53,927 bases of DNA. Source: a virus. Under the pieces are notes generated by a model, which worked only from the letters and a program-made list of their open reading frames with translations, did no database searches and was not told where the DNA came from. Positions 1 through 53,927 of the stretch are shown here, in pieces. Each line of letters opens with the position of its first letter. The stretch's first letter is position 1. The translations under genes and the position numbers were made by a program. The stretch is from IMG/VR virus record IMGVR_UViG_3300037585_001389, positions 1-53,927 of that record; one strand, given 5' to 3'.

Positions 1-155
1 ACAAAGCTTTTGATTACAGACATCTCGGAGCGCGACAGACAGACGCATACACTTTCAGAGGTCAAGTTGATGGAATGTTGATATATGACGATGAGTTAAC
101 AGGACCGGAAGTACTAAGAAATTACAAAGCTACAAAAGGTAGTCACAGAAACTAA
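1..155 (+). CDS. LamG-like (concanavalin-fold) structural protein, C-terminal end only
   Basis: This is the last 50 codons of a gene that begins left of the window; the frame is open from base 3 to the stop at 153-155. The visible tail has the pattern FRGQVDGMLIYDDELTGPEV followed by LRNYKATKG. That matches the usual end of laminin-G/concanavalin-like domains, where a 'G-x-[IV]-D-x-[VL]-x-[IV]-Y-[DN]' strand leads into a short helix ending '[EN]-Y-x-A-x-[KR]'. Such domains bind glycans or proteins and are common in phage tail and capsid-decoration proteins. Lying just upstream of the packaging genes, it is probably a virion protein. The length and the other domains cannot be seen. Confidence 0.6.
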   Translation, partial: KAFDYRHLGARQTDAYTFRGQVDGMLIYDDELTGPEVLRNYKATKGSHRN

Positions 156-160
156 ATAGA

Positions 161-529
161 ATGGCACATTACGAATTATATATATGCTTAAGGAAAGCGG
201 ATTACGAGTCTGCGGTACCTAGCGTGTTACAACCTAAACTTGGTTGGAATAACTACACGTACGAAGCAGATGGAGAGACTATAAAAACTACAACGGCTTA
301 TACGCCAACTTGGAAAGAAGCTGCGTTTAAAGGTAAACTAGGAGCTCCTAGAGAGAGTTTAGACGGAAACTTGATTATAGTTAAAGGAGAGTTTAGTTTA
401 CTTACAGGAGAATTATCAGCTATTATAGCTCTAGGTAACGGACTTACGTATCCGAATAACTCGGTGTTAACAAAGACAGAAGCACAAACATTAGTCTCAG
501 GTGAATTATTCTCTGAGGCAACAGAGTAA
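161..529 (+). CDS. hypothetical protein, 122 aa
   Basis: I do not recognise this protein. It starts with ATG five bases after the stop of the LamG-like gene and ends 27 bases before the next start, so it belongs to the same transcript. It has no signal peptide, membrane segment or obvious metal-binding motif. The composition is soluble and mixed, with a hydrophobic stretch (LSAIIALGNGL) near residues 85-96. Its place between a structural gene and the terminase block suggests a small virion or assembly protein, but that is inference from position only. Confidence 0.75.
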   Translation: MAHYELYICLRKADYESAVPSVLQPKLGWNNYTYEADGETIKTTTAYTPTWKEAAFKGKLGAPRESLDGNLIIVKGEFSLLTGELSAIIALGNGLTYPNNSVLTKTEAQTLVSGELFSEATE

Positions 530-556
530 ATAAAAACAATTTAATTTAATTTAATT

Positions 557-835
557 ATGGGTAAAAAGAAAAAAGAAAAAGTAATAGACTTGAAGCCAGA
601 GAAGATCTCTGACGATCAGCTAAAAAGTGTACAGAATGTTGTAAGCGCTATAAACAACCTGCACGCAGACATAGGAAAATTAGAAGCTCAAAAACATAAC
701 GTATTACACACGCTTGCTCAAGGTAACGACCAGCTTAATGCTATACAAGAAGAGATGCGTAAAGAATACGGAGACATTGATATCAATATCCAAGACGGAT
801 CTATTAGATACAAAGATGAGCCATCTGATTCGTAA
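557..835 (+). CDS. small coiled-coil protein, 92 aa
   Basis: The protein opens with a very lysine-rich run (MGKKKKEK). It continues as a mostly helical, heptad-like stretch from about residue 25 to 75 (repeated N/L/I/Q positions such as VVSAINNLHADIGKLEAQ), so a short coiled coil is likely. The leader in front of the ATG is an A/T-only repeat of 'taattt' without Shine-Dalgarno. The end overlaps the next gene by 20 bases. Function unknown; small coiled-coil proteins at this position are often assembly or accessory proteins. Confidence 0.75.
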   Translation: MGKKKKEKVIDLKPEKISDDQLKSVQNVVSAINNLHADIGKLEAQKHNVLHTLAQGNDQLNAIQEEMRKEYGDIDINIQDGSIRYKDEPSDS

Positions 836-1037
836 GATCACGATAGGTAAAGACTACAAGAATGACTCCATGCACTATGCTGTAGGGCAAGAAGTGTATG
901 GAGGTCATACTATTTGCGATATATTAGAGGAGGATGATAAGTACTCTATATATATCCGAAAGAATAAAGCGGTTATACCTTGGAAAGATTTTAACAAGAA
1001 CATGGCTATATCAGTTGAGTATAATCTTGAGTACTGA
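816..1037 (+). CDS. hypothetical protein, 73 aa
   Basis: The start at 816 (MSHLIRKITIGK) is chosen over an upstream in-frame ATG at 714. The earlier start would overlap the preceding gene by over 120 bases, and its extra residues look like out-of-frame translation. Another candidate is ATG 870 (MHYAVGQEVYGGH). The product is small and soluble with a beta-rich look (YAVGQEVYGGHTICDILEEDD), resembling the small regulatory-like or SH3-like proteins common in phages, but no family can be named. Its stop overlaps the start of the GroES-like gene by one base, so translational coupling is likely. Confidence 0.6.
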   Translation: MSHLIRKITIGKDYKNDSMHYAVGQEVYGGHTICDILEEDDKYSIYIRKNKAVIPWKDFNKNMAISVEYNLEY

Positions 1038-1633
1038 TGGATTCAGTCTACAACTATATTGTTGAGCCTCTAGGTGATAGGTATAACAATAGCACAAAAG
1101 TTGGAGACAAGGAGTTAATATTAAATACTGAGATATACAATCATCAGTATGTAAACAGAGAGGCGCGGATTTTATCTGTACCTCGAGCTGGAGCTCCTTT
1201 AAATCCTCGCGTGGGAGATATAGTTACTCTACACCATAACGTCTTCCGAAGATGGCATGACGTAAAAGGTAAAGAAAGAAATAGTAGATCCTTCCTTGAA
1301 GAAAGTAAGTATCTAGTAGCAAGAGATCAAATATACTTATATAAAAGAGAGGGTGGAGATTGGACTTGTCCTAAGGGATATTGTTTTGTTCAACCTCTTC
1401 AGTCTATAGATGAATTTGACACTGAAACAGAGAGACCTTTAATGGGTGTTGTCAGGTATACTGATGGCACAGTGGAAAAGGGTGATCTAATTGGATTTAG
1501 ACCTAGCAGTGAATTTGAATTTATCGTCGATAATCAGAAGCTATATAGAGTATTATCTAATTTTATTACAATCAAATATGAACATCAAGGAGACGAAGAA
1601 GAGTATAATCCAGGCTGGGCACAAAGCGGTTGA
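1037..1633 (+). CDS. GroES-like co-chaperonin
   Basis: This 198-residue protein resembles chaperonin-10 (GroES) and the phage T4 gp31-type co-chaperonins. The N-terminal part has a 'V-x-P-L-G-D-R' opening (residues 9-15). A variable loop follows, then a beta-rich core with 'G-D-I-V-T-L-H-H-N-V-F-R-R-W' around residues 59-72 and 'Y-L-V-A-R-D-Q-I-Y-L-Y' around 92-102, as in marine phage versions. GroES-type proteins cap the host GroEL ring. Phage versions help fold the major capsid protein, which fits the position just before the terminase-capsid block. At about twice GroES length, it has an added C-terminal beta domain (residues 110-198) of unknown role. The 3' end overlaps the next gene by 56 bases. 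Confidence 0.6.
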   Translation: MDSVYNYIVEPLGDRYNNSTKVGDKELILNTEIYNHQYVNREARILSVPRAGAPLNPRVGDIVTLHHNVFRRWHDVKGKERNSRSFLEESKYLVARDQIYLYKREGGDWTCPKGYCFVQPLQSIDEFDTETERPLMGVVRYTDGTVEKGDLIGFRPSSEFEFIVDNQKLYRVLSNFITIKYEHQGDEEEYNPGWAQSG

Positions 1634-1850
1634 AGAGTTAATCAAAGTAGCTAAAGAAGCTATCGTTGATTCCGGTGATGATATCACCGCGGACAGACTT
1701 AAGAACGCTGCTGCTACAAAAAAGCTTGCTATCTTCGATGCTTTTGAGATACTAAACAGAATCCAAGAAGAGGAGAATCTACTTGAAGGTCGAGAGATTG
1801 AAAAGAAAGAAAGCTCTTTCAAGGGTTTTGCTGAGACACGATCTAGGTAA
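1578..1850 (+). CDS. putative terminase small subunit (by position)
   Basis: The start at 1578 gives a 90-residue, mostly helical, charged protein beginning MNIKETKKSIIQAGHKAVEE. An in-frame ATG at 1491 lies deep in the preceding gene and its extension looks like noise. The helices (KAVEELIKVAKEAIV, then ADRLKNAAATKKLAIFDAFEILNRI) and the basic, disordered end would suit a DNA-recognising small terminase. The gene sits directly in front of the large terminase, sharing one base with it (TAATG). No diagnostic motif is visible, so the assignment rests on size, fold type and position. Confidence 0.5.
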   Translation: MNIKETKKSIIQAGHKAVEELIKVAKEAIVDSGDDITADRLKNAAATKKLAIFDAFEILNRIQEEENLLEGREIEKKESSFKGFAETRSR

Positions 1851-4063
1851 TGTACGAACAGACATTATTAAAAATAATAGAACCTATAAAGAAAACCACT
1901 TTAACTAGGTTAAACCGAGGTAAGAAGTGGAAGTATGGTTACGATAAAGATCACGATATCGTGGTATTGTCTAAGACTGGTGTTATAGGTGAAATATATG
2001 ATATACAGGGTTTTAAGGTGGCTCTACCTAAACCTACTAAGGTCTTTAAACACGAAGATAACAAGTGGGGCAAGATAGAGCAACCTAAGGAGTTGAGCCG
2101 TTTAAAAACTATATTCGACTGGAGAAACTATCCAGACGAGCAAAAAGAGAAGTGGCACGACTATATAGACGAAGAGTTCAGGCGTAGAGACGAAGGGTTT
2201 TGGTTTACTAATGACGGTAAACCGACATACATAACCGGTAGTCACTATATGTATCTTCAATGGAGTAAAATTGACGTGGGTGCACCAGACTTTAGAGAGG
2301 CCAATCGGCTGTTCTTTATATTCTGGGAAGCCTGCAAGGCAGATAAGAGATGCTATGGAATGTGCTACCTTAAGAACCGTCGTTCAGGTTTTTCTTTTAT
2401 GTCCTCTGCAGAAACAGTTAACTTAGCCACTATATCGAGTGATAGTAGATATGGGATCTTATCTAAGTCTGGTGCCGATGCGAAGAAAATGTTTACAGAT
2501 AAAGTGGTACCTATATCAATTAATTACCCTTTCTTCTTTAAACCTATACAGGATGGTATGGATCGTCCAAAATCTGAGTTGGCATATCGAGTACCTTCTA
2601 CTAAGTTTACTCGTAAGAAAATTCAGAGTAATGAGAAGCTAGAGGAACTCGCTGGTCTTGACACAACGATTGACTGGAAGAATACTGGGGATAACAGCTA
2701 TGACGGTGAAAAGCTAAGCCTGTTGGTTCATGATGAGAGTGGTAAGTGGGAGAGACCTGATAATATATTAAATAACTGGCGAGTAACAAAGACTTGCTTA
2801 AGACTTGGAAGTAGAATTGTAGGGAAATGCCTTATGGGTTCCACTTCAAATGCATTAGACAAAGGAGGTAGTAACTTTAAAAAATTATTCAATGACTCAG
2901 ATGTTTCTAGGCGAAACCGTAATGGACAAACAAAGTCTGGGCTTTATTCTCTCTTTATCCCAATGGAATGGAACTATGAGGGATTTATTGATGGATTCGG
3001 ACTTCCAGTCTTTGATAATCCATGTGATGGAGAACGATTGGGACCAGACGGTGAATTAATAGATATAGGTGTTATAGATAGTTGGGAGAACGAAGCGGAT
3101 GGTTTAAAAGATGATCCAGATGCTTTAAATGAATTCTACCGACAGTTTCCTAGAACTACGGAACATGCTTTCAGGGATGAGAGCAAAAATAGTATCTTTA
3201 ATTTAATGAAGATATACGAACAGATAGATTACAACGAAGGTAGTAGACATGCCGCTCATACTACTACTGGTAGTTTTGGATGGGTGAATGGTATTAAAGA
3301 TTCTAAAGTAATTTTTCATCCAGATCCAGGTGGAAGATTTAAAGTTAGTTGGGTTCCTCCAGCTCATCTACAGAACAAACAAATAATAAAAAATGGTATT
3401 AAGTTTCCAGCTAATGAACATATCGGAGCATTTGGATGTGATAGTTACGACATTAGCGGTACTGTTGATGGTAAGGGTTCTAAAGGATCGCTTCACGGAT
3501 TAACGAAGTTTTCTATGGAAGATGCTCCTTCGAGTACATTTTTCCTAGAGTATATAGCAAGACCCCAAACCGCAGAGATGTTTTTTGAAGACGTGTTAAT
3601 GGCATTGGTGTTTTACGGTATGCCGCTACTCGCAGAGAATAATAAACCTAGATTGTTGTATTATTTACGCCGAAGAGGTTATAGAGGATATAGTATGAAC
3701 AGACCAGATAAAATTTGGAAGAAGTTATCAACCGCTGAAAAAGAAGTGGGTGGTATACCGAACTCAAGTGAAGATATTAAACAGGCTCATGCCTCAGCCA
3801 TAGAGATGTACATACAACAGCACGTAGGACATCTAGGTGAAGGTAATTACGGTACCGTTTATTTTAACGAACTACTGAATGACTGGGCTAGGTTTGATAT
3901 AAATAAAAGAACTAAGCATGACGCTTCTATAAGTTCCGGGTTAGCTATTATGGCTTGCAATAGACATTTATACGCACCAAATGCTAAAGTCGAAAAGCAA
4001 CCACTAGGATTGAATATAGTGAAATATGATAATAAAGGATTTAACTCCCAGATAATAAAATAA
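1850..4063 (+). CDS. terL: terminase large subunit
   Basis: This 737-residue packaging motor cuts and pumps phage DNA into the prohead through the portal. The ATPase half shows a phage-type variant Walker A at K175-N-R-R-S-G-F-S182, a short arm 'GSHYMYLQWSKID' before it, and a Walker B ending in the acidic pair at L291-L-V-H-D295-E296. The nuclease half shows an RNase H-like first acidic strand at G-C-D531-S-Y-D534 and a late acidic position at H690-D691-A-S-I-S-S-G. Order and spacing fit the family, and the length is at the long end. It abuts the portal gene with one base between stop and start. The Walker A lacks the classical GKT/S, as in many phage terminases. Confidence 0.9.
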   Translation: MYEQTLLKIIEPIKKTTLTRLNRGKKWKYGYDKDHDIVVLSKTGVIGEIYDIQGFKVALPKPTKVFKHEDNKWGKIEQPKELSRLKTIFDWRNYPDEQKEKWHDYIDEEFRRRDEGFWFTNDGKPTYITGSHYMYLQWSKIDVGAPDFREANRLFFIFWEACKADKRCYGMCYLKNRRSGFSFMSSAETVNLATISSDSRYGILSKSGADAKKMFTDKVVPISINYPFFFKPIQDGMDRPKSELAYRVPSTKFTRKKIQSNEKLEELAGLDTTIDWKNTGDNSYDGEKLSLLVHDESGKWERPDNILNNWRVTKTCLRLGSRIVGKCLMGSTSNALDKGGSNFKKLFNDSDVSRRNRNGQTKSGLYSLFIPMEWNYEGFIDGFGLPVFDNPCDGERLGPDGELIDIGVIDSWENEADGLKDDPDALNEFYRQFPRTTEHAFRDESKNSIFNLMKIYEQIDYNEGSRHAAHTTTGSFGWVNGIKDSKVIFHPDPGGRFKVSWVPPAHLQNKQIIKNGIKFPANEHIGAFGCDSYDISGTVDGKGSKGSLHGLTKFSMEDAPSSTFFLEYIARPQTAEMFFEDVLMALVFYGMPLLAENNKPRLLYYLRRRGYRGYSMNRPDKIWKKLSTAEKEVGGIPNSSEDIKQAHASAIEMYIQQHVGHLGEGNYGTVYFNELLNDWARFDINKRTKHDASISSGLAIMACNRHLYAPNAKVEKQPLGLNIVKYDNKGFNSQIIK

Positions 4064-4064
4064 C

Positions 4065-6437
4065 ATGGCTGAGTCAGTATATGTAAATTTCCCTTCTCAA
4101 GCGGTTCCTGACCTAGAGAAAATGAGTCACGAGTACGGGCTCAAGGTGGCTAGGGCTATCGAGCAAGAGTGGTTTAAAGATTCTCACAGTAATAGATATA
4201 ACGTAACACAACAAAAGTTTCACAACTTAAGGCTGTATGCTAGAGGAGAGCAGTCTATACAGAAATACAAAGATGAATTATCTATTAACGGTGATTTGTC
4301 TTACCTTAACTTAGACTGGAAACCTGTACCTATTATACCTAAGTTTGTAGACATAGTGGTTAACGGTATGTCTGAAAGAATGTTCAACGTTAAAGCTTAT
4401 TCACAAGATCAATTCGGCGTGAGTAAGAGAACAGAGTATATGGAATCTCTTATGAGAGATATGGATGCTAAGGTTTACAATGACCAGGCAGCGGAGATGT
4501 TTAATGTTGACTTATATGAGAACAAAAAAGAAGAGTTACCAGATACGCAGGAAGAGTTGGATCTGCATATGCAGCTTAATTACAAGCAAGCCGTTGAGAT
4601 AGCCGAGGAGCAAGCTATAAACGTTTTACTTGAAGGAAATAAGTATGATCTAACTAGACGTAGGTTACTATATGATTTAACGGTGTTAGGTATTGGGTGT
4701 GTTAAAACTGGGTTTAACTGGAGTGATGGTGCTACCGTTGAGTATGTTGATCCCGCTAATATAGTTTACTCGCACACTGAATCTCCGTACTTTGACGACA
4801 TATACTATATAGGAGAAGTAAAAACTATACCTATAAATGAGTTGGCTAGAGAGTTTGATCACTTAACAGAATCAGATTTAGAGGACATACATAATAGCTC
4901 TAGCAGGATGTCATCTAGAGGTAGGCGTATACAGGGTATGGATAAAAACAAAGTGCAAGTGTTGTACTTTAATTACAGAACCCATACTAACGATGTCTAC
5001 AAGATAAAGGAGACTGGTAGTGGAGGAGACAAAGCTATAGAAAAGACTGACGCGTTTAACCCACCTGTAGATAAAGAAGGTGGTTACAGTAGGTTGCAGA
5101 GGTCTGTGGAGTGTGTTTTTGAAGGCGCCATGATTCTTGGTACAGATAAGCTTATAAAGTGGAACAAAGCTGAGAATATGATGCGCAGTAAATCTGACTT
5201 TAACAAAGTTAAGATGAACTACTCTTTAGTAGCGCCACGTATGTATGAGGGTCGTATAGAGTCTATCGTGAGTAGAATTACTGGGTTTGCTGATACTATT
5301 CAGTTAACGCATCTTAAGTTGCAGCAGGTTATGTCACGCATGGTACCCGATGGAGTGTACCTTGACGCTGATGGGCTTGCTGAAGTAGATTTAGGTAACG
5401 GCACAAACTATAACCCTCAAGAAGCGCTTAACATGTTCTTCCAAACTGGTAGTGTTATAGGTAGATCTTTCACTAGTGATGGCGACCAAAACCCTGGTAA
5501 AATCCCTATTCAACAGATATCTAATGGAGCTGGACAGAATAAAATTGGTAGTTTAATACAAACGTATAACTACTATTTACAGATGATTCGTGATGTAACC
5601 GGATTAAATGAAGCTAGAGACGGTAGTATGCCAGATCCTAAGTCTTTGGTTGGAGTACAGAAATTAGCTGCTGCTAACTCTAACGTAGCCACGAGGCACG
5701 TGTTACTTGGGTCTATGTTCTTAACAGCGGAGGTAGCTGAAGCTTTATCTTTAAGGATATCTGATATATTAGAGTACTCACCTACAGCTGATGCTTTTGT
5801 TCAGGCTATAGGAGCACACAACGTAGCAACTCTTAAAGAGATGTCTGAGTTACACTTATACGATTTCGGTATATTCATAGAGTTAGAACCAGACGAAGAG
5901 GAGAAGCAGCTATTAGAAAATAATATACAGACAGCTTTAGCTCAACAGTTAATAGATTTAGATGACGCTATAGATATTAGGGAGGTTAAGAATTTAAAAC
6001 TCGCTAATCAGCTGTTGAAGATTAAACGTAGAAAAAAACAGGAACGCGATCAAAAACTCCAGCAAGACAACATGCAAGCCCAAGCGCAGGCTAATGCGCA
6101 AGCTCAACAAGCCGCAGCTAATGCTGAGATACAAAAAAATCAGGCAAAAGCTCAAACGGACTCGCAATTAGAACAATTAAAGGGTCAGACTAAGCTTACG
6201 CACCTACAAGAGGAGGTGAGACTCAAGAAAGAGCTTATGCAATTTGAGTTCGAGCTTAACCAACAGTTGAGATCTCAAGAGCGTCAATCGACGGAAAAGG
6301 TAGAGGGTATGAAAGAGCAGGGTAAAGATAGGCGAGAAAATATGAAACAAACGAGTAAAAAGTTTGAGTCTTCAGGTAATGATATACTAGGAGGCGGAAT
6401 GGGTTTAAATAGATTTAACCCACAAGTTGGTAATTAA
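4065..6437 (+). CDS. portal protein
   Basis: At 790 residues this has the size and place of a large podovirus-type portal, the dodecameric ring at the capsid vertex through which DNA passes. The first 550 residues are mixed alpha/beta with the features expected of a wing and stem. These include an early stretch about a protein 'VDIVVNGMSERMF' and a long helical segment starting 'ARMYEGRIESIVSRITGF'. From about residue 640 to 760 it becomes a Gln/Ala-rich coiled coil (QAQANAQAQQAAANAEIQ), likely a barrel or crown extension. It lies between the large terminase and the scaffold, the standard order. Identification rests on position, length and composition rather than on a catalytic motif. Confidence 0.85.
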   Translation: MAESVYVNFPSQAVPDLEKMSHEYGLKVARAIEQEWFKDSHSNRYNVTQQKFHNLRLYARGEQSIQKYKDELSINGDLSYLNLDWKPVPIIPKFVDIVVNGMSERMFNVKAYSQDQFGVSKRTEYMESLMRDMDAKVYNDQAAEMFNVDLYENKKEELPDTQEELDLHMQLNYKQAVEIAEEQAINVLLEGNKYDLTRRRLLYDLTVLGIGCVKTGFNWSDGATVEYVDPANIVYSHTESPYFDDIYYIGEVKTIPINELAREFDHLTESDLEDIHNSSSRMSSRGRRIQGMDKNKVQVLYFNYRTHTNDVYKIKETGSGGDKAIEKTDAFNPPVDKEGGYSRLQRSVECVFEGAMILGTDKLIKWNKAENMMRSKSDFNKVKMNYSLVAPRMYEGRIESIVSRITGFADTIQLTHLKLQQVMSRMVPDGVYLDADGLAEVDLGNGTNYNPQEALNMFFQTGSVIGRSFTSDGDQNPGKIPIQQISNGAGQNKIGSLIQTYNYYLQMIRDVTGLNEARDGSMPDPKSLVGVQKLAAANSNVATRHVLLGSMFLTAEVAEALSLRISDILEYSPTADAFVQAIGAHNVATLKEMSELHLYDFGIFIELEPDEEEKQLLENNIQTALAQQLIDLDDAIDIREVKNLKLANQLLKIKRRKKQERDQKLQQDNMQAQAQANAQAQQAAANAEIQKNQAKAQTDSQLEQLKGQTKLTHLQEEVRLKKELMQFEFELNQQLRSQERQSTEKVEGMKEQGKDRRENMKQTSKKFESSGNDILGGGMGLNRFNPQVGN

Positions 6438-6451
6438 TTATATAATATATT

Positions 6452-7600
6452 ATGGAAGAAGTAAAAAATGAAGAGGTAACCGAAGAGGTTACTCAAGAAG
6501 AGCCTCAGGTAGAGACCGTAGAAGAACAAGCCCCAGAGCTTGATCTAGAAAAATTTGAAAGCAAAGATGACCCAGATGTCATTAAAGTAGATTTAAGTAA
6601 ACCGCAAGAACCAGTAGATGAAGTTGAGACCAATGTCGAAGAAGCAGTTGAAGAAGTTACACAAGAAGAGGACGTCGATAACGAAGCGCCCGCACTTGAG
6701 GAAGTAACAGGCGAAGAGGTAGTAACGGAGGAAGAGGTTATAGAAGCCCTTGACGCTAATGAAGAGTCAGGTAAAGCTATACCTGAAAACGTTCAGAAGC
6801 TACTAGACTTTATGGATGAAACCGGTGGTGATCTTCAAGATTACGTAAACCTCAATCGCAATGTCGAGGATTTAGATAATCAAGAAGCTTTGCGAGAGTA
6901 CTACAAAAGAACTAAACCTCATCTAAACTCAGAGGAGATTGACTTCCTTATGGAAGATAGCTTCTCGTTCGACGAGGATGTGGATGATGAAAGAGATATT
7001 AAGAGAAAAAAATTGGCCCTCAAAGAGCAAGTTGCCGAGGCCAAGACCTACTTAGACGGGCAAAAGTCTAAATACTACGAAGACATTAAAGCTGGAAGCA
7101 AACTCACAAGTGAGCAGCAGAAAGCAATTGATTTCTTCAATCGATACAATAAAGAGTCAGAGCAGACGCAAAAAGTAGCTCAACAACAGAAGTCTAGATT
7201 TAACAAGAAGACCGAGCAGGTTTTCAATGACAAGTTCAAAGGTTTTGAATACAATGTCGGAGATAAAAAATTTAGGTATAATGTTAAGGATGCAGGCCAA
7301 GTAAAGGAAACTCAAAGCGACATAAATAACTTTATCAAAAAGTTTTTGAATGAAGATAATACAATGTCAGATGCTAAAGGTTACCATAAGAGTTTGTACA
7401 CAGCTATGAATGCGGACGCAGTTGCTAATCACTTTTACGAACAAGGCAAGGCAGACGCACTGAAAGACAGTGTAGCCAAAGCTAAGAATATCAATACGAC
7501 AGCTAGATCCACTCAAGGTGAAATGCAAGGTGGTATGAAGGTAAGGGTGCTAGGTGATGATTCTGCTTCTTTTAAGTTCAAATTAAAAAATAAAAAATAA
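6452..7600 (+). CDS. capsid scaffolding protein
   Basis: This 382-residue protein has a strongly acidic first third, with 'EEVTEEVTQEE'-type repeats through residue 105. A helical middle and a basic C-terminal end (SFKFKLKNKK) follow. That polarity is typical of phage scaffolds, where the basic end docks on the capsid protein. The middle contains 'LLDFMDETGGDLQDYVNLNR' and 'EALREYYKRTKPHLNSEEID', patterns seen in scaffold-like proteins of marine phages. It lies between portal and major capsid genes. The leader before the ATG is A/T-only. No protease domain is visible. Confidence 0.75.
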   Translation: MEEVKNEEVTEEVTQEEPQVETVEEQAPELDLEKFESKDDPDVIKVDLSKPQEPVDEVETNVEEAVEEVTQEEDVDNEAPALEEVTGEEVVTEEEVIEALDANEESGKAIPENVQKLLDFMDETGGDLQDYVNLNRNVEDLDNQEALREYYKRTKPHLNSEEIDFLMEDSFSFDEDVDDERDIKRKKLALKEQVAEAKTYLDGQKSKYYEDIKAGSKLTSEQQKAIDFFNRYNKESEQTQKVAQQQKSRFNKKTEQVFNDKFKGFEYNVGDKKFRYNVKDAGQVKETQSDINNFIKKFLNEDNTMSDAKGYHKSLYTAMNADAVANHFYEQGKADALKDSVAKAKNINTTARSTQGEMQGGMKVRVLGDDSASFKFKLKNKK

Positions 7601-7620
7601 CAATTTAAAGAAAATTAAAA
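7601..7620 (+). promoter_or_regulatory. A-rich Shine-Dalgarno-less leader of the capsid gene
   Basis: The 20 bases between the scaffold stop and the capsid ATG are almost only A and T (caatttaaagaaaattaaaa) and contain no AGGAGG-like site. Bacteroidota are known to initiate efficiently from A-rich leaders without Shine-Dalgarno pairing. Since this gene should be the most heavily translated in the window, this is likely a strong native leader for that host group. Confidence 0.5.
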
Positions 7621-9126
7621 ATGGCAATTTCAAATCCAGGTCCCGGACACTCCGGAACCGCAGGTAGTTTAAATAGCGTGCCAGCTTCACAGAAAGCAAC
7701 GCTAGCATCAAACTACGTCGATTTCACGAGCTCCGATACTGAAGGTTGGGCTCAACAATACCTACCAGACCTTATGGAAAAGGAGGCTGAAGTGTTCGGT
7801 AACAGGACAATTTCAGGATTTCTTGCACAAGTAGGGGCTGAAGAAGCTATGGCTTCCGATGCAGTTATTTGGTCTGAACAAGGTAGGTTACACTTATCAT
7901 ATACTGGTCTTTATGATGAAAACGCTAACACTTTCGTTGTCCAAGATGATATTGATGGGAACGAGATGGATGGTTCTAATGATTTACATGGAATAAGAAT
8001 CAACGACATGGTCGTGATAGCTACTGCTCAAGGAACTATCAAATGTTTTGTTTCAGCCGTATCTAATCAAACTTGTACTGTGTTACCTTATGAGCGAGCT
8101 ACCGCAGATGCTGCTTCCGCATTCACTGATGGATCAGGTGCTACTGTTGGTACAATATTAGTTATTGGTTCTGAATACGGTAAAGGTAAGAATGGTCAAG
8201 GCGGTACCGCATCTTCGACTGATGGTTACGGTAATGTTAAACCAACTCACACTTCATTTAGCAATAAGCCAATTATCATAAAAGATTACTTTGAGGTTTC
8301 AGGATCTGATGCTTCAGCGGTTGGTTGGGTTGAGATCTCTGGTGAAGAGGGTCAAAACGGTTACCTATGGTATCTAAAAGCTGAAGGCGATACTCGCGCT
8401 CGTTTTTCTGATTACTTAGAAATGACTATGCTCGAGGCTGTTAAGGGCGTTGCGAGCGCTTCTACAGCAGACGGCTCTATTAACGGTGCTGCTAATGACT
8501 TTGGTACAGAAGGTTTATTCGCTGCTATTGAGACACGTGGTAATATTACTACTGGTGTAACTGGTGTTAACGCTGCTACTGACCTAGCTGAGTTTGATGC
8601 TATTCTAGCAGAGTTTGACTCTCAAGGCGCTATTGAAGAAAACATGATGTTCGTAAATCGCGCGACTAGTTTAGCTATCGACGATATGCTTGCGTCTATG
8701 AATTCTTATGGTGCTGGTGGTACTTCTTACGGAGTATTTGATAACTCTGAAGACATGGCTTTAAACCTAGGATTCTCAGGATTCCGTCGTGGATCTTACG
8801 ATTTCTACAAGTCAGACTTCCGTTACTTAAACGATAAGGCAACTCGTGGGTCTATTAATTCTCGTGACGCCGTGACGCCAATTAGAGGTGTTATTATCCC
8901 AGCGGGTACATCTACTGTATACGATCAGCAGTTAGGTAAGAACCTCAAGCGTCCTTTCCTACATGTTCGTTACAGGGCTTCACAAACAGAGTCACGCAAA
9001 CTTAAGACATGGGTTACTGGTTCGGTTGGAGCTACTACCTCTGATCTTGATGCAATGCAGGTACATTATCTGTCTGAGCGTTGTTTGATTACTCAAGGGG
9101 CTAACAACTTCATGTTAATGAAGTAA
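7621..9126 (+). CDS. major capsid protein
   Basis: The 501-residue product follows portal and scaffold in the standard order and is followed by an intrinsic terminator, as expected for the most abundant protein. It starts MAISNPGPGHSGTAGSLN. An N-terminal arm comes first, then a long helix-like stretch (YLPDLMEKEAEVFGNRTI) and a beta-rich body with many Gly, Ser and Thr. Segments such as 'WVEISGEEGQNGYLWYLKAEG' and 'EENMMFVNRATSLAIDDML' fit an HK97-type fold of the kind found in large-capsid podoviruses. The assignment relies on gene order, length and composition. Codon use looks more GC-balanced than in the flanking genes, consistent with high expression. Confidence 0.85.
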   Translation: MAISNPGPGHSGTAGSLNSVPASQKATLASNYVDFTSSDTEGWAQQYLPDLMEKEAEVFGNRTISGFLAQVGAEEAMASDAVIWSEQGRLHLSYTGLYDENANTFVVQDDIDGNEMDGSNDLHGIRINDMVVIATAQGTIKCFVSAVSNQTCTVLPYERATADAASAFTDGSGATVGTILVIGSEYGKGKNGQGGTASSTDGYGNVKPTHTSFSNKPIIIKDYFEVSGSDASAVGWVEISGEEGQNGYLWYLKAEGDTRARFSDYLEMTMLEAVKGVASASTADGSINGAANDFGTEGLFAAIETRGNITTGVTGVNAATDLAEFDAILAEFDSQGAIEENMMFVNRATSLAIDDMLASMNSYGAGGTSYGVFDNSEDMALNLGFSGFRRGSYDFYKSDFRYLNDKATRGSINSRDAVTPIRGVIIPAGTSTVYDQQLGKNLKRPFLHVRYRASQTESRKLKTWVTGSVGATTSDLDAMQVHYLSERCLITQGANNFMLMK

Positions 9127-9140
9127 GATTATATTTGGTG

Positions 9141-9185
9141 AAACTACCCTGCCTTCGGGTGGGGTAGTTTTATATTAATTTTTTA
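9141..9185 (+). terminator. intrinsic terminator with UUCG tetraloop after the capsid gene
   Basis: Bases 9141-9170 form a 13-pair hairpin: aaactaccc pairs with gggtagttt, then two G-U wobbles and two G-C pairs close a TTCG tetraloop. A T-rich tract (TTTTATATTAATTTTTTATT) follows directly. This is a strong rho-independent terminator pattern. Because essential structural genes continue on the same strand, it probably works as a partial terminator or 3'-end stabiliser that gives capsid mRNA in excess. Confidence 0.85.
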
Positions 9186-9197
9186 TTATATTATATT

Positions 9198-10061
9198 ATG
9201 GCTAAAAAGCAAACAAAAAAAGTAGAGGTTCAAGAATCCTACGTAGAAGAGACAGTTGTAGTTGAAGCTCCAAAACCGGAGCCAAAACCAATTGTTAAAG
9301 AAATTAAAAGAAAAGAACCAGTTAGTAAGAAACTTGACGATGGTTGGGAAGTGAAAACTAGGCAATACTTCTTAAAGGGCCAAGGTAAACCTTTGTCTTA
9401 TATTTTAAAATCATCAAATATATATTGGTTCGATGAAGAAAAAGGTTATGAAAGAGAACTTAAGTATTGCTCTAACCAAAGAACACACTTCGTTGATGAG
9501 ATGAAAGGTGATGAACGACTTGAGCATATTATCTTTAGAGCAGGTATTTTAACTGTCCCTAAAGAAAAAGTTATCTTACAAAAACTGTTGTCACTATATC
9601 ACCCTCATAGAAACAAATTATACTATGAGTGGAAACCAGAGGTAAAAGCTGAGAGTGAAATGGGTTTCTTAGAAATGGAAATAAATGCCCTTAATGCCGC
9701 TCAAAGTCTAGACATTGATATGGCTGAGGCTGTTATGAGAGTTGAGATTGGTTCTAGCGTATCTAAGATGAGTTCTAAGGAGCTTAAGCGAGATTTATTA
9801 TTATATGCTAAGAAAAACCCTAGATTGTTCTTAGATTTAGTTAATGATGACAATGTGATGCTTAGAAACTTCGGTATCAAGGCTACAGAGATGGGGATTA
9901 TAAAACTATCCTCTGACCAAAGAACGTTTATGTGGGGGTCTAATGATAGAAAACTCATGACTGTTCCTTTTGACGAACACCCATATTCAGCCTTAGCCGC
10001 TTGGTTTAAGACTGATGAGGGAATGGAGATATACTCCAATATAGAAAAACGATTAAATTAA
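9198..10061 (+). CDS. conserved-looking hypothetical protein, 287 aa
   Basis: I cannot name a family. Residues 1-45 are a low-complexity Lys/Glu/Val/Pro segment (VEAPKPEPKPIVKEIKRKE) that is probably disordered. A folded domain follows with aromatic-rich stretches (YILKSSNIYWFDEEKGYERE) and a helical C-terminal half ending 'AWFKTDEGMEIYSNIEKRL'. The gene is isolated between two UUCG hairpins (9141-9170 and 10076-10099), so its mRNA level may be set apart from that of its neighbours. Lying between capsid and connector genes, it could be a head-completion or decoration protein; that is inference. Confidence 0.75.
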   Translation: MAKKQTKKVEVQESYVEETVVVEAPKPEPKPIVKEIKRKEPVSKKLDDGWEVKTRQYFLKGQGKPLSYILKSSNIYWFDEEKGYERELKYCSNQRTHFVDEMKGDERLEHIIFRAGILTVPKEKVILQKLLSLYHPHRNKLYYEWKPEVKAESEMGFLEMEINALNAAQSLDIDMAEAVMRVEIGSSVSKMSSKELKRDLLLYAKKNPRLFLDLVNDDNVMLRNFGIKATEMGIIKLSSDQRTFMWGSNDRKLMTVPFDEHPYSALAAWFKTDEGMEIYSNIEKRLN

Positions 10062-10075
10062 TAATCAATGGTGAT

Positions 10076-10099
10076 GCAACTGCCCTTCGGGGTGGTTGC
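10076..10099 (+). promoter_or_regulatory. UUCG-tetraloop hairpin without U-tract
   Basis: The 24 bases form a perfect 10-pair stem (gcaac-tg-ccc / ggg-tg-gttgc, with two G-U wobbles) closed by TTCG. The core, 'tgcc(c)-ttcg-(g)ggtg', is the same as in the terminator after the capsid gene. No U-run follows; the next bases are aaaactacaaaaaaag, which lead into the ATG at 10120. It is more likely an mRNA-stabilising or processing hairpin, or a weakened terminator copy, than a full terminator. Confidence 0.6.
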
Positions 10100-10119
10100 A
10101 AAACTACAAAAAAAGAATT

Positions 10120-10866
10120 ATGGCAATAAGTGTAGACACAGTATATCAAAGAGTATTAACCCTTGCTAACAAAGAGCAACGTGGTTATATCACTCCGCAG
10201 GAGTTTAACTTATTGGCAAACCAGGCTCAGATAGCTATATTTGAATCTTACTTTTACGCGAAGAATCAGAGAGATAGAGCAGAACCCGCTAGAACGAATG
10301 AGGTAGATGAATCAGATATAGGAGAGTTATTAGGCGCTAAATTAAATCCATTTAGATCTGTAGAAAACGTTGAAGTAAATGCTGGTACTCAAAATACTTT
10401 TCCAGCTACAGTTGGTGTAGATGGAGTTCAGATAGATGTGTTTCAAACAGGTAGAGTTTTTTATAATGATAGAGTGGCTAAGAAAGTTAGTATTAACGAG
10501 TTTAATAGCATAGCATCTTCTGCTAGACATAATGCTACTAGCAACGCAGAAGCCGTATATACAGATAGTTTAGTTACTAGTAGAGATATATTAATAAGAA
10601 GTGCTGGGTCTAATCTAGCGTCCGGTGTTACAGTGGAGTGCTTTAGGGTACCTAGAACGGTTAGGTGGCCATATGTTGTTATACAGAATAAAGCTTTATA
10701 TAATCCTACCGATGCTGTTAGACAAGATTTTGAATTACATAAATCAGAAACAGATACTGTAGTGAATAAAATTCTTGAATTAGCAGGTATAGTAATAAAT
10801 AAAGTAGGACTCGCTCAAACAGCCGCTCAAATGATCGGTGCTGAATCACAAATCCAAAATACGTAA
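10120..10866 (+). CDS. head-tail connector-type structural protein
   Basis: The start is ATG 10120 (MAISVDTVYQRVLTLANKEQ). A longer reading would need a TTG at 10096, inside the hairpin. The 248-residue protein has a helical N-terminus with 'RGYITPQEFNLLANQAQ', a beta-rich middle and a C-terminal helix preceded by 'DFELHKSETDTVVNKILELAGI'. The pattern 'E/Q-x-R-G-Y-I-T-P-x-E-F-N' recurs in structural proteins of marine podovirus-like phages next to the capsid block, and the position fits a ring adaptor below the portal. Exact role unproven. Confidence 0.65.
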   Translation: MAISVDTVYQRVLTLANKEQRGYITPQEFNLLANQAQIAIFESYFYAKNQRDRAEPARTNEVDESDIGELLGAKLNPFRSVENVEVNAGTQNTFPATVGVDGVQIDVFQTGRVFYNDRVAKKVSINEFNSIASSARHNATSNAEAVYTDSLVTSRDILIRSAGSNLASGVTVECFRVPRTVRWPYVVIQNKALYNPTDAVRQDFELHKSETDTVVNKILELAGIVINKVGLAQTAAQMIGAESQIQNT

Positions 10867-10870
10867 TTAA

Positions 10871-11824
10871 ATGGGAATAACAAGGTCAAATCCTCAGGGA
10901 TATTACGATAATAACGGTATCTTAAATGATGGCGCGTACGGTGATTATAGGTATATACCACTGAATGAAATCATAGATTCATTTGCCGCTACATATGTTG
11001 GTAAAGGAAAACTGTGTGAAAACGTGCTATTAAGTGACGTTACATTTCATGCTACACGAGGATTACAGGAGCTTAGCTATGATACTCTAAGAAGTACTAA
11101 AGATTGGGAGGTTGAAGTACCGTCCTCTCTCGTACTGGTCATGCCTTTAGATTATGTTAATTATGTTAAAATAGGATGGAGTGATAGTAACGGTATAGAA
11201 AGATTATTGTATCCTGCAAGCAAAACCTCAAATCCATTTGACGTAGATGAGTCAGTTCAAAGCTGGGGTGGTTTCACAGCCGACGGTAGTGCGGATGATT
11301 TAGATAGAACAGTAGCGGATTCTGACGGAAATTTTAGCTCTGACACTTGGGCTAATTATAACGCACAATCAGCCACAGACATTGGCTCTACTGACGCTGA
11401 CAATATAGATGATGAATACGGAAATCTAGTAGGCGGTAGATACGGTATTGATCCTCAGCACGCTCAAGCAAACGGTACTTTCTTTGTAGATGAAGATCTT
11501 GGTAAATTTCACTTTAGCTCTAATATGAGCGGTAAAACCCTTGTGTTAAGATATATTAGTGACGGTTTAGCACCCACAAGCAACACTGACCAAACGCTCG
11601 ATCTCACTAACAGTTTAGTTCCAAAATTAGCAGAAGAAGCTATATACAAGCATATACTCTACGGTGTGTTACTAGCTCGTAAAGATTCTCCAGCGGGATT
11701 GCTAGCTCAGATTAAGAAAGAGAGATTTGCAGAAACTAGAAAAGCTAAGCTTAGACTTTCAAATATTAAATTAGAAGAATTAACTCAAATACTTAGAGGA
11801 AGCTCTAAACAAATCAAACACTAA
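10871..11824 (+). CDS. tail tubular/adaptor-type structural protein
   Basis: This 317-residue protein begins MGITRSNPQGYYDNNGILND. It has an N-terminal helical part (RYIPLNEIIDSFAATYVG), a beta segment 'SSLVLVMPLDYVNYVKIGW' near residues 91-110, a Gly/Asp-rich loop region (residues 130-200), and a helical C-terminus with a basic end. The order connector, this gene, very large nozzle-type gene matches the adaptor, nozzle arrangement of short-tailed phages (T7 gp11/gp12, P22 gp4/gp10 and relatives). It starts four bases after the preceding stop. Function assigned by context and general fold. Confidence 0.6.
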   Translation: MGITRSNPQGYYDNNGILNDGAYGDYRYIPLNEIIDSFAATYVGKGKLCENVLLSDVTFHATRGLQELSYDTLRSTKDWEVEVPSSLVLVMPLDYVNYVKIGWSDSNGIERLLYPASKTSNPFDVDESVQSWGGFTADGSADDLDRTVADSDGNFSSDTWANYNAQSATDIGSTDADNIDDEYGNLVGGRYGIDPQHAQANGTFFVDEDLGKFHFSSNMSGKTLVLRYISDGLAPTSNTDQTLDLTNSLVPKLAEEAIYKHILYGVLLARKDSPAGLLAQIKKERFAETRKAKLRLSNIKLEELTQILRGSSKQIKH

Positions 11825-11827
11825 AGT

Positions 11828-14800
11828 ATGGCAGAGTTAAAACGTAATTTTCTTAAAGCGAAGATGAATAAAGACTCTGATGAGAGAGTCATTCCACCTG
11901 GTGAATACAGGGACGCTTTAAATGTGCAGATACAAACTTCTAGTACGGGAGATGTAGGTTCATTACAGAATATAAAAGGTAACACAAAAATAACTAACGT
12001 TGTTGGAGCAGGTACTTACCCTACTCCACATGCAGATGATATTTGTGTTGGTATCGTGAGCCATCCTTCCACTGATAAGATTTACTATTTTATAAATTCA
12101 GGTGGAGGAGATGTAAAGAAAGATTATATTCTACAGTATGATCCTATTGCAAATCTCATTACATACGTTTTTGTAGATATATACTCAGTTAAAAAAACAG
12201 GGTTAAGCGGAACTGCCGCTACCTTCCCCGTGGATGCCGCTGAAGCCAAGACGATAAGACCTGGTATGATATTTGAAGCTGGTAACACCACGTATAAAGT
12301 TACAAAGGTAGACCCATCAGGAACACCAACGGTGACATTAGACGCTGCCGCGCTTTTACCAGATCCACTAGTACTTACACACCGTAGAACTTTAAACTTT
12401 CCAGAAAAACTTATTACAGGTATAAATATTCTGGATGACAATCTTTTTTGGACAGATAACGCTACTGAACCTAAAAGGATTAATATAACTAGATCTATCC
12501 GCGGAACAGGTGGAGCGTCAGCTGTTCCAGCTACTTTACCGCTAGGGGATAATGCTAACTACCATACTAGGTTTATTAGGGTAACACCTGGTACTTCTAG
12601 TGATTTAGAGATGATTACGTACGAGAACGGCGGGACATTTCCTAGGTTTATGGCTCTTAAAGACATAACCGTTATACGTAAACCACCTTTACAAGCTTTA
12701 AAAGTTAGTGCGTTTAACACCGTTGAAGAGCGAGCTGATCCAGTATCTGGAATTGTTAACGCAACCATTATATGGGCTGGCTTGTACCCTGTTGGTAGTG
12801 TTATAACAGGTTTAACTTTTACTTTCCCAGTAGACTTCCGTGATGGTGACATAGTTAGTTTCACAGCTCTAAGCGGTACGACAACCGCTAGCGGGTCTTA
12901 TGATATAAAACTAGAGGTTTTACCTACAGTTAGTACTTTTGAAGGCGCTTTTGACAGCGGGTATGAATTTAAAGTTCTTACTATATCCGCAGATTTAATA
13001 CCTACGATAAACGACTGGACGATAAAGCTGGTTACTAGAGAAGCGTTTTTAGATGATAAATTCGTTAGATTTTCTCATAGGTATAAGTATCAAGACGGGG
13101 AATATTCTACCTTCGCGCCTTGGTCTGAGGTAGCTTTTATACCGGGTATGTATAACTACTCGGCTCAAGAGGGTTATAACGAAGGTATGGCTAATCGCGT
13201 ACGTAGTTTAACGTTAGAAAATTACGTACCTGTGAACTTACCTTACGGAGTAACAGATATAGACTTACTATATAAAGAGACAAACAATCCAACCGTGTAC
13301 ACAGTTGAAACCGTTAAACCAACGGTGACATCATACGAAATGTTGACTGATATGGTTCACGCGGTGGTTCCATCTAGTCAACTTCTACGCCCATGGGACA
13401 ATGTACCTCGAGTAGCTCTCGCTCAAGAGGTATCCGCTAATAGAGTTATATATGGAAACTACTTACAGAACTACAACGTTAACGAAGAACCAAGCGCGAC
13501 CGTAACAACTAGGTCTAAAGCTATAAACCCCTCTAGTGGTATTGGTGGAATGCCTAGCGTAAAGTCGCTAAGGCAGTACCAAGTTGGAGTTGTTTTCAGT
13601 GATGAATATGGTCGAGAGACGCCTGTGTTAACAAGTACAAATCAATCCACCCACGTGGGAGTTGATCTAGCTCCTATGTACAATAGGTTAAAGGTTGCTT
13701 TAGACATAAAGGGACCTCCTCCACCAACTTGGGCTAAATACTATTCCTTTTATGTAAAAGAACCTACCGTAGAATATTACACCTTAGCTATGGACAGGTG
13801 GTATAATGCTGCGGATGGTAACATCTGGATATCTTTTCCTTCATCAGAAAGAAACAAGCTTGATGAAGAAACATTTTTGTATTTAAAAAAAGCGCATGGT
13901 AACAACATACAGGTCTCTAGTGGTATAGAGTATAAAATACTCGCTATAGAAAACGAAGCTCCGGATTTTATAAAAACGTTATATAGACATGTAGGTGATA
14001 TTGACAATAGTAGCGGTAGTAATGATAATATAGGTACAGATGAAGGTGGTTATCCTCTAATGGGTACTAGAGTCATATCTATATTTGACCCCGGAACAGG
14101 TTCTCTTGGTGATGAACTTTCTGGGGATGCTTTGCTTACTAGTTATTGGAGACTTAGGTTCTCTGATACAGATGATGTAGCTGGTACTTTATCTAAATTT
14201 TATGATGTTGATAAAGTAACAAAAAGTAATAGTAAGATATTTTTTCACCTGCACGGATCTATAAGTAACGATTTATCCTTTGCTACAACGGCGGGTGATG
14301 CAAACACGTATGAGAATCGAATAGACACACTTAGGGTGCAGATTTTTAAAGGAGCTATTAAATCTAGACCTGAATTTGACGGTAGATTTTTTGTTAAGAT
14401 TGCTAAAGATATTGATATAACTAACTATGTGACATCTTTTGAAGGAGATGATTGGCTGGTTTATGATAGTCGAGATTTAGCTTACATAAACAATAATTGT
14501 TATGTTGATACTAGTCCTTTCTCTCAACCGACATCTTTTGAATCTAGTGACACTTGGTTCGATACCCCTGATGAAGACCATCCCACTGAGCACGCTAACG
14601 CGCAAGGTGGTGGATCAACTTACACATGGAGTGACGCGTCAGGCGTTCTCGGAACAAGTTTAACTAATAATGATAATACTGGCGGTGCAGCGTTAAATAA
14701 TGGTGGACCTGAAAGTACAGATTTTTGGAAAATCGCTGCAGGAAGGTTTTTCATAGACCGAGCTTCTGCTTATTCTTGGAGTGGTAGAGATCAACATTTA

Positions 14801-17287
14801 CCTGGTAACATTTATGATGGTGTTTACGCTAATGGTCGTTGGCATGACGAGTATGTAATTGACTCGACAATAACTGCTGAACATAGTCTTGACGAATTCA
14901 CGGGAAACCCCGGAATACCGCAACAGTGGTATTGGAATGAAATATCTACGAGTGTAACAGAGAGAACTGCTTGGATGACTAATGTTAAAGATGACGGTAC
15001 CAAAGGCATGGCGAAACCAGGTAGAGGTTTGTTTAATTCTGGAGATTACGGATACATGGATATATCATGGAGCGGTTTTTCAAATGCAGATAATTACATA
15101 CACGCTGACGGGGTAGGTTGGTGGGTTGAAACTGAAGATGCTGAAGCAAACCAAGTAACACGCTTAGCATATGATCCTGATTTCAATGGAACAGGTGACT
15201 CGCCAGCAGACTTCATAGAAAAGCTTTACAGACCTGGTGCTAAATTTAGATTTAAACTCGATCCAGATAACACCCCATATACAGTATACTCTAATTGGGA
15301 TATTGCTATTGGTGATTCATATAATTACACGAATATAAACGAGATAAATAACGATGGAACTGGCATCTATGGTGCCGGTTATCTTAACTCAATGTATCGT
15401 CACGGTCACTACGGGATACGGAACTATAAAACCTCTACCTCAGATGGTCAGTGGGATGGTTTTAATTTACGTCAAAAGTGGTCTATTAAAGTTACCCCAC
15501 CGTTCGGTAGTGGCCCAAGTGGGTATACACCTACCACTGGTACTCAAAACTCTGGAGGTGGTATAACAGCAATAAGAGCCGTGCATCACGATGGAACCGG
15601 ACCTTATGACGCTATAGAGATACTAGCGCCTACCACTATAGATGATGATGGAAACGATATAAGTGGAGGTTTCGTGAGTAATCCAGCTGTCTGGGAAACT
15701 AAACCTAAAGAGAGTGTGGATATAGATATATACTATCAAGCTAGCGATATAATTCCTTTAGGTGTAACGTCTGAAACAGATGAAGATCTTATTCCAACAA
15801 ACTCAACTTTTACGCTTGGTGCTACAACTCACACGGTAACCAGCTGGGACAAATTAAAGATAAACACAGACTCTAATATTACTGCAGCTAGTTTTGACGC
15901 TGCTAGTATTACTTATGTTATTATAACCACTCCAAGTGGTAGAGAAACTACACTACAACTAAGTGGCGTTCAAGGTCAAAGTTACGTTACTTTGGAAGGC
16001 GTCCCTGGTTTACCCTATGTATCTCATATGTTACCTTGGAGTAACTGCTGGAGTTTTGGTAACGGTGTTGAATCAGATAGAGTACGAGATGATTATAACG
16101 CTCCGCAGATGGACAATGGAGTTAAAGCGTCCACAGTACTAGCTGAGCAGGTTAAAGAAGAGAGGAGAAAGCATGGTTTAATCTGGTCTGGTATATACAA
16201 CTCTACTTCGGGTATAAATGAAACAAATCAATTTGCCACAGGAGAAAAGATTACTAAAGACTTGAATCCAGTTTATGGAAGTTTACAGGCTCTACTTAAT
16301 AGAGACACTAGACTCGTTATGTTCTGCGAAGATAGGGTTTTAAAAGGTGTTACAAATAAAGATGCTTTATATAACGCTGACGGTAATCCTCAGCTTGTAT
16401 CTAGCAACGCCACTGTTGGTGATGTAACTCCATACGTAGGTAATTGGGGTATATCTAAAAACCCTGAGTCTTTAGCTGTATCACCTTCAACAGCTTACTT
16501 TACAGATGTTAATAGAGGTAGAGTTTTAGCCCTTTCTGGAGAAGGTATAAGACCTATATCAGATATAGGTATGGAGGGGTATTTCTCCACCTTGAAACAA
16601 GTTAGTGGAACTGTGTTGGGTACTTTTGATACTATGGCTAAAGAGTACAATCTAACATACAAACTTTTTAACACCGCGTCTTTTAGCGAAAGAAGTAACT
16701 CTTGGGTGAGCTTCAAGAGCTTTGATCCACAGGCTGGTGTTAGTTTAAACAACGACTATTATACGTTTGCTAATGGAGATTTATGGGCGCATCACACTAA
16801 TTCTCTTTATAATAATTTTTATGGTAGTCAATATAAATCTAGCGTGACAACTATATTTGGAGACACTAGTGGTAAAGTAAAAAGCTTTAACACCGTGAAC
16901 TATGAAGGGTCTCAAGCTAGAGTAACCGCATTCACTGATATTGACGACGTTAATTTGCTAAACGGTGTTTGGGCTACTAATGATGGTGTTACTGAAACTG
17001 ACAATGTAACAGATGGAGAGTATTTTAACTTAGTTACGAAAAAAGGATGGTATCTAAGTAGTATGAAAACAGATCTACAAACAGCTTCGGAAACTGAGTT
17101 TAAAGATAAAGAGGGAAAATGGTTTGGAGTACCTAGTGGAGATAATACGGTATCTAGTACCGCTAATTTTTCTACTCAAGGATTAGGTACAGCTACAGCA
17201 GTTCATAGTGGATCAGCTAGTGGTACTGTTACTATATCGCTTGCTAATAGCTCTACTGGTAGTGATGGAAGTGATTGGGATCAATAA
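11828..17287 (+). CDS. giant tail nozzle/stabilisation-type structural protein, 1819 aa
   Basis: The N-terminus carries a pattern typical of tail-tube nozzle/DNA-stabilisation proteins of Bacteroidota podoviruses: 'KMNKDSDERVIPPGEYRDAL' (residues 12-31), then 'VGSLQNIKGNT'. These proteins form a beta-propeller nozzle below the connector that closes the DNA channel. Near the end, 'ESLAVSPSTAYFTDVNRGRV' and 'LSGEGIRPISDIGMEGYF' (about residues 1545-1585) look like further propeller blades. The long middle (residues 550-1480) is beta-rich, with many Asp/Gly/Asn and aromatic residues, probably inserted surface domains. At 1819 residues it is much larger than T7 gp12 or P22 gp10. Family call moderate, structural role strong. 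Confidence 0.75.
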   Translation: MAELKRNFLKAKMNKDSDERVIPPGEYRDALNVQIQTSSTGDVGSLQNIKGNTKITNVVGAGTYPTPHADDICVGIVSHPSTDKIYYFINSGGGDVKKDYILQYDPIANLITYVFVDIYSVKKTGLSGTAATFPVDAAEAKTIRPGMIFEAGNTTYKVTKVDPSGTPTVTLDAAALLPDPLVLTHRRTLNFPEKLITGINILDDNLFWTDNATEPKRINITRSIRGTGGASAVPATLPLGDNANYHTRFIRVTPGTSSDLEMITYENGGTFPRFMALKDITVIRKPPLQALKVSAFNTVEERADPVSGIVNATIIWAGLYPVGSVITGLTFTFPVDFRDGDIVSFTALSGTTTASGSYDIKLEVLPTVSTFEGAFDSGYEFKVLTISADLIPTINDWTIKLVTREAFLDDKFVRFSHRYKYQDGEYSTFAPWSEVAFIPGMYNYSAQEGYNEGMANRVRSLTLENYVPVNLPYGVTDIDLLYKETNNPTVYTVETVKPTVTSYEMLTDMVHAVVPSSQLLRPWDNVPRVALAQEVSANRVIYGNYLQNYNVNEEPSATVTTRSKAINPSSGIGGMPSVKSLRQYQVGVVFSDEYGRETPVLTSTNQSTHVGVDLAPMYNRLKVALDIKGPPPPTWAKYYSFYVKEPTVEYYTLAMDRWYNAADGNIWISFPSSERNKLDEETFLYLKKAHGNNIQVSSGIEYKILAIENEAPDFIKTLYRHVGDIDNSSGSNDNIGTDEGGYPLMGTRVISIFDPGTGSLGDELSGDALLTSYWRLRFSDTDDVAGTLSKFYDVDKVTKSNSKIFFHLHGSISNDLSFATTAGDANTYENRIDTLRVQIFKGAIKSRPEFDGRFFVKIAKDIDITNYVTSFEGDDWLVYDSRDLAYINNNCYVDTSPFSQPTSFESSDTWFDTPDEDHPTEHANAQGGGSTYTWSDASGVLGTSLTNNDNTGGAALNNGGPESTDFWKIAAGRFFIDRASAYSWSGRDQHLPGNIYDGVYANGRWHDEYVIDSTITAEHSLDEFTGNPGIPQQWYWNEISTSVTERTAWMTNVKDDGTKGMAKPGRGLFNSGDYGYMDISWSGFSNADNYIHADGVGWWVETEDAEANQVTRLAYDPDFNGTGDSPADFIEKLYRPGAKFRFKLDPDNTPYTVYSNWDIAIGDSYNYTNINEINNDGTGIYGAGYLNSMYRHGHYGIRNYKTSTSDGQWDGFNLRQKWSIKVTPPFGSGPSGYTPTTGTQNSGGGITAIRAVHHDGTGPYDAIEILAPTTIDDDGNDISGGFVSNPAVWETKPKESVDIDIYYQASDIIPLGVTSETDEDLIPTNSTFTLGATTHTVTSWDKLKINTDSNITAASFDAASITYVIITTPSGRETTLQLSGVQGQSYVTLEGVPGLPYVSHMLPWSNCWSFGNGVESDRVRDDYNAPQMDNGVKASTVLAEQVKEERRKHGLIWSGIYNSTSGINETNQFATGEKITKDLNPVYGSLQALLNRDTRLVMFCEDRVLKGVTNKDALYNADGNPQLVSSNATVGDVTPYVGNWGISKNPESLAVSPSTAYFTDVNRGRVLALSGEGIRPISDIGMEGYFSTLKQVSGTVLGTFDTMAKEYNLTYKLFNTASFSERSNSWVSFKSFDPQAGVSLNNDYYTFANGDLWAHHTNSLYNNFYGSQYKSSVTTIFGDTSGKVKSFNTVNYEGSQARVTAFTDIDDVNLLNGVWATNDGVTETDNVTDGEYFNLVTKKGWYLSSMKTDLQTASETEFKDKEGKWFGVPSGDNTVSSTANFSTQGLGTATAVHSGSASGTVTISLANSSTGSDGSDWDQ

Positions 17288-17305
17288 ATATATATACAAA
17301 TAAGC

Positions 17306-19186
17306 ATGGCAGGCTGGACAACAAATACTCCTACTACAACTGTAAACGTAGGAACAGAAGTAACCGTATCGGGTTTATATATAACAATAACCCCAGTGGC
17401 TGGCTACTCTATTATTCCAGAAAATTTTATGATTGGTGGGGCGTACCCAGCAAATTTCACAAGCAATAAGTGGGTATTGGGTAACGTCGATTCTCAAATA
17501 AAATCTGTCACCTTCACTCAAGACTCAGCTAATGTTCGTGCAACAGCTGAATTCTATTCTAGCACATTCGACGCTAATACAACGGTAAACATAGACATAG
17601 ACGAAAACCCGGATAATCCAGTAACGCAAAACGTATCTGGAGTTTGTGCTAGAGTTCAATATCCACACTCTCCAAACTCAACGCTTACGGTAACTACATC
17701 TGCTGAAACTGCGGTAGACCAACAAGATGGTGATGCCACTCAACCTTGGATTAAAAGCTACAAACATCAAGAGAATGATTTGGAAAACTTTGAAGTGTTT
17801 AAGTTGGTTGTAATCCCGGGTACAGGTTACACTATACTTAATTCAACTATATTGGAAAGCGCGGAGATAGAGGGTGTTTTAGGGTATTTCGACAAAGACG
17901 TCAATAGCACCTACACTGGTGATGGTAAGGTATTCACTATTCGCTACACATCTCCAGATGGCGCGGATTTTTATACGCCATGTGATTTCGGTAATTACTT
18001 TACGATAGATTATACAGAACAATTAATAGACACAGTTGATACTAACACCATACACGGTGTTAATGTGTCATCTCCTATAGGATATCAAGGTGGAGAAACA
18101 ACAGTTACAGTTGTAGGAGCTGTTAATACTCAGTATACGATGACTATACAAAACGCTAGTACAAATCATTGGTATAATTTTGCTACTAACGCTTTTCAAT
18201 CTGGCGCTGCAAACCTAGCTGGTAACACGGGTAGCAAAGGGGTTCAAGAGACACAGATTAAAATACTAGGCGGAGATAGTTCCGTTAATTACAATATAGT
18301 ATTGGCCTCGCTAGGTAGTTCCACGCTACAAAGTGGAGTACCCACCTCAAATGGAGATCTTCAAATTAAACAATACGGTACAAGCACTTTAACTTTAGCG
18401 CCGCTGTCGGAAGAGAGCGGCGATTTTGGAACGTATAGCCCAACTACCTTAGCTATTAAAAGACCCATTAGATTTGCTGGAGACTCTTATATAGATAATA
18501 GAGTAAATGTGATAGTTGTAGACGGTATAACTAACGGTTCTTCTACAAAAGTGGATATAGTAAGCAATAATGCTAGGCTACTGAAATCTGGCATGCGTAT
18601 TACTGGTAGTGGTATACCTTATAACACTACTATTAAAGATGTAGGGACGGTAGCTAAAAGCTATATAACACTAAGTACTGCCGTTAACTTAACTTCTGTT
18701 ACTAAATTAAAGTGCGCTGAGAATATAACAGATGTAGTGCCGTTCTCATTTACAATACAGCCTGGTGGTGGAAAAACATTAGCTGTAAACACGTCTAACA
18801 ATCCCGACGATTCCATATGGGGTTTTAACGATGTTGCTACAAGTGTTAATGTTAACCAAATTGGTGCTACATCACTGGTAGTCAACAACTCTCATGGAAT
18901 TCTTGAAGGTATGACTGTAACTGGTACAGGTATACCATCTAATACAGTCGTTAGTAGTATTGTTTATAAAACACATACAATAACTTTAAATCAAGCTCAC
19001 TCAGGAGTGACGGATGGCCATAGGATGACATTCAAAGGAGCTAACAACCCTAGCGCAAAACCTATTAGTATTGACATTGCTCTTGATGCTCCAAATATAG
19101 TTATAACAGGATATCTCAATGTACCTAAGCTAGCTAATTCTGCTAGGGTTTGGATACACTTAGACGACATGATAACAGTAACATAA
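17306..19186 (+). CDS. beta-rich tail structural protein with internal duplication, 626 aa
   Basis: It starts MAGWTTNTPTTTVNVGTEV, 18 bases after the nozzle gene. The protein is Thr/Ser/Asn-rich and almost wholly beta. Two copies of a domain with the signature 'G-M-x-[IV]-T-G-[ST]-G-I-P-x-N-T-x-[IV]' occur at about residues 425-435 and 533-543. Each is followed by a hydrophobic 'ITLS/ITLN' strand about 25 residues later. Such modules recur in adhesive phage tail proteins. The stop shares one base with the next start (TAATG). Probably a tail spike or nozzle-associated adhesin; receptor unknown. Confidence 0.65.
   Translation: MAGWTTNTPTTTVNVGTEVTVSGLYITITPVAGYSIIPENFMIGGAYPANFTSNKWVLGNVDSQIKSVTFTQDSANVRATAEFYSSTFDANTTVNIDIDENPDNPVTQNVSGVCARVQYPHSPNSTLTVTTSAETAVDQQDGDATQPWIKSYKHQENDLENFEVFKLVVIPGTGYTILNSTILESAEIEGVLGYFDKDVNSTYTGDGKVFTIRYTSPDGADFYTPCDFGNYFTIDYTEQLIDTVDTNTIHGVNVSSPIGYQGGETTVTVVGAVNTQYTMTIQNASTNHWYNFATNAFQSGAANLAGNTGSKGVQETQIKILGGDSSVNYNIVLASLGSSTLQSGVPTSNGDLQIKQYGTSTLTLAPLSEESGDFGTYSPTTLAIKRPIRFAGDSYIDNRVNVIVVDGITNGSSTKVDIVSNNARLLKSGMRITGSGIPYNTTIKDVGTVAKSYITLSTAVNLTSVTKLKCAENITDVVPFSFTIQPGGGKTLAVNTSNNPDDSIWGFNDVATSVNVNQIGATSLVVNNSHGILEGMTVTGTGIPSNTVVSSIVYKTHTITLNQAHSGVTDGHRMTFKGANNPSAKPISIDIALDAPNIVITGYLNVPKLANSARVWIHLDDMITVT
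18520..19040 (+). repeat. two diverged copies of a tail beta-module
   Basis: Within the 17306-19186 gene the translated motif 'GMRITGSGIPYNTTI' and its later partner 'GMTVTGTGIPSNTVV' lie about 108 codons apart, each with matching strands before and after. The DNA is too diverged for a recent duplication, so this is an old protein-level repeat. Confidence 0.6.
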
Positions 19187-19545
19187 TGGCAAGTATAACA
19201 TTAACATTCGCAGCACCTTTAAATGAATCATGCCAAGTTGGGGACACAGCTTACGCTGTTGCTACAACCCCTAGCGGAGGGTTTAGCAAAGGAGAAAACC
19301 TTCAGTTAATCGGGCAAATAAGGCAGATCACAAATCCAACTAGTAATGCGCCAACTATAATATGTGAAACATCTCTAGCTAACGCGAGCGCTGTTCATAA
19401 TAACTTTATATTATTTCGCAAAGACGAAAGAGTTAATATGAGTTCTATACTTGGTTATTACGCAGAGACTAAATTCGTGTGTGACGACTTGGATAAAGCT
19501 GAGCTATTCGCTGTAGGCGTTGATACGTTTGATAGCAGTAAATAA
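19186..19545 (+). CDS. hypothetical structural protein, 119 aa
   Basis: The start is ATG 19186 (MASITLTFAAPLNESCQVGD), coupled to the preceding stop. An upstream in-frame ATG at 19150 would lie inside the previous gene. The product is small and beta-rich, with 'GDTAYAVATTPSGGFSKGEN' near the N-terminus and 'EDLDKAELFAVG'-type acidic residues at the end. It resembles small tail-region proteins of marine phages, but no function can be given. Confidence 0.65.
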   Translation: MASITLTFAAPLNESCQVGDTAYAVATTPSGGFSKGENLQLIGQIRQITNPTSNAPTIICETSLANASAVHNNFILFRKDERVNMSSILGYYAETKFVCDDLDKAELFAVGVDTFDSSK

Positions 19546-19591
19546 CTGCTATACGATGTAACTATTATACTAGTGTATATAATTAAATATA

Positions 19592-20062
19592 ATGGATGGT
19601 AGTATATCAAGAAATTTTAAGTCTGCAGTTACTAGATTAGAGCAAGATCTAAAAGTTATAGCTAACGGAGACACTATAGTAGTTGGAACAGACGATAAAC
19701 CTATAGTAACAGACAGTAAACTAGTACCTATTAGGCACTTCTTTATGGATGGAGTTTATGTAAGAGAGATGACCATGTACAAGGATACCGTGGTTGTTGG
19801 TGCTATACATAAACATCTACACATGTGCTTTTTACTTACTGGTAAGATCACAGTTATAAACGAAGAAGAGACAATAGATCATATCGCACCTTGTTTTATT
19901 GTCTCCACACCTGGAATTAAAAGAGTATTATATGCGCACGAAGATTCTATATGGTATAACACCCATAAGAACCCTAGCAACACTGAAGATGTTGAAAAAC
20001 TAGAGAGAGATATCGTAGCAATAAGTTATAAAGAGTATGAAGAATACATTAAAAATAAATAG
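19592..20062 (+). CDS. cupin-fold protein
   Basis: This 156-residue protein has a cupin core. The metal-site motif appears as H73-K-H75-L-H77 with flanking strands 'VVVGAIHKHLHMCFLLTGKI' and 'APCFIVSTPGIKRVLYAHED', the second supplying the usual 'P-x-x-x-H' position. Cupins are small beta-barrels that bind a metal or ligand. In phages they occur among tail and baseplate genes, but their reaction is usually unknown. It sits between beta-rich tail proteins and the internal virion proteins. A 46-base A/T-rich gap precedes it, the longest since the 10062-10119 spacer. The leader is tataattaaatataATG, without Shine-Dalgarno. Confidence 0.7.
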   Translation: MDGSISRNFKSAVTRLEQDLKVIANGDTIVVGTDDKPIVTDSKLVPIRHFFMDGVYVREMTMYKDTVVVGAIHKHLHMCFLLTGKITVINEEETIDHIAPCFIVSTPGIKRVLYAHEDSIWYNTHKNPSNTEDVEKLERDIVAISYKEYEEYIKNK

Positions 20063-20065
20063 ACT

Positions 20066-20788
20066 ATGAGTTTTGTAATGGCCGCTACCGCCGTGATATC
20101 TGCCGGTGTAGGTGTATATAAAGCCGTGCAGGGTAAAAAAGCTGCTGACGCTGCCGCTGAGGAGGCTGAAAAAGCTAGAGCAGAGATGGAGAAGCATAAG
20201 AAAGCTTTTGAAGCTTTAGATACTAGTAATCCATACCTCAATATGGAAAATACTATGGAGGATTTAACTATCAACCAACAGCAAGCGGAGTTTGAGAAAC
20301 AAAACAATATGCAGAACCAAGCTAATATAATGGGGCAGATGCGCGGTGCAGCTGGTTCATCTGGTATAGCGGCTTTAGCTCAGAGTTTAGCTAATCAAGG
20401 TTCTTTACAGGCTCAACGAGCGTCTGCGTCTATTGGAACTCAAGAAGCTCAGAATCAGAAGTTAGAACGAGGGGAAGCTAGTAGAATACAAGGTTTAGAA
20501 AGAGAGGGTGATCTTATGAGCAGACAAATGCAGATGGGTAAGATCGATACCTTAATGGGTATGTCCGCGGGTGATGTGACGAATGCTCAAGCGATGCAAG
20601 CTGCGGGTAATGCTCAGATGATGGCTGGTATAGGTGATGCAGCTAGTGGGTTAACCACCTTCGCGGGGCAAGCTGCTGGATGGGGTGGAGGAGGTAGTGA
20701 TAATATTGACCCTGGAGTATTAGAAGATGAGTGGGCAAGCTCGGACACTAATCTTGGATACCAAGACTGGTTGGATTCAAGAGATTAA
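20066..20788 (+). CDS. internal virion protein, T7 gp14-like in character
   Basis: A 240-residue Ala/Gln/Met-rich helical protein. An N-terminal hydrophobic segment (VMAATAVISAGVGVYKAV, residues 4-21) could insert in a membrane. It continues as a long helix of charged and Gln residues and 'GSSGIAALAQSLANQGSLQAQ'. These features match the small ejection protein that precedes the giant internal proteins in podoviruses (T7 gp14 position and composition). The glycine-rich segment WGGGGSDN leads to an acidic tail. It starts three bases after the cupin stop. It is likely ejected into the envelope with the two proteins downstream. Confidence 0.7.
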   Translation: MSFVMAATAVISAGVGVYKAVQGKKAADAAAEEAEKARAEMEKHKKAFEALDTSNPYLNMENTMEDLTINQQQAEFEKQNNMQNQANIMGQMRGAAGSSGIAALAQSLANQGSLQAQRASASIGTQEAQNQKLERGEASRIQGLEREGDLMSRQMQMGKIDTLMGMSAGDVTNAQAMQAAGNAQMMAGIGDAASGLTTFAGQAAGWGGGGSDNIDPGVLEDEWASSDTNLGYQDWLDSRD

Positions 20789-20808
20789 ACTTTGAATAAC
20801 TAAATATC

Positions 20809-22017
20809 ATGGCAAACGGAACATCGGCACCTAATTATAGGTTGTCACAAGGAACACAGCGACGAGTATATGAAGCTGGGGTTGACCCAGTGAATACCAA
20901 ATCTGGTAAGACCGCGCGTCAACACTTGACTAGAGCTGCTATAGCGGGTGAAGTGGGTAAGATAGCTACAGGTATAAAAGATCAGATCGTAGCAAAGCAG
21001 GAGGATACAGCGGCACGTGAGAACGCGTGGGAGACGGGTTTTGATGCTATGGGTGATAGAGGTTCATGGGCCTCAGGAGAATTGTATGACCAATTCCAAA
21101 CTATGGAAAACGAATACAAAGATAATTACTTAGAAGCAGTTAGAAAGGGAGATAAGAAAGAGCAAGCTCGTATGTTGAAAGATCAAGCCACAAGGGCTTC
21201 AGGTCTTAAGGGTTGGAAAGAGACTATGGAGACAGCGAAGAAAATTAACGATGGAGTAGGGTGGAGTAATACTTTCAAAGGTGATCCAGAATCTCTGCAT
21301 ATAATGAATGCTTTAACAACGTTAGATGGTAAAACAGCTGTAACTAGATTTGGAGAAAACGGTGAGATGGTATTTGATATTAAAATGCCAGACGGAAGTA
21401 CAAAATCTATAACACGTCGCGAAGCGGATGACATGATAGCCAAAGGTGTTAAACCAGTTAAGCAAGAGTTAGACTTTATGAATGGATTACTATCTTATGA
21501 AGAAGCTGGTGCTAATGGAAAGCCTTTTAATGCTGATATTGTTAAACGTAAAAACGAACTTAATATAAAGGACGAAGAGGTGTCTTCATTAATGAGAGAA
21601 GATTTTGGTGGAGGCGGAAGTTTTTCTAATCATATAAAATCACACCCAGACATGATAGCGCAGTTCGCGGATGTGATGGGTGATGGAGATGGTACAATAA
21701 CAACAGAGGAAAAAGCGGCCTTTGATTTGCTAATAAATAGCGACATGGATGCTATAATAGACGCGATGGAGGCAAATCCTAAAGTTGCTAAAGGTTATAT
21801 AGCAGAATGGAAAACACTACAAGAAGAAGAAGCATGGAAGAGAGGTCGTGGGGGATACGATGCCGCTCAATATCAAGATGGTTTATCAAAGTTTAAGAAA
21901 GGCTCTTTGGAACAGAGGCAGTATATATGGGACCATGAGACTGCTAAAGCAACTCAGGGAATGACACCTACAGAACTTATCGAGTTCATTAACTCTAACC
22001 CAGCTCCAACAGAATGA
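20809..22017 (+). CDS. putative internal virion protein with EF-hand-like motif, 402 aa
   Basis: It is rich in Lys, Glu, Asp and Gly and helical throughout, with no membrane segment. Around residues 290-301 it has 'M-G-D-G-D-G-T-I-T-T-E-E', which fits the 12-residue EF-hand loop at positions 3, 5, 6, 8 and 12. Position 1 is Met rather than Asp, so calcium binding is uncertain. The stop overlaps the start of the giant gene by four bases (ATGA), a sign of coupled translation. Middle partner of a three-gene ejection-protein set by position. Confidence 0.65.
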   Translation: MANGTSAPNYRLSQGTQRRVYEAGVDPVNTKSGKTARQHLTRAAIAGEVGKIATGIKDQIVAKQEDTAARENAWETGFDAMGDRGSWASGELYDQFQTMENEYKDNYLEAVRKGDKKEQARMLKDQATRASGLKGWKETMETAKKINDGVGWSNTFKGDPESLHIMNALTTLDGKTAVTRFGENGEMVFDIKMPDGSTKSITRREADDMIAKGVKPVKQELDFMNGLLSYEEAGANGKPFNADIVKRKNELNIKDEEVSSLMREDFGGGGSFSNHIKSHPDMIAQFADVMGDGDGTITTEEKAAFDLLINSDMDAIIDAMEANPKVAKGYIAEWKTLQEEEAWKRGRGGYDAAQYQDGLSKFKKGSLEQRQYIWDHETAKATQGMTPTELIEFINSNPAPTE

Positions 22018-25000
22018 ATGAAGAATTAGAAAGACTTGTTGGTGTTCTTCAGGCTCAAGGTGCTAGCATGTCTGAAATACAGAACGCTATAGCTCAATAT
22101 AAGCAAACAAACCAGGGTGGAGAAGACTCTAATGAAGAAGAGGTTCCAACTGGTCCTACAGTTGATGCTGATGGTGTTAACGTAGACACGTATATTGATG
22201 AAACTTTTTGGGAGGTAAATAAGGTTGATGCGGATGGAAATAAGAAACTTGATAGAGATTCCTACTTCGATGAGCAAGGAAATTTTATCCAGTTTCAGGA
22301 CCAAATGCGATCGGATGCAGATTACTGGTTAGGGTATGAAAAAGTACTCAAAGAAATGGAGACGAAAAATGCTGTAACTAAAGATGCGGTTATGGTTGAA
22401 GACACCTCTTCTGAGGGTTTTATTCAAAAAGCACTTGAAGGAGAGGACGAAAATATATCAAACGCTGCTCAAACTAAGTACAACACCCACGTTCAACAAG
22501 AGATTGATTATAATAATATTACTGATGAGGAAAGGCAAAACGAAGCAAAACTTCGTAAAGAATATCTTACTCAATATGTAAAAAATGGCGGGAACCTTGA
22601 TTACTATAATGAAGAGAGGTTAATGGAAAAAGATGGTATAGATACATCAAAATTACCATCTAAAATAGAATCTGAATACGAAGCTAATAAGAACAATTAT
22701 TTTAATCAAAAATTGACTATAGCAAAACGCAGGTGGTTAAAAGAAACTGGATACAAGTTAGATAGCCCTGAGGGTGAGAAGCTTTTGGAAAAGCTAGAAG
22801 AAGTAACTCTAGCAGATATTGAAGGGGATGAAATAAAAGCAGTCGGTAAAGGCGAGCAATCACTAGCAACTATTTTTAACTCTATATCTAACGATGATGC
22901 AGAATTTAAAGAGGCAGTTCTAGATACTGAAAGAACCCTCGAGCGTAACACTATTCTTAGAAGCAAAACCTCAGAGATGGCTGATGCTTTTGATAAGTCC
23001 GGAACATTTTCTGGTCAACTCCCTGGTAATCAAACAATAAACGCTTTGTTTGGAAAATCGGTACAACAAGTTACTATAGAGGATTTTGCTTTAAAAGATT
23101 TAGAGACTATAGAAAGTGAAGCAAAAGACAAGAGTATTGAGGCTAGTCTAATTCACGAGCAGTACAACCGCGTTTATGATAAGCTAACAGAAACAGCTGC
23201 TGACTTAAAGGAGATAGGAGATCCAAAAGTTAAGATAGAAGCTATTAAAGCTAAACACGATTTAACTACGGATAAAGGTATTAAAGCCGCAAATGAGGAG
23301 ATTACAGGATTTATAGATAGGTATTCCGATTTAGTTAATGATCACAACAACGGCTCAGATGCTCTGAAAGATATATCTTTAGCTGTAACTCAGATTAAAC
23401 AGGAGATGGGTGATCTAGCTGTTCGTGAGCAAGATTTAGGTGTGTTCACGGATCAAATAGGTAAGAATCACAGGGTAGCAACTCAAATGGCTACAGCGTT
23501 TGCTAACGCTACCGTAGACTTAGCTGAAGGAGCAGCTGATGTTGTTTACATGGTAAACCCGCTTGGAGCTTTAGCTGATGAACTTATAGATTACGCAGGT
23601 GAAGATTCTTACTTAGGAACTGTAGTAGAAACAGCTAGAATATTAGCAGCGCCATTTACAGGTGGTGCGTCAATGTATTCTGGAAAAAGGAGAGATGATA
23701 TTAAAGATGCTATCAACGGTTACCAAGAGCATGTTAGTTCTCTGGTTGCTGAACCTCCAAGATACGATGACATTCAAGGTGTGGGAGATGCTGTTGAATG
23801 GGCACTAGTAGCTGGTGCAACTCAAGCTCCCCAACTTGCTATATTAGCGGCTACAGGTGGTACAGCCGGTTTAGTTATGATGGGTGCTATGTCTGCTGGT
23901 CAGAAGTTTAGCGCTATGGAGGATCAACGAGAGTTGTTTGAAAAGACTGGTGGGCTATATGGTCAAGACCATAACTTTGCTACTATGTATGCGGCTAGTG
24001 TAGCTAGCGGCGCTATAGAATCTTTATCTGAAAAGGTTACACTTGGCCTTATGAAGGGAACCGGTGGATTGACAACTAAATATCTATTCGGTGAAGTTGG
24101 TAAGAAAACAGCTGGTAGCTTTTTCAGAAGGAATATACTTAGTGGTGACGCTTTAAAATACTCTGCTAAAAAACTTATAGACATAGGTGAAGAGGGTGGG
24201 TCTGAGGCTTTAGCTACTATAGGTGGTAATTACATCGACAGGTTAGCTGGTGATAAAACCGTTAATATACTTAGTGGGGTAAACGAATCGTTTGTTACTG
24301 GAGCTCTTATAGGTTCTACACTCGTTATGCCCACAGTGTTTAGGGATGCTCACTCTTCTTTCAAAAGCGTAGAAGCTTCTGATGTGATGGAAATTAACTA
24401 TGCTAGGATCCAGGAGCAGAACGCTATAATAAATGACCCTAATTCTACACCGGCTGCTAGAGACGCGGCGGTTGAACTCAATAAAGAGTTAGTAGCTGAA
24501 AATGCTAGTGTAATAGCTTTAGATTTAAAAAGAGTTGATTCTCTGACTAAACCAGAGAAAAAGAGGTTAGTAGAGATAGAGGTTGAAAACAGAAAGATAG
24601 AGCAACAAGCTCTAGAGATCGCTCAATCAGACGCTACGCAGGCTGATAAAGATAAGCAGATAGAAACCCTTAATGAAGTTTATAATAAAAACTTAAACGA
24701 GAAAAACGGTGTTATAGCTAAGTACCCAGCTGATGAGGTTTTACGTGCTCACAAGCAAGAGCTACAGAGACTACAAGATCAATCTGACGCTATCGAAGCT
24801 GAGGGTGGGGCTAAGATCAATGTTACTAGAGGTCAGTCTAAGACTGATGAAGGTTTAGTGGTTGAATTTGACGCATGGAAAAAAGAAGCCCAAAAGAAAG
24901 GTAACGTAAGGATAGCAGCGTCAGAAGATGGCACTCAAGTTTATGGAGCTATGGTTCCAGTATTAAATAACGCTGGTGAGGTGACTAGCTATGAAATGTT

Positions 25001-28000
25001 CTTTAACGAAAAGAATATTTTTGAAGATGGTAAAACAACAACAGCTTCGCATGAGCTTTTACATGCTGCTGTATTCAACACTATACGCGCTAACCCTGTA
25101 TTACGCAGAAGGTTCGGTGAGGCTATAGAAAATATATTAGATGGACCAGGTGTTAAGATAAACGAAGAGGCTAGAAAAGATTTAGAAAGAGTCAAGCAGT
25201 ACGGTAAGACCGCTAGAGGCGAGGAGATATTTGCTATTGTGTCAGAGAACATGGTCAAGGGTAATATCACTATAGACGGCGGGGCTATTGGTAAGATGAA
25301 AGATCTGATGCGTAGGACTAGCATGGCTACTACAGATACCGATATTGAGTTTAATGATGAACAAGATATTAGAAACTTTCTAAAAGACTACAGCAGATCT
25401 AGAACAAAGGGTGTAAACGATAAACGTATTACAAGCTTGTTTGTTAAAGGAGCTAAAGGTAAATTAGTTGAAACACCGGCAACTAGAGAGGAAGCTAAAA
25501 AGATCATAGAGGAAAAGCACGAAGAGCAAGCTAAAGAGGATTTCCAAGAGACTCTTATGGCTAGCATGAGGTCTCAACCTGATATGAGGCAAGAGATAGA
25601 TGACATAGTAAAAAACCCTGATGGTACACGTAAGTATCAAACCAAAGAAGATTTCAACCGCCGAGGTGGAGTAGAATCCGCGTGGATGAAAATAAGTCAA
25701 AGCCCTTTACTTGACGGTCTTATTCAACAAGGTATGGTAGAGAGGGGTGTACCACCTCAAGCTATGCGGGATTTTACAAGGAACGTTAAAGACGGTTTGA
25801 TGGAGAGATTGTACAAGCAGTATGATCCAGCAAAAAATGATAGCTTATTCGGTTGGTTAACTGGTGTTTCTGGTGGAGCTGGTATGTCTCAGATATACAG
25901 GGCTAAGGGTGATGTTATGAACGCTTACAAGAAGGACAACATGCTGAACGTTGTCTCTCTTGATGCACCTATGGGCGAAGGTACTTCATTTGAAGCTACT
26001 ATAGAAGCTGAGACAGACACTTTTATGCAACAGCTTGAGGAGATGGACATGACTAAGACACGTGAAGCACGTGAAGCTAGAAAACCTAAAAAGGTTGTTA
26101 ACGAGTTAAACATAGATAGTAAAGGTAAATCAAATATTAAACAGGCTATTGTTGACGCGAACCTTAGCCTTGAGGGAGTACAGTATAAAGATGTTAAGAA
26201 ACTTACCACTGGTAAAGGTGCTCCATTATCAAGCGTGTTAGACATCATCGCGGAAAAGTTTGGTGTTGATCCTAAACGTATCATTAAACCATCAGATCTA
26301 AATGGTAAGCAAAGAAAAGCTGCGCAGAGTTTCATTAATAAGAACGCTGCGTTTTTATTAGAGATGTTACCCGAAGGCGAAACCGTAAGCGGTGAAGCCA
26401 CTGGTGTTGCTAACACTAAGCTTGGAGAACTCTATGAAAAAGGAGAGAGGTTGAAGTTTAAAGATGGAGCTACAGCCGCGGGTAAGTTCTCTCAACAAAA
26501 AAAATCTGACTTAACTGTTGAGCAGTTTAAAGAACTATTTGGTATTAAACCAGACGGAACTTTTGATAATAACAGGAAGCACGATGGTGCTATAAAAGCT
26601 TTAGTTAATCAAGCCACGGTACTCGCTGCTAATCAAGCGTTAAGAGAAAACGCTATGGAAAATGGTACATCTTCAGAAGCTGTTATCGCTAAGCTTGGAG
26701 AAGGGAGAGCTGAGGTAATGTTTAGCGTAAAAGTAAGGGAGAAAGTTAAAAATACTTTTGATCAACTATACCCTGATTTAATAAAAGCTGTAGCTAACTC
26801 TAACACTGGCGATATAGATTCTATACGCGTAGGAGTTGAAGCTGTTTACGGTGAAATACTTAATAAATCTGAGATTAATAGATTAGTAAACGAGGTTTAT
26901 GATCAAGCAGACGAGTACAATACTATAAGCCAAGATCTTAAAAGCGCTGGTACTGTCGCGCCTTTAAGCTTAGAACAGTTTTTACAAGACAAGTACGATA
27001 GTGCTAACACTGAAAAAGGCGTATTAAAAGCATTACAAGATAAGCTACCAAAAGATAAAGAAACTAAGAAGACTATAAGTGTAGGCGCTCATTTTTTAAC
27101 TGATACAAAAATAAATCAACAACGAGCTATACCAGGTTTAATATCAGCTGAAATGAAAAAGCAGCTAGATGAAAACGGAAACAGAGTTTATTCTGACAAG
27201 CAGATAGCTGAAATGCTTATAGCACATGTTGCCCCTATGTACGCTGGCGCAGGTAAAATAGCTGATGGAAGATTTATAGTTGTAGACGGTGTTATGATTA
27301 AGGATCCTGAGTGGGATGTTAGAAAAGATGGTTCTCCTGGAAACAAATGGAGGAGGTGGAATAAGAGTGACGTAAAAAAAGCTAGCGATAAATTATTTGC
27401 TAATAGAAGAAACCTTCTAACTAAAGCACAAATAGCTGCGTTGGGTCCAGTGCCAGTAAGATCTTACGAAGATGGTGGTAAATTTAAGTATGAAAAAGAA
27501 TATCGGTCTTACCAAGCAAAACTTAGCACAGCAAGACTTAAAGCCCGTTTGGCTCTAGAGCCTAAAGTTGGAGATCTTAAGCTTGATAGCAAAGGTAACA
27601 AAATACCTAAGAAAAACAGAAAACAATGTTGTCAAGGTATGCCTGATTTTATCAATATACTTAACACAATTGGCTTAGGTAATATACAAAAAGCTGGAAG
27701 AGGTTACACGTTAGACGGGGTTACTTTAGACACTACGTTAATACCTGAAACGTCAGAAGCTAGATTAAGATTAGCTAAAGATCCTAATTCAAAAGTTTTT
27801 GAAAACGGTAAGAAGCAAGCTGAGGACGCGCGAGTTGTTGTTAAATTAATGCTAGACACTTTATACGCTAAACTTAATTCTAAAGACGATTACGCTAATT
27901 TTGCTATGACTTTAACTAGCCTTGGCTCTAGTATGCAAGCGCCTATGAGGAGAGCTGCTATGTTTGAGTATTTTATGGAAGGTGTTGAAGATATAGTCGC

Positions 28001-31000
28001 AAACAAAGGTAAAGCTAGTATCGGATCTATTACTGAATTTGAGCATTTAAAACCTCAAGAAGAAACTATTGGAGAAATTATACACTCTTACCTAACCAAT
28101 GGTGAGCTTGACATGCGTATATTTGAGGGCGGTGGACCTTACAGACCTTATAAGACTGGGGTTCTTAGTAAAGATATGGATAACGCTCAAACAGACGCTG
28201 GGCATAAATTCACCTCGCCAAGTATGACGAGAGGTGATAGTAGGCAATACTCTTTAGAAGCTATCCGTGATACTCGTATTAGGCCTCTTAGAAGTATTGA
28301 CCCCGCTAAAATAGATACTAATAAAGAGTTCGTGGGTAGAGAGTGGGTTGCTATGAATGACGCGCTTGCTGAGGGTAAGAACTTGCAGAATGATAAAATC
28401 CTTCAAGGTGTATGGGGTAACATTAGTTTTTCTAAACGCGCTATCCCGTCTACCACCGGAATTAAGGTGACGGGGAAACTAGGAAAATTTAAAACTAAAA
28501 TAGACGTTGAAGGTGGGTTCTTAGGTAGTTTAAATAAAGCCACATTATCTGGATCTACTGTAACGATACAAGCTACCGTTGGCTCGGATCGAAGTGAGTT
28601 TAACATGGTAAAAAATCAACCTGTTAGTTTCGATATTAAAGTAGGTTCAGACGGAAACATAAGCCTTATTAAAAGTGAAAGTATTGCAGACTCGGCTTTG
28701 TTCAATGCTTTAAATGGTTGGATTCAACATAGAAATAAAGACTTTAGAGGTAGAGATAATGTAGGGGTTTTAGATTCACTAGGTATTACTGGTAGATTAA
28801 ATACTAGACGACGAGGTGGTGTTGGACCGATAAACATGGAGGTTACTGAGATCAACTCACCTGGTCCACAACAATACGATATACCACTTCAAACTGAAGG
28901 TATGTTTTCTAAGAAGTCTGCTAAACCTAAAGGTATATCTGTATTGGATTTTGATGATACATTAGCTACAACAAAATCTAACGTTTGGTTTACAACACCC
29001 AGCGCTAAGGGTTTAAACTTCGAGTTGAATCCAGAGGATTTCTACGCTACGCTAACTGGTCCGGAAGGCACTAGAGTAATGTGGCTCAATAGAGACGAGA
29101 GTACGCGCGGTAGAGGTTACGGGTTGATCAAAGTGTTAGATGTAGATGGTAAACCTATGGGTAGCGGGAGTGTTGTGGACCCTAAGATGGATTTCAAGGA
29201 ATTCTTAAAGAAAACCAGACACCAAGCTAGAAGCGGTGGTCTTGTATCAAATCCACGTGAGGTTAAAGTAATTCAAGGTGTACTGAACGCTGAGCAGTTC
29301 GCTAAAGCTGGTAAAGATTTACTAGCTGAAGGAGTTGAGTTTGACTTCTCTGAATTTAATAAAGTTGTTGACGGTAAAATAGCGCCATTGTTTAATAAGG
29401 CTATGAAGCTTGCTGATAAGTTTGGAACAGATAACATGTTTATCCTTACAGCTAGGTCACCTGAATCAGCTGAAGCTATCAAGCAGTTCTTAGACGCCCA
29501 AGGTTTAAACATACCTATTGAAAACATAACTGGTTTAGGCAAATCAGAGGCGTCAGCTAAAGCTAATTGGATAGCAGAAAAAATAGGTGAAGGCTATAAC
29601 GACTTCTATTTTGCAGATGATGCTATACAAAATGTAGAGGCGGTTAAGAACATGCTAGACGCATTTGACGTTAAAGGTAAAGTTCAACAAGCAAAGGTAG
29701 AGTTTAGTAGACGAGCTCCTCAAGAGATGGATAATATTATCGACGAGGGAGCTGCTGATTTAGATTCTGATCTTAACATTATACTAGAAGAAAGCAAGGG
29801 CGTTAGCCGTGTAAAAAGATTTTCACCAGCTAAAGCTAGGAAGAGGGGTAAGAACAAAGGCAAGTTTAAATTCTTTATTCCACCTTCAGCAGATGACTTT
29901 GCGGGTTTGATGTATGCATTTATGGGTAAAGGTAAAACCGGTGATAGGCATCATAAGTGGTTTAAAGAGAATTTATTTGATCCCTTCTCTAAAGGTATAA
30001 GAAACCTCAACATGGTTAAACAAGCTGTGGCAAATGACTTAAAGAGGATTAGAAAAGCTATGCCTGAAGTTACCAAAAAACTAACTAATAAAATTGGTAA
30101 CACGGAGTATACGCATGGTGATGCTATAAGGGTTTACAACTGGAATAGAGCTGGGTTTGACATACCGGGTTTAACGGAGACAGATAAAGCTGATTTGATA
30201 AGAGAAATTGAAGCAGATCCTCAGTTAAAAGCGTTTGCTGATGGTGTGAGCTCTATAGGCAATATGCCAGGAGGTTTAACTCAACCAGGTGAACACTGGT
30301 TAGGTGGTACCATAGCTTCTGATATGACAGATGCATTTAAAGATGCTAGATCCGTGTTCCTGCAACAGTGGAAAGATAACGTTGACGTTATTTTCAACGA
30401 AGCTAACATGAATAAGATTGAAGCTGTATACGGTTCTAACTTTAGGGAAGCCTTAGAAGACATCTTATATAGGATGGAACATGGAGGTAATAAATCTCGT
30501 GGAGCTGGAAGGTTATTAAACAACTTCACTAGCTGGATACATGGGTCTATAGGTACAACTATGTTCTTTAATGCTAGATCCGCTGTGCTACAAATGATAT
30601 CAAATGTAAACTTCATTAATTGGAGTGATAACAACATGATGCAAGCTGCAGCGGCATTTGCCAATCAACCACAGTACTGGAAGGACGTGGCTATGATATT
30701 CAACTCTCCTTTCCTAAAACAAAGGAGAGCTGGTTTAAAGACAGATGTCAACGCGGCTGAGCTACTAGCTGATATAAAGGACTCGAAAAACAAAATGAAA
30801 GCTGCTACAGCTTATCTATTACGACTTGGTTTTACACCAACTCAGATAGCGGATAGTTTAGCTATTGCAACTGGTGGCGCTACGATGTACCGTAACAGGG
30901 TTAAAACATACACTAAAGAGGGTTTATCTCAGTCTGAAGCTGAAACAAAGGCTTTTGAGGATATGATGGAGATCGCTGAGGAAACGCAGCAATCAGCTAG

Positions 31001-32093
31001 AGAAGATAGGATATCTCAACAACAAGCTTCACCTCTTGGTAAGTTTATATTAGCTTTCCAGAACACACCTATGCAATACAACAGGCTTATAAAGAAAGCC
31101 GCTATGGATTTAGTTAACGGTAGGGGTGACGCGAAAGCTAACGTGTCTAGAATAGTTTACTATGGCGCTATTCAAAACATGATCTTCTACGGTTTACAAC
31201 AAGCATTGTTTGCAGCATTATTTGGTGACGACGAAGAGGATGAGTTAACAGACAAGAAAAAAGAAAGGGTTATAAATGGAATGATGGATACGTTATTACG
31301 TGGTTCAGGTATAGCTGGAGCCGCTATATCCACGATTAAAAACGTTATCATGAAGTTCGCTCAAGAGAATGAGAAGATGGAGGATGGCGTATTCTTTACA
31401 GATCCAGATTGGGGCAATGTAGTTATTGAGGCTTTAAATATATCCCCACCAATAGGTATTAAAGCTAGGAAGATTTACAGTGGCTTAAAAACATGGGAGT
31501 ATAACAATGATGTTATCAAGCACATGAGCAAAACAGATTTAGATAATCCTATCTATGACGCTGTATCTAGTGGTGTTGAAGCTGTAACAAACTTACCTTT
31601 AAATAGGTTGTACAACAAGTATCAGAATATTAGCGAGGCTATGAACTCAGATCATGAGACTTGGAAACGTGTTGCTATGTTGCTTGGATGGAGTAAGTGG
31701 AGTTTTGGTATCAAGAACCAAGACGTGATGACGGCTAAAAATGAGGTCAAAGAAATAAGAACTGAGGAGCGAGAGGAGAGAAAGGAAGTAAAGAAGCAAG
31801 AAAGAGCAGCTAAGAAAGCTGAAGAAGAAGCTGCTATAGAGCAAGGGTTTATTGAAGATCAAAAGCAAGAAAGAGAAGACGGGAAAGAAGATATAACTTG
31901 TGCCGCTGTAAATAAATCAGGTAAACGTTGTGGTAAGAAAGTCGAAGGAGGTGGTACATACTGTACTATCCACGAGGAGGTAGAACAACGGGCTGATAAT
32001 AAAAAAGTTCAATGCTCCCATATTAAAACAAGTGGGGATAGGTGTAAAATGAAAACAACAAATAAATCTGGAAAATGTTACTACCACGACTGA
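22014..32093 (+). CDS. giant internal virion / large polyvalent protein, 3359 aa
   Basis: This gene takes up nearly a fifth of the window. Features in order: charged helical N-terminus (1-480); hydrophobic Ala/Gly-rich segments (about 490-550 and 592-637) that could insert in membranes; a zincin-type H1013-E-L-L-H1017 (ASHELLHAA); a segment near 1250-1330 reminiscent of sigma-70 proteins (YDPAKN at 1270, SLDAPMGEG near 1314); a Cys pair at about 1872; a HAD-type phosphatase domain with D2312-F-D-D-T-L, ILTARS at 2477-2482 and YFADD at 2532-2536; a helical region resembling large-polyvalent-protein domain 38 (about 2837-3080, with AFQNTPMQYNRL near 3015); and two identically spaced C-x9-C-x10-C-x2-H motifs at the very end. 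Probably packaged and ejected with the genome. The individual activities are predictions. Confidence 0.8.
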   Translation: MNEELERLVGVLQAQGASMSEIQNAIAQYKQTNQGGEDSNEEEVPTGPTVDADGVNVDTYIDETFWEVNKVDADGNKKLDRDSYFDEQGNFIQFQDQMRSDADYWLGYEKVLKEMETKNAVTKDAVMVEDTSSEGFIQKALEGEDENISNAAQTKYNTHVQQEIDYNNITDEERQNEAKLRKEYLTQYVKNGGNLDYYNEERLMEKDGIDTSKLPSKIESEYEANKNNYFNQKLTIAKRRWLKETGYKLDSPEGEKLLEKLEEVTLADIEGDEIKAVGKGEQSLATIFNSISNDDAEFKEAVLDTERTLERNTILRSKTSEMADAFDKSGTFSGQLPGNQTINALFGKSVQQVTIEDFALKDLETIESEAKDKSIEASLIHEQYNRVYDKLTETAADLKEIGDPKVKIEAIKAKHDLTTDKGIKAANEEITGFIDRYSDLVNDHNNGSDALKDISLAVTQIKQEMGDLAVREQDLGVFTDQIGKNHRVATQMATAFANATVDLAEGAADVVYMVNPLGALADELIDYAGEDSYLGTVVETARILAAPFTGGASMYSGKRRDDIKDAINGYQEHVSSLVAEPPRYDDIQGVGDAVEWALVAGATQAPQLAILAATGGTAGLVMMGAMSAGQKFSAMEDQRELFEKTGGLYGQDHNFATMYAASVASGAIESLSEKVTLGLMKGTGGLTTKYLFGEVGKKTAGSFFRRNILSGDALKYSAKKLIDIGEEGGSEALATIGGNYIDRLAGDKTVNILSGVNESFVTGALIGSTLVMPTVFRDAHSSFKSVEASDVMEINYARIQEQNAIINDPNSTPAARDAAVELNKELVAENASVIALDLKRVDSLTKPEKKRLVEIEVENRKIEQQALEIAQSDATQADKDKQIETLNEVYNKNLNEKNGVIAKYPADEVLRAHKQELQRLQDQSDAIEAEGGAKINVTRGQSKTDEGLVVEFDAWKKEAQKKGNVRIAASEDGTQVYGAMVPVLNNAGEVTSYEMFFNEKNIFEDGKTTTASHELLHAAVFNTIRANPVLRRRFGEAIENILDGPGVKINEEARKDLERVKQYGKTARGEEIFAIVSENMVKGNITIDGGAIGKMKDLMRRTSMATTDTDIEFNDEQDIRNFLKDYSRSRTKGVNDKRITSLFVKGAKGKLVETPATREEAKKIIEEKHEEQAKEDFQETLMASMRSQPDMRQEIDDIVKNPDGTRKYQTKEDFNRRGGVESAWMKISQSPLLDGLIQQGMVERGVPPQAMRDFTRNVKDGLMERLYKQYDPAKNDSLFGWLTGVSGGAGMSQIYRAKGDVMNAYKKDNMLNVVSLDAPMGEGTSFEATIEAETDTFMQQLEEMDMTKTREAREARKPKKVVNELNIDSKGKSNIKQAIVDANLSLEGVQYKDVKKLTTGKGAPLSSVLDIIAEKFGVDPKRIIKPSDLNGKQRKAAQSFINKNAAFLLEMLPEGETVSGEATGVANTKLGELYEKGERLKFKDGATAAGKFSQQKKSDLTVEQFKELFGIKPDGTFDNNRKHDGAIKALVNQATVLAANQALRENAMENGTSSEAVIAKLGEGRAEVMFSVKVREKVKNTFDQLYPDLIKAVANSNTGDIDSIRVGVEAVYGEILNKSEINRLVNEVYDQADEYNTISQDLKSAGTVAPLSLEQFLQDKYDSANTEKGVLKALQDKLPKDKETKKTISVGAHFLTDTKINQQRAIPGLISAEMKKQLDENGNRVYSDKQIAEMLIAHVAPMYAGAGKIADGRFIVVDGVMIKDPEWDVRKDGSPGNKWRRWNKSDVKKASDKLFANRRNLLTKAQIAALGPVPVRSYEDGGKFKYEKEYRSYQAKLSTARLKARLALEPKVGDLKLDSKGNKIPKKNRKQCCQGMPDFINILNTIGLGNIQKAGRGYTLDGVTLDTTLIPETSEARLRLAKDPNSKVFENGKKQAEDARVVVKLMLDTLYAKLNSKDDYANFAMTLTSLGSSMQAPMRRAAMFEYFMEGVEDIVANKGKASIGSITEFEHLKPQEETIGEIIHSYLTNGELDMRIFEGGGPYRPYKTGVLSKDMDNAQTDAGHKFTSPSMTRGDSRQYSLEAIRDTRIRPLRSIDPAKIDTNKEFVGREWVAMNDALAEGKNLQNDKILQGVWGNISFSKRAIPSTTGIKVTGKLGKFKTKIDVEGGFLGSLNKATLSGSTVTIQATVGSDRSEFNMVKNQPVSFDIKVGSDGNISLIKSESIADSALFNALNGWIQHRNKDFRGRDNVGVLDSLGITGRLNTRRRGGVGPINMEVTEINSPGPQQYDIPLQTEGMFSKKSAKPKGISVLDFDDTLATTKSNVWFTTPSAKGLNFELNPEDFYATLTGPEGTRVMWLNRDESTRGRGYGLIKVLDVDGKPMGSGSVVDPKMDFKEFLKKTRHQARSGGLVSNPREVKVIQGVLNAEQFAKAGKDLLAEGVEFDFSEFNKVVDGKIAPLFNKAMKLADKFGTDNMFILTARSPESAEAIKQFLDAQGLNIPIENITGLGKSEASAKANWIAEKIGEGYNDFYFADDAIQNVEAVKNMLDAFDVKGKVQQAKVEFSRRAPQEMDNIIDEGAADLDSDLNIILEESKGVSRVKRFSPAKARKRGKNKGKFKFFIPPSADDFAGLMYAFMGKGKTGDRHHKWFKENLFDPFSKGIRNLNMVKQAVANDLKRIRKAMPEVTKKLTNKIGNTEYTHGDAIRVYNWNRAGFDIPGLTETDKADLIREIEADPQLKAFADGVSSIGNMPGGLTQPGEHWLGGTIASDMTDAFKDARSVFLQQWKDNVDVIFNEANMNKIEAVYGSNFREALEDILYRMEHGGNKSRGAGRLLNNFTSWIHGSIGTTMFFNARSAVLQMISNVNFINWSDNNMMQAAAAFANQPQYWKDVAMIFNSPFLKQRRAGLKTDVNAAELLADIKDSKNKMKAATAYLLRLGFTPTQIADSLAIATGGATMYRNRVKTYTKEGLSQSEAETKAFEDMMEIAEETQQSAREDRISQQQASPLGKFILAFQNTPMQYNRLIKKAAMDLVNGRGDAKANVSRIVYYGAIQNMIFYGLQQALFAALFGDDEEDELTDKKKERVINGMMDTLLRGSGIAGAAISTIKNVIMKFAQENEKMEDGVFFTDPDWGNVVIEALNISPPIGIKARKIYSGLKTWEYNNDVIKHMSKTDLDNPIYDAVSSGVEAVTNLPLNRLYNKYQNISEAMNSDHETWKRVAMLLGWSKWSFGIKNQDVMTAKNEVKEIRTEEREERKEVKKQERAAKKAEEEAAIEQGFIEDQKQEREDGKEDITCAAVNKSGKRCGKKVEGGGTYCTIHEEVEQRADNKKVQCSHIKTSGDRCKMKTTNKSGKCYYHD
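31896..32090 (+). repeat. tandem zinc-binding motifs at the C-terminus of the giant protein
   Basis: Two copies of C-x9-C-x10-C-x2-H occur back to back at residues 3296-3320 and 3334-3358. Each has the form 'C-x-[AH]-x-x-x-[ST]-G-x-R-C ... C-x-x-H', as in small treble-clef-like zinc motifs such as the DUF5763 family ('GxxCxxx...YCxxH'). Spacing is identical in the two copies although the residues differ. Confidence 0.7.
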
Positions 32094-33130
32094 CTTTATT
32101 AACAACTATGATACTGTCCTGCTCTTTATGCTTTGGACAGAGTTTAGCTAAAGCTTTTAAGTTTGCTACGTTTTACACAGCTGTAAATGGAGGGAACTCC
32201 ATAGCTGATCAAGATGTATGGTCTGTTACTCATGGCGGTTTGCAGAACGAAACTGTAGAGACACCATTTGATTATGCGTTTACATTTGGCGTAAGGAAGA
32301 TCGCTAGGTTTGGATATGAAAACAGGGCTAAAGTTTTCTACGATGGAACTGAAGAGTCTTGGTCTGACGGAGCGAACATAGGTAAACGTAACGGCTTAGA
32401 GTTTCTAGCAGAAGCTAAATACAAAAGGCAGATGGGTCAAGAGTTCCTTGATCAAAACCACTTCCTTAGATATGTAGGAGATGAGGTTATAGTTAAAGGT
32501 GAATACCTGCAGGATGGGTTTGCAGATATATCTTACTTTGAAACATCGGAAAGATATAGATTAAAATTAGGTAAAAAGTTTTCATTAAACCTAGGCGTAG
32601 CCCAGAGACTGTCTGAACCATATGGATACGACCCTTTAGCTGATTGGTTATTAGATAATGGAAATTTACATTATACTTATCTAGCTTTACAGGAAGGTTA
32701 TACTATGGAGTTTGACGACCAAGGAGGGATTGAGTATTGCGAGCCGTCAGGGAGGTGTGTTGCTGTTAGTTCAGAGGTTTGGGAGGCTGTAGTTATACCT
32801 GTAGTTATATCTGATTATGTAGATAGGAAGCGAGATGAGTTAAGTAACCTACTTCAATTGTCTGTAGTAGCTGGATTTGATTTCTATCACTACACAGACG
32901 AGTTCTGGTTACACGCATGGGGAAACGCTATGCCGTACCATTATAATAACGGAAACGAATTTATGTATCACAACTCAGTTGGTGGTCAATGGCTTGATTA
33001 TTCTGGTGGTCTTATATTAGGTTACAGAATAAATAAACACCTAGGGTTATTCACTGAAGGCAAGTATAATAAGTACTGGAATAGGGAGTGGTACAATTTT
33101 AAGTGTGGAGTAAACTATGTAATCTTTTAA
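32075..33130 (+). CDS. exported outer-membrane beta-barrel-like protein
   Basis: The 351-residue product starts with a signal peptide: Arg5, a hydrophobic core (LTLLTTMILSCSLCF), and predicted cleavage after Gly21, giving Gln22 as the mature N-terminus. The rest alternates aromatic/hydrophobic and polar residues in strand-like blocks (FGVRKIARFGYENRAKVFYD, SLNLGVAQRL, LSVVAGFDFYHYTDEFWL, GGLILGYRINKHLGLFTEG) and ends 'YNFKCGVNYVIF', with a terminal Phe as in outer-membrane barrels. It overlaps the giant gene by 19 bases and heads the exported cassette. Possible roles are superinfection exclusion, receptor masking or envelope remodelling during lysis; a virion role is also possible. A lipoprotein signal (ILSC) is a less likely reading. 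Confidence 0.65.
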   Translation: MLLPRLTLLTTMILSCSLCFGQSLAKAFKFATFYTAVNGGNSIADQDVWSVTHGGLQNETVETPFDYAFTFGVRKIARFGYENRAKVFYDGTEESWSDGANIGKRNGLEFLAEAKYKRQMGQEFLDQNHFLRYVGDEVIVKGEYLQDGFADISYFETSERYRLKLGKKFSLNLGVAQRLSEPYGYDPLADWLLDNGNLHYTYLALQEGYTMEFDDQGGIEYCEPSGRCVAVSSEVWEAVVIPVVISDYVDRKRDELSNLLQLSVVAGFDFYHYTDEFWLHAWGNAMPYHYNNGNEFMYHNSVGGQWLDYSGGLILGYRINKHLGLFTEGKYNKYWNREWYNFKCGVNYVIF

Positions 33131-33148
33131 GTATAATAATCAATAGAC

Positions 33149-33433
33149 ATGTCAAAAGAATTAAACGAGGACACTGGGTTTCGAGTAAGTGTAAAAACGC
33201 TCATTGGGATAGGTTTTGGAATGGCCACTATTATTAGTATGTGGTTCGTACTTCAAGCAGATATAGCTGAAGCGAAAGAATTACCAGAGCCACTGCCTCC
33301 TGAAATATCAAGAATGGAGTTTGATATGAAAGATCAACTAGTACGTCAGACTATTATGAGTACTCAAGAAGATGTTAAGGAGATCAAAGATGATCTAGAT
33401 AATATAGAAAGAAAAATAGATGATTTAAAATAA
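33149..33433 (+). CDS. small membrane protein with coiled coil; holin/spanin candidate
   Basis: The 94-residue product has one strong membrane segment (about residues 15-36, VKTLIGIGFGMATIISMWFVLQ). A Pro/Glu linker (ELPEPLPPEIS) follows, then a charged coiled coil to the end (VKEIKDDLDNIERKIDDLK). With a cytoplasmic N-terminus the coiled coil would lie in the periplasm. The form fits small phage lysis or membrane-anchor proteins, and the M15 endolysin lies downstream on the same strand with no other clear holin in the window. Function is inferred. Confidence 0.65.
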   Translation: MSKELNEDTGFRVSVKTLIGIGFGMATIISMWFVLQADIAEAKELPEPLPPEISRMEFDMKDQLVRQTIMSTQEDVKEIKDDLDNIERKIDDLK

Positions 33434-33444
33434 AATACAATATA

Positions 33445-33813
33445 ATGGAAGAGACAATCAACTTACGTGTAGTATTAACATACGCACTTCTAATGCTAAC
33501 CATGCTTACAGGTGGTGTTGCTTACGGACAAAATTTATGCGGTAGCGATATTTGCGTTGTTCAATTTAACGCTAGTTGGAATCAAAGTAATAGTATAGAT
33601 TACCTCGGCGATCTAACAGATTGTGAGGTTATGAACGTAAGTATAGACGAGGGTACGTACCAATCTGATTACGGAATAGTGGTTGTACCCACCATCATAG
33701 TTTTTAACGGAAAAGAAGTGGAGAGGTTTCAAGCTAATATCATGATGCAGCTAGAGGCTACTAGGGAAGAAGTACAAGCGGTTATCGACGAAGTAATTTA
33801 CAGCGATTTTTAA
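33445..33813 (+). CDS. exported thioredoxin-fold protein lacking CxxC
   Basis: The 122-residue protein has a signal peptide (core VVLTYALLMLTMLTGGVA) with likely cleavage after Gly28 and Gln29 at +1. The mature part has a thioredoxin order: strand 'CVVQFNASW', where W45 sits at the usual Trp before CxxC but is followed by N-Q-S-N; a middle strand 'CEVMNVSID'; and the cis-proline strand 'IVVVPTIIVFNGKEVERF' with P82. A final helix (ATREEVQAVIDEVI) completes the fold. Without CxxC it cannot act as a classical disulfide oxidoreductase. Cysteines 32, 37 and 60 remain. It sits 11 bases after the membrane-protein gene and one base before the type IX substrate, whose many cysteines suggest a chaperone or adaptor role; that link is inference. 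Confidence 0.7.
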   Translation: MEETINLRVVLTYALLMLTMLTGGVAYGQNLCGSDICVVQFNASWNQSNSIDYLGDLTDCEVMNVSIDEGTYQSDYGIVVVPTIIVFNGKEVERFQANIMMQLEATREEVQAVIDEVIYSDF

Positions 33814-33814
33814 C

Positions 33815-35956
33815 ATGAGAAATTTTTTATTAGCATTATTTTTACTACCATTAACAATTTTTAGCCAAGGTAGTTGGGTTAAGATATCTGTGCAGACCGA
33901 TGATTACGGTGGCGAAACATCTTGGGAGATATATCAAGCGGGACAAGTTGTTGCCGCAAGCCCTGCTTATGCTAGCAACGCTTTACAAGAGGTTGTAGTG
34001 CCTCTTAATTCCGGTGAATATAACTTTACTATATATGATTCTTTTGGAGATGGTATATGTTGCGATTATGGACCTGGATGGTATTCCTTAACTAACTCTT
34101 GTGGTTTAGAAGTATTTGATTATGATTTTAGCGGTCCTTCAGCTACCACGTTTTTCGAGTTAGTGGACTGTGAACCACCTGTAGCTGGGTGTATGAATCC
34201 AGGAGCTTTAAACTTTAACCCTTGGGCTAATGATCAAGCGCCATGTGTATTCCCACCTGCTCCTTGTGAGTCTGGTCAAACAAATATCATAGCTTTAATC
34301 ACACCTGATAGCTATCCATCTGAAACAAGCTGGGATATAACCGCTAATGGCGAGATTATAGCATCAGGTGGAGGATACAATACAGCGGGTGTAACAACAC
34401 CAACATATGTGTGTGCGAATGAAGGAGATACCTTAATCGCTAGTATATATGATTCTTACGGAGATGGATTATGTGGAACTTGTTGGGGAGGGATAGATGG
34501 ATATTTTGATGTCACGACTTTATGTGGTGATAATATTTTTGCTATAGGTGGAGTCGAACAATTCGACACCGCATCTTCAGGACCTTATGTAGTTCCACCT
34601 TGTATACCAATAATACCTCAAGGTTGTACAGATTCAAATTACCTAGAGTATGATTCAGAAGCTATAATAGATGACAATAGCTGCTTAACCGAGGTTGTTT
34701 TAGGTTGCACACAAGAAGAAGCGTTGAACTATGATCCTGTTGCTAATACTATAGAGACTGAACCATCGTGTGATTACTCACTAGTGATTACCGACGGTGG
34801 AGCGGATGGCTGGTTTGGTAGTTGGTTGGGATTGAAACAAGGTGATAATTTATATGGACCATATCAAATGGGTCCTAATGATGGTTATGAAGAAGAGTTT
34901 GGTTTAACTTTAAACTCTAATGAAGAGATAAGCGTTTATTTTTTCACGGGTGGTAACGCGGAGACGACAGCCGCTCAGTGTGGGTTTAGAGTTGAGGGAC
35001 CTAATGGAGTGGTATTAGAAAGTGGAACTAACCCTTGGACAGATCCTTTAAAGAAGTTCCCTTATATATATACCGGTACACCCACTTGCTCTGATTACTG
35101 TATACTACCTGTTGCGGGTTGTACAGATGATGAAGCTTGTAATTACAATGACGAAGCTAATGTAGATGAAGGTTGTTTTTATTCTGTGCAGTATTACGAT
35201 TGTGATAACGAGTGTAATAATGATGGTGATGGGGATGATGTATGTGATGAACTCGAGATAGTTGGATGTATGGATCCAACTGCATTTAATTATAATGTTC
35301 TAGCGACTGATGCAGGTGATTGTGAACCGTTTATATTTGGTTGTACGGACCCAACCCAATATAACTATGATCCAGAAGCTAACACAGAAAATGGTGGCTG
35401 TATTCCTTACGTTTACGGTTGTACTAATAGTGATGCCTTTAATTATGATCCGCTGGCTAACTCTGACAACGGCTCTTGTATTGAAGTCTTGGAGGGTTGC
35501 GCGGACCCCGAAGCTTACAACTATGACACGGCGGTTAATATACCTGATCCGGAAGCCTGCCTCTATGAAGCGGTAGGGTGTGTCACAGGTCTAGGTGAGC
35601 CATATGGAGATGGTTATTGGCTCAACGATTTATGTTTCGCTTGGGTTATTGAAGTTGATTCATATTGCTGTGAAGAAGAATGGGATGCTGTATGTCAAGA
35701 GACATTTGATTATTGTCAAGTTACAGGTATAGAATCTATATTGGCTGGAGATGACCTAGTACTGTACCCTAATCCAGTTGGAGATATATTAAACATAAAC
35801 AAAAACATTGATCTAGACGTATTCGATTCTACGGGACGTCTTATCATATCAGAAATAAATACAAACGTCTTAGACGCGTCTCTATGGACCCCAGGGATAT
35901 ATACGATACGTATAATATACAACAACCGAATAATCACAAAGAAGATTATCAAATAA
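33815..35956 (+). CDS. type IX secretion (Por) substrate with Cys-rich repeats, 713 aa
   Basis: The signal peptide has a core LLALFLLPLTIF, with cleavage after Ser17 and Gln18 at +1. Two N-terminal beta-domains follow, each with a 'TSW[ED]I ... G ... IYDS[FY]GDG[IL]C' pattern (about residues 20-125 and 150-260). Then come about eight repeats of the form G-C-x-[DNQ]-x-x-[AY]-x-[NE]-[YF]-[DN]-x-x-[AV] ... C. Residues 590-640 carry a 'YCCEEEWDAVCQ' Cys-rich motif. The last 75 residues are a typical type IX sorting domain: L650-Y-P-N-P-V655, 'IDLDVFDSTGRLI', 'LWTPGIYTIRI', and a basic end KKIIK. In Bacteroidota such domains direct secretion across the outer membrane and anchoring to, or release from, the surface. 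It overlaps the next gene by one base. The repeats resemble host surface proteins, so capture from a flavobacterial host is likely. Confidence 0.85.
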   Translation: MRNFLLALFLLPLTIFSQGSWVKISVQTDDYGGETSWEIYQAGQVVAASPAYASNALQEVVVPLNSGEYNFTIYDSFGDGICCDYGPGWYSLTNSCGLEVFDYDFSGPSATTFFELVDCEPPVAGCMNPGALNFNPWANDQAPCVFPPAPCESGQTNIIALITPDSYPSETSWDITANGEIIASGGGYNTAGVTTPTYVCANEGDTLIASIYDSYGDGLCGTCWGGIDGYFDVTTLCGDNIFAIGGVEQFDTASSGPYVVPPCIPIIPQGCTDSNYLEYDSEAIIDDNSCLTEVVLGCTQEEALNYDPVANTIETEPSCDYSLVITDGGADGWFGSWLGLKQGDNLYGPYQMGPNDGYEEEFGLTLNSNEEISVYFFTGGNAETTAAQCGFRVEGPNGVVLESGTNPWTDPLKKFPYIYTGTPTCSDYCILPVAGCTDDEACNYNDEANVDEGCFYSVQYYDCDNECNNDGDGDDVCDELEIVGCMDPTAFNYNVLATDAGDCEPFIFGCTDPTQYNYDPEANTENGGCIPYVYGCTNSDAFNYDPLANSDNGSCIEVLEGCADPEAYNYDTAVNIPDPEACLYEAVGCVTGLGEPYGDGYWLNDLCFAWVIEVDSYCCEEEWDAVCQETFDYCQVTGIESILAGDDLVLYPNPVGDILNINKNIDLDVFDSTGRLIISEINTNVLDASLWTPGIYTIRIIYNNRIITKKIIK
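34185..35565 (+). repeat. array of about eight Cys-rich GC-x-D/N-x-A-x-NY repeats
   Basis: At protein level the units read, for example, GCMNPGALNFNPWAN, GCTQEEALNYDPVAN, GCMDPTAFNYNVLAT, GCTDPTQYNYDPEAN, GCTNSDAFNYDPLAN and GCADPEAYNYDTAVN, each closed by a later Cys. Each unit has a Cys pair and an Asp/Asn-rich loop suited to calcium. Sharing is at protein level and the DNA is well diverged, so the array is not recent. Confidence 0.75.
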
Positions 35957-36321
35957 TGAAGTGGATAGGCCAACATATATTTGATTACATAAGTCGCTTT
36001 AGAAACGATATATATGTTAGCGCTAAGGTTGTAGACTCAACTGGATCTTCTGGGTCTTCTGGAGATATACTAACTTCAACAGGGACCGCCACACAATGGT
36101 CCGATGCGGCTGTTACATACAACACGGTGGCTACATATACACACAATGAGACTCCCGCTGCTTCCACTTGGTCTATAACTCATAGTCTAGGGAAGTTTCC
36201 CTCAGTGACAGTTATTGACTCTAGCAACAACGTTGTATTGGGTAAAGTAACTTATACAAGTAACAACGCGTTGACGATAAATTTTACAGCGGCGTTTAGC
36301 GGCACGGCGTACCTGAATTAA
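35956..36321 (+). CDS. small tail-fibre protein, 121 aa
   Basis: The start at 35956 (MKWIGQHIFDYISRFRNDIY) is coupled by one base to the preceding stop; an in-frame ATG at 35884 lies inside the type IX gene. The N-terminal 20 residues look like the amphipathic attachment segment seen at the start of many marine phage fibres. A Ser/Gly linker (STGSSGSSGD) leads to a beta-domain at about residues 70-121 (THSLGKFPSVTVIDSSNNVV ... FTAAFSGTAYLN). That domain is related to the C-terminal domain of the next gene. It is probably a short fibre or fibre-base component. Confidence 0.7.
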   Translation: MKWIGQHIFDYISRFRNDIYVSAKVVDSTGSSGSSGDILTSTGTATQWSDAAVTYNTVATYTHNETPAASTWSITHSLGKFPSVTVIDSSNNVVLGKVTYTSNNALTINFTAAFSGTAYLN

Positions 36322-36331
36322 AAAAGAAAAT

Positions 36332-38680
36332 ATGGCAATAGATTTTTTAAATAATATAAACCTAAATAAAAACGAGCTTCAGAACGTTGTAATACATCCT
36401 CAAGGCTCTCCTCCAGGCACTCCTACAGAGGGTCAAATATACTACGACTCTACAGGGGGTGATAAAAGGCCATATTTTTACAATGGAAGCTCTTGGATAT
36501 CGTTATTAAACTCATCTACTATTTCGTTTACGGTGAACGTGAATGAACAAGAAAACAACTTAATACCATTTGTAGCAGATGGAGAAACTACCGCGGGTAA
36601 CTACGGGCTTGAGATGAACACTCTGTTTCATTATCGCCCTGAAACGGGTTTATTAACCACAACTGGTTTAACTGCTACAGGTGCTATAAACGCGGCTACG
36701 GTTACTACGTCTGGTAAGATTATTGTAAATGATGCCACAGACGCTACGACTACTGCAAATGGATCGTTACAAACTGTCGGTGGTTTATCAGTTGCGAAAG
36801 ATGTAGTTACAGGTGCTCACGTAGGTATCGGGAAAAATTTATCGTTATACTCTGACAGTTCGGTCTTCAAGATGGGAGTGAATGACGACTTTACTATATC
36901 TCATGATGGAACTACAGGGGCCACGATAGCTGGTACCCCAGTTAACATAACAGGTGGTGGAGCTTCAACTTGGAAAACGGAAGCAGGAGCTATTACTATA
37001 GACGCAGAAGCAGCAGGGATTATACTTGATGGTCACACAGGAGTCTCTATACAATCTAGTAATTCAGGTGAAGTTGATATTACTTCTGCTGCAAACATAG
37101 ACATCAACGCGGGAACAGGTGTAACTATAGACGGAACTACAATCTCTATTGATGGTACTGATGATGTGAATCTCTCAGTTACATCATCAACTGATGGAGA
37201 AGATTTAACTATTGCACAAATAGGTGCACATGATTCGTCTATTATAATCACAGCGGCTGGTACAGGTGCAGATGCTGTGAAGATCGACGCAACAGCAGGT
37301 AGTATGCTAATTGCACCAAATTTAATAGATGGAAAAACGTTAAAGATAGGACCTGCTGGTGCTACACAAATAGTTCTCACACCACACGGTACACCTGGTA
37401 GTGAGAGGATAGATATAACAAACGCCGAAGGTACCGCGGATAACGCTATCAAAATAGATGCGGTAGCTGGCGGTCTTACGTTAGCTGCGGGTAATGATTC
37501 TTTAATCATTGACGCGGACGGAACAGATGCCGACGCCCTACAAATTACTTCAGCAGGTGGTATAGACATGACATCAGCAGGTTCAGGTCTAGATATAGAT
37601 ATTACAGCAACAGGAGGTAAAGTAAACGTAGCGGCTACAGAAGATGGCGCTAATGCTATATATCTTCATGCTAATGGAGGTACTACTGAAACGATTAAAG
37701 TTCACGCAGACCAAGGTACCGGGGCTGGGTCAATAGAGTTAACTTCAGATGTTGGTAGTATTGATATAAACGCTGGTGATAATATTACCATGGACGCGTC
37801 TGATGATATTACGCTAACAACTGCTACTGCAGATGGTCTAATCACTTTACACTCCGCTTATGAAGCTGGGCAAGCAATACTGATTGATGCAAACGCACAC
37901 GCAGGTTCAATACTAGATATCGACGCTGGTATATTAGATATAGACACACAAGGAGTGGCTAGTATTGATTCGGGTGGTACGCTCAGTCTTGCTACCGCGA
38001 ATCCCGGCGTTGCTGTTACTATCGGTAATAGCACCTCAGAGGTTACAATTGGTGACAACTTAACCGTGACAGGTGATTTAACGGTATCTGGTACTACTAC
38101 AACGGTTAACTCTACTACAGTAACCATAGACGACCCTATATTTACATTAGGTGGAGATTCAGCGCCTGCATCTGATGATAACAAAGACAGAGGTATTGAG
38201 TTCAGATATCATGATGGCTCTTCAGCTTTACGAGGTTTCTTTGGTTGGGACGATAGTGCGACTGAGTTCACCGGATATACCGCTGCAACCAACACCGCAG
38301 AAGTATTTAGTGGTACAAGAATGAACGCTAACTTTGGTGTTGGCACGTTCACGTCATTAGACGTATCAGGAAACATTGATATAGACGGAACGATAACAGG
38401 TAATGGTTTTAACGCTGCTTTAGCTAAAACTTTTACTTTAAACGACGCTGAAAGTGCTGGGAATAATGTATCTTCAGAAAACAACGGTGCAGCTAGTAGT
38501 TACTTTACTATAACACACGGTATGGGTGCTAGCAGAAATTATAAAGTAGAAGTAGTACAAGTATCTGACTACGCAACAGTTTTTGCAGATGTTACAAGAC
38601 CATCTAACGAAACTATTCGGGTAACTTTCGCAACAGATGTTGATTTAGGCGATTACCTTGCTTTAGTAACTAAATGCTAG
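36332..38680 (+). CDS. long tail-fibre protein with beta-helix, 782 aa
   Basis: N-terminal attachment part: 'NNINLNKNELQNVVI ... GTPTEGQIYYDSTG' with 'YFYNGSSW', a pattern common in marine phage fibres. Residues about 190-580 are a long run of short repeats rich in I-x-I-D-A, G-T-G and A-G-S, which fits a triple beta-helix shaft. Then comes the very widespread fibre segment 'NLTVTGDLTVSGTTTTVNST' with 'DDPIFTLGGDSAP', followed by 'NKDRGIEFRYHDG' and 'GFFGWDD'. The final domain starts 'YFTITHGMGASRNYKVEVVQ' and ends 'DLGDYLALVTKC', and is probably the receptor-facing knob. It lies in the fibre cluster between two other fibre genes. Confidence 0.85.
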   Translation: MAIDFLNNINLNKNELQNVVIHPQGSPPGTPTEGQIYYDSTGGDKRPYFYNGSSWISLLNSSTISFTVNVNEQENNLIPFVADGETTAGNYGLEMNTLFHYRPETGLLTTTGLTATGAINAATVTTSGKIIVNDATDATTTANGSLQTVGGLSVAKDVVTGAHVGIGKNLSLYSDSSVFKMGVNDDFTISHDGTTGATIAGTPVNITGGGASTWKTEAGAITIDAEAAGIILDGHTGVSIQSSNSGEVDITSAANIDINAGTGVTIDGTTISIDGTDDVNLSVTSSTDGEDLTIAQIGAHDSSIIITAAGTGADAVKIDATAGSMLIAPNLIDGKTLKIGPAGATQIVLTPHGTPGSERIDITNAEGTADNAIKIDAVAGGLTLAAGNDSLIIDADGTDADALQITSAGGIDMTSAGSGLDIDITATGGKVNVAATEDGANAIYLHANGGTTETIKVHADQGTGAGSIELTSDVGSIDINAGDNITMDASDDITLTTATADGLITLHSAYEAGQAILIDANAHAGSILDIDAGILDIDTQGVASIDSGGTLSLATANPGVAVTIGNSTSEVTIGDNLTVTGDLTVSGTTTTVNSTTVTIDDPIFTLGGDSAPASDDNKDRGIEFRYHDGSSALRGFFGWDDSATEFTGYTAATNTAEVFSGTRMNANFGVGTFTSLDVSGNIDIDGTITGNGFNAALAKTFTLNDAESAGNNVSSENNGAASSYFTITHGMGASRNYKVEVVQVSDYATVFADVTRPSNETIRVTFATDVDLGDYLALVTKC

Positions 38681-38705
38681 TAAGACAATAATTTAATATA
38701 ATACA

Positions 38706-39488
38706 ATGCCAAAATTTCTTAACGCTTTAGATTTAAGTCCTGACCTTGGGGTAGCTCACGGTGGTACAGGTTTATCAACCGTAGGTACTAATGAAATATT
38801 AACAGGTAATGGAACTGGGGCTTTAACATCTGAAGCGAATCTTACTTTTGATAGCGATAGGTTGATTATTGGAGCTGATGATGAAATAACCCCTCAATTA
38901 CGTCTTAGAAATGACGCGAATACCGTTACTGTCGCTATAGCAGATTCAACTGATAACGTTGTATCTGGAAGCGTAGACGGTGACTTTATTCTTGATTGTA
39001 GTGGAGATAACAATGTTCTTTTTACTCAGAATAACACGGTGGCTGCTAAAATAGATACAAATGGTGATTTTAATTTTAACAGAACATTTACTAAACCAAG
39101 TGCTAGCGTTGGGGAATACGAAGGTGATGTAGTTTACTTTGGTAGTGCAACTGGGCTTACCACCGGAAGAATATACCATTACACTGATGGTGCTACGTGG
39201 GAAATAGCAGACCCAGCCACAGCTGATAGCTCTGACGGGTTATTAGCGGTAGCTCTAGGTGGTGCATCAAACGTTAATGGAATGCTACTAAAAGGAATGG
39301 TTACCTTAAATCACGATCCAGGAGCTATTGGAGATGTTCTTTATCTTTCTACGGTAACTGGTCAAGCAACAGCAACCGCACCGACAGGAAACAACAACGT
39401 AGTTAGGGTTATCGGGTACTGTTTAGATGCGTCTAATGGACAAATTTGGTTTAACCCGGACAACACGTTCGTAGAAGTAACCGCATAA
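38706..39488 (+). CDS. tail-fibre protein, 260 aa
   Basis: The N-terminus 'MPKFLNALDLSPDLGVAHGG' and 'TGLSTVGTNEILTGNGTGAL' are standard fibre patterns. A beta-rich shaft (DGDFILDCSGDNNVLFTQNN) leads to a C-terminal domain with 'GVVYFGSATGLTTGRIYHYT'-like strands, ending 'QIWFNPDNTFVEV'. That end is close to the small fibre domains found in marine phage proteins that carry 'GRIYYLNSSG'-type segments. A 25-base A/T-rich leader precedes it. The stop shares one base with the start of the methyltransferase gene. Confidence 0.8.
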   Translation: MPKFLNALDLSPDLGVAHGGTGLSTVGTNEILTGNGTGALTSEANLTFDSDRLIIGADDEITPQLRLRNDANTVTVAIADSTDNVVSGSVDGDFILDCSGDNNVLFTQNNTVAAKIDTNGDFNFNRTFTKPSASVGEYEGDVVYFGSATGLTTGRIYHYTDGATWEIADPATADSSDGLLAVALGGASNVNGMLLKGMVTLNHDPGAIGDVLYLSTVTGQATATAPTGNNNVVRVIGYCLDASNGQIWFNPDNTFVEVTA

Positions 39489-40048
39489 TGAAGTATGTAG
39501 ATCAAACATTGACATTTGAATCTGATAAGGTTTATTATGTAGAGCAAGACACCGAGTTTCAAGTTATGATGTCTTGGGAGGATTCTATAATGAAAGCCTC
39601 AGCAGATTACATATGTGAAGGAGGTGGAGATATATTAGAGATAGGTTTTGGTATGGGAATATCCGCGGGGTACATTCAAGCTAATTCTATATCGTCTCAT
39701 ACTATAGTAGAGAATCATCCTCAGATGATAGAGAAAGCTAAAGCTTGGGCTGAAGATAAACCCAATGTAACTATAGTGGAAGGAGATTGGTACGACGTGA
39801 GGGATTCACTATCTACATACGATGGAATATTTTACGACACCTGGGCTGACGATAATTTAGACGACTTTACGAGTGTATTACCAAACTTAACTAAGTCTGG
39901 TACAAGGGTCACTTGGTGGAATAGTCTCACAGATGTAGATGACATATTTCACACAGATGGAACTGTTTATCAGGCTATTAGAGTTGAACCCGTTGATAAT
40001 ATATATTTTAAAGCGAATACATATTATCTACCTAAAAAGCAATTCTAA
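39488..40048 (+). CDS. SAM-dependent methyltransferase, guanidinoacetate/arginine type
   Basis: A 186-residue class I methyltransferase. Motif I is I49-L-E-I-G-F-G-M-G-I-S-A60 and motif post-I ends with the acidic E75 in 'HTIVENHPQMIEKAKAW'. A later strand 'YDGIFYDTWADD' is the usual motif II/acidic region. 'E-I-G-F-G-M-G-I-S' with 'E-x-H-P' fits the guanidinoacetate N-methyltransferase / arginine N-methyltransferase 2 group, which methylates guanidino nitrogens. The gene is locked between two fibre genes by one-base overlaps at both ends, so it is made together with them. Substrate unknown; a side chain of a virion fibre or a host surface molecule are possibilities. Confidence 0.8.
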   Translation: MKYVDQTLTFESDKVYYVEQDTEFQVMMSWEDSIMKASADYICEGGGDILEIGFGMGISAGYIQANSISSHTIVENHPQMIEKAKAWAEDKPNVTIVEGDWYDVRDSLSTYDGIFYDTWADDNLDDFTSVLPNLTKSGTRVTWWNSLTDVDDIFHTDGTVYQAIRVEPVDNIYFKANTYYLPKKQF

Positions 40049-40812
40049 TGGCTATCCTATACGCGAGTGCATATGATGGGAGGATAATTGGTCCTACCGC
40101 TTCAACCTGGGCTGCGGCAAGAGACGCTGACGGCACTTATGATGCCAGTTATGCTGTTCAAGCCTCTGTAGAGACTAGTGAAAGTAGCAACTTATACTTC
40201 GCCGCTGTCGCTAGGTTCGGGGGTAGAGGCGGTACTACATACCGAGTGTATAGATCTTTTTTACGGTTTGATACCTCTAGTATAACGGGTACAGTTAGTG
40301 GTTTAAAAGTGATGGTACACGGGAAAACTAAGGAGGATGGTGGTGTTAGAGCCGTAAAAGCATCTGGAGCGTTCACTGGTACTAGTCCACTTGGTAGTTT
40401 AGTGGTAACTGATTTCGACGCTATAAACGGGTACTCAGCGGGTAGTAGTATGAGCGGCACCACGGCTTACGCTACTGGACTTGAAACCCAAGGGCATTGG
40501 GATAAAGATGACTGGAATGAACTCACCGGTACAACCGCTTTAGAGGATGATATGCGGGACGACAACTACGTTGTACTCTGCTTTGTAAATTATGGGTATG
40601 ACTGGCGTAATATAGCCCCTAGCGCTAACGGTGACATAAGCTCTGGCGCATATTACACCGATAACACAGGTACGACTTTTGATCCATATATAGAGTACAC
40701 AGTGGCGAGCGCTGGATACGGACACGAGGTAAATACTGTAGCCGCATCTAGCATAGGTAAAGTTAATACTGTAACTACAGCAAATATAGGTAAAATAAAT
40801 ACAGTAGATTAA
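40048..40812 (+). CDS. tail-fibre/adhesin-type protein with 11-residue repeats, 254 aa
   Basis: The body (residues 1-220) is a beta-sandwich-like domain with 'VYRSFLRFDTSSITGTVSG', a pattern seen in fibre and carbohydrate-binding modules, and ends 'TTFDPYIEYTVA'. The final 30 residues are imperfect 11-residue repeats: 'VNTVAASSIGK', 'VNTVTTANIGK', 'INTVD'. Such 'xxxIGKxNTV' tails occur at the ends of fibre and tail proteins in marine phages. It starts on the last base of the methyltransferase stop (TAATG) and is followed two bases later by the next gene. It is probably an accessory adhesin. Confidence 0.7.
   Translation: MAILYASAYDGRIIGPTASTWAAARDADGTYDASYAVQASVETSESSNLYFAAVARFGGRGGTTYRVYRSFLRFDTSSITGTVSGLKVMVHGKTKEDGGVRAVKASGAFTGTSPLGSLVVTDFDAINGYSAGSSMSGTTAYATGLETQGHWDKDDWNELTGTTALEDDMRDDNYVVLCFVNYGYDWRNIAPSANGDISSGAYYTDNTGTTFDPYIEYTVASAGYGHEVNTVAASSIGKVNTVTTANIGKINTVD
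40724..40812 (+). repeat. 11-residue VNTV repeats
   Basis: Three units with a period of 33 bases, encoding HEVNTVAASSI, GKVNTVTTANI and the partial GKINTVD. At DNA level 'ggtaaagttaatactgta' recurs as 'ggtaaaataaatacagta', so some DNA-level similarity remains. Confidence 0.7.
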
Positions 40813-40813
40813 G

Positions 40814-41134
40814 ATGCAAAGAAGATTATATAATATAGCTGAGAACAAGACAACGACATTGATACCGGTTGGTGGATCAAACGGGTCTATAGCTTCTATA
40901 AGGCTTACAAATTCTAGCGCTGCAGCTGTAGATGTGAACTTACACCTTTATGAGGAAAGACCAGCCTCGGCAAATGATAACGCTTATATAGCGGTTACAA
41001 ATATACCTAGCAAAACTACACTCCTGCTAAATGAAGGTATTAGTTTTGATAACTCTGTTTTGGGGTTAAAAATAATAACTACTAACGGTGGTAGTCTAAG
41101 CGTTAGTACTCCGCTTTCAATAATTATAAAATAA
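40814..41134 (+). CDS. hypothetical tail-region protein, 106 aa
   Basis: Small beta-rich protein (MQRRLYNIAENKTTTLIPVG; later strands 'VDVNLHLYEERP' and 'SKTTLLLNEGISF'). It resembles small virion proteins that follow fibre genes in marine phages, with a regular pattern of strands and no signal peptide. Its stop overlaps the peptidase start by one base. It is probably a capping or decoration protein on the fibre or a neck; not proven. Confidence 0.6.
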   Translation: MQRRLYNIAENKTTTLIPVGGSNGSIASIRLTNSSAAAVDVNLHLYEERPASANDNAYIAVTNIPSKTTLLLNEGISFDNSVLGLKIITTNGGSLSVSTPLSIIIK

Positions 41135-41604
41135 TGGATAATATAAGTGAACACATTAGTTACAGAGAGGCTACTCGAAGTAACACGGCGTTACGTAGAG
41201 GTATAGAAAATATACCTGACATAGATCAATTAGAGAACATGAAGGTTCTCGCGGAAAAGGTTTTTGAACCACTAAGGAAATGGGTTGGAGGACCGATAAA
41301 AATAAATAGCTTCTACAGATCACCTGAACTTAATATAGCTATTGGAGGTAGTAAGAAGTCTCAGCATTGTCACGGGCTCGCTATAGATATAGATGACACT
41401 TTTGGAGGTAAATTCACAAACTTAAACGCAGAAATGTTTAAGTATATAAGATATCACCTTAATTACGATCAGATAATATGGGAGTTTGGAGATGATGATA
41501 ATCCAGCTTGGGTTCATGTGAGCTATGTGAATGAAGAGGAGAATAGGCAAAGGTGTTTGAAGGCTTATAAAGATAAGGGGAAAACTAAATACAAAGTTAT
41601 ATAA
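41134..41604 (+). CDS. M15-family peptidase endolysin
   Basis: This 156-residue protein has a peptidase M15 (D-Ala-D-Ala carboxypeptidase-like, Hedgehog-type zinc) site: S76-Q-H78-C-H80-G81-L-A83-I-D85, matching S-x-H-x-x-G-x-A-x-D, and the later zinc ligand in W127-V-H128-V-S. The upstream 'INSFYRSPELN' is the usual second conserved strand. Such enzymes cut the peptide cross-links of peptidoglycan and act as endolysins. No signal peptide is seen, so release through a holin is expected; the 33149-33433 membrane protein is a candidate partner. Last gene of the rightward arm, directly before the two-way terminator. Confidence 0.85.
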   Translation: MDNISEHISYREATRSNTALRRGIENIPDIDQLENMKVLAEKVFEPLRKWVGGPIKINSFYRSPELNIAIGGSKKSQHCHGLAIDIDDTFGGKFTNLNAEMFKYIRYHLNYDQIIWEFGDDDNPAWVHVSYVNEEENRQRCLKAYKDKGKTKYKVI

Positions 41605-41645
41605 AAAAAGGGGATAACCGTAATGGCTATCCCCTTCTTTGTTTT
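41605..41645. terminator. bidirectional intrinsic terminator between convergent arms
   Basis: Bases 41608-41616 (aaggggata) pair perfectly with 41628-41636 (tatcccctt); an inner CC/GG pair closes the loop after one mismatch. Eight A residues lie on the left and a T-rich tract (cttctttgtttt) on the right, so both strands show a hairpin followed by U residues. It sits exactly between the endolysin stop and the end of the leftward ribonucleotide reductase gene. Confidence 0.85.
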
Positions 41646-41657
41646 AAGTGGTTAAGT

Positions 41658-43523
41658 TTATATTACTTCACACGCCCCACCTACGCAAGCTAGTTCTCCG
41701 GATAAGTCCGTGTTATCATCTAGCTCTATAACTTTAGTCAGATCTATCTCGTTTAAAGATTTTACTAACTCTTCGTATTTAGCTTTTGTAATATCCTCAA
41801 ACGGAGCTTGTTTATAAGTACCTCCATTATGAGGTAAAACAGATAAACCATTGTAATGGTCTTTGTTTTTCCACATCCACTCACCTACCTCATCCCACAT
41901 ATCATCTTTGATAGATATTGTAGCTGAAACATTATGAGAGTTAGAACCTTTCCTATGTCCATTGCCAACCCATTCTGTAGCAACCTTCTTAACTCTCTCC
42001 AACAAGTCCATAGGAGATTCAGTTCTTAATATAGAACCCTTTGGAGCTTGTTGCGGAATACTTATTACAGCTGTATCATGAGATCTAAAGTAATCGTCTT
42101 CGACTATTTCAGGGTGATTAACTTTTAGATAATCATATATAGCCTCATTCTTCCCTACGCGTAATCTACGGATGTATTGTTTGTGATGCCACGCATGAAT
42201 ACCCGAAGATGTTCCGAGTACCAGAGACGTCGTCCCTGCGGGTTTAACGCATGTCGTACGCGCAGCTTTTTTAACACCTATGATCTTAGCCACTCTAGCG
42301 TTTTCATCTTTAACAATCTCGGCTCCAACAGACATGTCATAGTTTAAGATTGTTCCACTACCTATACCTGTCATAGATACACCAATGAGAGCATCTTTCT
42401 CAGTCGTTTCCCTCCAAACCTCTCTCAAGTAATGAAAATCAGTGTATCCAGCTTGTAACGTACCTATAAAGGATGCTACTCTAACTCTATCTTCATAATC
42501 ACTTTGTGATTCTATATCCGACACATTAACCTCACACAGGTTACAGAACTGATATGGCCTTAGAGCTATCTCACAACATGGATTAGTTCCCCAATCTTTA
42601 TCGTTGTTAAAGTATATACCAGGTTCACCAGCACCCGAGGCTTCAACACGTTTCCACAAGTCCATAAAAAACTTTTTAGTTATCTTATGTCTCATAAGAA
42701 CAGCTGAGTTGTTAGCTCTACCACGCTGAGGATTTAGCTCCCACCAGTTACCGGCTTTACAAGAAATCATTTCCTCATCATATGCACTAAATAGTGATAT
42801 AAGGGCAGCGCGCCGGATACCCCCAGCAAGGACAGCGTCAGCAATATGACAAACGATATCATGTACGTTAAGAGACGTGAGATTATCTCCATCATTTTTA
42901 TCATCTAATATACCTTGAACTTTTATTAAACACTCTTTAAGGGGTTGAGGACCAGGTGCTTTACCTCCCGACGTTACAAGCCTAGCACCTTTAGGTCGTA
43001 TGTCTGAGTAATCAAACTTTACAGCAGACTTTTTCCTACCACCAAGATAAGACTCCATGAGAACTTTAACCGCATCAGCCCAACCTTCTATAGAGTCACC
43101 TATTACAAACCTCCTGTATCTTTTTTCAAAGGGTTTAGTGACGTGAGGTAGTCTTCGAACGTGGTGCTGTTGGACAGAATAACCCACCCCGCAGCCTGAA
43201 AGCAGTAAGAACATAGTCTCACTAAAGCTGTCAATATGATCAATGGGTAGATAACTACAATTGTACAAACGGTTCGGAGAGATCTCAATAGGTTTACCGC
43301 TAAACTGGAGAGATCGCATTGATGGTAAAACCTTTTTACTATATACAAGTTCATATGCTTTATTTATTTCTTCTTTTAATTGAGGATACTTTTTTATATG
43401 CATCTCCTCATTCCGCATGACTAACTCTTTCCACGTCTCTCGTCTATTTAATTCAGGTATGTACTTAGCGTACTTCATGTGTACCGTAATATCCGAGAGT
43501 ATATCTTTATCAATCTGACTCAT
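41658..43523 (-). CDS. nrdJ: adenosylcobalamin-dependent (class II) ribonucleotide reductase
   Basis: This 621-residue protein reduces ribonucleotides to deoxyribonucleotides using vitamin B12 and needs no separate radical subunit. The N-terminal part has 'NRLYNCSYLPIDHIDSFSET' with the first active-site Cys and 'LSGCGVGYSVQ'. The middle has 'TNPCCEIALRPYQFCNLCEV', which carries the thiyl-radical and second active-site cysteines. The end is 'ELACVGGACEVI', where the C-x4-C pair is the redox-active tail of monomeric class II enzymes such as that of Lactobacillus leichmannii. It is shorter than that enzyme (about 740 residues). The leader gene at 43510-43662 overlaps its start by 14 bases. First in the leftward nucleotide block by closeness to the arm boundary, so it is transcribed last. 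Confidence 0.85.
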   Translation of the reverse strand: MSQIDKDILSDITVHMKYAKYIPELNRRETWKELVMRNEEMHIKKYPQLKEEINKAYELVYSKKVLPSMRSLQFSGKPIEISPNRLYNCSYLPIDHIDSFSETMFLLLSGCGVGYSVQQHHVRRLPHVTKPFEKRYRRFVIGDSIEGWADAVKVLMESYLGGRKKSAVKFDYSDIRPKGARLVTSGGKAPGPQPLKECLIKVQGILDDKNDGDNLTSLNVHDIVCHIADAVLAGGIRRAALISLFSAYDEEMISCKAGNWWELNPQRGRANNSAVLMRHKITKKFFMDLWKRVEASGAGEPGIYFNNDKDWGTNPCCEIALRPYQFCNLCEVNVSDIESQSDYEDRVRVASFIGTLQAGYTDFHYLREVWRETTEKDALIGVSMTGIGSGTILNYDMSVGAEIVKDENARVAKIIGVKKAARTTCVKPAGTTSLVLGTSSGIHAWHHKQYIRRLRVGKNEAIYDYLKVNHPEIVEDDYFRSHDTAVISIPQQAPKGSILRTESPMDLLERVKKVATEWVGNGHRKGSNSHNVSATISIKDDMWDEVGEWMWKNKDHYNGLSVLPHNGGTYKQAPFEDITKAKYEELVKSLNEIDLTKVIELDDNTDLSGELACVGGACEVI

Positions 43524-43662
43524 TTGTATCTTTTAAAACTGTTAAACACATATCCATAAAAGGTAGATAAAACACATGGTTATTCCTATCCTCTTGTTCA
43601 TAGGTCCTGAAACCTATTAATATACCTGGGTAAAACCCAAAACTTAATTCCCATTTTTGCAT
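43510..43662 (-). CDS. small conserved-looking protein, 50 aa
   Basis: Read from ATG 43662 to TGA 43510, this 50-residue protein starts MQKWELSFGFYPGILIGFRT and continues 'DRNNHVFYLPFMDMCLTVL'. The pattern 'W-E-L-x-x-G-F-Y-P-G-I-L-x-G-x-R-[TS]-Y-E' followed by 'YLPF-x-D' is one I recognise from short phage proteins in nucleotide-metabolism blocks; the function is unknown. It overlaps the endonuclease gene by 19 bases at its start and the reductase by 14 at its end, which supports expression as part of the same chain. Confidence 0.65.
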   Translation of the reverse strand: MQKWELSFGFYPGILIGFRTYEQEDRNNHVFYLPFMDMCLTVLKDTNESD

Positions 43663-44123
43663 TGTTTTCTTTTATTTAATATTAATTCAACCACCTTATC
43701 ACATTCCTTTTGATTTTGGGGTTTATATAAAGTCACATGCGGTCTTTCAGAGTTAATGAGTTTTTTAAACATTTTCCATCTCATAGGAAAACTCTCATTG
43801 GCTCTACCTTTTGTTTCTATTATAAAACCATCACCGAAAAAATCAGGTGTATATTTTATAGGTAGTATTTTCTTTTGACCTCGATTTACCATGTCTCCTT
43901 TACCGTTACTTTGACGCTCATAACATAACAAGTTACACGTAAAACCTTCTTGTAGCGTAAAGCTCTCGCTTTCGTATGTGGTTTTAATCTTAGATTTTTT
44001 AAGAGCTTGCCACATGTACCTTTCAAGACCAGAGGCGAAGGTGATGCCGTCATACACCACCTTCTTAGACCTCACTGGACCTCGTTTTCTACGTTTAGTT
44101 TTCTGAGTTGTTTTACGACCCAT
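43644..44123 (-). CDS. endonuclease I-like Holliday junction resolvase
   Basis: The 159-residue protein has a basic start (MGRKTTQKTKRRKRGPVRSK) and a PD-(D/E)xK nuclease core: 'FASGLERYMWQALKKSKIK' with the first Glu, then 'YTPDFFGDGFIIETKGRAN' with the Asp, Glu and Lys of the active site. Both segments parallel phage T7 endonuclease I (SGLE...YTPDF...ETKG), a resolvase for branched DNA that also breaks down host DNA. The DUF1064 group is a second possible home. It overlaps both neighbours by 11 and 19 bases. A role in recombination-linked replication fits the RecE-like and ERF genes nearby. Confidence 0.8.
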   Translation of the reverse strand: MGRKTTQKTKRRKRGPVRSKKVVYDGITFASGLERYMWQALKKSKIKTTYESESFTLQEGFTCNLLCYERQSNGKGDMVNRGQKKILPIKYTPDFFGDGFIIETKGRANESFPMRWKMFKKLINSERPHVTLYKPQNQKECDKVVELILNKRKQCKNGN

Positions 44124-44382
44124 TATCTTCTAATTCTTCGCGTGCAGCTTGGATATACAATATTGCATCCATAAGCTCTTCTTGTACATCGTTGAGATAG
44201 CCAGCTAAATCTTTATGCTTACCTGTACGTTCTGTATGCAACGTTCTACCATACTTTTTAAAACCTATATCAGATCGTTGTATAAACTTATCACATACGT
44301 TCTCAACTACTGGATCTCGAAATGTTACTAGCTTCCTAGTCCAATCGGCTGTTTTAGCATTCATTATTTCTCTATCGCTCAT
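44113..44382 (-). CDS. MazG-like nucleotide pyrophosphohydrolase, small, 89 aa
   Basis: A short helical protein: 'FIQRSDIGFKKYGRTLHTER' then 'LAGYLNDVQEELMDAILYIQAAREELED'. The acidic helix 'E-E-L-M-D-A-I-L-Y' has the E-E-x-x-D look of all-alpha NTP pyrophosphohydrolases, and 'K-Y-G-x-T-L' is frequent in phage members. These enzymes remove pyrophosphate from non-canonical or unwanted nucleotides, sometimes dCTP. It overlaps both neighbours by about 11 bases. The larger MazG-like gene lies directly upstream, so two different pyrophosphohydrolases are made together. Confidence 0.65.
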   Translation of the reverse strand: MSDREIMNAKTADWTRKLVTFRDPVVENVCDKFIQRSDIGFKKYGRTLHTERTGKHKDLAGYLNDVQEELMDAILYIQAAREELEDNGS

Positions 44383-45202
44383 AGTGTAACTGAGTTGCGG
44401 TGTCTTTTACAAATGTTCCGTTGACCATTCTACCCGTGCGTCTACTAATAACTTCGTAAGCCACATCAGTGCAATGCTCAATCGAAGTACCACCTAATTC
44501 AGCTAAGTTTGTGAGTACTACGACCATGTCACCTATTGCGTCAATAAACTCATCGTTATCTTCCTTTAATATAGCTCTACCAAGCTCTCCGGCTTCTTCC
44601 ATGAGTTTTAGATATTGAGTTTTAGTGTCACCTTTGCTATATAAACCACGTTCTTTAGCCCAAGCTCTTATTAACTCGAACCTTTCAGATGTAAACTTCC
44701 TGGAGTCTGTGGCTAAACTACCTACTGTTATAGGGTTTGTCTCCCTAACAAGGGCTTTATTATACACAAAGCATCTTTCTTTGGTGTACTGAGATGGTTG
44801 AACGTGTTTCATTATATATTTTATAGTTTTGGTATTTATAACGCAATCTCCATCATTAGTCGTCCACGTCATACCTATCTCATCCATAAGCCTACCCTTA
44901 AGTTTATTAACCGGACACGGGAAGGTGGTTGTCTGGTCTGTTACATTTATATCCATTTTCTTTAATTGTATTATATTGTTATTTTTATTAGCTTGTTGGT
45001 CTTTGTATAGTACTGATTCCATTCTATATCCGAATTTCTCTTGAAGTTCAACTTCTCTAGTAGAGATGTAATTAAAGCTTTCAGACATCTCCAAAATCTC
45101 AAATTCGTCTTCGGAATAACCCTGCTCGTTTATAAGCCTATTTGTTACATCATTCGTTACACCGATTTTTTTACCTGGTATGTGGTATATGCAATATGTC
45201 AT
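44372..45202 (-). CDS. fusion: GIY-YIG-like N-domain plus MazG-like pyrophosphohydrolase
   Basis: The 276-residue protein has two recognisable parts. Residues 1-65 resemble a GIY-YIG-type module: 'YCIYHIPGKKIGVTNDVTNR' and 'STREVELQEKFGY', with the 'K-I-G-x-T' and the following Arg in place but the full catalytic set not clear. Residues about 195-245 hold the MazG motif E202-E203-A-G-E206 ... E218-F-I-D221-A-I-G-D225, i.e. E-E-x-x-E with E-x-x-D. The middle is unassigned. MazG-type enzymes hydrolyse (d)NTPs to monophosphates. The start overlaps the TS-like gene by four bases (ATGA). A damaged-nucleotide or base-replacement role is possible. Confidence 0.75.
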   Translation of the reverse strand: MTYCIYHIPGKKIGVTNDVTNRLINEQGYSEDEFEILEMSESFNYISTREVELQEKFGYRMESVLYKDQQANKNNNIIQLKKMDINVTDQTTTFPCPVNKLKGRLMDEIGMTWTTNDGDCVINTKTIKYIMKHVQPSQYTKERCFVYNKALVRETNPITVGSLATDSRKFTSERFELIRAWAKERGLYSKGDTKTQYLKLMEEAGELGRAILKEDNDEFIDAIGDMVVVLTNLAELGGTSIEHCTDVAYEVISRRTGRMVNGTFVKDTATQLHYER

Positions 45203-45849
45203 ATCTTGTTATTATATAAGTGTAAATTGTGTGCGTAATGGTAATACTCACCACATTCAATACCGAGTTCACGTGCTACTAACACCTGTAAGCTAGCGAA
45301 ACAGTACTGATCGTTACAGAAACCAAACCATAAATCGTTTGACCTCATAACTACAGCCATGTTAAGCTTGTTATTAAGTATTGTAAACTGCACGGCGTAT
45401 GTACACGGTGTATCATGGTTATACAACCACATTTCCTTAGCATCATATATAGATATAGCTGCTTGTCTAGTATTTGGATCAGACAGCTTGTCTATAACTT
45501 TCTCAAGTTGATTACCTCTATTCCACTGATATCCGTAATTAGAGTTAACCTCTCGGTTGGCGTCTGCCATACGCTCCCATATTGGTGGTATTTTACCGTA
45601 TATATCACCTAATTTATCTATGCTAGGGTCACCTGATAGATACCATCGCCATTCAGCATCAGCATATTCTCTACTCCATTGTCGTTCACCGTTTAGTATT
45701 ATCATATCAGTGGGGTGTTCCATAGTAAAGCCTACGTTAAACAAAGCTTTAGTATCACCAAACTCTATACCATTACATCTGATTTCGTTTAAGAAATAAC
45801 TAAAAGCTGAGTCCGCATTGTAAAATCTAGTCTTCATTGTATTTGTCAT
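45199..45849 (-). CDS. thymidylate synthase-family protein, possibly dCMP hydroxymethylase
   Basis: This 216-residue protein is a ThyA-fold enzyme. It has 'SNYGYQWNR' (residues 103-111), the catalytic Cys in D-T-P-C149-T, then R169-S-N-D172-L-W-F-G176-F-C-N-D180, and a C-terminal 'YYHYAHNLHLY' corresponding to the ThyA H-x-Y region. Where thymidylate synthase has Asn (E. coli N177), alignment from the 'R-S-x-D' places Asp180, the residue found in T4 dCMP hydroxymethylase. So dCMP may be the substrate, with 5-methyl- or 5-hydroxymethyl-dCMP as product. A dUMP enzyme cannot be excluded. The start may be ATG 45849 or ATG 45837 (MKTRFYN). It overlaps both neighbours. Confidence 0.75.
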   Translation of the reverse strand: MTNTMKTRFYNADSAFSYFLNEIRCNGIEFGDTKALFNVGFTMEHPTDMIILNGERQWSREYADAEWRWYLSGDPSIDKLGDIYGKIPPIWERMADANREVNSNYGYQWNRGNQLEKVIDKLSDPNTRQAAISIYDAKEMWLYNHDTPCTYAVQFTILNNKLNMAVVMRSNDLWFGFCNDQYCFASLQVLVARELGIECGEYYHYAHNLHLYNNKI

Positions 45850-46123
45850 AATAGTATTTATAATATTCGTACATCTTAATTAAAGCTTGTTCATCAGTGT
45901 AGTCAACGGGGTCAGTTCTAATAGCTCCTTTTACAGTTATTTGAACCATCCACATTTTAGCAGTCTTCCAATTAGGTATAACGCAGACGCGTATGTTGTT
46001 ATCTAAACACCAACCAACGCGTTTCATATCATCAAATGTGTACGGTATACTACCGGCATTTCTACCACCTTTAGATGTTTTACCTGGCTGATGAAAAGCT
46101 AAAAGCTTATTTAACTTTCCCAT
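45827..46123 (-). CDS. hypothetical protein, 98 aa
   Basis: Small basic protein (MGKLNKLLAFHQPGKTSKGG) with a core 'YTFDDMKRVGWCLDNNIRVC' and 'WMVQITVKGAIRTDPVDYTD', then a Tyr-rich helix (YEYYKYYYDKY) at the end. The compact mixed fold is not one I can assign. It overlaps the primase-helicase gene by 13 bases at its start and the TS-like gene by 23 at its end, so it belongs to the replication chain and may be an accessory to either. Confidence 0.6.
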   Translation of the reverse strand: MGKLNKLLAFHQPGKTSKGGRNAGSIPYTFDDMKRVGWCLDNNIRVCVIPNWKTAKMWMVQITVKGAIRTDPVDYTDEQALIKMYEYYKYYYDKYNED

Positions 46124-47847
46124 GGCATAGCTTCATCTTCAACTCCCTCGGTTATCTCAGGCATAAAACTACCTGATCGAGGTTCCCACTTAAAATACGC
46201 TTCAGCTCCGTTTTCACCTAAGTTTTGAAACTTAACTTTAAGAACTTTACACTTAACTGTTTTAGCCTCGTAGTCGCGATGTACAAGTAAACCGTGGTAG
46301 CTAGCATCGTACCATTCACCACCACCTTTAATGTTGTACATTGTAGGTTCTTCAATCTTTCCATCTTGACCTTTGTACATTTTAGTAGGGTGAGCTACGA
46401 TAAACACTAACACGTCATACTTCTTAGCAAAGATTTCTATCTTTGTTAAATACTCCATCGTATATCGGTTAACATCTTCTGTCTTACAGTCGACATCTCT
46501 AACCTTATTAAACGGATCAATAACTAAACATTTAATACCTTTACGTTTTACAAGCTCAGCTCCTTTGCGTAATACAGACTCAAGAGTATACCTGTCCATA
46601 TCAATAAAGAAGTAGTTATCATTAACATGATCAGCCACACTGTTCCATTTATTTCCACCGATATCGCTAGGCAATGGCATATCCTGCCATGTCTTACGCA
46701 TCAGCTTATGAGCGTGGAGATACGTTGGGTGGTTCTCTGGAGACGCGAATGCAGTTTTCCATCCATAGTTATTATTGTAGCCAACCACCATCTGGTCCAC
46801 AAAATCCGATTTTCCAGAAGACGGAATACCAGTAACAGTAATAAACTGACCGGTATATGTACTAAATATTTTATCAAAATTAGGTAAACCAACTTGAAAC
46901 CCTGGTTTAAAACCGTTTTGCACGAAATCCTTAAGTTCATCTTCTATATCGTATAATGTTGAAACTCCTTCTAATGGCACTTGCTTTGATGCGTGTATAG
47001 CATCTTTCAACGCGTCACTACCATGTTTTAGTAAATACTCGTTTGCGTCTTTGCAATCCTCAAAATCAACTAAGTAGCAGCTCTCGGCTCCGAGGCGTCG
47101 GATAAACTCTTGCTTAAGAGCTTGTCCAGCTTCATCAGTGTCTACTGCTAAAATAATCTTAGTCTTATCTTCTAGGTAGTCTATACAGTTATCTAAATAA
47201 TCTAGGTTGTTTGAATTTAATGTAGCTCCGTTAGGCACGGAAATAACATTTTTAATACCCGCTTCATGTAGAGCAAGCACGTCCATTTCACCTTCAGTTA
47301 TAATACAAGAGTCATAACCAATGATAGAGTTTATGTTATAAAAAACCTTTTCAGCTCCTTTAAAGAGCTTAAAATTCTTTCTACCATCTCTATACTTAAT
47401 ATTGATTAACTGATCTCCTATGAAGTAATTAAACTGTATAGTATTCTCGTTCTTACCTGTCTGAGGCATCCACTCAGAACCTTCTGTGACATTTAAGTCT
47501 AGTAAGGTTTGTGGTGATATGCCTCTTGTTTTAAACCATTGAACAACTTTCTTGTTCATCTTAACCACGTCCATAGGATTATCCTTTGGTCGTTCGATAG
47601 CTGAAGGTCTTACATAAACCTTTTCACTAGCGCCTTTACGCTGGTAAGTATGCATTTGAAAGCTGGTGTCACAGTTGTGACAAGTACCAAGACCACGTTC
47701 CCAATCATAAGACGCGCATTTGGCCTTTTGATTTTTAGGTTGCCTAGAAGACGAACACAGGGGACAAATCCCCTGCGTCGCGCCTTCCTCTAGGCTATGT
47801 TGATTGAACTTGTCAATCAAGAATCCATTGATCTCTTCCGTACTCAT
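46111..47847 (-). CDS. primase-helicase, T7 gp4-like
   Basis: The 578-residue protein combines both replication activities. The zinc-binding domain has C28-P-L-C31 and C56-H-N-C59. The TOPRIM domain has 'CIITEGEMDVLALHEAG' with the catalytic Glu and 'LAVDTDEAGQAL' with the D-x-D, followed by a linker. The RecA-like helicase has Walker A G-I-P-S-S-G-K-S-D-F near residue 350, Walker B 'CLVIDPFNKV', and a later 'IVAHPTKM' with the sensor His. That order is the T7 gp4/Twinkle layout: it primes the lagging strand and unwinds the fork. The SSB-like gene directly upstream leaves no gap. No DNA polymerase gene was seen in the window. Confidence 0.9.
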   Translation of the reverse strand: MSTEEINGFLIDKFNQHSLEEGATQGICPLCSSSRQPKNQKAKCASYDWERGLGTCHNCDTSFQMHTYQRKGASEKVYVRPSAIERPKDNPMDVVKMNKKVVQWFKTRGISPQTLLDLNVTEGSEWMPQTGKNENTIQFNYFIGDQLINIKYRDGRKNFKLFKGAEKVFYNINSIIGYDSCIITEGEMDVLALHEAGIKNVISVPNGATLNSNNLDYLDNCIDYLEDKTKIILAVDTDEAGQALKQEFIRRLGAESCYLVDFEDCKDANEYLLKHGSDALKDAIHASKQVPLEGVSTLYDIEDELKDFVQNGFKPGFQVGLPNFDKIFSTYTGQFITVTGIPSSGKSDFVDQMVVGYNNNYGWKTAFASPENHPTYLHAHKLMRKTWQDMPLPSDIGGNKWNSVADHVNDNYFFIDMDRYTLESVLRKGAELVKRKGIKCLVIDPFNKVRDVDCKTEDVNRYTMEYLTKIEIFAKKYDVLVFIVAHPTKMYKGQDGKIEEPTMYNIKGGGEWYDASYHGLLVHRDYEAKTVKCKVLKVKFQNLGENGAEAYFKWEPRSGSFMPEITEGVEDEAMPWES

Positions 47848-48162
47848 TTAGAATGGCAGGTCTACCTCTTCGGTTTTAGTTTGCGCTTGTGGAGGTGGTG
47901 TCGTAGCTGCATCTCGAGGAGCAGCATCAACGTTCTCACCGTTGGTCCATACAACCTTGACGTTACCTAAGTAAGTCTTAGCTTCTTTAGACTCTCGTTC
48001 CTCCTTACTTTGATCAACACAAATAGGCCCTTGGTTACCAAACTGATCTAGATCATCGTTTACGGTGATCGTGATAGGTAGGTATTTACCTTTCTTACCA
48101 GTTATAATTTTGTCCTTGGGCACGTTGCTTAGGTTGATACTTGCTTTTATAATACTAGCCAT
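47848..48162 (-). CDS. single-stranded DNA-binding protein
   Basis: A 104-residue protein with a beta-rich OB-like start: 'IIKASINLSNVPKDKIITG', 'KGKYLPITITVNDD', 'YLGNVKVVW'. A Pro/Gln/Thr-rich linker (residues 82-96) follows, and the end is acidic and hydrophobic: E-E-V-D-L-P-F. The terminal 'D-x-P-F' is the signature tip of bacterial and phage SSB proteins, by which they recruit partners. It lies between the primase-helicase and a small leader gene. SSB protects single strands at the fork and presents them to ERF and the nuclease. Confidence 0.75.
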   Translation of the reverse strand: MASIIKASINLSNVPKDKIITGKKGKYLPITITVNDDLDQFGNQGPICVDQSKEERESKEAKTYLGNVKVVWTNGENVDAAPRDAATTPPPQAQTKTEEVDLPF

Positions 48163-48332
48163 TATTTTACTGTACTTAGTTGGTTAAACATATGTCTCAT
48201 TTGCTCTTTAGTAGCTCCGGTGCTACGCCTTAAGTTATCGACTGGCTTAAGGTGAGACTGCTTTGAATAAAAGTTTCTAGAACTTGTTGTAATGCCTGTT
48301 ACATCACAGGTCTTTTTTGTTGTTCTTCCCAT
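48162..48332 (-). CDS. small basic protein, 56 aa
   Basis: Reads from ATG 48332 to TAA 48162 as a 56-residue protein beginning MGRTTKKTCDVTGITTSSRN and ending 'MRHMFNQLSTVK'. It is basic, with a single Cys, and no family can be named. Its stop overlaps the start of the SSB-like gene by one base (TAATG) and it starts just after the RecE-like gene, so it sits in the recombination chain. The clean start, stop and coupling support a real gene. Confidence 0.6.
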   Translation of the reverse strand: MGRTTKKTCDVTGITTSSRNFYSKQSHLKPVDNLRRSTGATKEQMRHMFNQLSTVK

Positions 48333-48342
48333 GGTTTTTGGT

Positions 48343-49080
48343 TTATAGGGTTGTTGTAGTTAAATGTTGCCTGTGATCAAAATTCTCATCCTTATAGAAT
48401 AAGTCGTACAGCTCACTGGCTTTCTGTACTTTTTCCTTACCTGACTTATAGAAGTTAGGCGAACAGTCAAACAGACCGATCTGATGGGTATTTTTATCGA
48501 TAGCTATAAATAACATATCGTACTCAAACAGGTGTCTGTAAATATAAGCTTGGCTATCATAGTTAAACTTTGACGCAGACCAGCGAAATTTATCTATATC
48601 GCTTGTAGTCTTTAGATCAATAACGAGTTTTTCATCGTGATTAATTATATCAGCCTTACCTTTCCACATATTGTCATATAATCTAACAATACCTGGTTCT
48701 TCATATTGGACATCACCCAACGCTGGTTGGATAAGGTCCCTGCATATATCATTAGCCATCATTTTCTCTACCATCTTTTCGATCATATCAACTTCGTGTT
48801 GTAACAAGCAAACCTCTCCACCAGATATTTCTTTATACTTTTTAGTGTTGCGAGTTGTTGCCTCTATGATCTTAAATGATTTAAGTTTTTCAGGTTCTAA
48901 TATAGCTGTGTGAAAATATCCACCGACTTTAAAGTTTGGATTATCTGGCGTCTTATCGAACAACGCCATAGGGTTTTTTAGCAGTTTACCTATATGTGAA
49001 TTGCTTAGGTATTGGTTACCAAAATCACCGTAGTAATCCTCATCAACTCTTAGTCGATCGATTATCTCTTGTTTATTCAT
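48343..49080 (-). CDS. RecE-like PD-(D/E)xK exonuclease
   Basis: The 245-residue protein has the RecE/exonuclease VIII-type layout. 'YLSNSHIGKLLKNPMALFDK' is near the start. 'GGYFHTAILEPEKLKSFKII' is the usual second segment. The nuclease core is 'KGKADIINHDEKLVIDLKTT', with the Asp and Asp-x-Lys of the PD-(D/E)xK site, followed by 'YDSQAYIYRHLF' as the conserved Q-x-x-x-Y helix. It resects 5' strands to leave single-stranded 3' ends. It directly neighbours the ERF gene, overlapping it by eight bases, and the two form a classic exonuclease/annealing pair. Confidence 0.85.
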   Translation of the reverse strand: MNKQEIIDRLRVDEDYYGDFGNQYLSNSHIGKLLKNPMALFDKTPDNPNFKVGGYFHTAILEPEKLKSFKIIEATTRNTKKYKEISGGEVCLLQHEVDMIEKMVEKMMANDICRDLIQPALGDVQYEEPGIVRLYDNMWKGKADIINHDEKLVIDLKTTSDIDKFRWSASKFNYDSQAYIYRHLFEYDMLFIAIDKNTHQIGLFDCSPNFYKSGKEKVQKASELYDLFYKDENFDHRQHLTTTTL

Positions 49081-49642
49081 GACCTTCTAATGCTTCTTCC
49101 TGCTTTTTAGTGAGAGCATACTTTGTTTTAATCGCTGTGAGTTTTCCTCCATTTTGTAAATATTCTTTTGCCTTTTCAAATTGATCAGCAGTAATCTTTG
49201 GCTTCTTAGGCATTGAAGCTTTTAGTTTGTCTAGCACTGTTGAGTCTTTCCCGTGTTTATTAGATGCGTCTGCGTCTTCAGTGTCGTCTATTAGAAATAG
49301 ATTACCTAACGCGTACTTCTTTCCGTAAGTACTTGCGGCACCAAACTGTTGAGAGGTTTGCATACCTTTTTGATTCAGGTCTACACCTACAATAGCTGTT
49401 GCGGAGATTAAATCTTCTCCATCCGTGAAAATTGCTGTAGTTTCGAGCATTGGTACTGGCTGTAACTCTACCATCTTCTCTTGGATAGTTACCGTTACGC
49501 CAAGCTCGATAAGAAACGGTTTTATCGCTTCTAATATATCTTCCGATTTTCGGAAGTAGTATTTACCAAACGAATTGTAGCTAGATTTTTTAGCTTTTAG
49601 CTCTGTTTGGACAAGAGCTAGTTTTAAGTTTAATTCCTTCAT
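49073..49642 (-). CDS. ERF-family single-strand annealing protein
   Basis: This 189-residue protein resembles the ERF superfamily. The N-terminal part is 'SYNSFGKYYFRKSEDILEAI', the usual 'K-x-x-Y-N-x-F-x-K-Y-x-Y-R-x-x-E-D-I-L'. 'AIVGVDLNQKGMQTSQQFGA' and 'ASTYGKKYALGNLFLID' carry the conserved G-x-x-x-S-Y-x-[RK]-[KR]-Y-A-L. Such proteins anneal complementary single strands during phage recombination and DNA end-joining. It is paired with the RecE-like exonuclease directly downstream in the operon. A 63-base A/T-rich spacer with no clear promoter separates it from the sigma gene. Confidence 0.85.
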   Translation of the reverse strand: MKELNLKLALVQTELKAKKSSYNSFGKYYFRKSEDILEAIKPFLIELGVTVTIQEKMVELQPVPMLETTAIFTDGEDLISATAIVGVDLNQKGMQTSQQFGAASTYGKKYALGNLFLIDDTEDADASNKHGKDSTVLDKLKASMPKKPKITADQFEKAKEYLQNGGKLTAIKTKYALTKKQEEALEGHE

Positions 49643-49705
49643 AGGGTTTATGGTTTATGTGTATTTATATAATTACATGTTTTTTATCATATTTACACGA
49701 GTAAG

Positions 49706-50461
49706 CTACAGGAAGTCAATCACTTGCGAGTAATCTACGCTCTCTGTAAGTTTGTCTATTGCTTGCTTTTTTAACTGTGAAACACGCACGTAAGCGCTGT
49801 CACCTTTGATGTTTAATTTATCGGCTATTTGTTTAGCGGATAGCTTATCACAGTGTAGACCATAACTGAACCTTACCACATCAACCTCACGATCCGTAAG
49901 ATGTACATGAAGTAAGCTCAACAAATAAGAGGTTAGCATATCCGGGTTGTAATTACTTATTTTCTCGGGTATCTCAAACGATATATTAGCATCGTCTAAC
50001 ATAGCGTCTAAACTAGCAAACACGGAATTAAAGAACAATTCTATCTGATCTCTATTTTGATCGTCTTTACGTATCTCATTTATCTTATGCTCTGGTATAC
50101 GCATGGTACCTCGCTTGATATCTATAGCTCTACGTATACCACCTTTGATTCGCTTTGAAAGAAAAGACTTCAACCTTTTCTCTGGATCTTCGGCTTCATA
50201 TATAGTTTTCCACGCAATCTTATCAACGGCTACAATAAGATTTAAATTACCTTCTTGTATAAGATCGTTGATAGTCATAACCCCACTAGCTTGTTGTGTA
50301 GTAGAGAATTTACGAGCTAAGTTTTCAGCAAGTGGTAAAAATAATACCACGAGTTCATCACGAGTCATTTCATCCCATGGTCTACAATAATCAACTCGTT
50401 TCACCCACTGTTTTATATCCTTTTTATATCGGATATAATTCTGTACGTTATAACACTTCAT
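49706..50461 (-). CDS. sigma-70-like transcription factor
   Basis: The 251-residue protein has region 2 around residues 38-113, including 'VMTINDLIQEGNLNLIVAVD' with the usual D-L-I-Q-E-G-N-x-x-L-I-x-A-V pattern and a 'KRIKGGIRRAIDIKRG' helix. Region 4 at the C-terminus has 'LTDREVDVVRFSYGLHCDKL' and the helix-turn-helix 'SAKQIADKLNIKGDSAYVRV', as in bacterial group sigma factors. It likely binds host RNA polymerase and directs it to phage middle or late promoters. No phage RNA polymerase was seen in the window. It shares one base with the small basic gene upstream (50461-50619). Its target promoter sequence could not be deduced here. Confidence 0.85.
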   Translation of the reverse strand: MKCYNVQNYIRYKKDIKQWVKRVDYCRPWDEMTRDELVVLFLPLAENLARKFSTTQQASGVMTINDLIQEGNLNLIVAVDKIAWKTIYEAEDPEKRLKSFLSKRIKGGIRRAIDIKRGTMRIPEHKINEIRKDDQNRDQIELFFNSVFASLDAMLDDANISFEIPEKISNYNPDMLTSYLLSLLHVHLTDREVDVVRFSYGLHCDKLSAKQIADKLNIKGDSAYVRVSQLKKQAIDKLTESVDYSQVIDFL

Positions 50462-50619
50462 TATGTGGTTTTTAATTTGTCTCTAAGTATATTTCTTCGA
50501 GACATTAGTTTACTTAATACTTCTTTATCTTTTTTTCGCTTTAGTTTTCTATCTATAGCGTTAATCTCATCGAGTTTTGCAACCCAATCCTTTTTAACTC
50601 CATTTTTTCGTCTACTCAT
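50461..50619 (-). CDS. small basic protein, 52 aa
   Basis: The start at 50619 (MSRRKNGVKKDWVAKLDEIN) is chosen; an in-frame ATG at 50664 overlaps the upstream membrane protein by more and adds 15 residues. The product is Lys/Arg-rich and helical ('IDRKLKRKKDKEVLSKLMSR'), likely a short coiled coil or nucleic-acid contact. It overlaps the membrane gene by four bases and its stop overlaps the sigma start by one (TAATG-like). No family can be named. Confidence 0.6.
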   Translation of the reverse strand: MSRRKNGVKKDWVAKLDEINAIDRKLKRKKDKEVLSKLMSRRNILRDKLKTT

Positions 50620-50888
50620 TTTCTTTTTTGTTTTAAATATATTACTACCGGGTGTATTATACATATCATTATGCTAAATGATATTAAATACCATTTTGCA
50701 TTAACATCTTCTAGTAATACTATAATACCAATAGAGGTAGATACCCCTAGTATTAATCTTATCAGTATACCGGAATAAATTATAGCTAAAGAAGCTGCTC
50801 CAGGCAATTTACTGGACCATTCTTCAAATATAATACCTATGAAACATATAATACCACCAACTAGTGATCCTAGTGTTGCACCTATCAT
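50616..50888 (-). CDS. small membrane protein with three to four helices, 90 aa
   Basis: Hydrophobic throughout: segments at about residues 3-21 (GATLGSLVGGIICFIGIIF), 33-62 (AIIYSGILIRLILGVSTSIG) and 65-84 (YLISFSIMICIIHPVVIYL), with a basic end KQKRK. This could be a holin-like or other small membrane protein, but it lies in the early/middle arm and not by the endolysin, so a role in host takeover is as likely. It overlaps its neighbours by four bases on each side. Confidence 0.65.
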   Translation of the reverse strand: MIGATLGSLVGGIICFIGIIFEEWSSKLPGAASLAIIYSGILIRLILGVSTSIGIIVLLEDVNAKWYLISFSIMICIIHPVVIYLKQKRK

Positions 50889-51508
50889 AATTCTTTATTT
50901 AATAATTCTTTTTCACGCTTAAGATCTTCACACATGTATCTATATATTGTCCTAGACGATACATTTAAGGCATCAGAGATGCGTTTAATTGTAATCTTTT
51001 GGCCTAAGTCATGTATATCTATCATAACCTGATAAATATCATCAGGATGTGTCTTATTTGATCTACCTATTAGTTGTCCTACAATACGTAGTTTCTCTTC
51101 TTTGGTAAGCCCAGAAAAAGTCTTGAAAATAACCTTTCTGAGTTTATTCTTTGGTGGCTCTTTGAGCTCTTGCATGCTGACATCATATACTATTTTTCTT
51201 AATAAATCTGGTGGCATGTTAAAACTAACAAAACCACTTGTTTTAGATGAGATCTCTAAAGCGGTATCCATGAATTCATCTTGACTCATTTTAGGGTTTA
51301 GATACCACAATACTAACAAATGCCACTTAAGGCTCTTGTAAGTTGTTATCTTAGCTGTGCTCTTAAATAGATCATAGCATTGATACGTACCGTTTTCAAA
51401 GAACATATACATATAGTTTTCTATATCAGGTATGTCTGTTATAGGTTCACGTTTATATATAATTCTTCTACGATTTAATATGTCTAAATTTCGTTCGTAC
51501 GTGGACAT
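50885..51508 (-). CDS. putative DNA-binding regulator with C-terminal helix-turn-helix, 207 aa
   Basis: The first 130 residues are an unrecognised helical domain (NLDILNRRRIIYKREPITDI; 'ENYMYMFFENGTYQCYDLF'). The C-terminus has a helix-turn-helix: 'KITIKRISDALNVSSRTIYR', followed by 'YMCEDLKREKELLN'. The 'S-x-R-T-I-Y-R-Y' pattern matches the recognition helix of small HTH domains of resolvase or sigma-like regulators. It is likely a phage transcription regulator in the early arm. It overlaps the membrane gene by four bases. Confidence 0.6.
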   Translation of the reverse strand: MSTYERNLDILNRRRIIYKREPITDIPDIENYMYMFFENGTYQCYDLFKSTAKITTYKSLKWHLLVLWYLNPKMSQDEFMDTALEISSKTSGFVSFNMPPDLLRKIVYDVSMQELKEPPKNKLRKVIFKTFSGLTKEEKLRIVGQLIGRSNKTHPDDIYQVMIDIHDLGQKITIKRISDALNVSSRTIYRYMCEDLKREKELLNKEL

Positions 51509-51549
51509 GAGTGTGTTATATGTTCATTTTAAACTGTGACATTAGCCTG

Positions 51550-51681
51550 TTACTTATCCTTATTAGGGGCTATTGTCATACCCTCTGGTTTTAACGTACA
51601 AATAATAATTCTCTTAGAATTATCTTCCTTAATTAGGTTTGAGTTAAATTCGTGAATTAGTTCTATTAGTTCTTTATTCAA
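51550..51681 (-). CDS. small protein, 43 aa, TTG start
   Basis: Reads from TTG 51681 to TAA 51550 as a 43-residue product, NKELIELIHEFNSNLIKEDN onward to 'IICTLKPEGMTIAPNKDK'. The TTG lies on the stop of the upstream gene (TTGA), the usual coupled start, and no ATG is present nearby. The helical N-terminus and 'TLKPEGMTI' strand are reasonable but no family can be assigned. The start codon is the main doubt. Confidence 0.45.
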   Translation of the reverse strand: MNKELIELIHEFNSNLIKEDNSKRIIICTLKPEGMTIAPNKDK

Positions 51682-51866
51682 TCTTCTACTTGTTTATTGG
51701 AATTTAATTTGCTAGCTCTAACTAATGCGTCTAAGTTACCATTTTTTAATCGCTCGTTTCTTAGTTGAGCTGTGAGGAGTTCTATAGTTTCTTCCTGAGA
51801 TTCTAAACGCTGGTGTAATTTATCATACAACTCCGCCGCCATTGTTACCATTTTATTTTTAATCAT
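51678..51866 (-). CDS. small coiled-coil protein, 62 aa
   Basis: The product is helical and charged ('AELYDKLHQRLESQEETIEL'; 'LTAQLRNERLKNGNLDAL') with heptad spacing, so a short coiled coil is likely. In-frame ATGs at codons 6 and 9 are alternative starts. The gene starts two bases after the end of the 35-residue gene upstream, and its stop overlaps the 43-residue gene. Unknown function. Confidence 0.55.
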   Translation of the reverse strand: MIKNKMVTMAAELYDKLHQRLESQEETIELLTAQLRNERLKNGNLDALVRASKLNSNKQVED

Positions 51867-51867
51867 A

Positions 51868-51975
51868 CTAGTATTTTCTTTTATCTCGTGATTGCTCTAG
51901 TTTATCTAATAGCTTTATAGCTATATCTACACTGATCTCGTCAGCATAATACAAATCATATATTAGTCTTCTCAT
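51868..51975 (-). CDS. very small protein, 35 aa
   Basis: Read from ATG 51975 to TAG 51868: MRRLIYDLYYADEISVDIAI, then 'KLLDKLEQSRDKRKY'. It is helical with a Tyr-rich start. It overlaps the upstream gene by 20 bases and ends one base before the next ATG, the pattern seen throughout this arm. No family known; it is short, so moderate confidence. Confidence 0.5.
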   Translation of the reverse strand: MRRLIYDLYYADEISVDIAIKLLDKLEQSRDKRKY

Positions 51976-52150
51976 GTAAATAGTTATTGTACAATCTCAT
52001 TGTTTCAGCAAACAGTCTTTTCAAATCTCTGAGCTCATAATCAAATGATGAGTCTCTCATCCAGTGTGCTATAGCCTCAAGCCCTTCCACACATTCCCAT
52101 AAGTCACCACTGCCTTTTATTTTGTAATCTTCTTCGTTAAGTTCTGACAT
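51956..52150 (-). CDS. small hypothetical protein, 64 aa
   Basis: The sequence is acidic at the start and helical (MSELNEEDYKIKGSGDLWEC), then 'LEAIAHWMRDSSFDYELRDL' and 'FAETMRLYNNYLHEKTNI'. No domain is recognised. It overlaps the 32-residue gene upstream by 14 bases and the 35-residue gene downstream by 20. Confidence 0.55.
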   Translation of the reverse strand: MSELNEEDYKIKGSGDLWECVEGLEAIAHWMRDSSFDYELRDLKRLFAETMRLYNNYLHEKTNI

Positions 52151-52235
52151 TTTTTTCTATTAATTTAACTAGTTTTTCTATAGCTTTAGCTAGATCTGCG
52201 ATGCTTTTGTACATCATTTCTTCTTTTTTACTCAT
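52137..52235 (-). CDS. very small protein, 32 aa
   Basis: Read from ATG 52235 to TAA 52137: MSKKEEMMYKSIADLAKAIE, then 'KLVKLIEKNVRT', an amphipathic helix. It overlaps the ligase end by eight bases and the next gene by 14. A leader-like helical peptide or a small regulator is possible; the continuous overlap supports it as real, but it cannot be named. Confidence 0.45.
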   Translation of the reverse strand: MSKKEEMMYKSIADLAKAIEKLVKLIEKNVRT

Positions 52236-53067
52236 AATTTCTTAAACATTTGAACAATGGGTGACGGTAGCTGTTAGCTTTAGTACGCTCGAAGTATGTA
52301 AACGTAGCCATTTGGCCAACCCAGCATTGCATTTTTGTAAAGTTATCTTGTAGGTATTTAAAGTTATCCATAACTGGCATACCAAACTTAACACCTTCAG
52401 AATCTATAGCCATAAACTTACCAATAGTGCCTTTACGTTTGCCTTTACCCTCAACCCAGTCGACTATCATAGCCTCGGAATCGTGGAAATCTTTGAATTT
52501 ACGAAGACTATGTGAACGCTTACACTGGTATTCAGTGTTAAGACGCAATATAGAGCCTTCATAACCTTTATTTAAGAATATCTTATGCAAGCCTAATGCA
52601 TACTTTTCCGCATGAACCTCGTGAGTCTCAACGTGTTTGATGCAAAAATTACGAGGTACATTGAGCTTGATCCACTCATTACGCACGTCAAATCTACTTG
52701 GATTACTAGGTACATCATAGCAGTGAAACTGAACAAGACCAGATGACTCTAGTCTATGGATAGTCGTAGGTTTAGTCTTACGCACGCAAGATACAATCTG
52801 CTCAAAGTTATCACGCAGATCATGGTTGTAAAGCTCGCCATCAAGCACTACATCTGGCTCTAAAGTAAAGAAATGTTGAAGATTAAACAAGATATGTTCA
52901 ATGTTTTTCCACTCTTTACCTGTGCGGGAGTAAGCTGTTACGACACCTTTATCATATTGTATAAGGCAACGAACACCGTCAAGCTTAGGCTGTATATAAA
53001 CTTTCTCATTATAGTCTACTGGTTTTGTGCTAACAGGGTATGCTAGCATTGGTTTGTATTTCATCAT
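52228..53067 (-). CDS. ATP-dependent DNA ligase
   Basis: This 279-residue protein shows the nucleotidyltransferase motifs in order. Motif I is K28-L-D-G-V-R33 with the lysine that takes AMP. Motif III is 'VVLDGELYNHD' near residue 95. Motif IV is 'GYEGSILRL'. Motif V is 'LRKFKDFHDSEAMIVD' with the conserved Lys. It seals nicks during replication and recombination. At 279 residues it is compact, like small phage ligases such as that of T7 (359 residues), and lacks a large N-terminal domain. The start is ATG 53067 (MMKYKPMLAYPVS) or the second ATG at 53064. It overlaps a 32-residue gene at its end. Confidence 0.9.
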   Translation of the reverse strand: MMKYKPMLAYPVSTKPVDYNEKVYIQPKLDGVRCLIQYDKGVVTAYSRTGKEWKNIEHILFNLQHFFTLEPDVVLDGELYNHDLRDNFEQIVSCVRKTKPTTIHRLESSGLVQFHCYDVPSNPSRFDVRNEWIKLNVPRNFCIKHVETHEVHAEKYALGLHKIFLNKGYEGSILRLNTEYQCKRSHSLRKFKDFHDSEAMIVDWVEGKGKRKGTIGKFMAIDSEGVKFGMPVMDNFKYLQDNFTKMQCWVGQMATFTYFERTKANSYRHPLFKCLRNYE

Positions 53068-53094
53068 GTCATTATTATCCTTCTTTATTCGTAT

Positions 53095-53520
53095 TTAGTT
53101 TGTGTTTTGAATACAAGCTGAACCACATAGATTGGGATCCATATCACCGCATTCACATCTATTGCATCTTGGTATCTCATGTCTTTCATCAAATCTATCC
53201 AACAGCATATCTGGTGTACCTACGAAGATACATTTAGAGAAGCTCTCATCTTTAAATATACTAATCCACGGTTCTGTTTTACCATGACACTGCCATATAT
53301 AATACATATACTCTATATCACCATGTACTAAATCAAGAGGTTCAACCTCCCAATCTAAAAGTTTACGATAATTAGTAAACGATTCTGCAATTTCTACACC
53401 TAACCCTTCAGGATAACCATCGTGGTGTCTGTAAAACTGCGCATTCCATTGATGTGGGTGTTCGTTAAACGATACACCTTCTTCGCGTTTAGCAAATCTT
53501 ATTGTTGCTCTAGTTGACAT
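53095..53520 (-). CDS. conserved phage hypothetical protein with Cys-rich end, 141 aa
   Basis: The start 'MSTRATIRFAKREE' and 'FYRHHDGYPEGLGVEIAES' form a pattern I have seen in hypothetical proteins of many phages and plasmids ('M-S-T-R-A-x-I' with 'R-H-x-D-G-Y-P-E'). A compact mixed fold is likely. The C-terminal 25 residues hold several cysteines (CNRCECGDMDPNLCGSAC) that suit zinc binding. It overlaps the next gene by 11 bases. Function unknown. Confidence 0.65.
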   Translation of the reverse strand: MSTRATIRFAKREEGVSFNEHPHQWNAQFYRHHDGYPEGLGVEIAESFTNYRKLLDWEVEPLDLVHGDIEYMYYIWQCHGKTEPWISIFKDESFSKCIFVGTPDMLLDRFDERHEIPRCNRCECGDMDPNLCGSACIQNTN

Positions 53521-53692
53521 CAGTATTTATATGCCCTGCTTCTATTAAGTCTGCCATTGTACGACCAAACCACCCTTGCAGGTTAAGGTGTAGTCTTTTG
53601 TCGTAAATATGTTGCCAAGCTTCTATAACTTGGTCTTCGTTCTCGGCTTCTTCAAAGCCCTCGGCTATTCCAACCGCCATGTAATCTGTCAT
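53510..53692 (-). CDS. small hypothetical protein, 60 aa
   Basis: A helical, acidic protein: MTDYMAVGIAEGFEEAENED, 'QVIEAWQHIYDKRLHLNLQG', 'WFGRTMADLIEAGHINTDVN'. The phrase 'A-W-Q-x-[IL]-[YI]-D' followed by 'L-N-L-Q-G-W-[FY]-G-R-T-x-x-D-L-I-E-x-G' is one I recognise from short phage proteins of unknown function in marine viruses. It overlaps the genes on both sides. Confidence 0.6.
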   Translation of the reverse strand: MTDYMAVGIAEGFEEAENEDQVIEAWQHIYDKRLHLNLQGWFGRTMADLIEAGHINTDVN

Positions 53693-53775
53693 TATTCTTT
53701 AAATTTTCTTTTTGATTCTACTATTTGCTCGCCTAGTATATAAGCTACTAGTATTCCGTATGCTATGTATACCAT
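53692..53775 (-). CDS. very small membrane peptide, 27 aa
   Basis: Read from ATG 53775 to TAA 53692: MVYIAYGILVAYILGEQIVE, then 'SKRKFKE'. A single hydrophobic segment (residues 2-19) with a basic end, like small phage membrane peptides. The start overlaps the upstream stop by one base and its own stop overlaps the next start (TAATG), so translation in the chain is plausible. It is short, hence moderate confidence. Confidence 0.45.
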   Translation of the reverse strand: MVYIAYGILVAYILGEQIVESKRKFKE

Positions 53776-53927
53776 CAATCTATCAGTGTCATATAAGCGC
53801 TAGGGTTATTAGCTAAAATCCAATCACCACCTTTCTGCATAATATCATAGCAGCGGTCGATATCCATAGCGACACCCATTTGGATTACCATTTCAGCACC
53901 CCTAACTAAGTCATACATGCTTAATTC
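53775..53927 (-). CDS. hypothetical protein, cut by the window edge
   Basis: The frame is open from the right-hand edge to a stop at 53775-53777 and encodes 50 residues, including 'MYDLVRGAEMVIQMGVAMDI' and 'DRCYDIMQKGGDWILANNPS'. A start at ATG 53918 is possible, but the gene may begin outside the window. It is helical and unassigned. Confidence 0.5.
   Translation of the reverse strand, partial: ELSMYDLVRGAEMVIQMGVAMDIDRCYDIMQKGGDWILANNPSAYMTLID

Follow-up and report, generated by a model that had tools for sequence, protein, structure and literature searches.

The IMG/VR virus record analysed here, 53,927 bases in length and derived from a marine bacterial virus, is hereafter called the window. 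It contains four genes, designated A, B, C and D, that follow one another head to tail and are separated by 18, 11 and 1 bases (Table 1). The terminase of this phage shares 63% identity with that of the uncultured podovirus MW202828; with those of Flavobacterium 'elemo', Cellulophaga and Tenacibaculum phages, identity is no more than about 45%. Flavophages belonging to the Pachyviridae, Pervagoviridae and Elemovirus (phi13:2, phi38:1, elemo) encode related terminases (31-45% identity) and in several of them, as in the window, a GroES gene adjoins the terminase; the window's GroES-like co-chaperonin gene lies at 1037-1633, and the same arrangement is seen in Cellulophaga and elemo phages. A 3,359-aa protein without a Pfam match is encoded at 22014-32093, and its gene lies immediately upstream of the four genes in podovirus-like relatives.

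Table 1. Genes and protein features of the four-gene region of the window
Feature	Position	Strand	Basis
Gene B, signal peptide and predicted outer-membrane beta-barrel, 351 aa, without known family	32075..33130	+	model (pLDDT 65.8); module conservation
Gene C, 94 aa, short N-terminus, one predicted transmembrane helix, Pro-rich linker, coiled-coil-like segment	33149..33433	+	alignment; module conservation
Gene D, 122 aa, signal peptide and a thioredoxin-like fold lacking CxxC	33445..33813	+	Pfam profile in relatives; alignment
Gene A, predicted exported phage protein, T9SS type A cargo, 713 aa	33815..35956	+	profiles, AlphaFold2 model, Foldseek
Sec signal peptide of A, 18 aa, ..FSQ|G	33815..33868	+	sequence; kept in 76/77 relatives
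Beta-sandwich domain 1 of A, residues 19-116	33869..34162	+	model
Beta-sandwich domain 2 of A, residues 155-254	34277..34576	+	model
Beta-sandwich domain 3 of A, residues 318-421	34766..35077	+	model
Main GCxDPxAxNYxxxAN..C repeat block of A, residues 434-590	35114..35584	+	sequence; many invariant Cys in 36 relatives
Small Cys-rich helical domain of A, ..CFAWVIEVDSYCCEEEWDAVCQETFDYC	35585..35716	+	model; invariant columns in alignment of 36 relatives
T9SS type A C-terminal sorting domain of A	35762..35953	+	TIGR04183, PF18962; Foldseek to T9SS CTDs

Gene A and its sorting domain

The protein encoded by gene A ends in a type A sorting domain of the type IX secretion system (T9SS). Such a C-terminal domain (CTD) had been proposed in an initial annotation on the basis of the motifs YPNPV, FDSTGRLI and PGIYTIRI and a basic end KKIIK, all of which are present in the open reading frame, and the profile search suggested there returned matches above cut-off with both models, namely TIGR04183 (residues 650-713 of 713, E 3.7e-11, 42.9 bits against a cut-off of 23) and PF18962 (residues 650-712, E 2.1e-9, 38 bits against a cut-off of 27). 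A six-frame search of the window recovered the domain with an E value of 4.9e-14, and in a control comprising 14 well-known genomes matches were found in only two. In an AlphaFold2 model of A (m3b65d7e27788, mean pLDDT 76.7), the last 73 or so residues resemble the NucA substrate in a T9SS complex (8glk_D, TM 0.73), the mirolase CTD (8qb1, TM 0.61) and the RgpB CTD (7pq4, TM 0.56), each with a probability of 1.00. The signal peptide that had also been noted, MRNFLLALFLLPLTIFSQ, is present in the sequence, and by a simple hydrophobicity rule 76 of 77 relatives with intact N-termini likewise have one. A therefore combines a CTD above the curated cut-off at its extreme C-terminus, an Ig-like CTD fold and an N-terminal Sec signal peptide, and in its signal peptide, Ig-like CTD of about 65-75 residues, basic end and fold match it equals T9SS type A cargo such as RgpB, mirolase and NucA. 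On the other hand, it differs from these proteins in being phage-encoded, in belonging to a fixed four-gene module and in having a body without a Pfam family.

The body of A departs in part from the initial description, since the model gives three beta-domains where two had been recognized, while the count of about eight Cys-rich repeats held, except that the eight GCxDP-type repeats found are scattered between the beta-domains (residues 125-318) and after them (435-590) instead of forming a single block, with three copies lying upstream of the main one. The body has no Pfam family above cut-off, and Foldseek searches with it returned multi-domain matches of low TM that were uninformative. Among 36 A proteins searched for a function via Pfam, the sorting domain alone was consistent, with TSP3, GM130_C, T4_Y03C and P35 each appearing as a single weak match. 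GCxDP-type repeats also occur at locus L022 (3563-12025) within a 2,820-aa protein related to the product of the window's open reading frame at 11828-17287, and virion-type phage proteins therefore share the repeat with secreted ones. The profile matches, the modelled fold, the signal peptide, the conservation of A and the exchange of its tail (see below) give good support to the view that the phage encodes a protein that the type IX system of its host should export.

A conserved four-gene envelope module

The initial reading of A as a phage protein destined for type IX export stood, but it treated as a lone cargo what is a member of a four-gene envelope module with B, C and D, nearly universal among the phages carrying it. 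Gene B encodes a signal peptide and, in a model of medium confidence, a barrel fold whose PDB matches are mostly outer-membrane barrels (NanC, BamA, FapF, OmpG), the combination expected of an outer-membrane beta-barrel protein. An assignment to PorP/SprF was considered and rejected, as B has no NCBIfam or Pfam match of any family and the model shows a barrel without indicating which family. For C, searches of Pfam, NCBIfam and PHROG for an Rz/Rz1-type spanin gave no match, and its topology alone resembles an i-spanin. The Pfam Thioredoxin profile matches six of nine D members (best E 7.4e-6) and was not detected in the window's own copy; in the alignment D has WNxxN where an active thioredoxin has WCxxC, so that D is predicted to be a periplasmic thioredoxin-like protein lacking the active-site motif.

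In a first set, each of the 51 loci in which B was flanked by 5 kb or more on both sides contained A, B, C and D, and once independent scans with C and with distant B members were added, the full set was found in 85 of the 87 distinct loci having 6 kb flanks. One of these 85 (L295) has as its assigned A a 134-aa match of doubtful nature, and the two exceptions are L260, with B, C and D and no recognizable A, and L278, with C, D and A and no B. These loci were drawn from the best matches to A, B and C (best 80 per scan) and are not a random sample. The gene orders observed, ABCD (46), BCDA (34) and CDAB (5), are all rotations of A-B-C-D. At least 568 viral relatives of B and at least 555 of C were detected. 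Outside these contigs the module is rare: a scan of 84,980 bacterial and archaeal species found B in no more than five contigs, all from MAGs, and B was present in one of 395 Bacteroidota genomes, also a MAG, with the proviso that MAGs and viral contigs in the survey may be incomplete. Neither B nor C matched anything in 50,697 deposited phage genomes, and for A the matches in deposited phages were to GCxDP repeats only, in five records. TIGR04183 likewise gave no match in 13 sampled phage records, most of them with Bacteroidota hosts and including members of the Pachyviridae, Pervagoviridae and Elemovirus.

A terminase of the window's family (phrog_6681-type) is present in 32 of 43 module-bearing records, three of them weakly, and the T4-type capsid protein Gp23 in eight. 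Judged from these marker genes, the module crosses apparently unrelated phage lineages, both T4-like and podovirus-like. Marine Bacteroidota are abundant, yet the module is wholly absent from the deposited phages searched, so that a host secretion system appears to be exploited by a large population of phages in nature in a manner not seen in laboratory models. B and C could accordingly serve as marker genes for uncultivated phages of marine Bacteroidota.

Cargo genes of the SprB type lie beside a gene for a PorP/SprF outer-membrane barrel. The A-B arrangement can be likened to such pairs in that a cargo gene adjoins an outer-membrane barrel gene, and is unlike them in that B has no PorP/SprF match and the tail of A is of type A, not type B. 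The use of type IX secretion by phages had been described as rarely discussed, and this agrees with the literature searched, in which two earlier papers dealt with T9SS sorting domains in phages (PMC7468147 and PMC6949934); in another, secretion is not mentioned (PMC7198788). It has been reported that Cryophage encodes proteins with T9SS type A sorting domains which are thought to use the host system (PMC7468147), and such domains are reported in genomes of gut phages with BACON repeats (PMC6949934). Because of these reports, phage-encoded T9SS cargo is already known as a kind. The Cryophage cargo, however, consists of variable accessory genes in one phage (an endoglucanase, a GH39 protein and a PA14 protein; PMC7468147), whereas A is a single conserved family in which no enzyme domain is recognized and which unrelated phages carry as a fixed part of a module; the BACON phages have domains other than those of A, and the passages of that report considered here describe no such four-gene module (PMC6949934). 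As far as the literature was searched, the barrel family B, the exchange of tails and a fixed four-gene module that is near-universal in a large group of uncultivated phages are new.

Exchange of the C-terminal tail

Nearly every A protein with an intact C-terminus ends in a type A CTD, in a diverged CTD (for example with YPVP) or in a short tail of about 31 residues with the consensus ITDLLGRPxKxxKNKLLFFIYxDGTVEKK, which replaces the CTD in 17 of the 87 loci; outside the tail these proteins range from about 630 to 1150 aa. At loci L067 and L035 the A cores are 95.6% identical over 632 aa and carry different tails, and the 92% identity of their DNA stops where the tail starts. Mapping tail type on the B-gene tree requires a minimum of five changes, of which starred branches force three or more. 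There is thus strong evidence at the sequence level that the C-terminus of A functions as an exchangeable export signal, because two proteins so closely related bear different tails.

Among viral contigs, the best 80 matches to the short tail were all A proteins. In bacteria, it was found in proteins of 69 of 196 Flavobacteriales genomes, with up to 38 scored copies each, and in two of 198 genomes sampled across the whole phylum, the genomes richest in it being about 1-2 Mb in size. It was observed as TDLLGR..LLFYIYDDGTVEKK at loci L108-L124 and in genomes G050 and G448-G601. A T9SS sortase model matches all 24 short-tail genomes tested (23 above cut-off), and these genomes also encode 25-64 type A CTDs each. 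In the bacterial proteins examined, 1-3 residues separate the end of the short tail from the stop, and a signal peptide is present in most of those with a readable N-terminus. The short tail, to which the phage module points, is probably a second, shorter T9SS sorting signal in marine Flavobacteriales with small genomes, one that perhaps falls outside the coverage of TIGR04183.

Possible roles at the host cell surface

In an infected flavobacterium, A, B and D would be exported by Sec, and A would fold in the periplasm before the host T9SS recognizes the tail and delivers the protein to the external side of the outer membrane. T9SS export in Porphyromonas gingivalis is followed by removal of the CTD and attachment of the cargo to A-LPS (PMC5445135). 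C would be located in the inner membrane and D in the periplasm, with the barrel B inserted in the outer membrane, and A would act with all three; since B, C and D constantly accompany A, a joint action across all envelope layers may be supposed. At a late stage of infection, as the gene position of the module suggests, the set would then remodel the infected cell's surface, and sites covered or altered in this way would no longer allow adsorption of other phages and of the phage's own progeny, so that the remodelling would work against other phages or against the loss of progeny on debris. It has been suggested that the T9SS-exported adhesins SprB and RemA may be phage receptors, and gliding or T9SS mutations give phage resistance in related bacteria (PMC13288928). 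Phage T9SS cargo would therefore sit where exclusion would act, and surface remodelling is favoured because gliding and T9SS surface proteins of Flavobacteriia can be phage receptors. Against exclusion, none of the four proteins resembles a known exclusion protein, and the conservation of B and C (about 50-95% identity between loci) exceeds what would be expected for matching variable receptors. The chances appear about even that A to D remodel the infected-cell surface late, most likely to stop adsorption by other phages and by the progeny of the phage itself. For the broader proposal, that a four-gene envelope module near-universal in uncultivated marine Bacteroidota phages takes over the host T9SS to rebuild the cell surface and evolves through tail swaps that suit it to the export signals of each host lineage, we would lean slightly in favour. 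In any case, the module offers a direct entry to what its carrier phages do to the cell surface.

The main rival to surface remodelling is a role in lysis or egress, possible although on present evidence rather unlikely, in which the four proteins would constitute the outer-membrane stage, with C acting from the inner membrane, B located in the outer one and surface-anchored A weakening or opening the latter in place of spanins. Predicted lysis genes are found close to the module in some loci, as would also suit this role: a predicted two-helix gene of about 80 aa adjoins it in 13 of 20 loci, against 2.8 expected, and a PG_binding/Amidase_2 endolysin does so in 5 of 8, against 1.2 expected; however, the former is termed holin-like from hydrophobicity alone, and the M15 endolysin is not enriched (7 observed, 7.1 expected). 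Similarly, C has the topology of an inner-membrane spanin, with one helix followed by a coiled-coil-like segment, and the strong conservation of B and C together with the near absence of the module from bacterial genomes is as expected of strictly virulent phages, but there is no spanin-family match and a large Cys-rich surface protein such as A has no obvious part in lysis. It is less easy still to credit that A occupies or binds the T9SS, jamming the export of host adhesins and receptors, or binds cells together. In favour of this, a host-type sorting tail is the sole strictly shared C-terminal property of A proteins, whose remainder varies in length; against it, the conserved Cys scaffold implies that the body matters too, and B, C and D would not be needed for jamming.

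We consider it very improbable that A is a virion protein whose CTD is simply an Ig-like structural domain, despite its position among structural genes and the occurrence of GCxDP repeats in large virion-type proteins such as that of L022 and in a virion protein of Synechococcus phage S-CAM3, because A, B and D carry signal peptides, the sorting tails match those of hosts and are exchanged as a unit, and A is co-conserved with a membrane barrel. Finally, CTD proteins are otherwise typical of Bacteroidota genomes, and the initial annotation had allowed that the open reading frame might be a host fragment misassembled into the phage contig. This explanation has already been refuted, given that dozens of independent contigs carry homologues with the same gene neighbourhood and that the GC content of gene A matches that of the phage (0.400 versus 0.388); A relatives were found in 21 viral contigs, six of them at 70-86% identity over nearly the full length and with the same flanking phage genes.

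Other genes were also observed at the module. A predicted lipoprotein of about 183 aa (..ETDDLGFR.Y.IP.G.HSSGSF.NHP..) is encoded within or beside it at L033, L056, L058, L067 and L072, and a small SNase-domain nuclease gene adjoins it in 15 of the 24 loci having that gene (6.5 expected), for example at 8262-8642 of L012.
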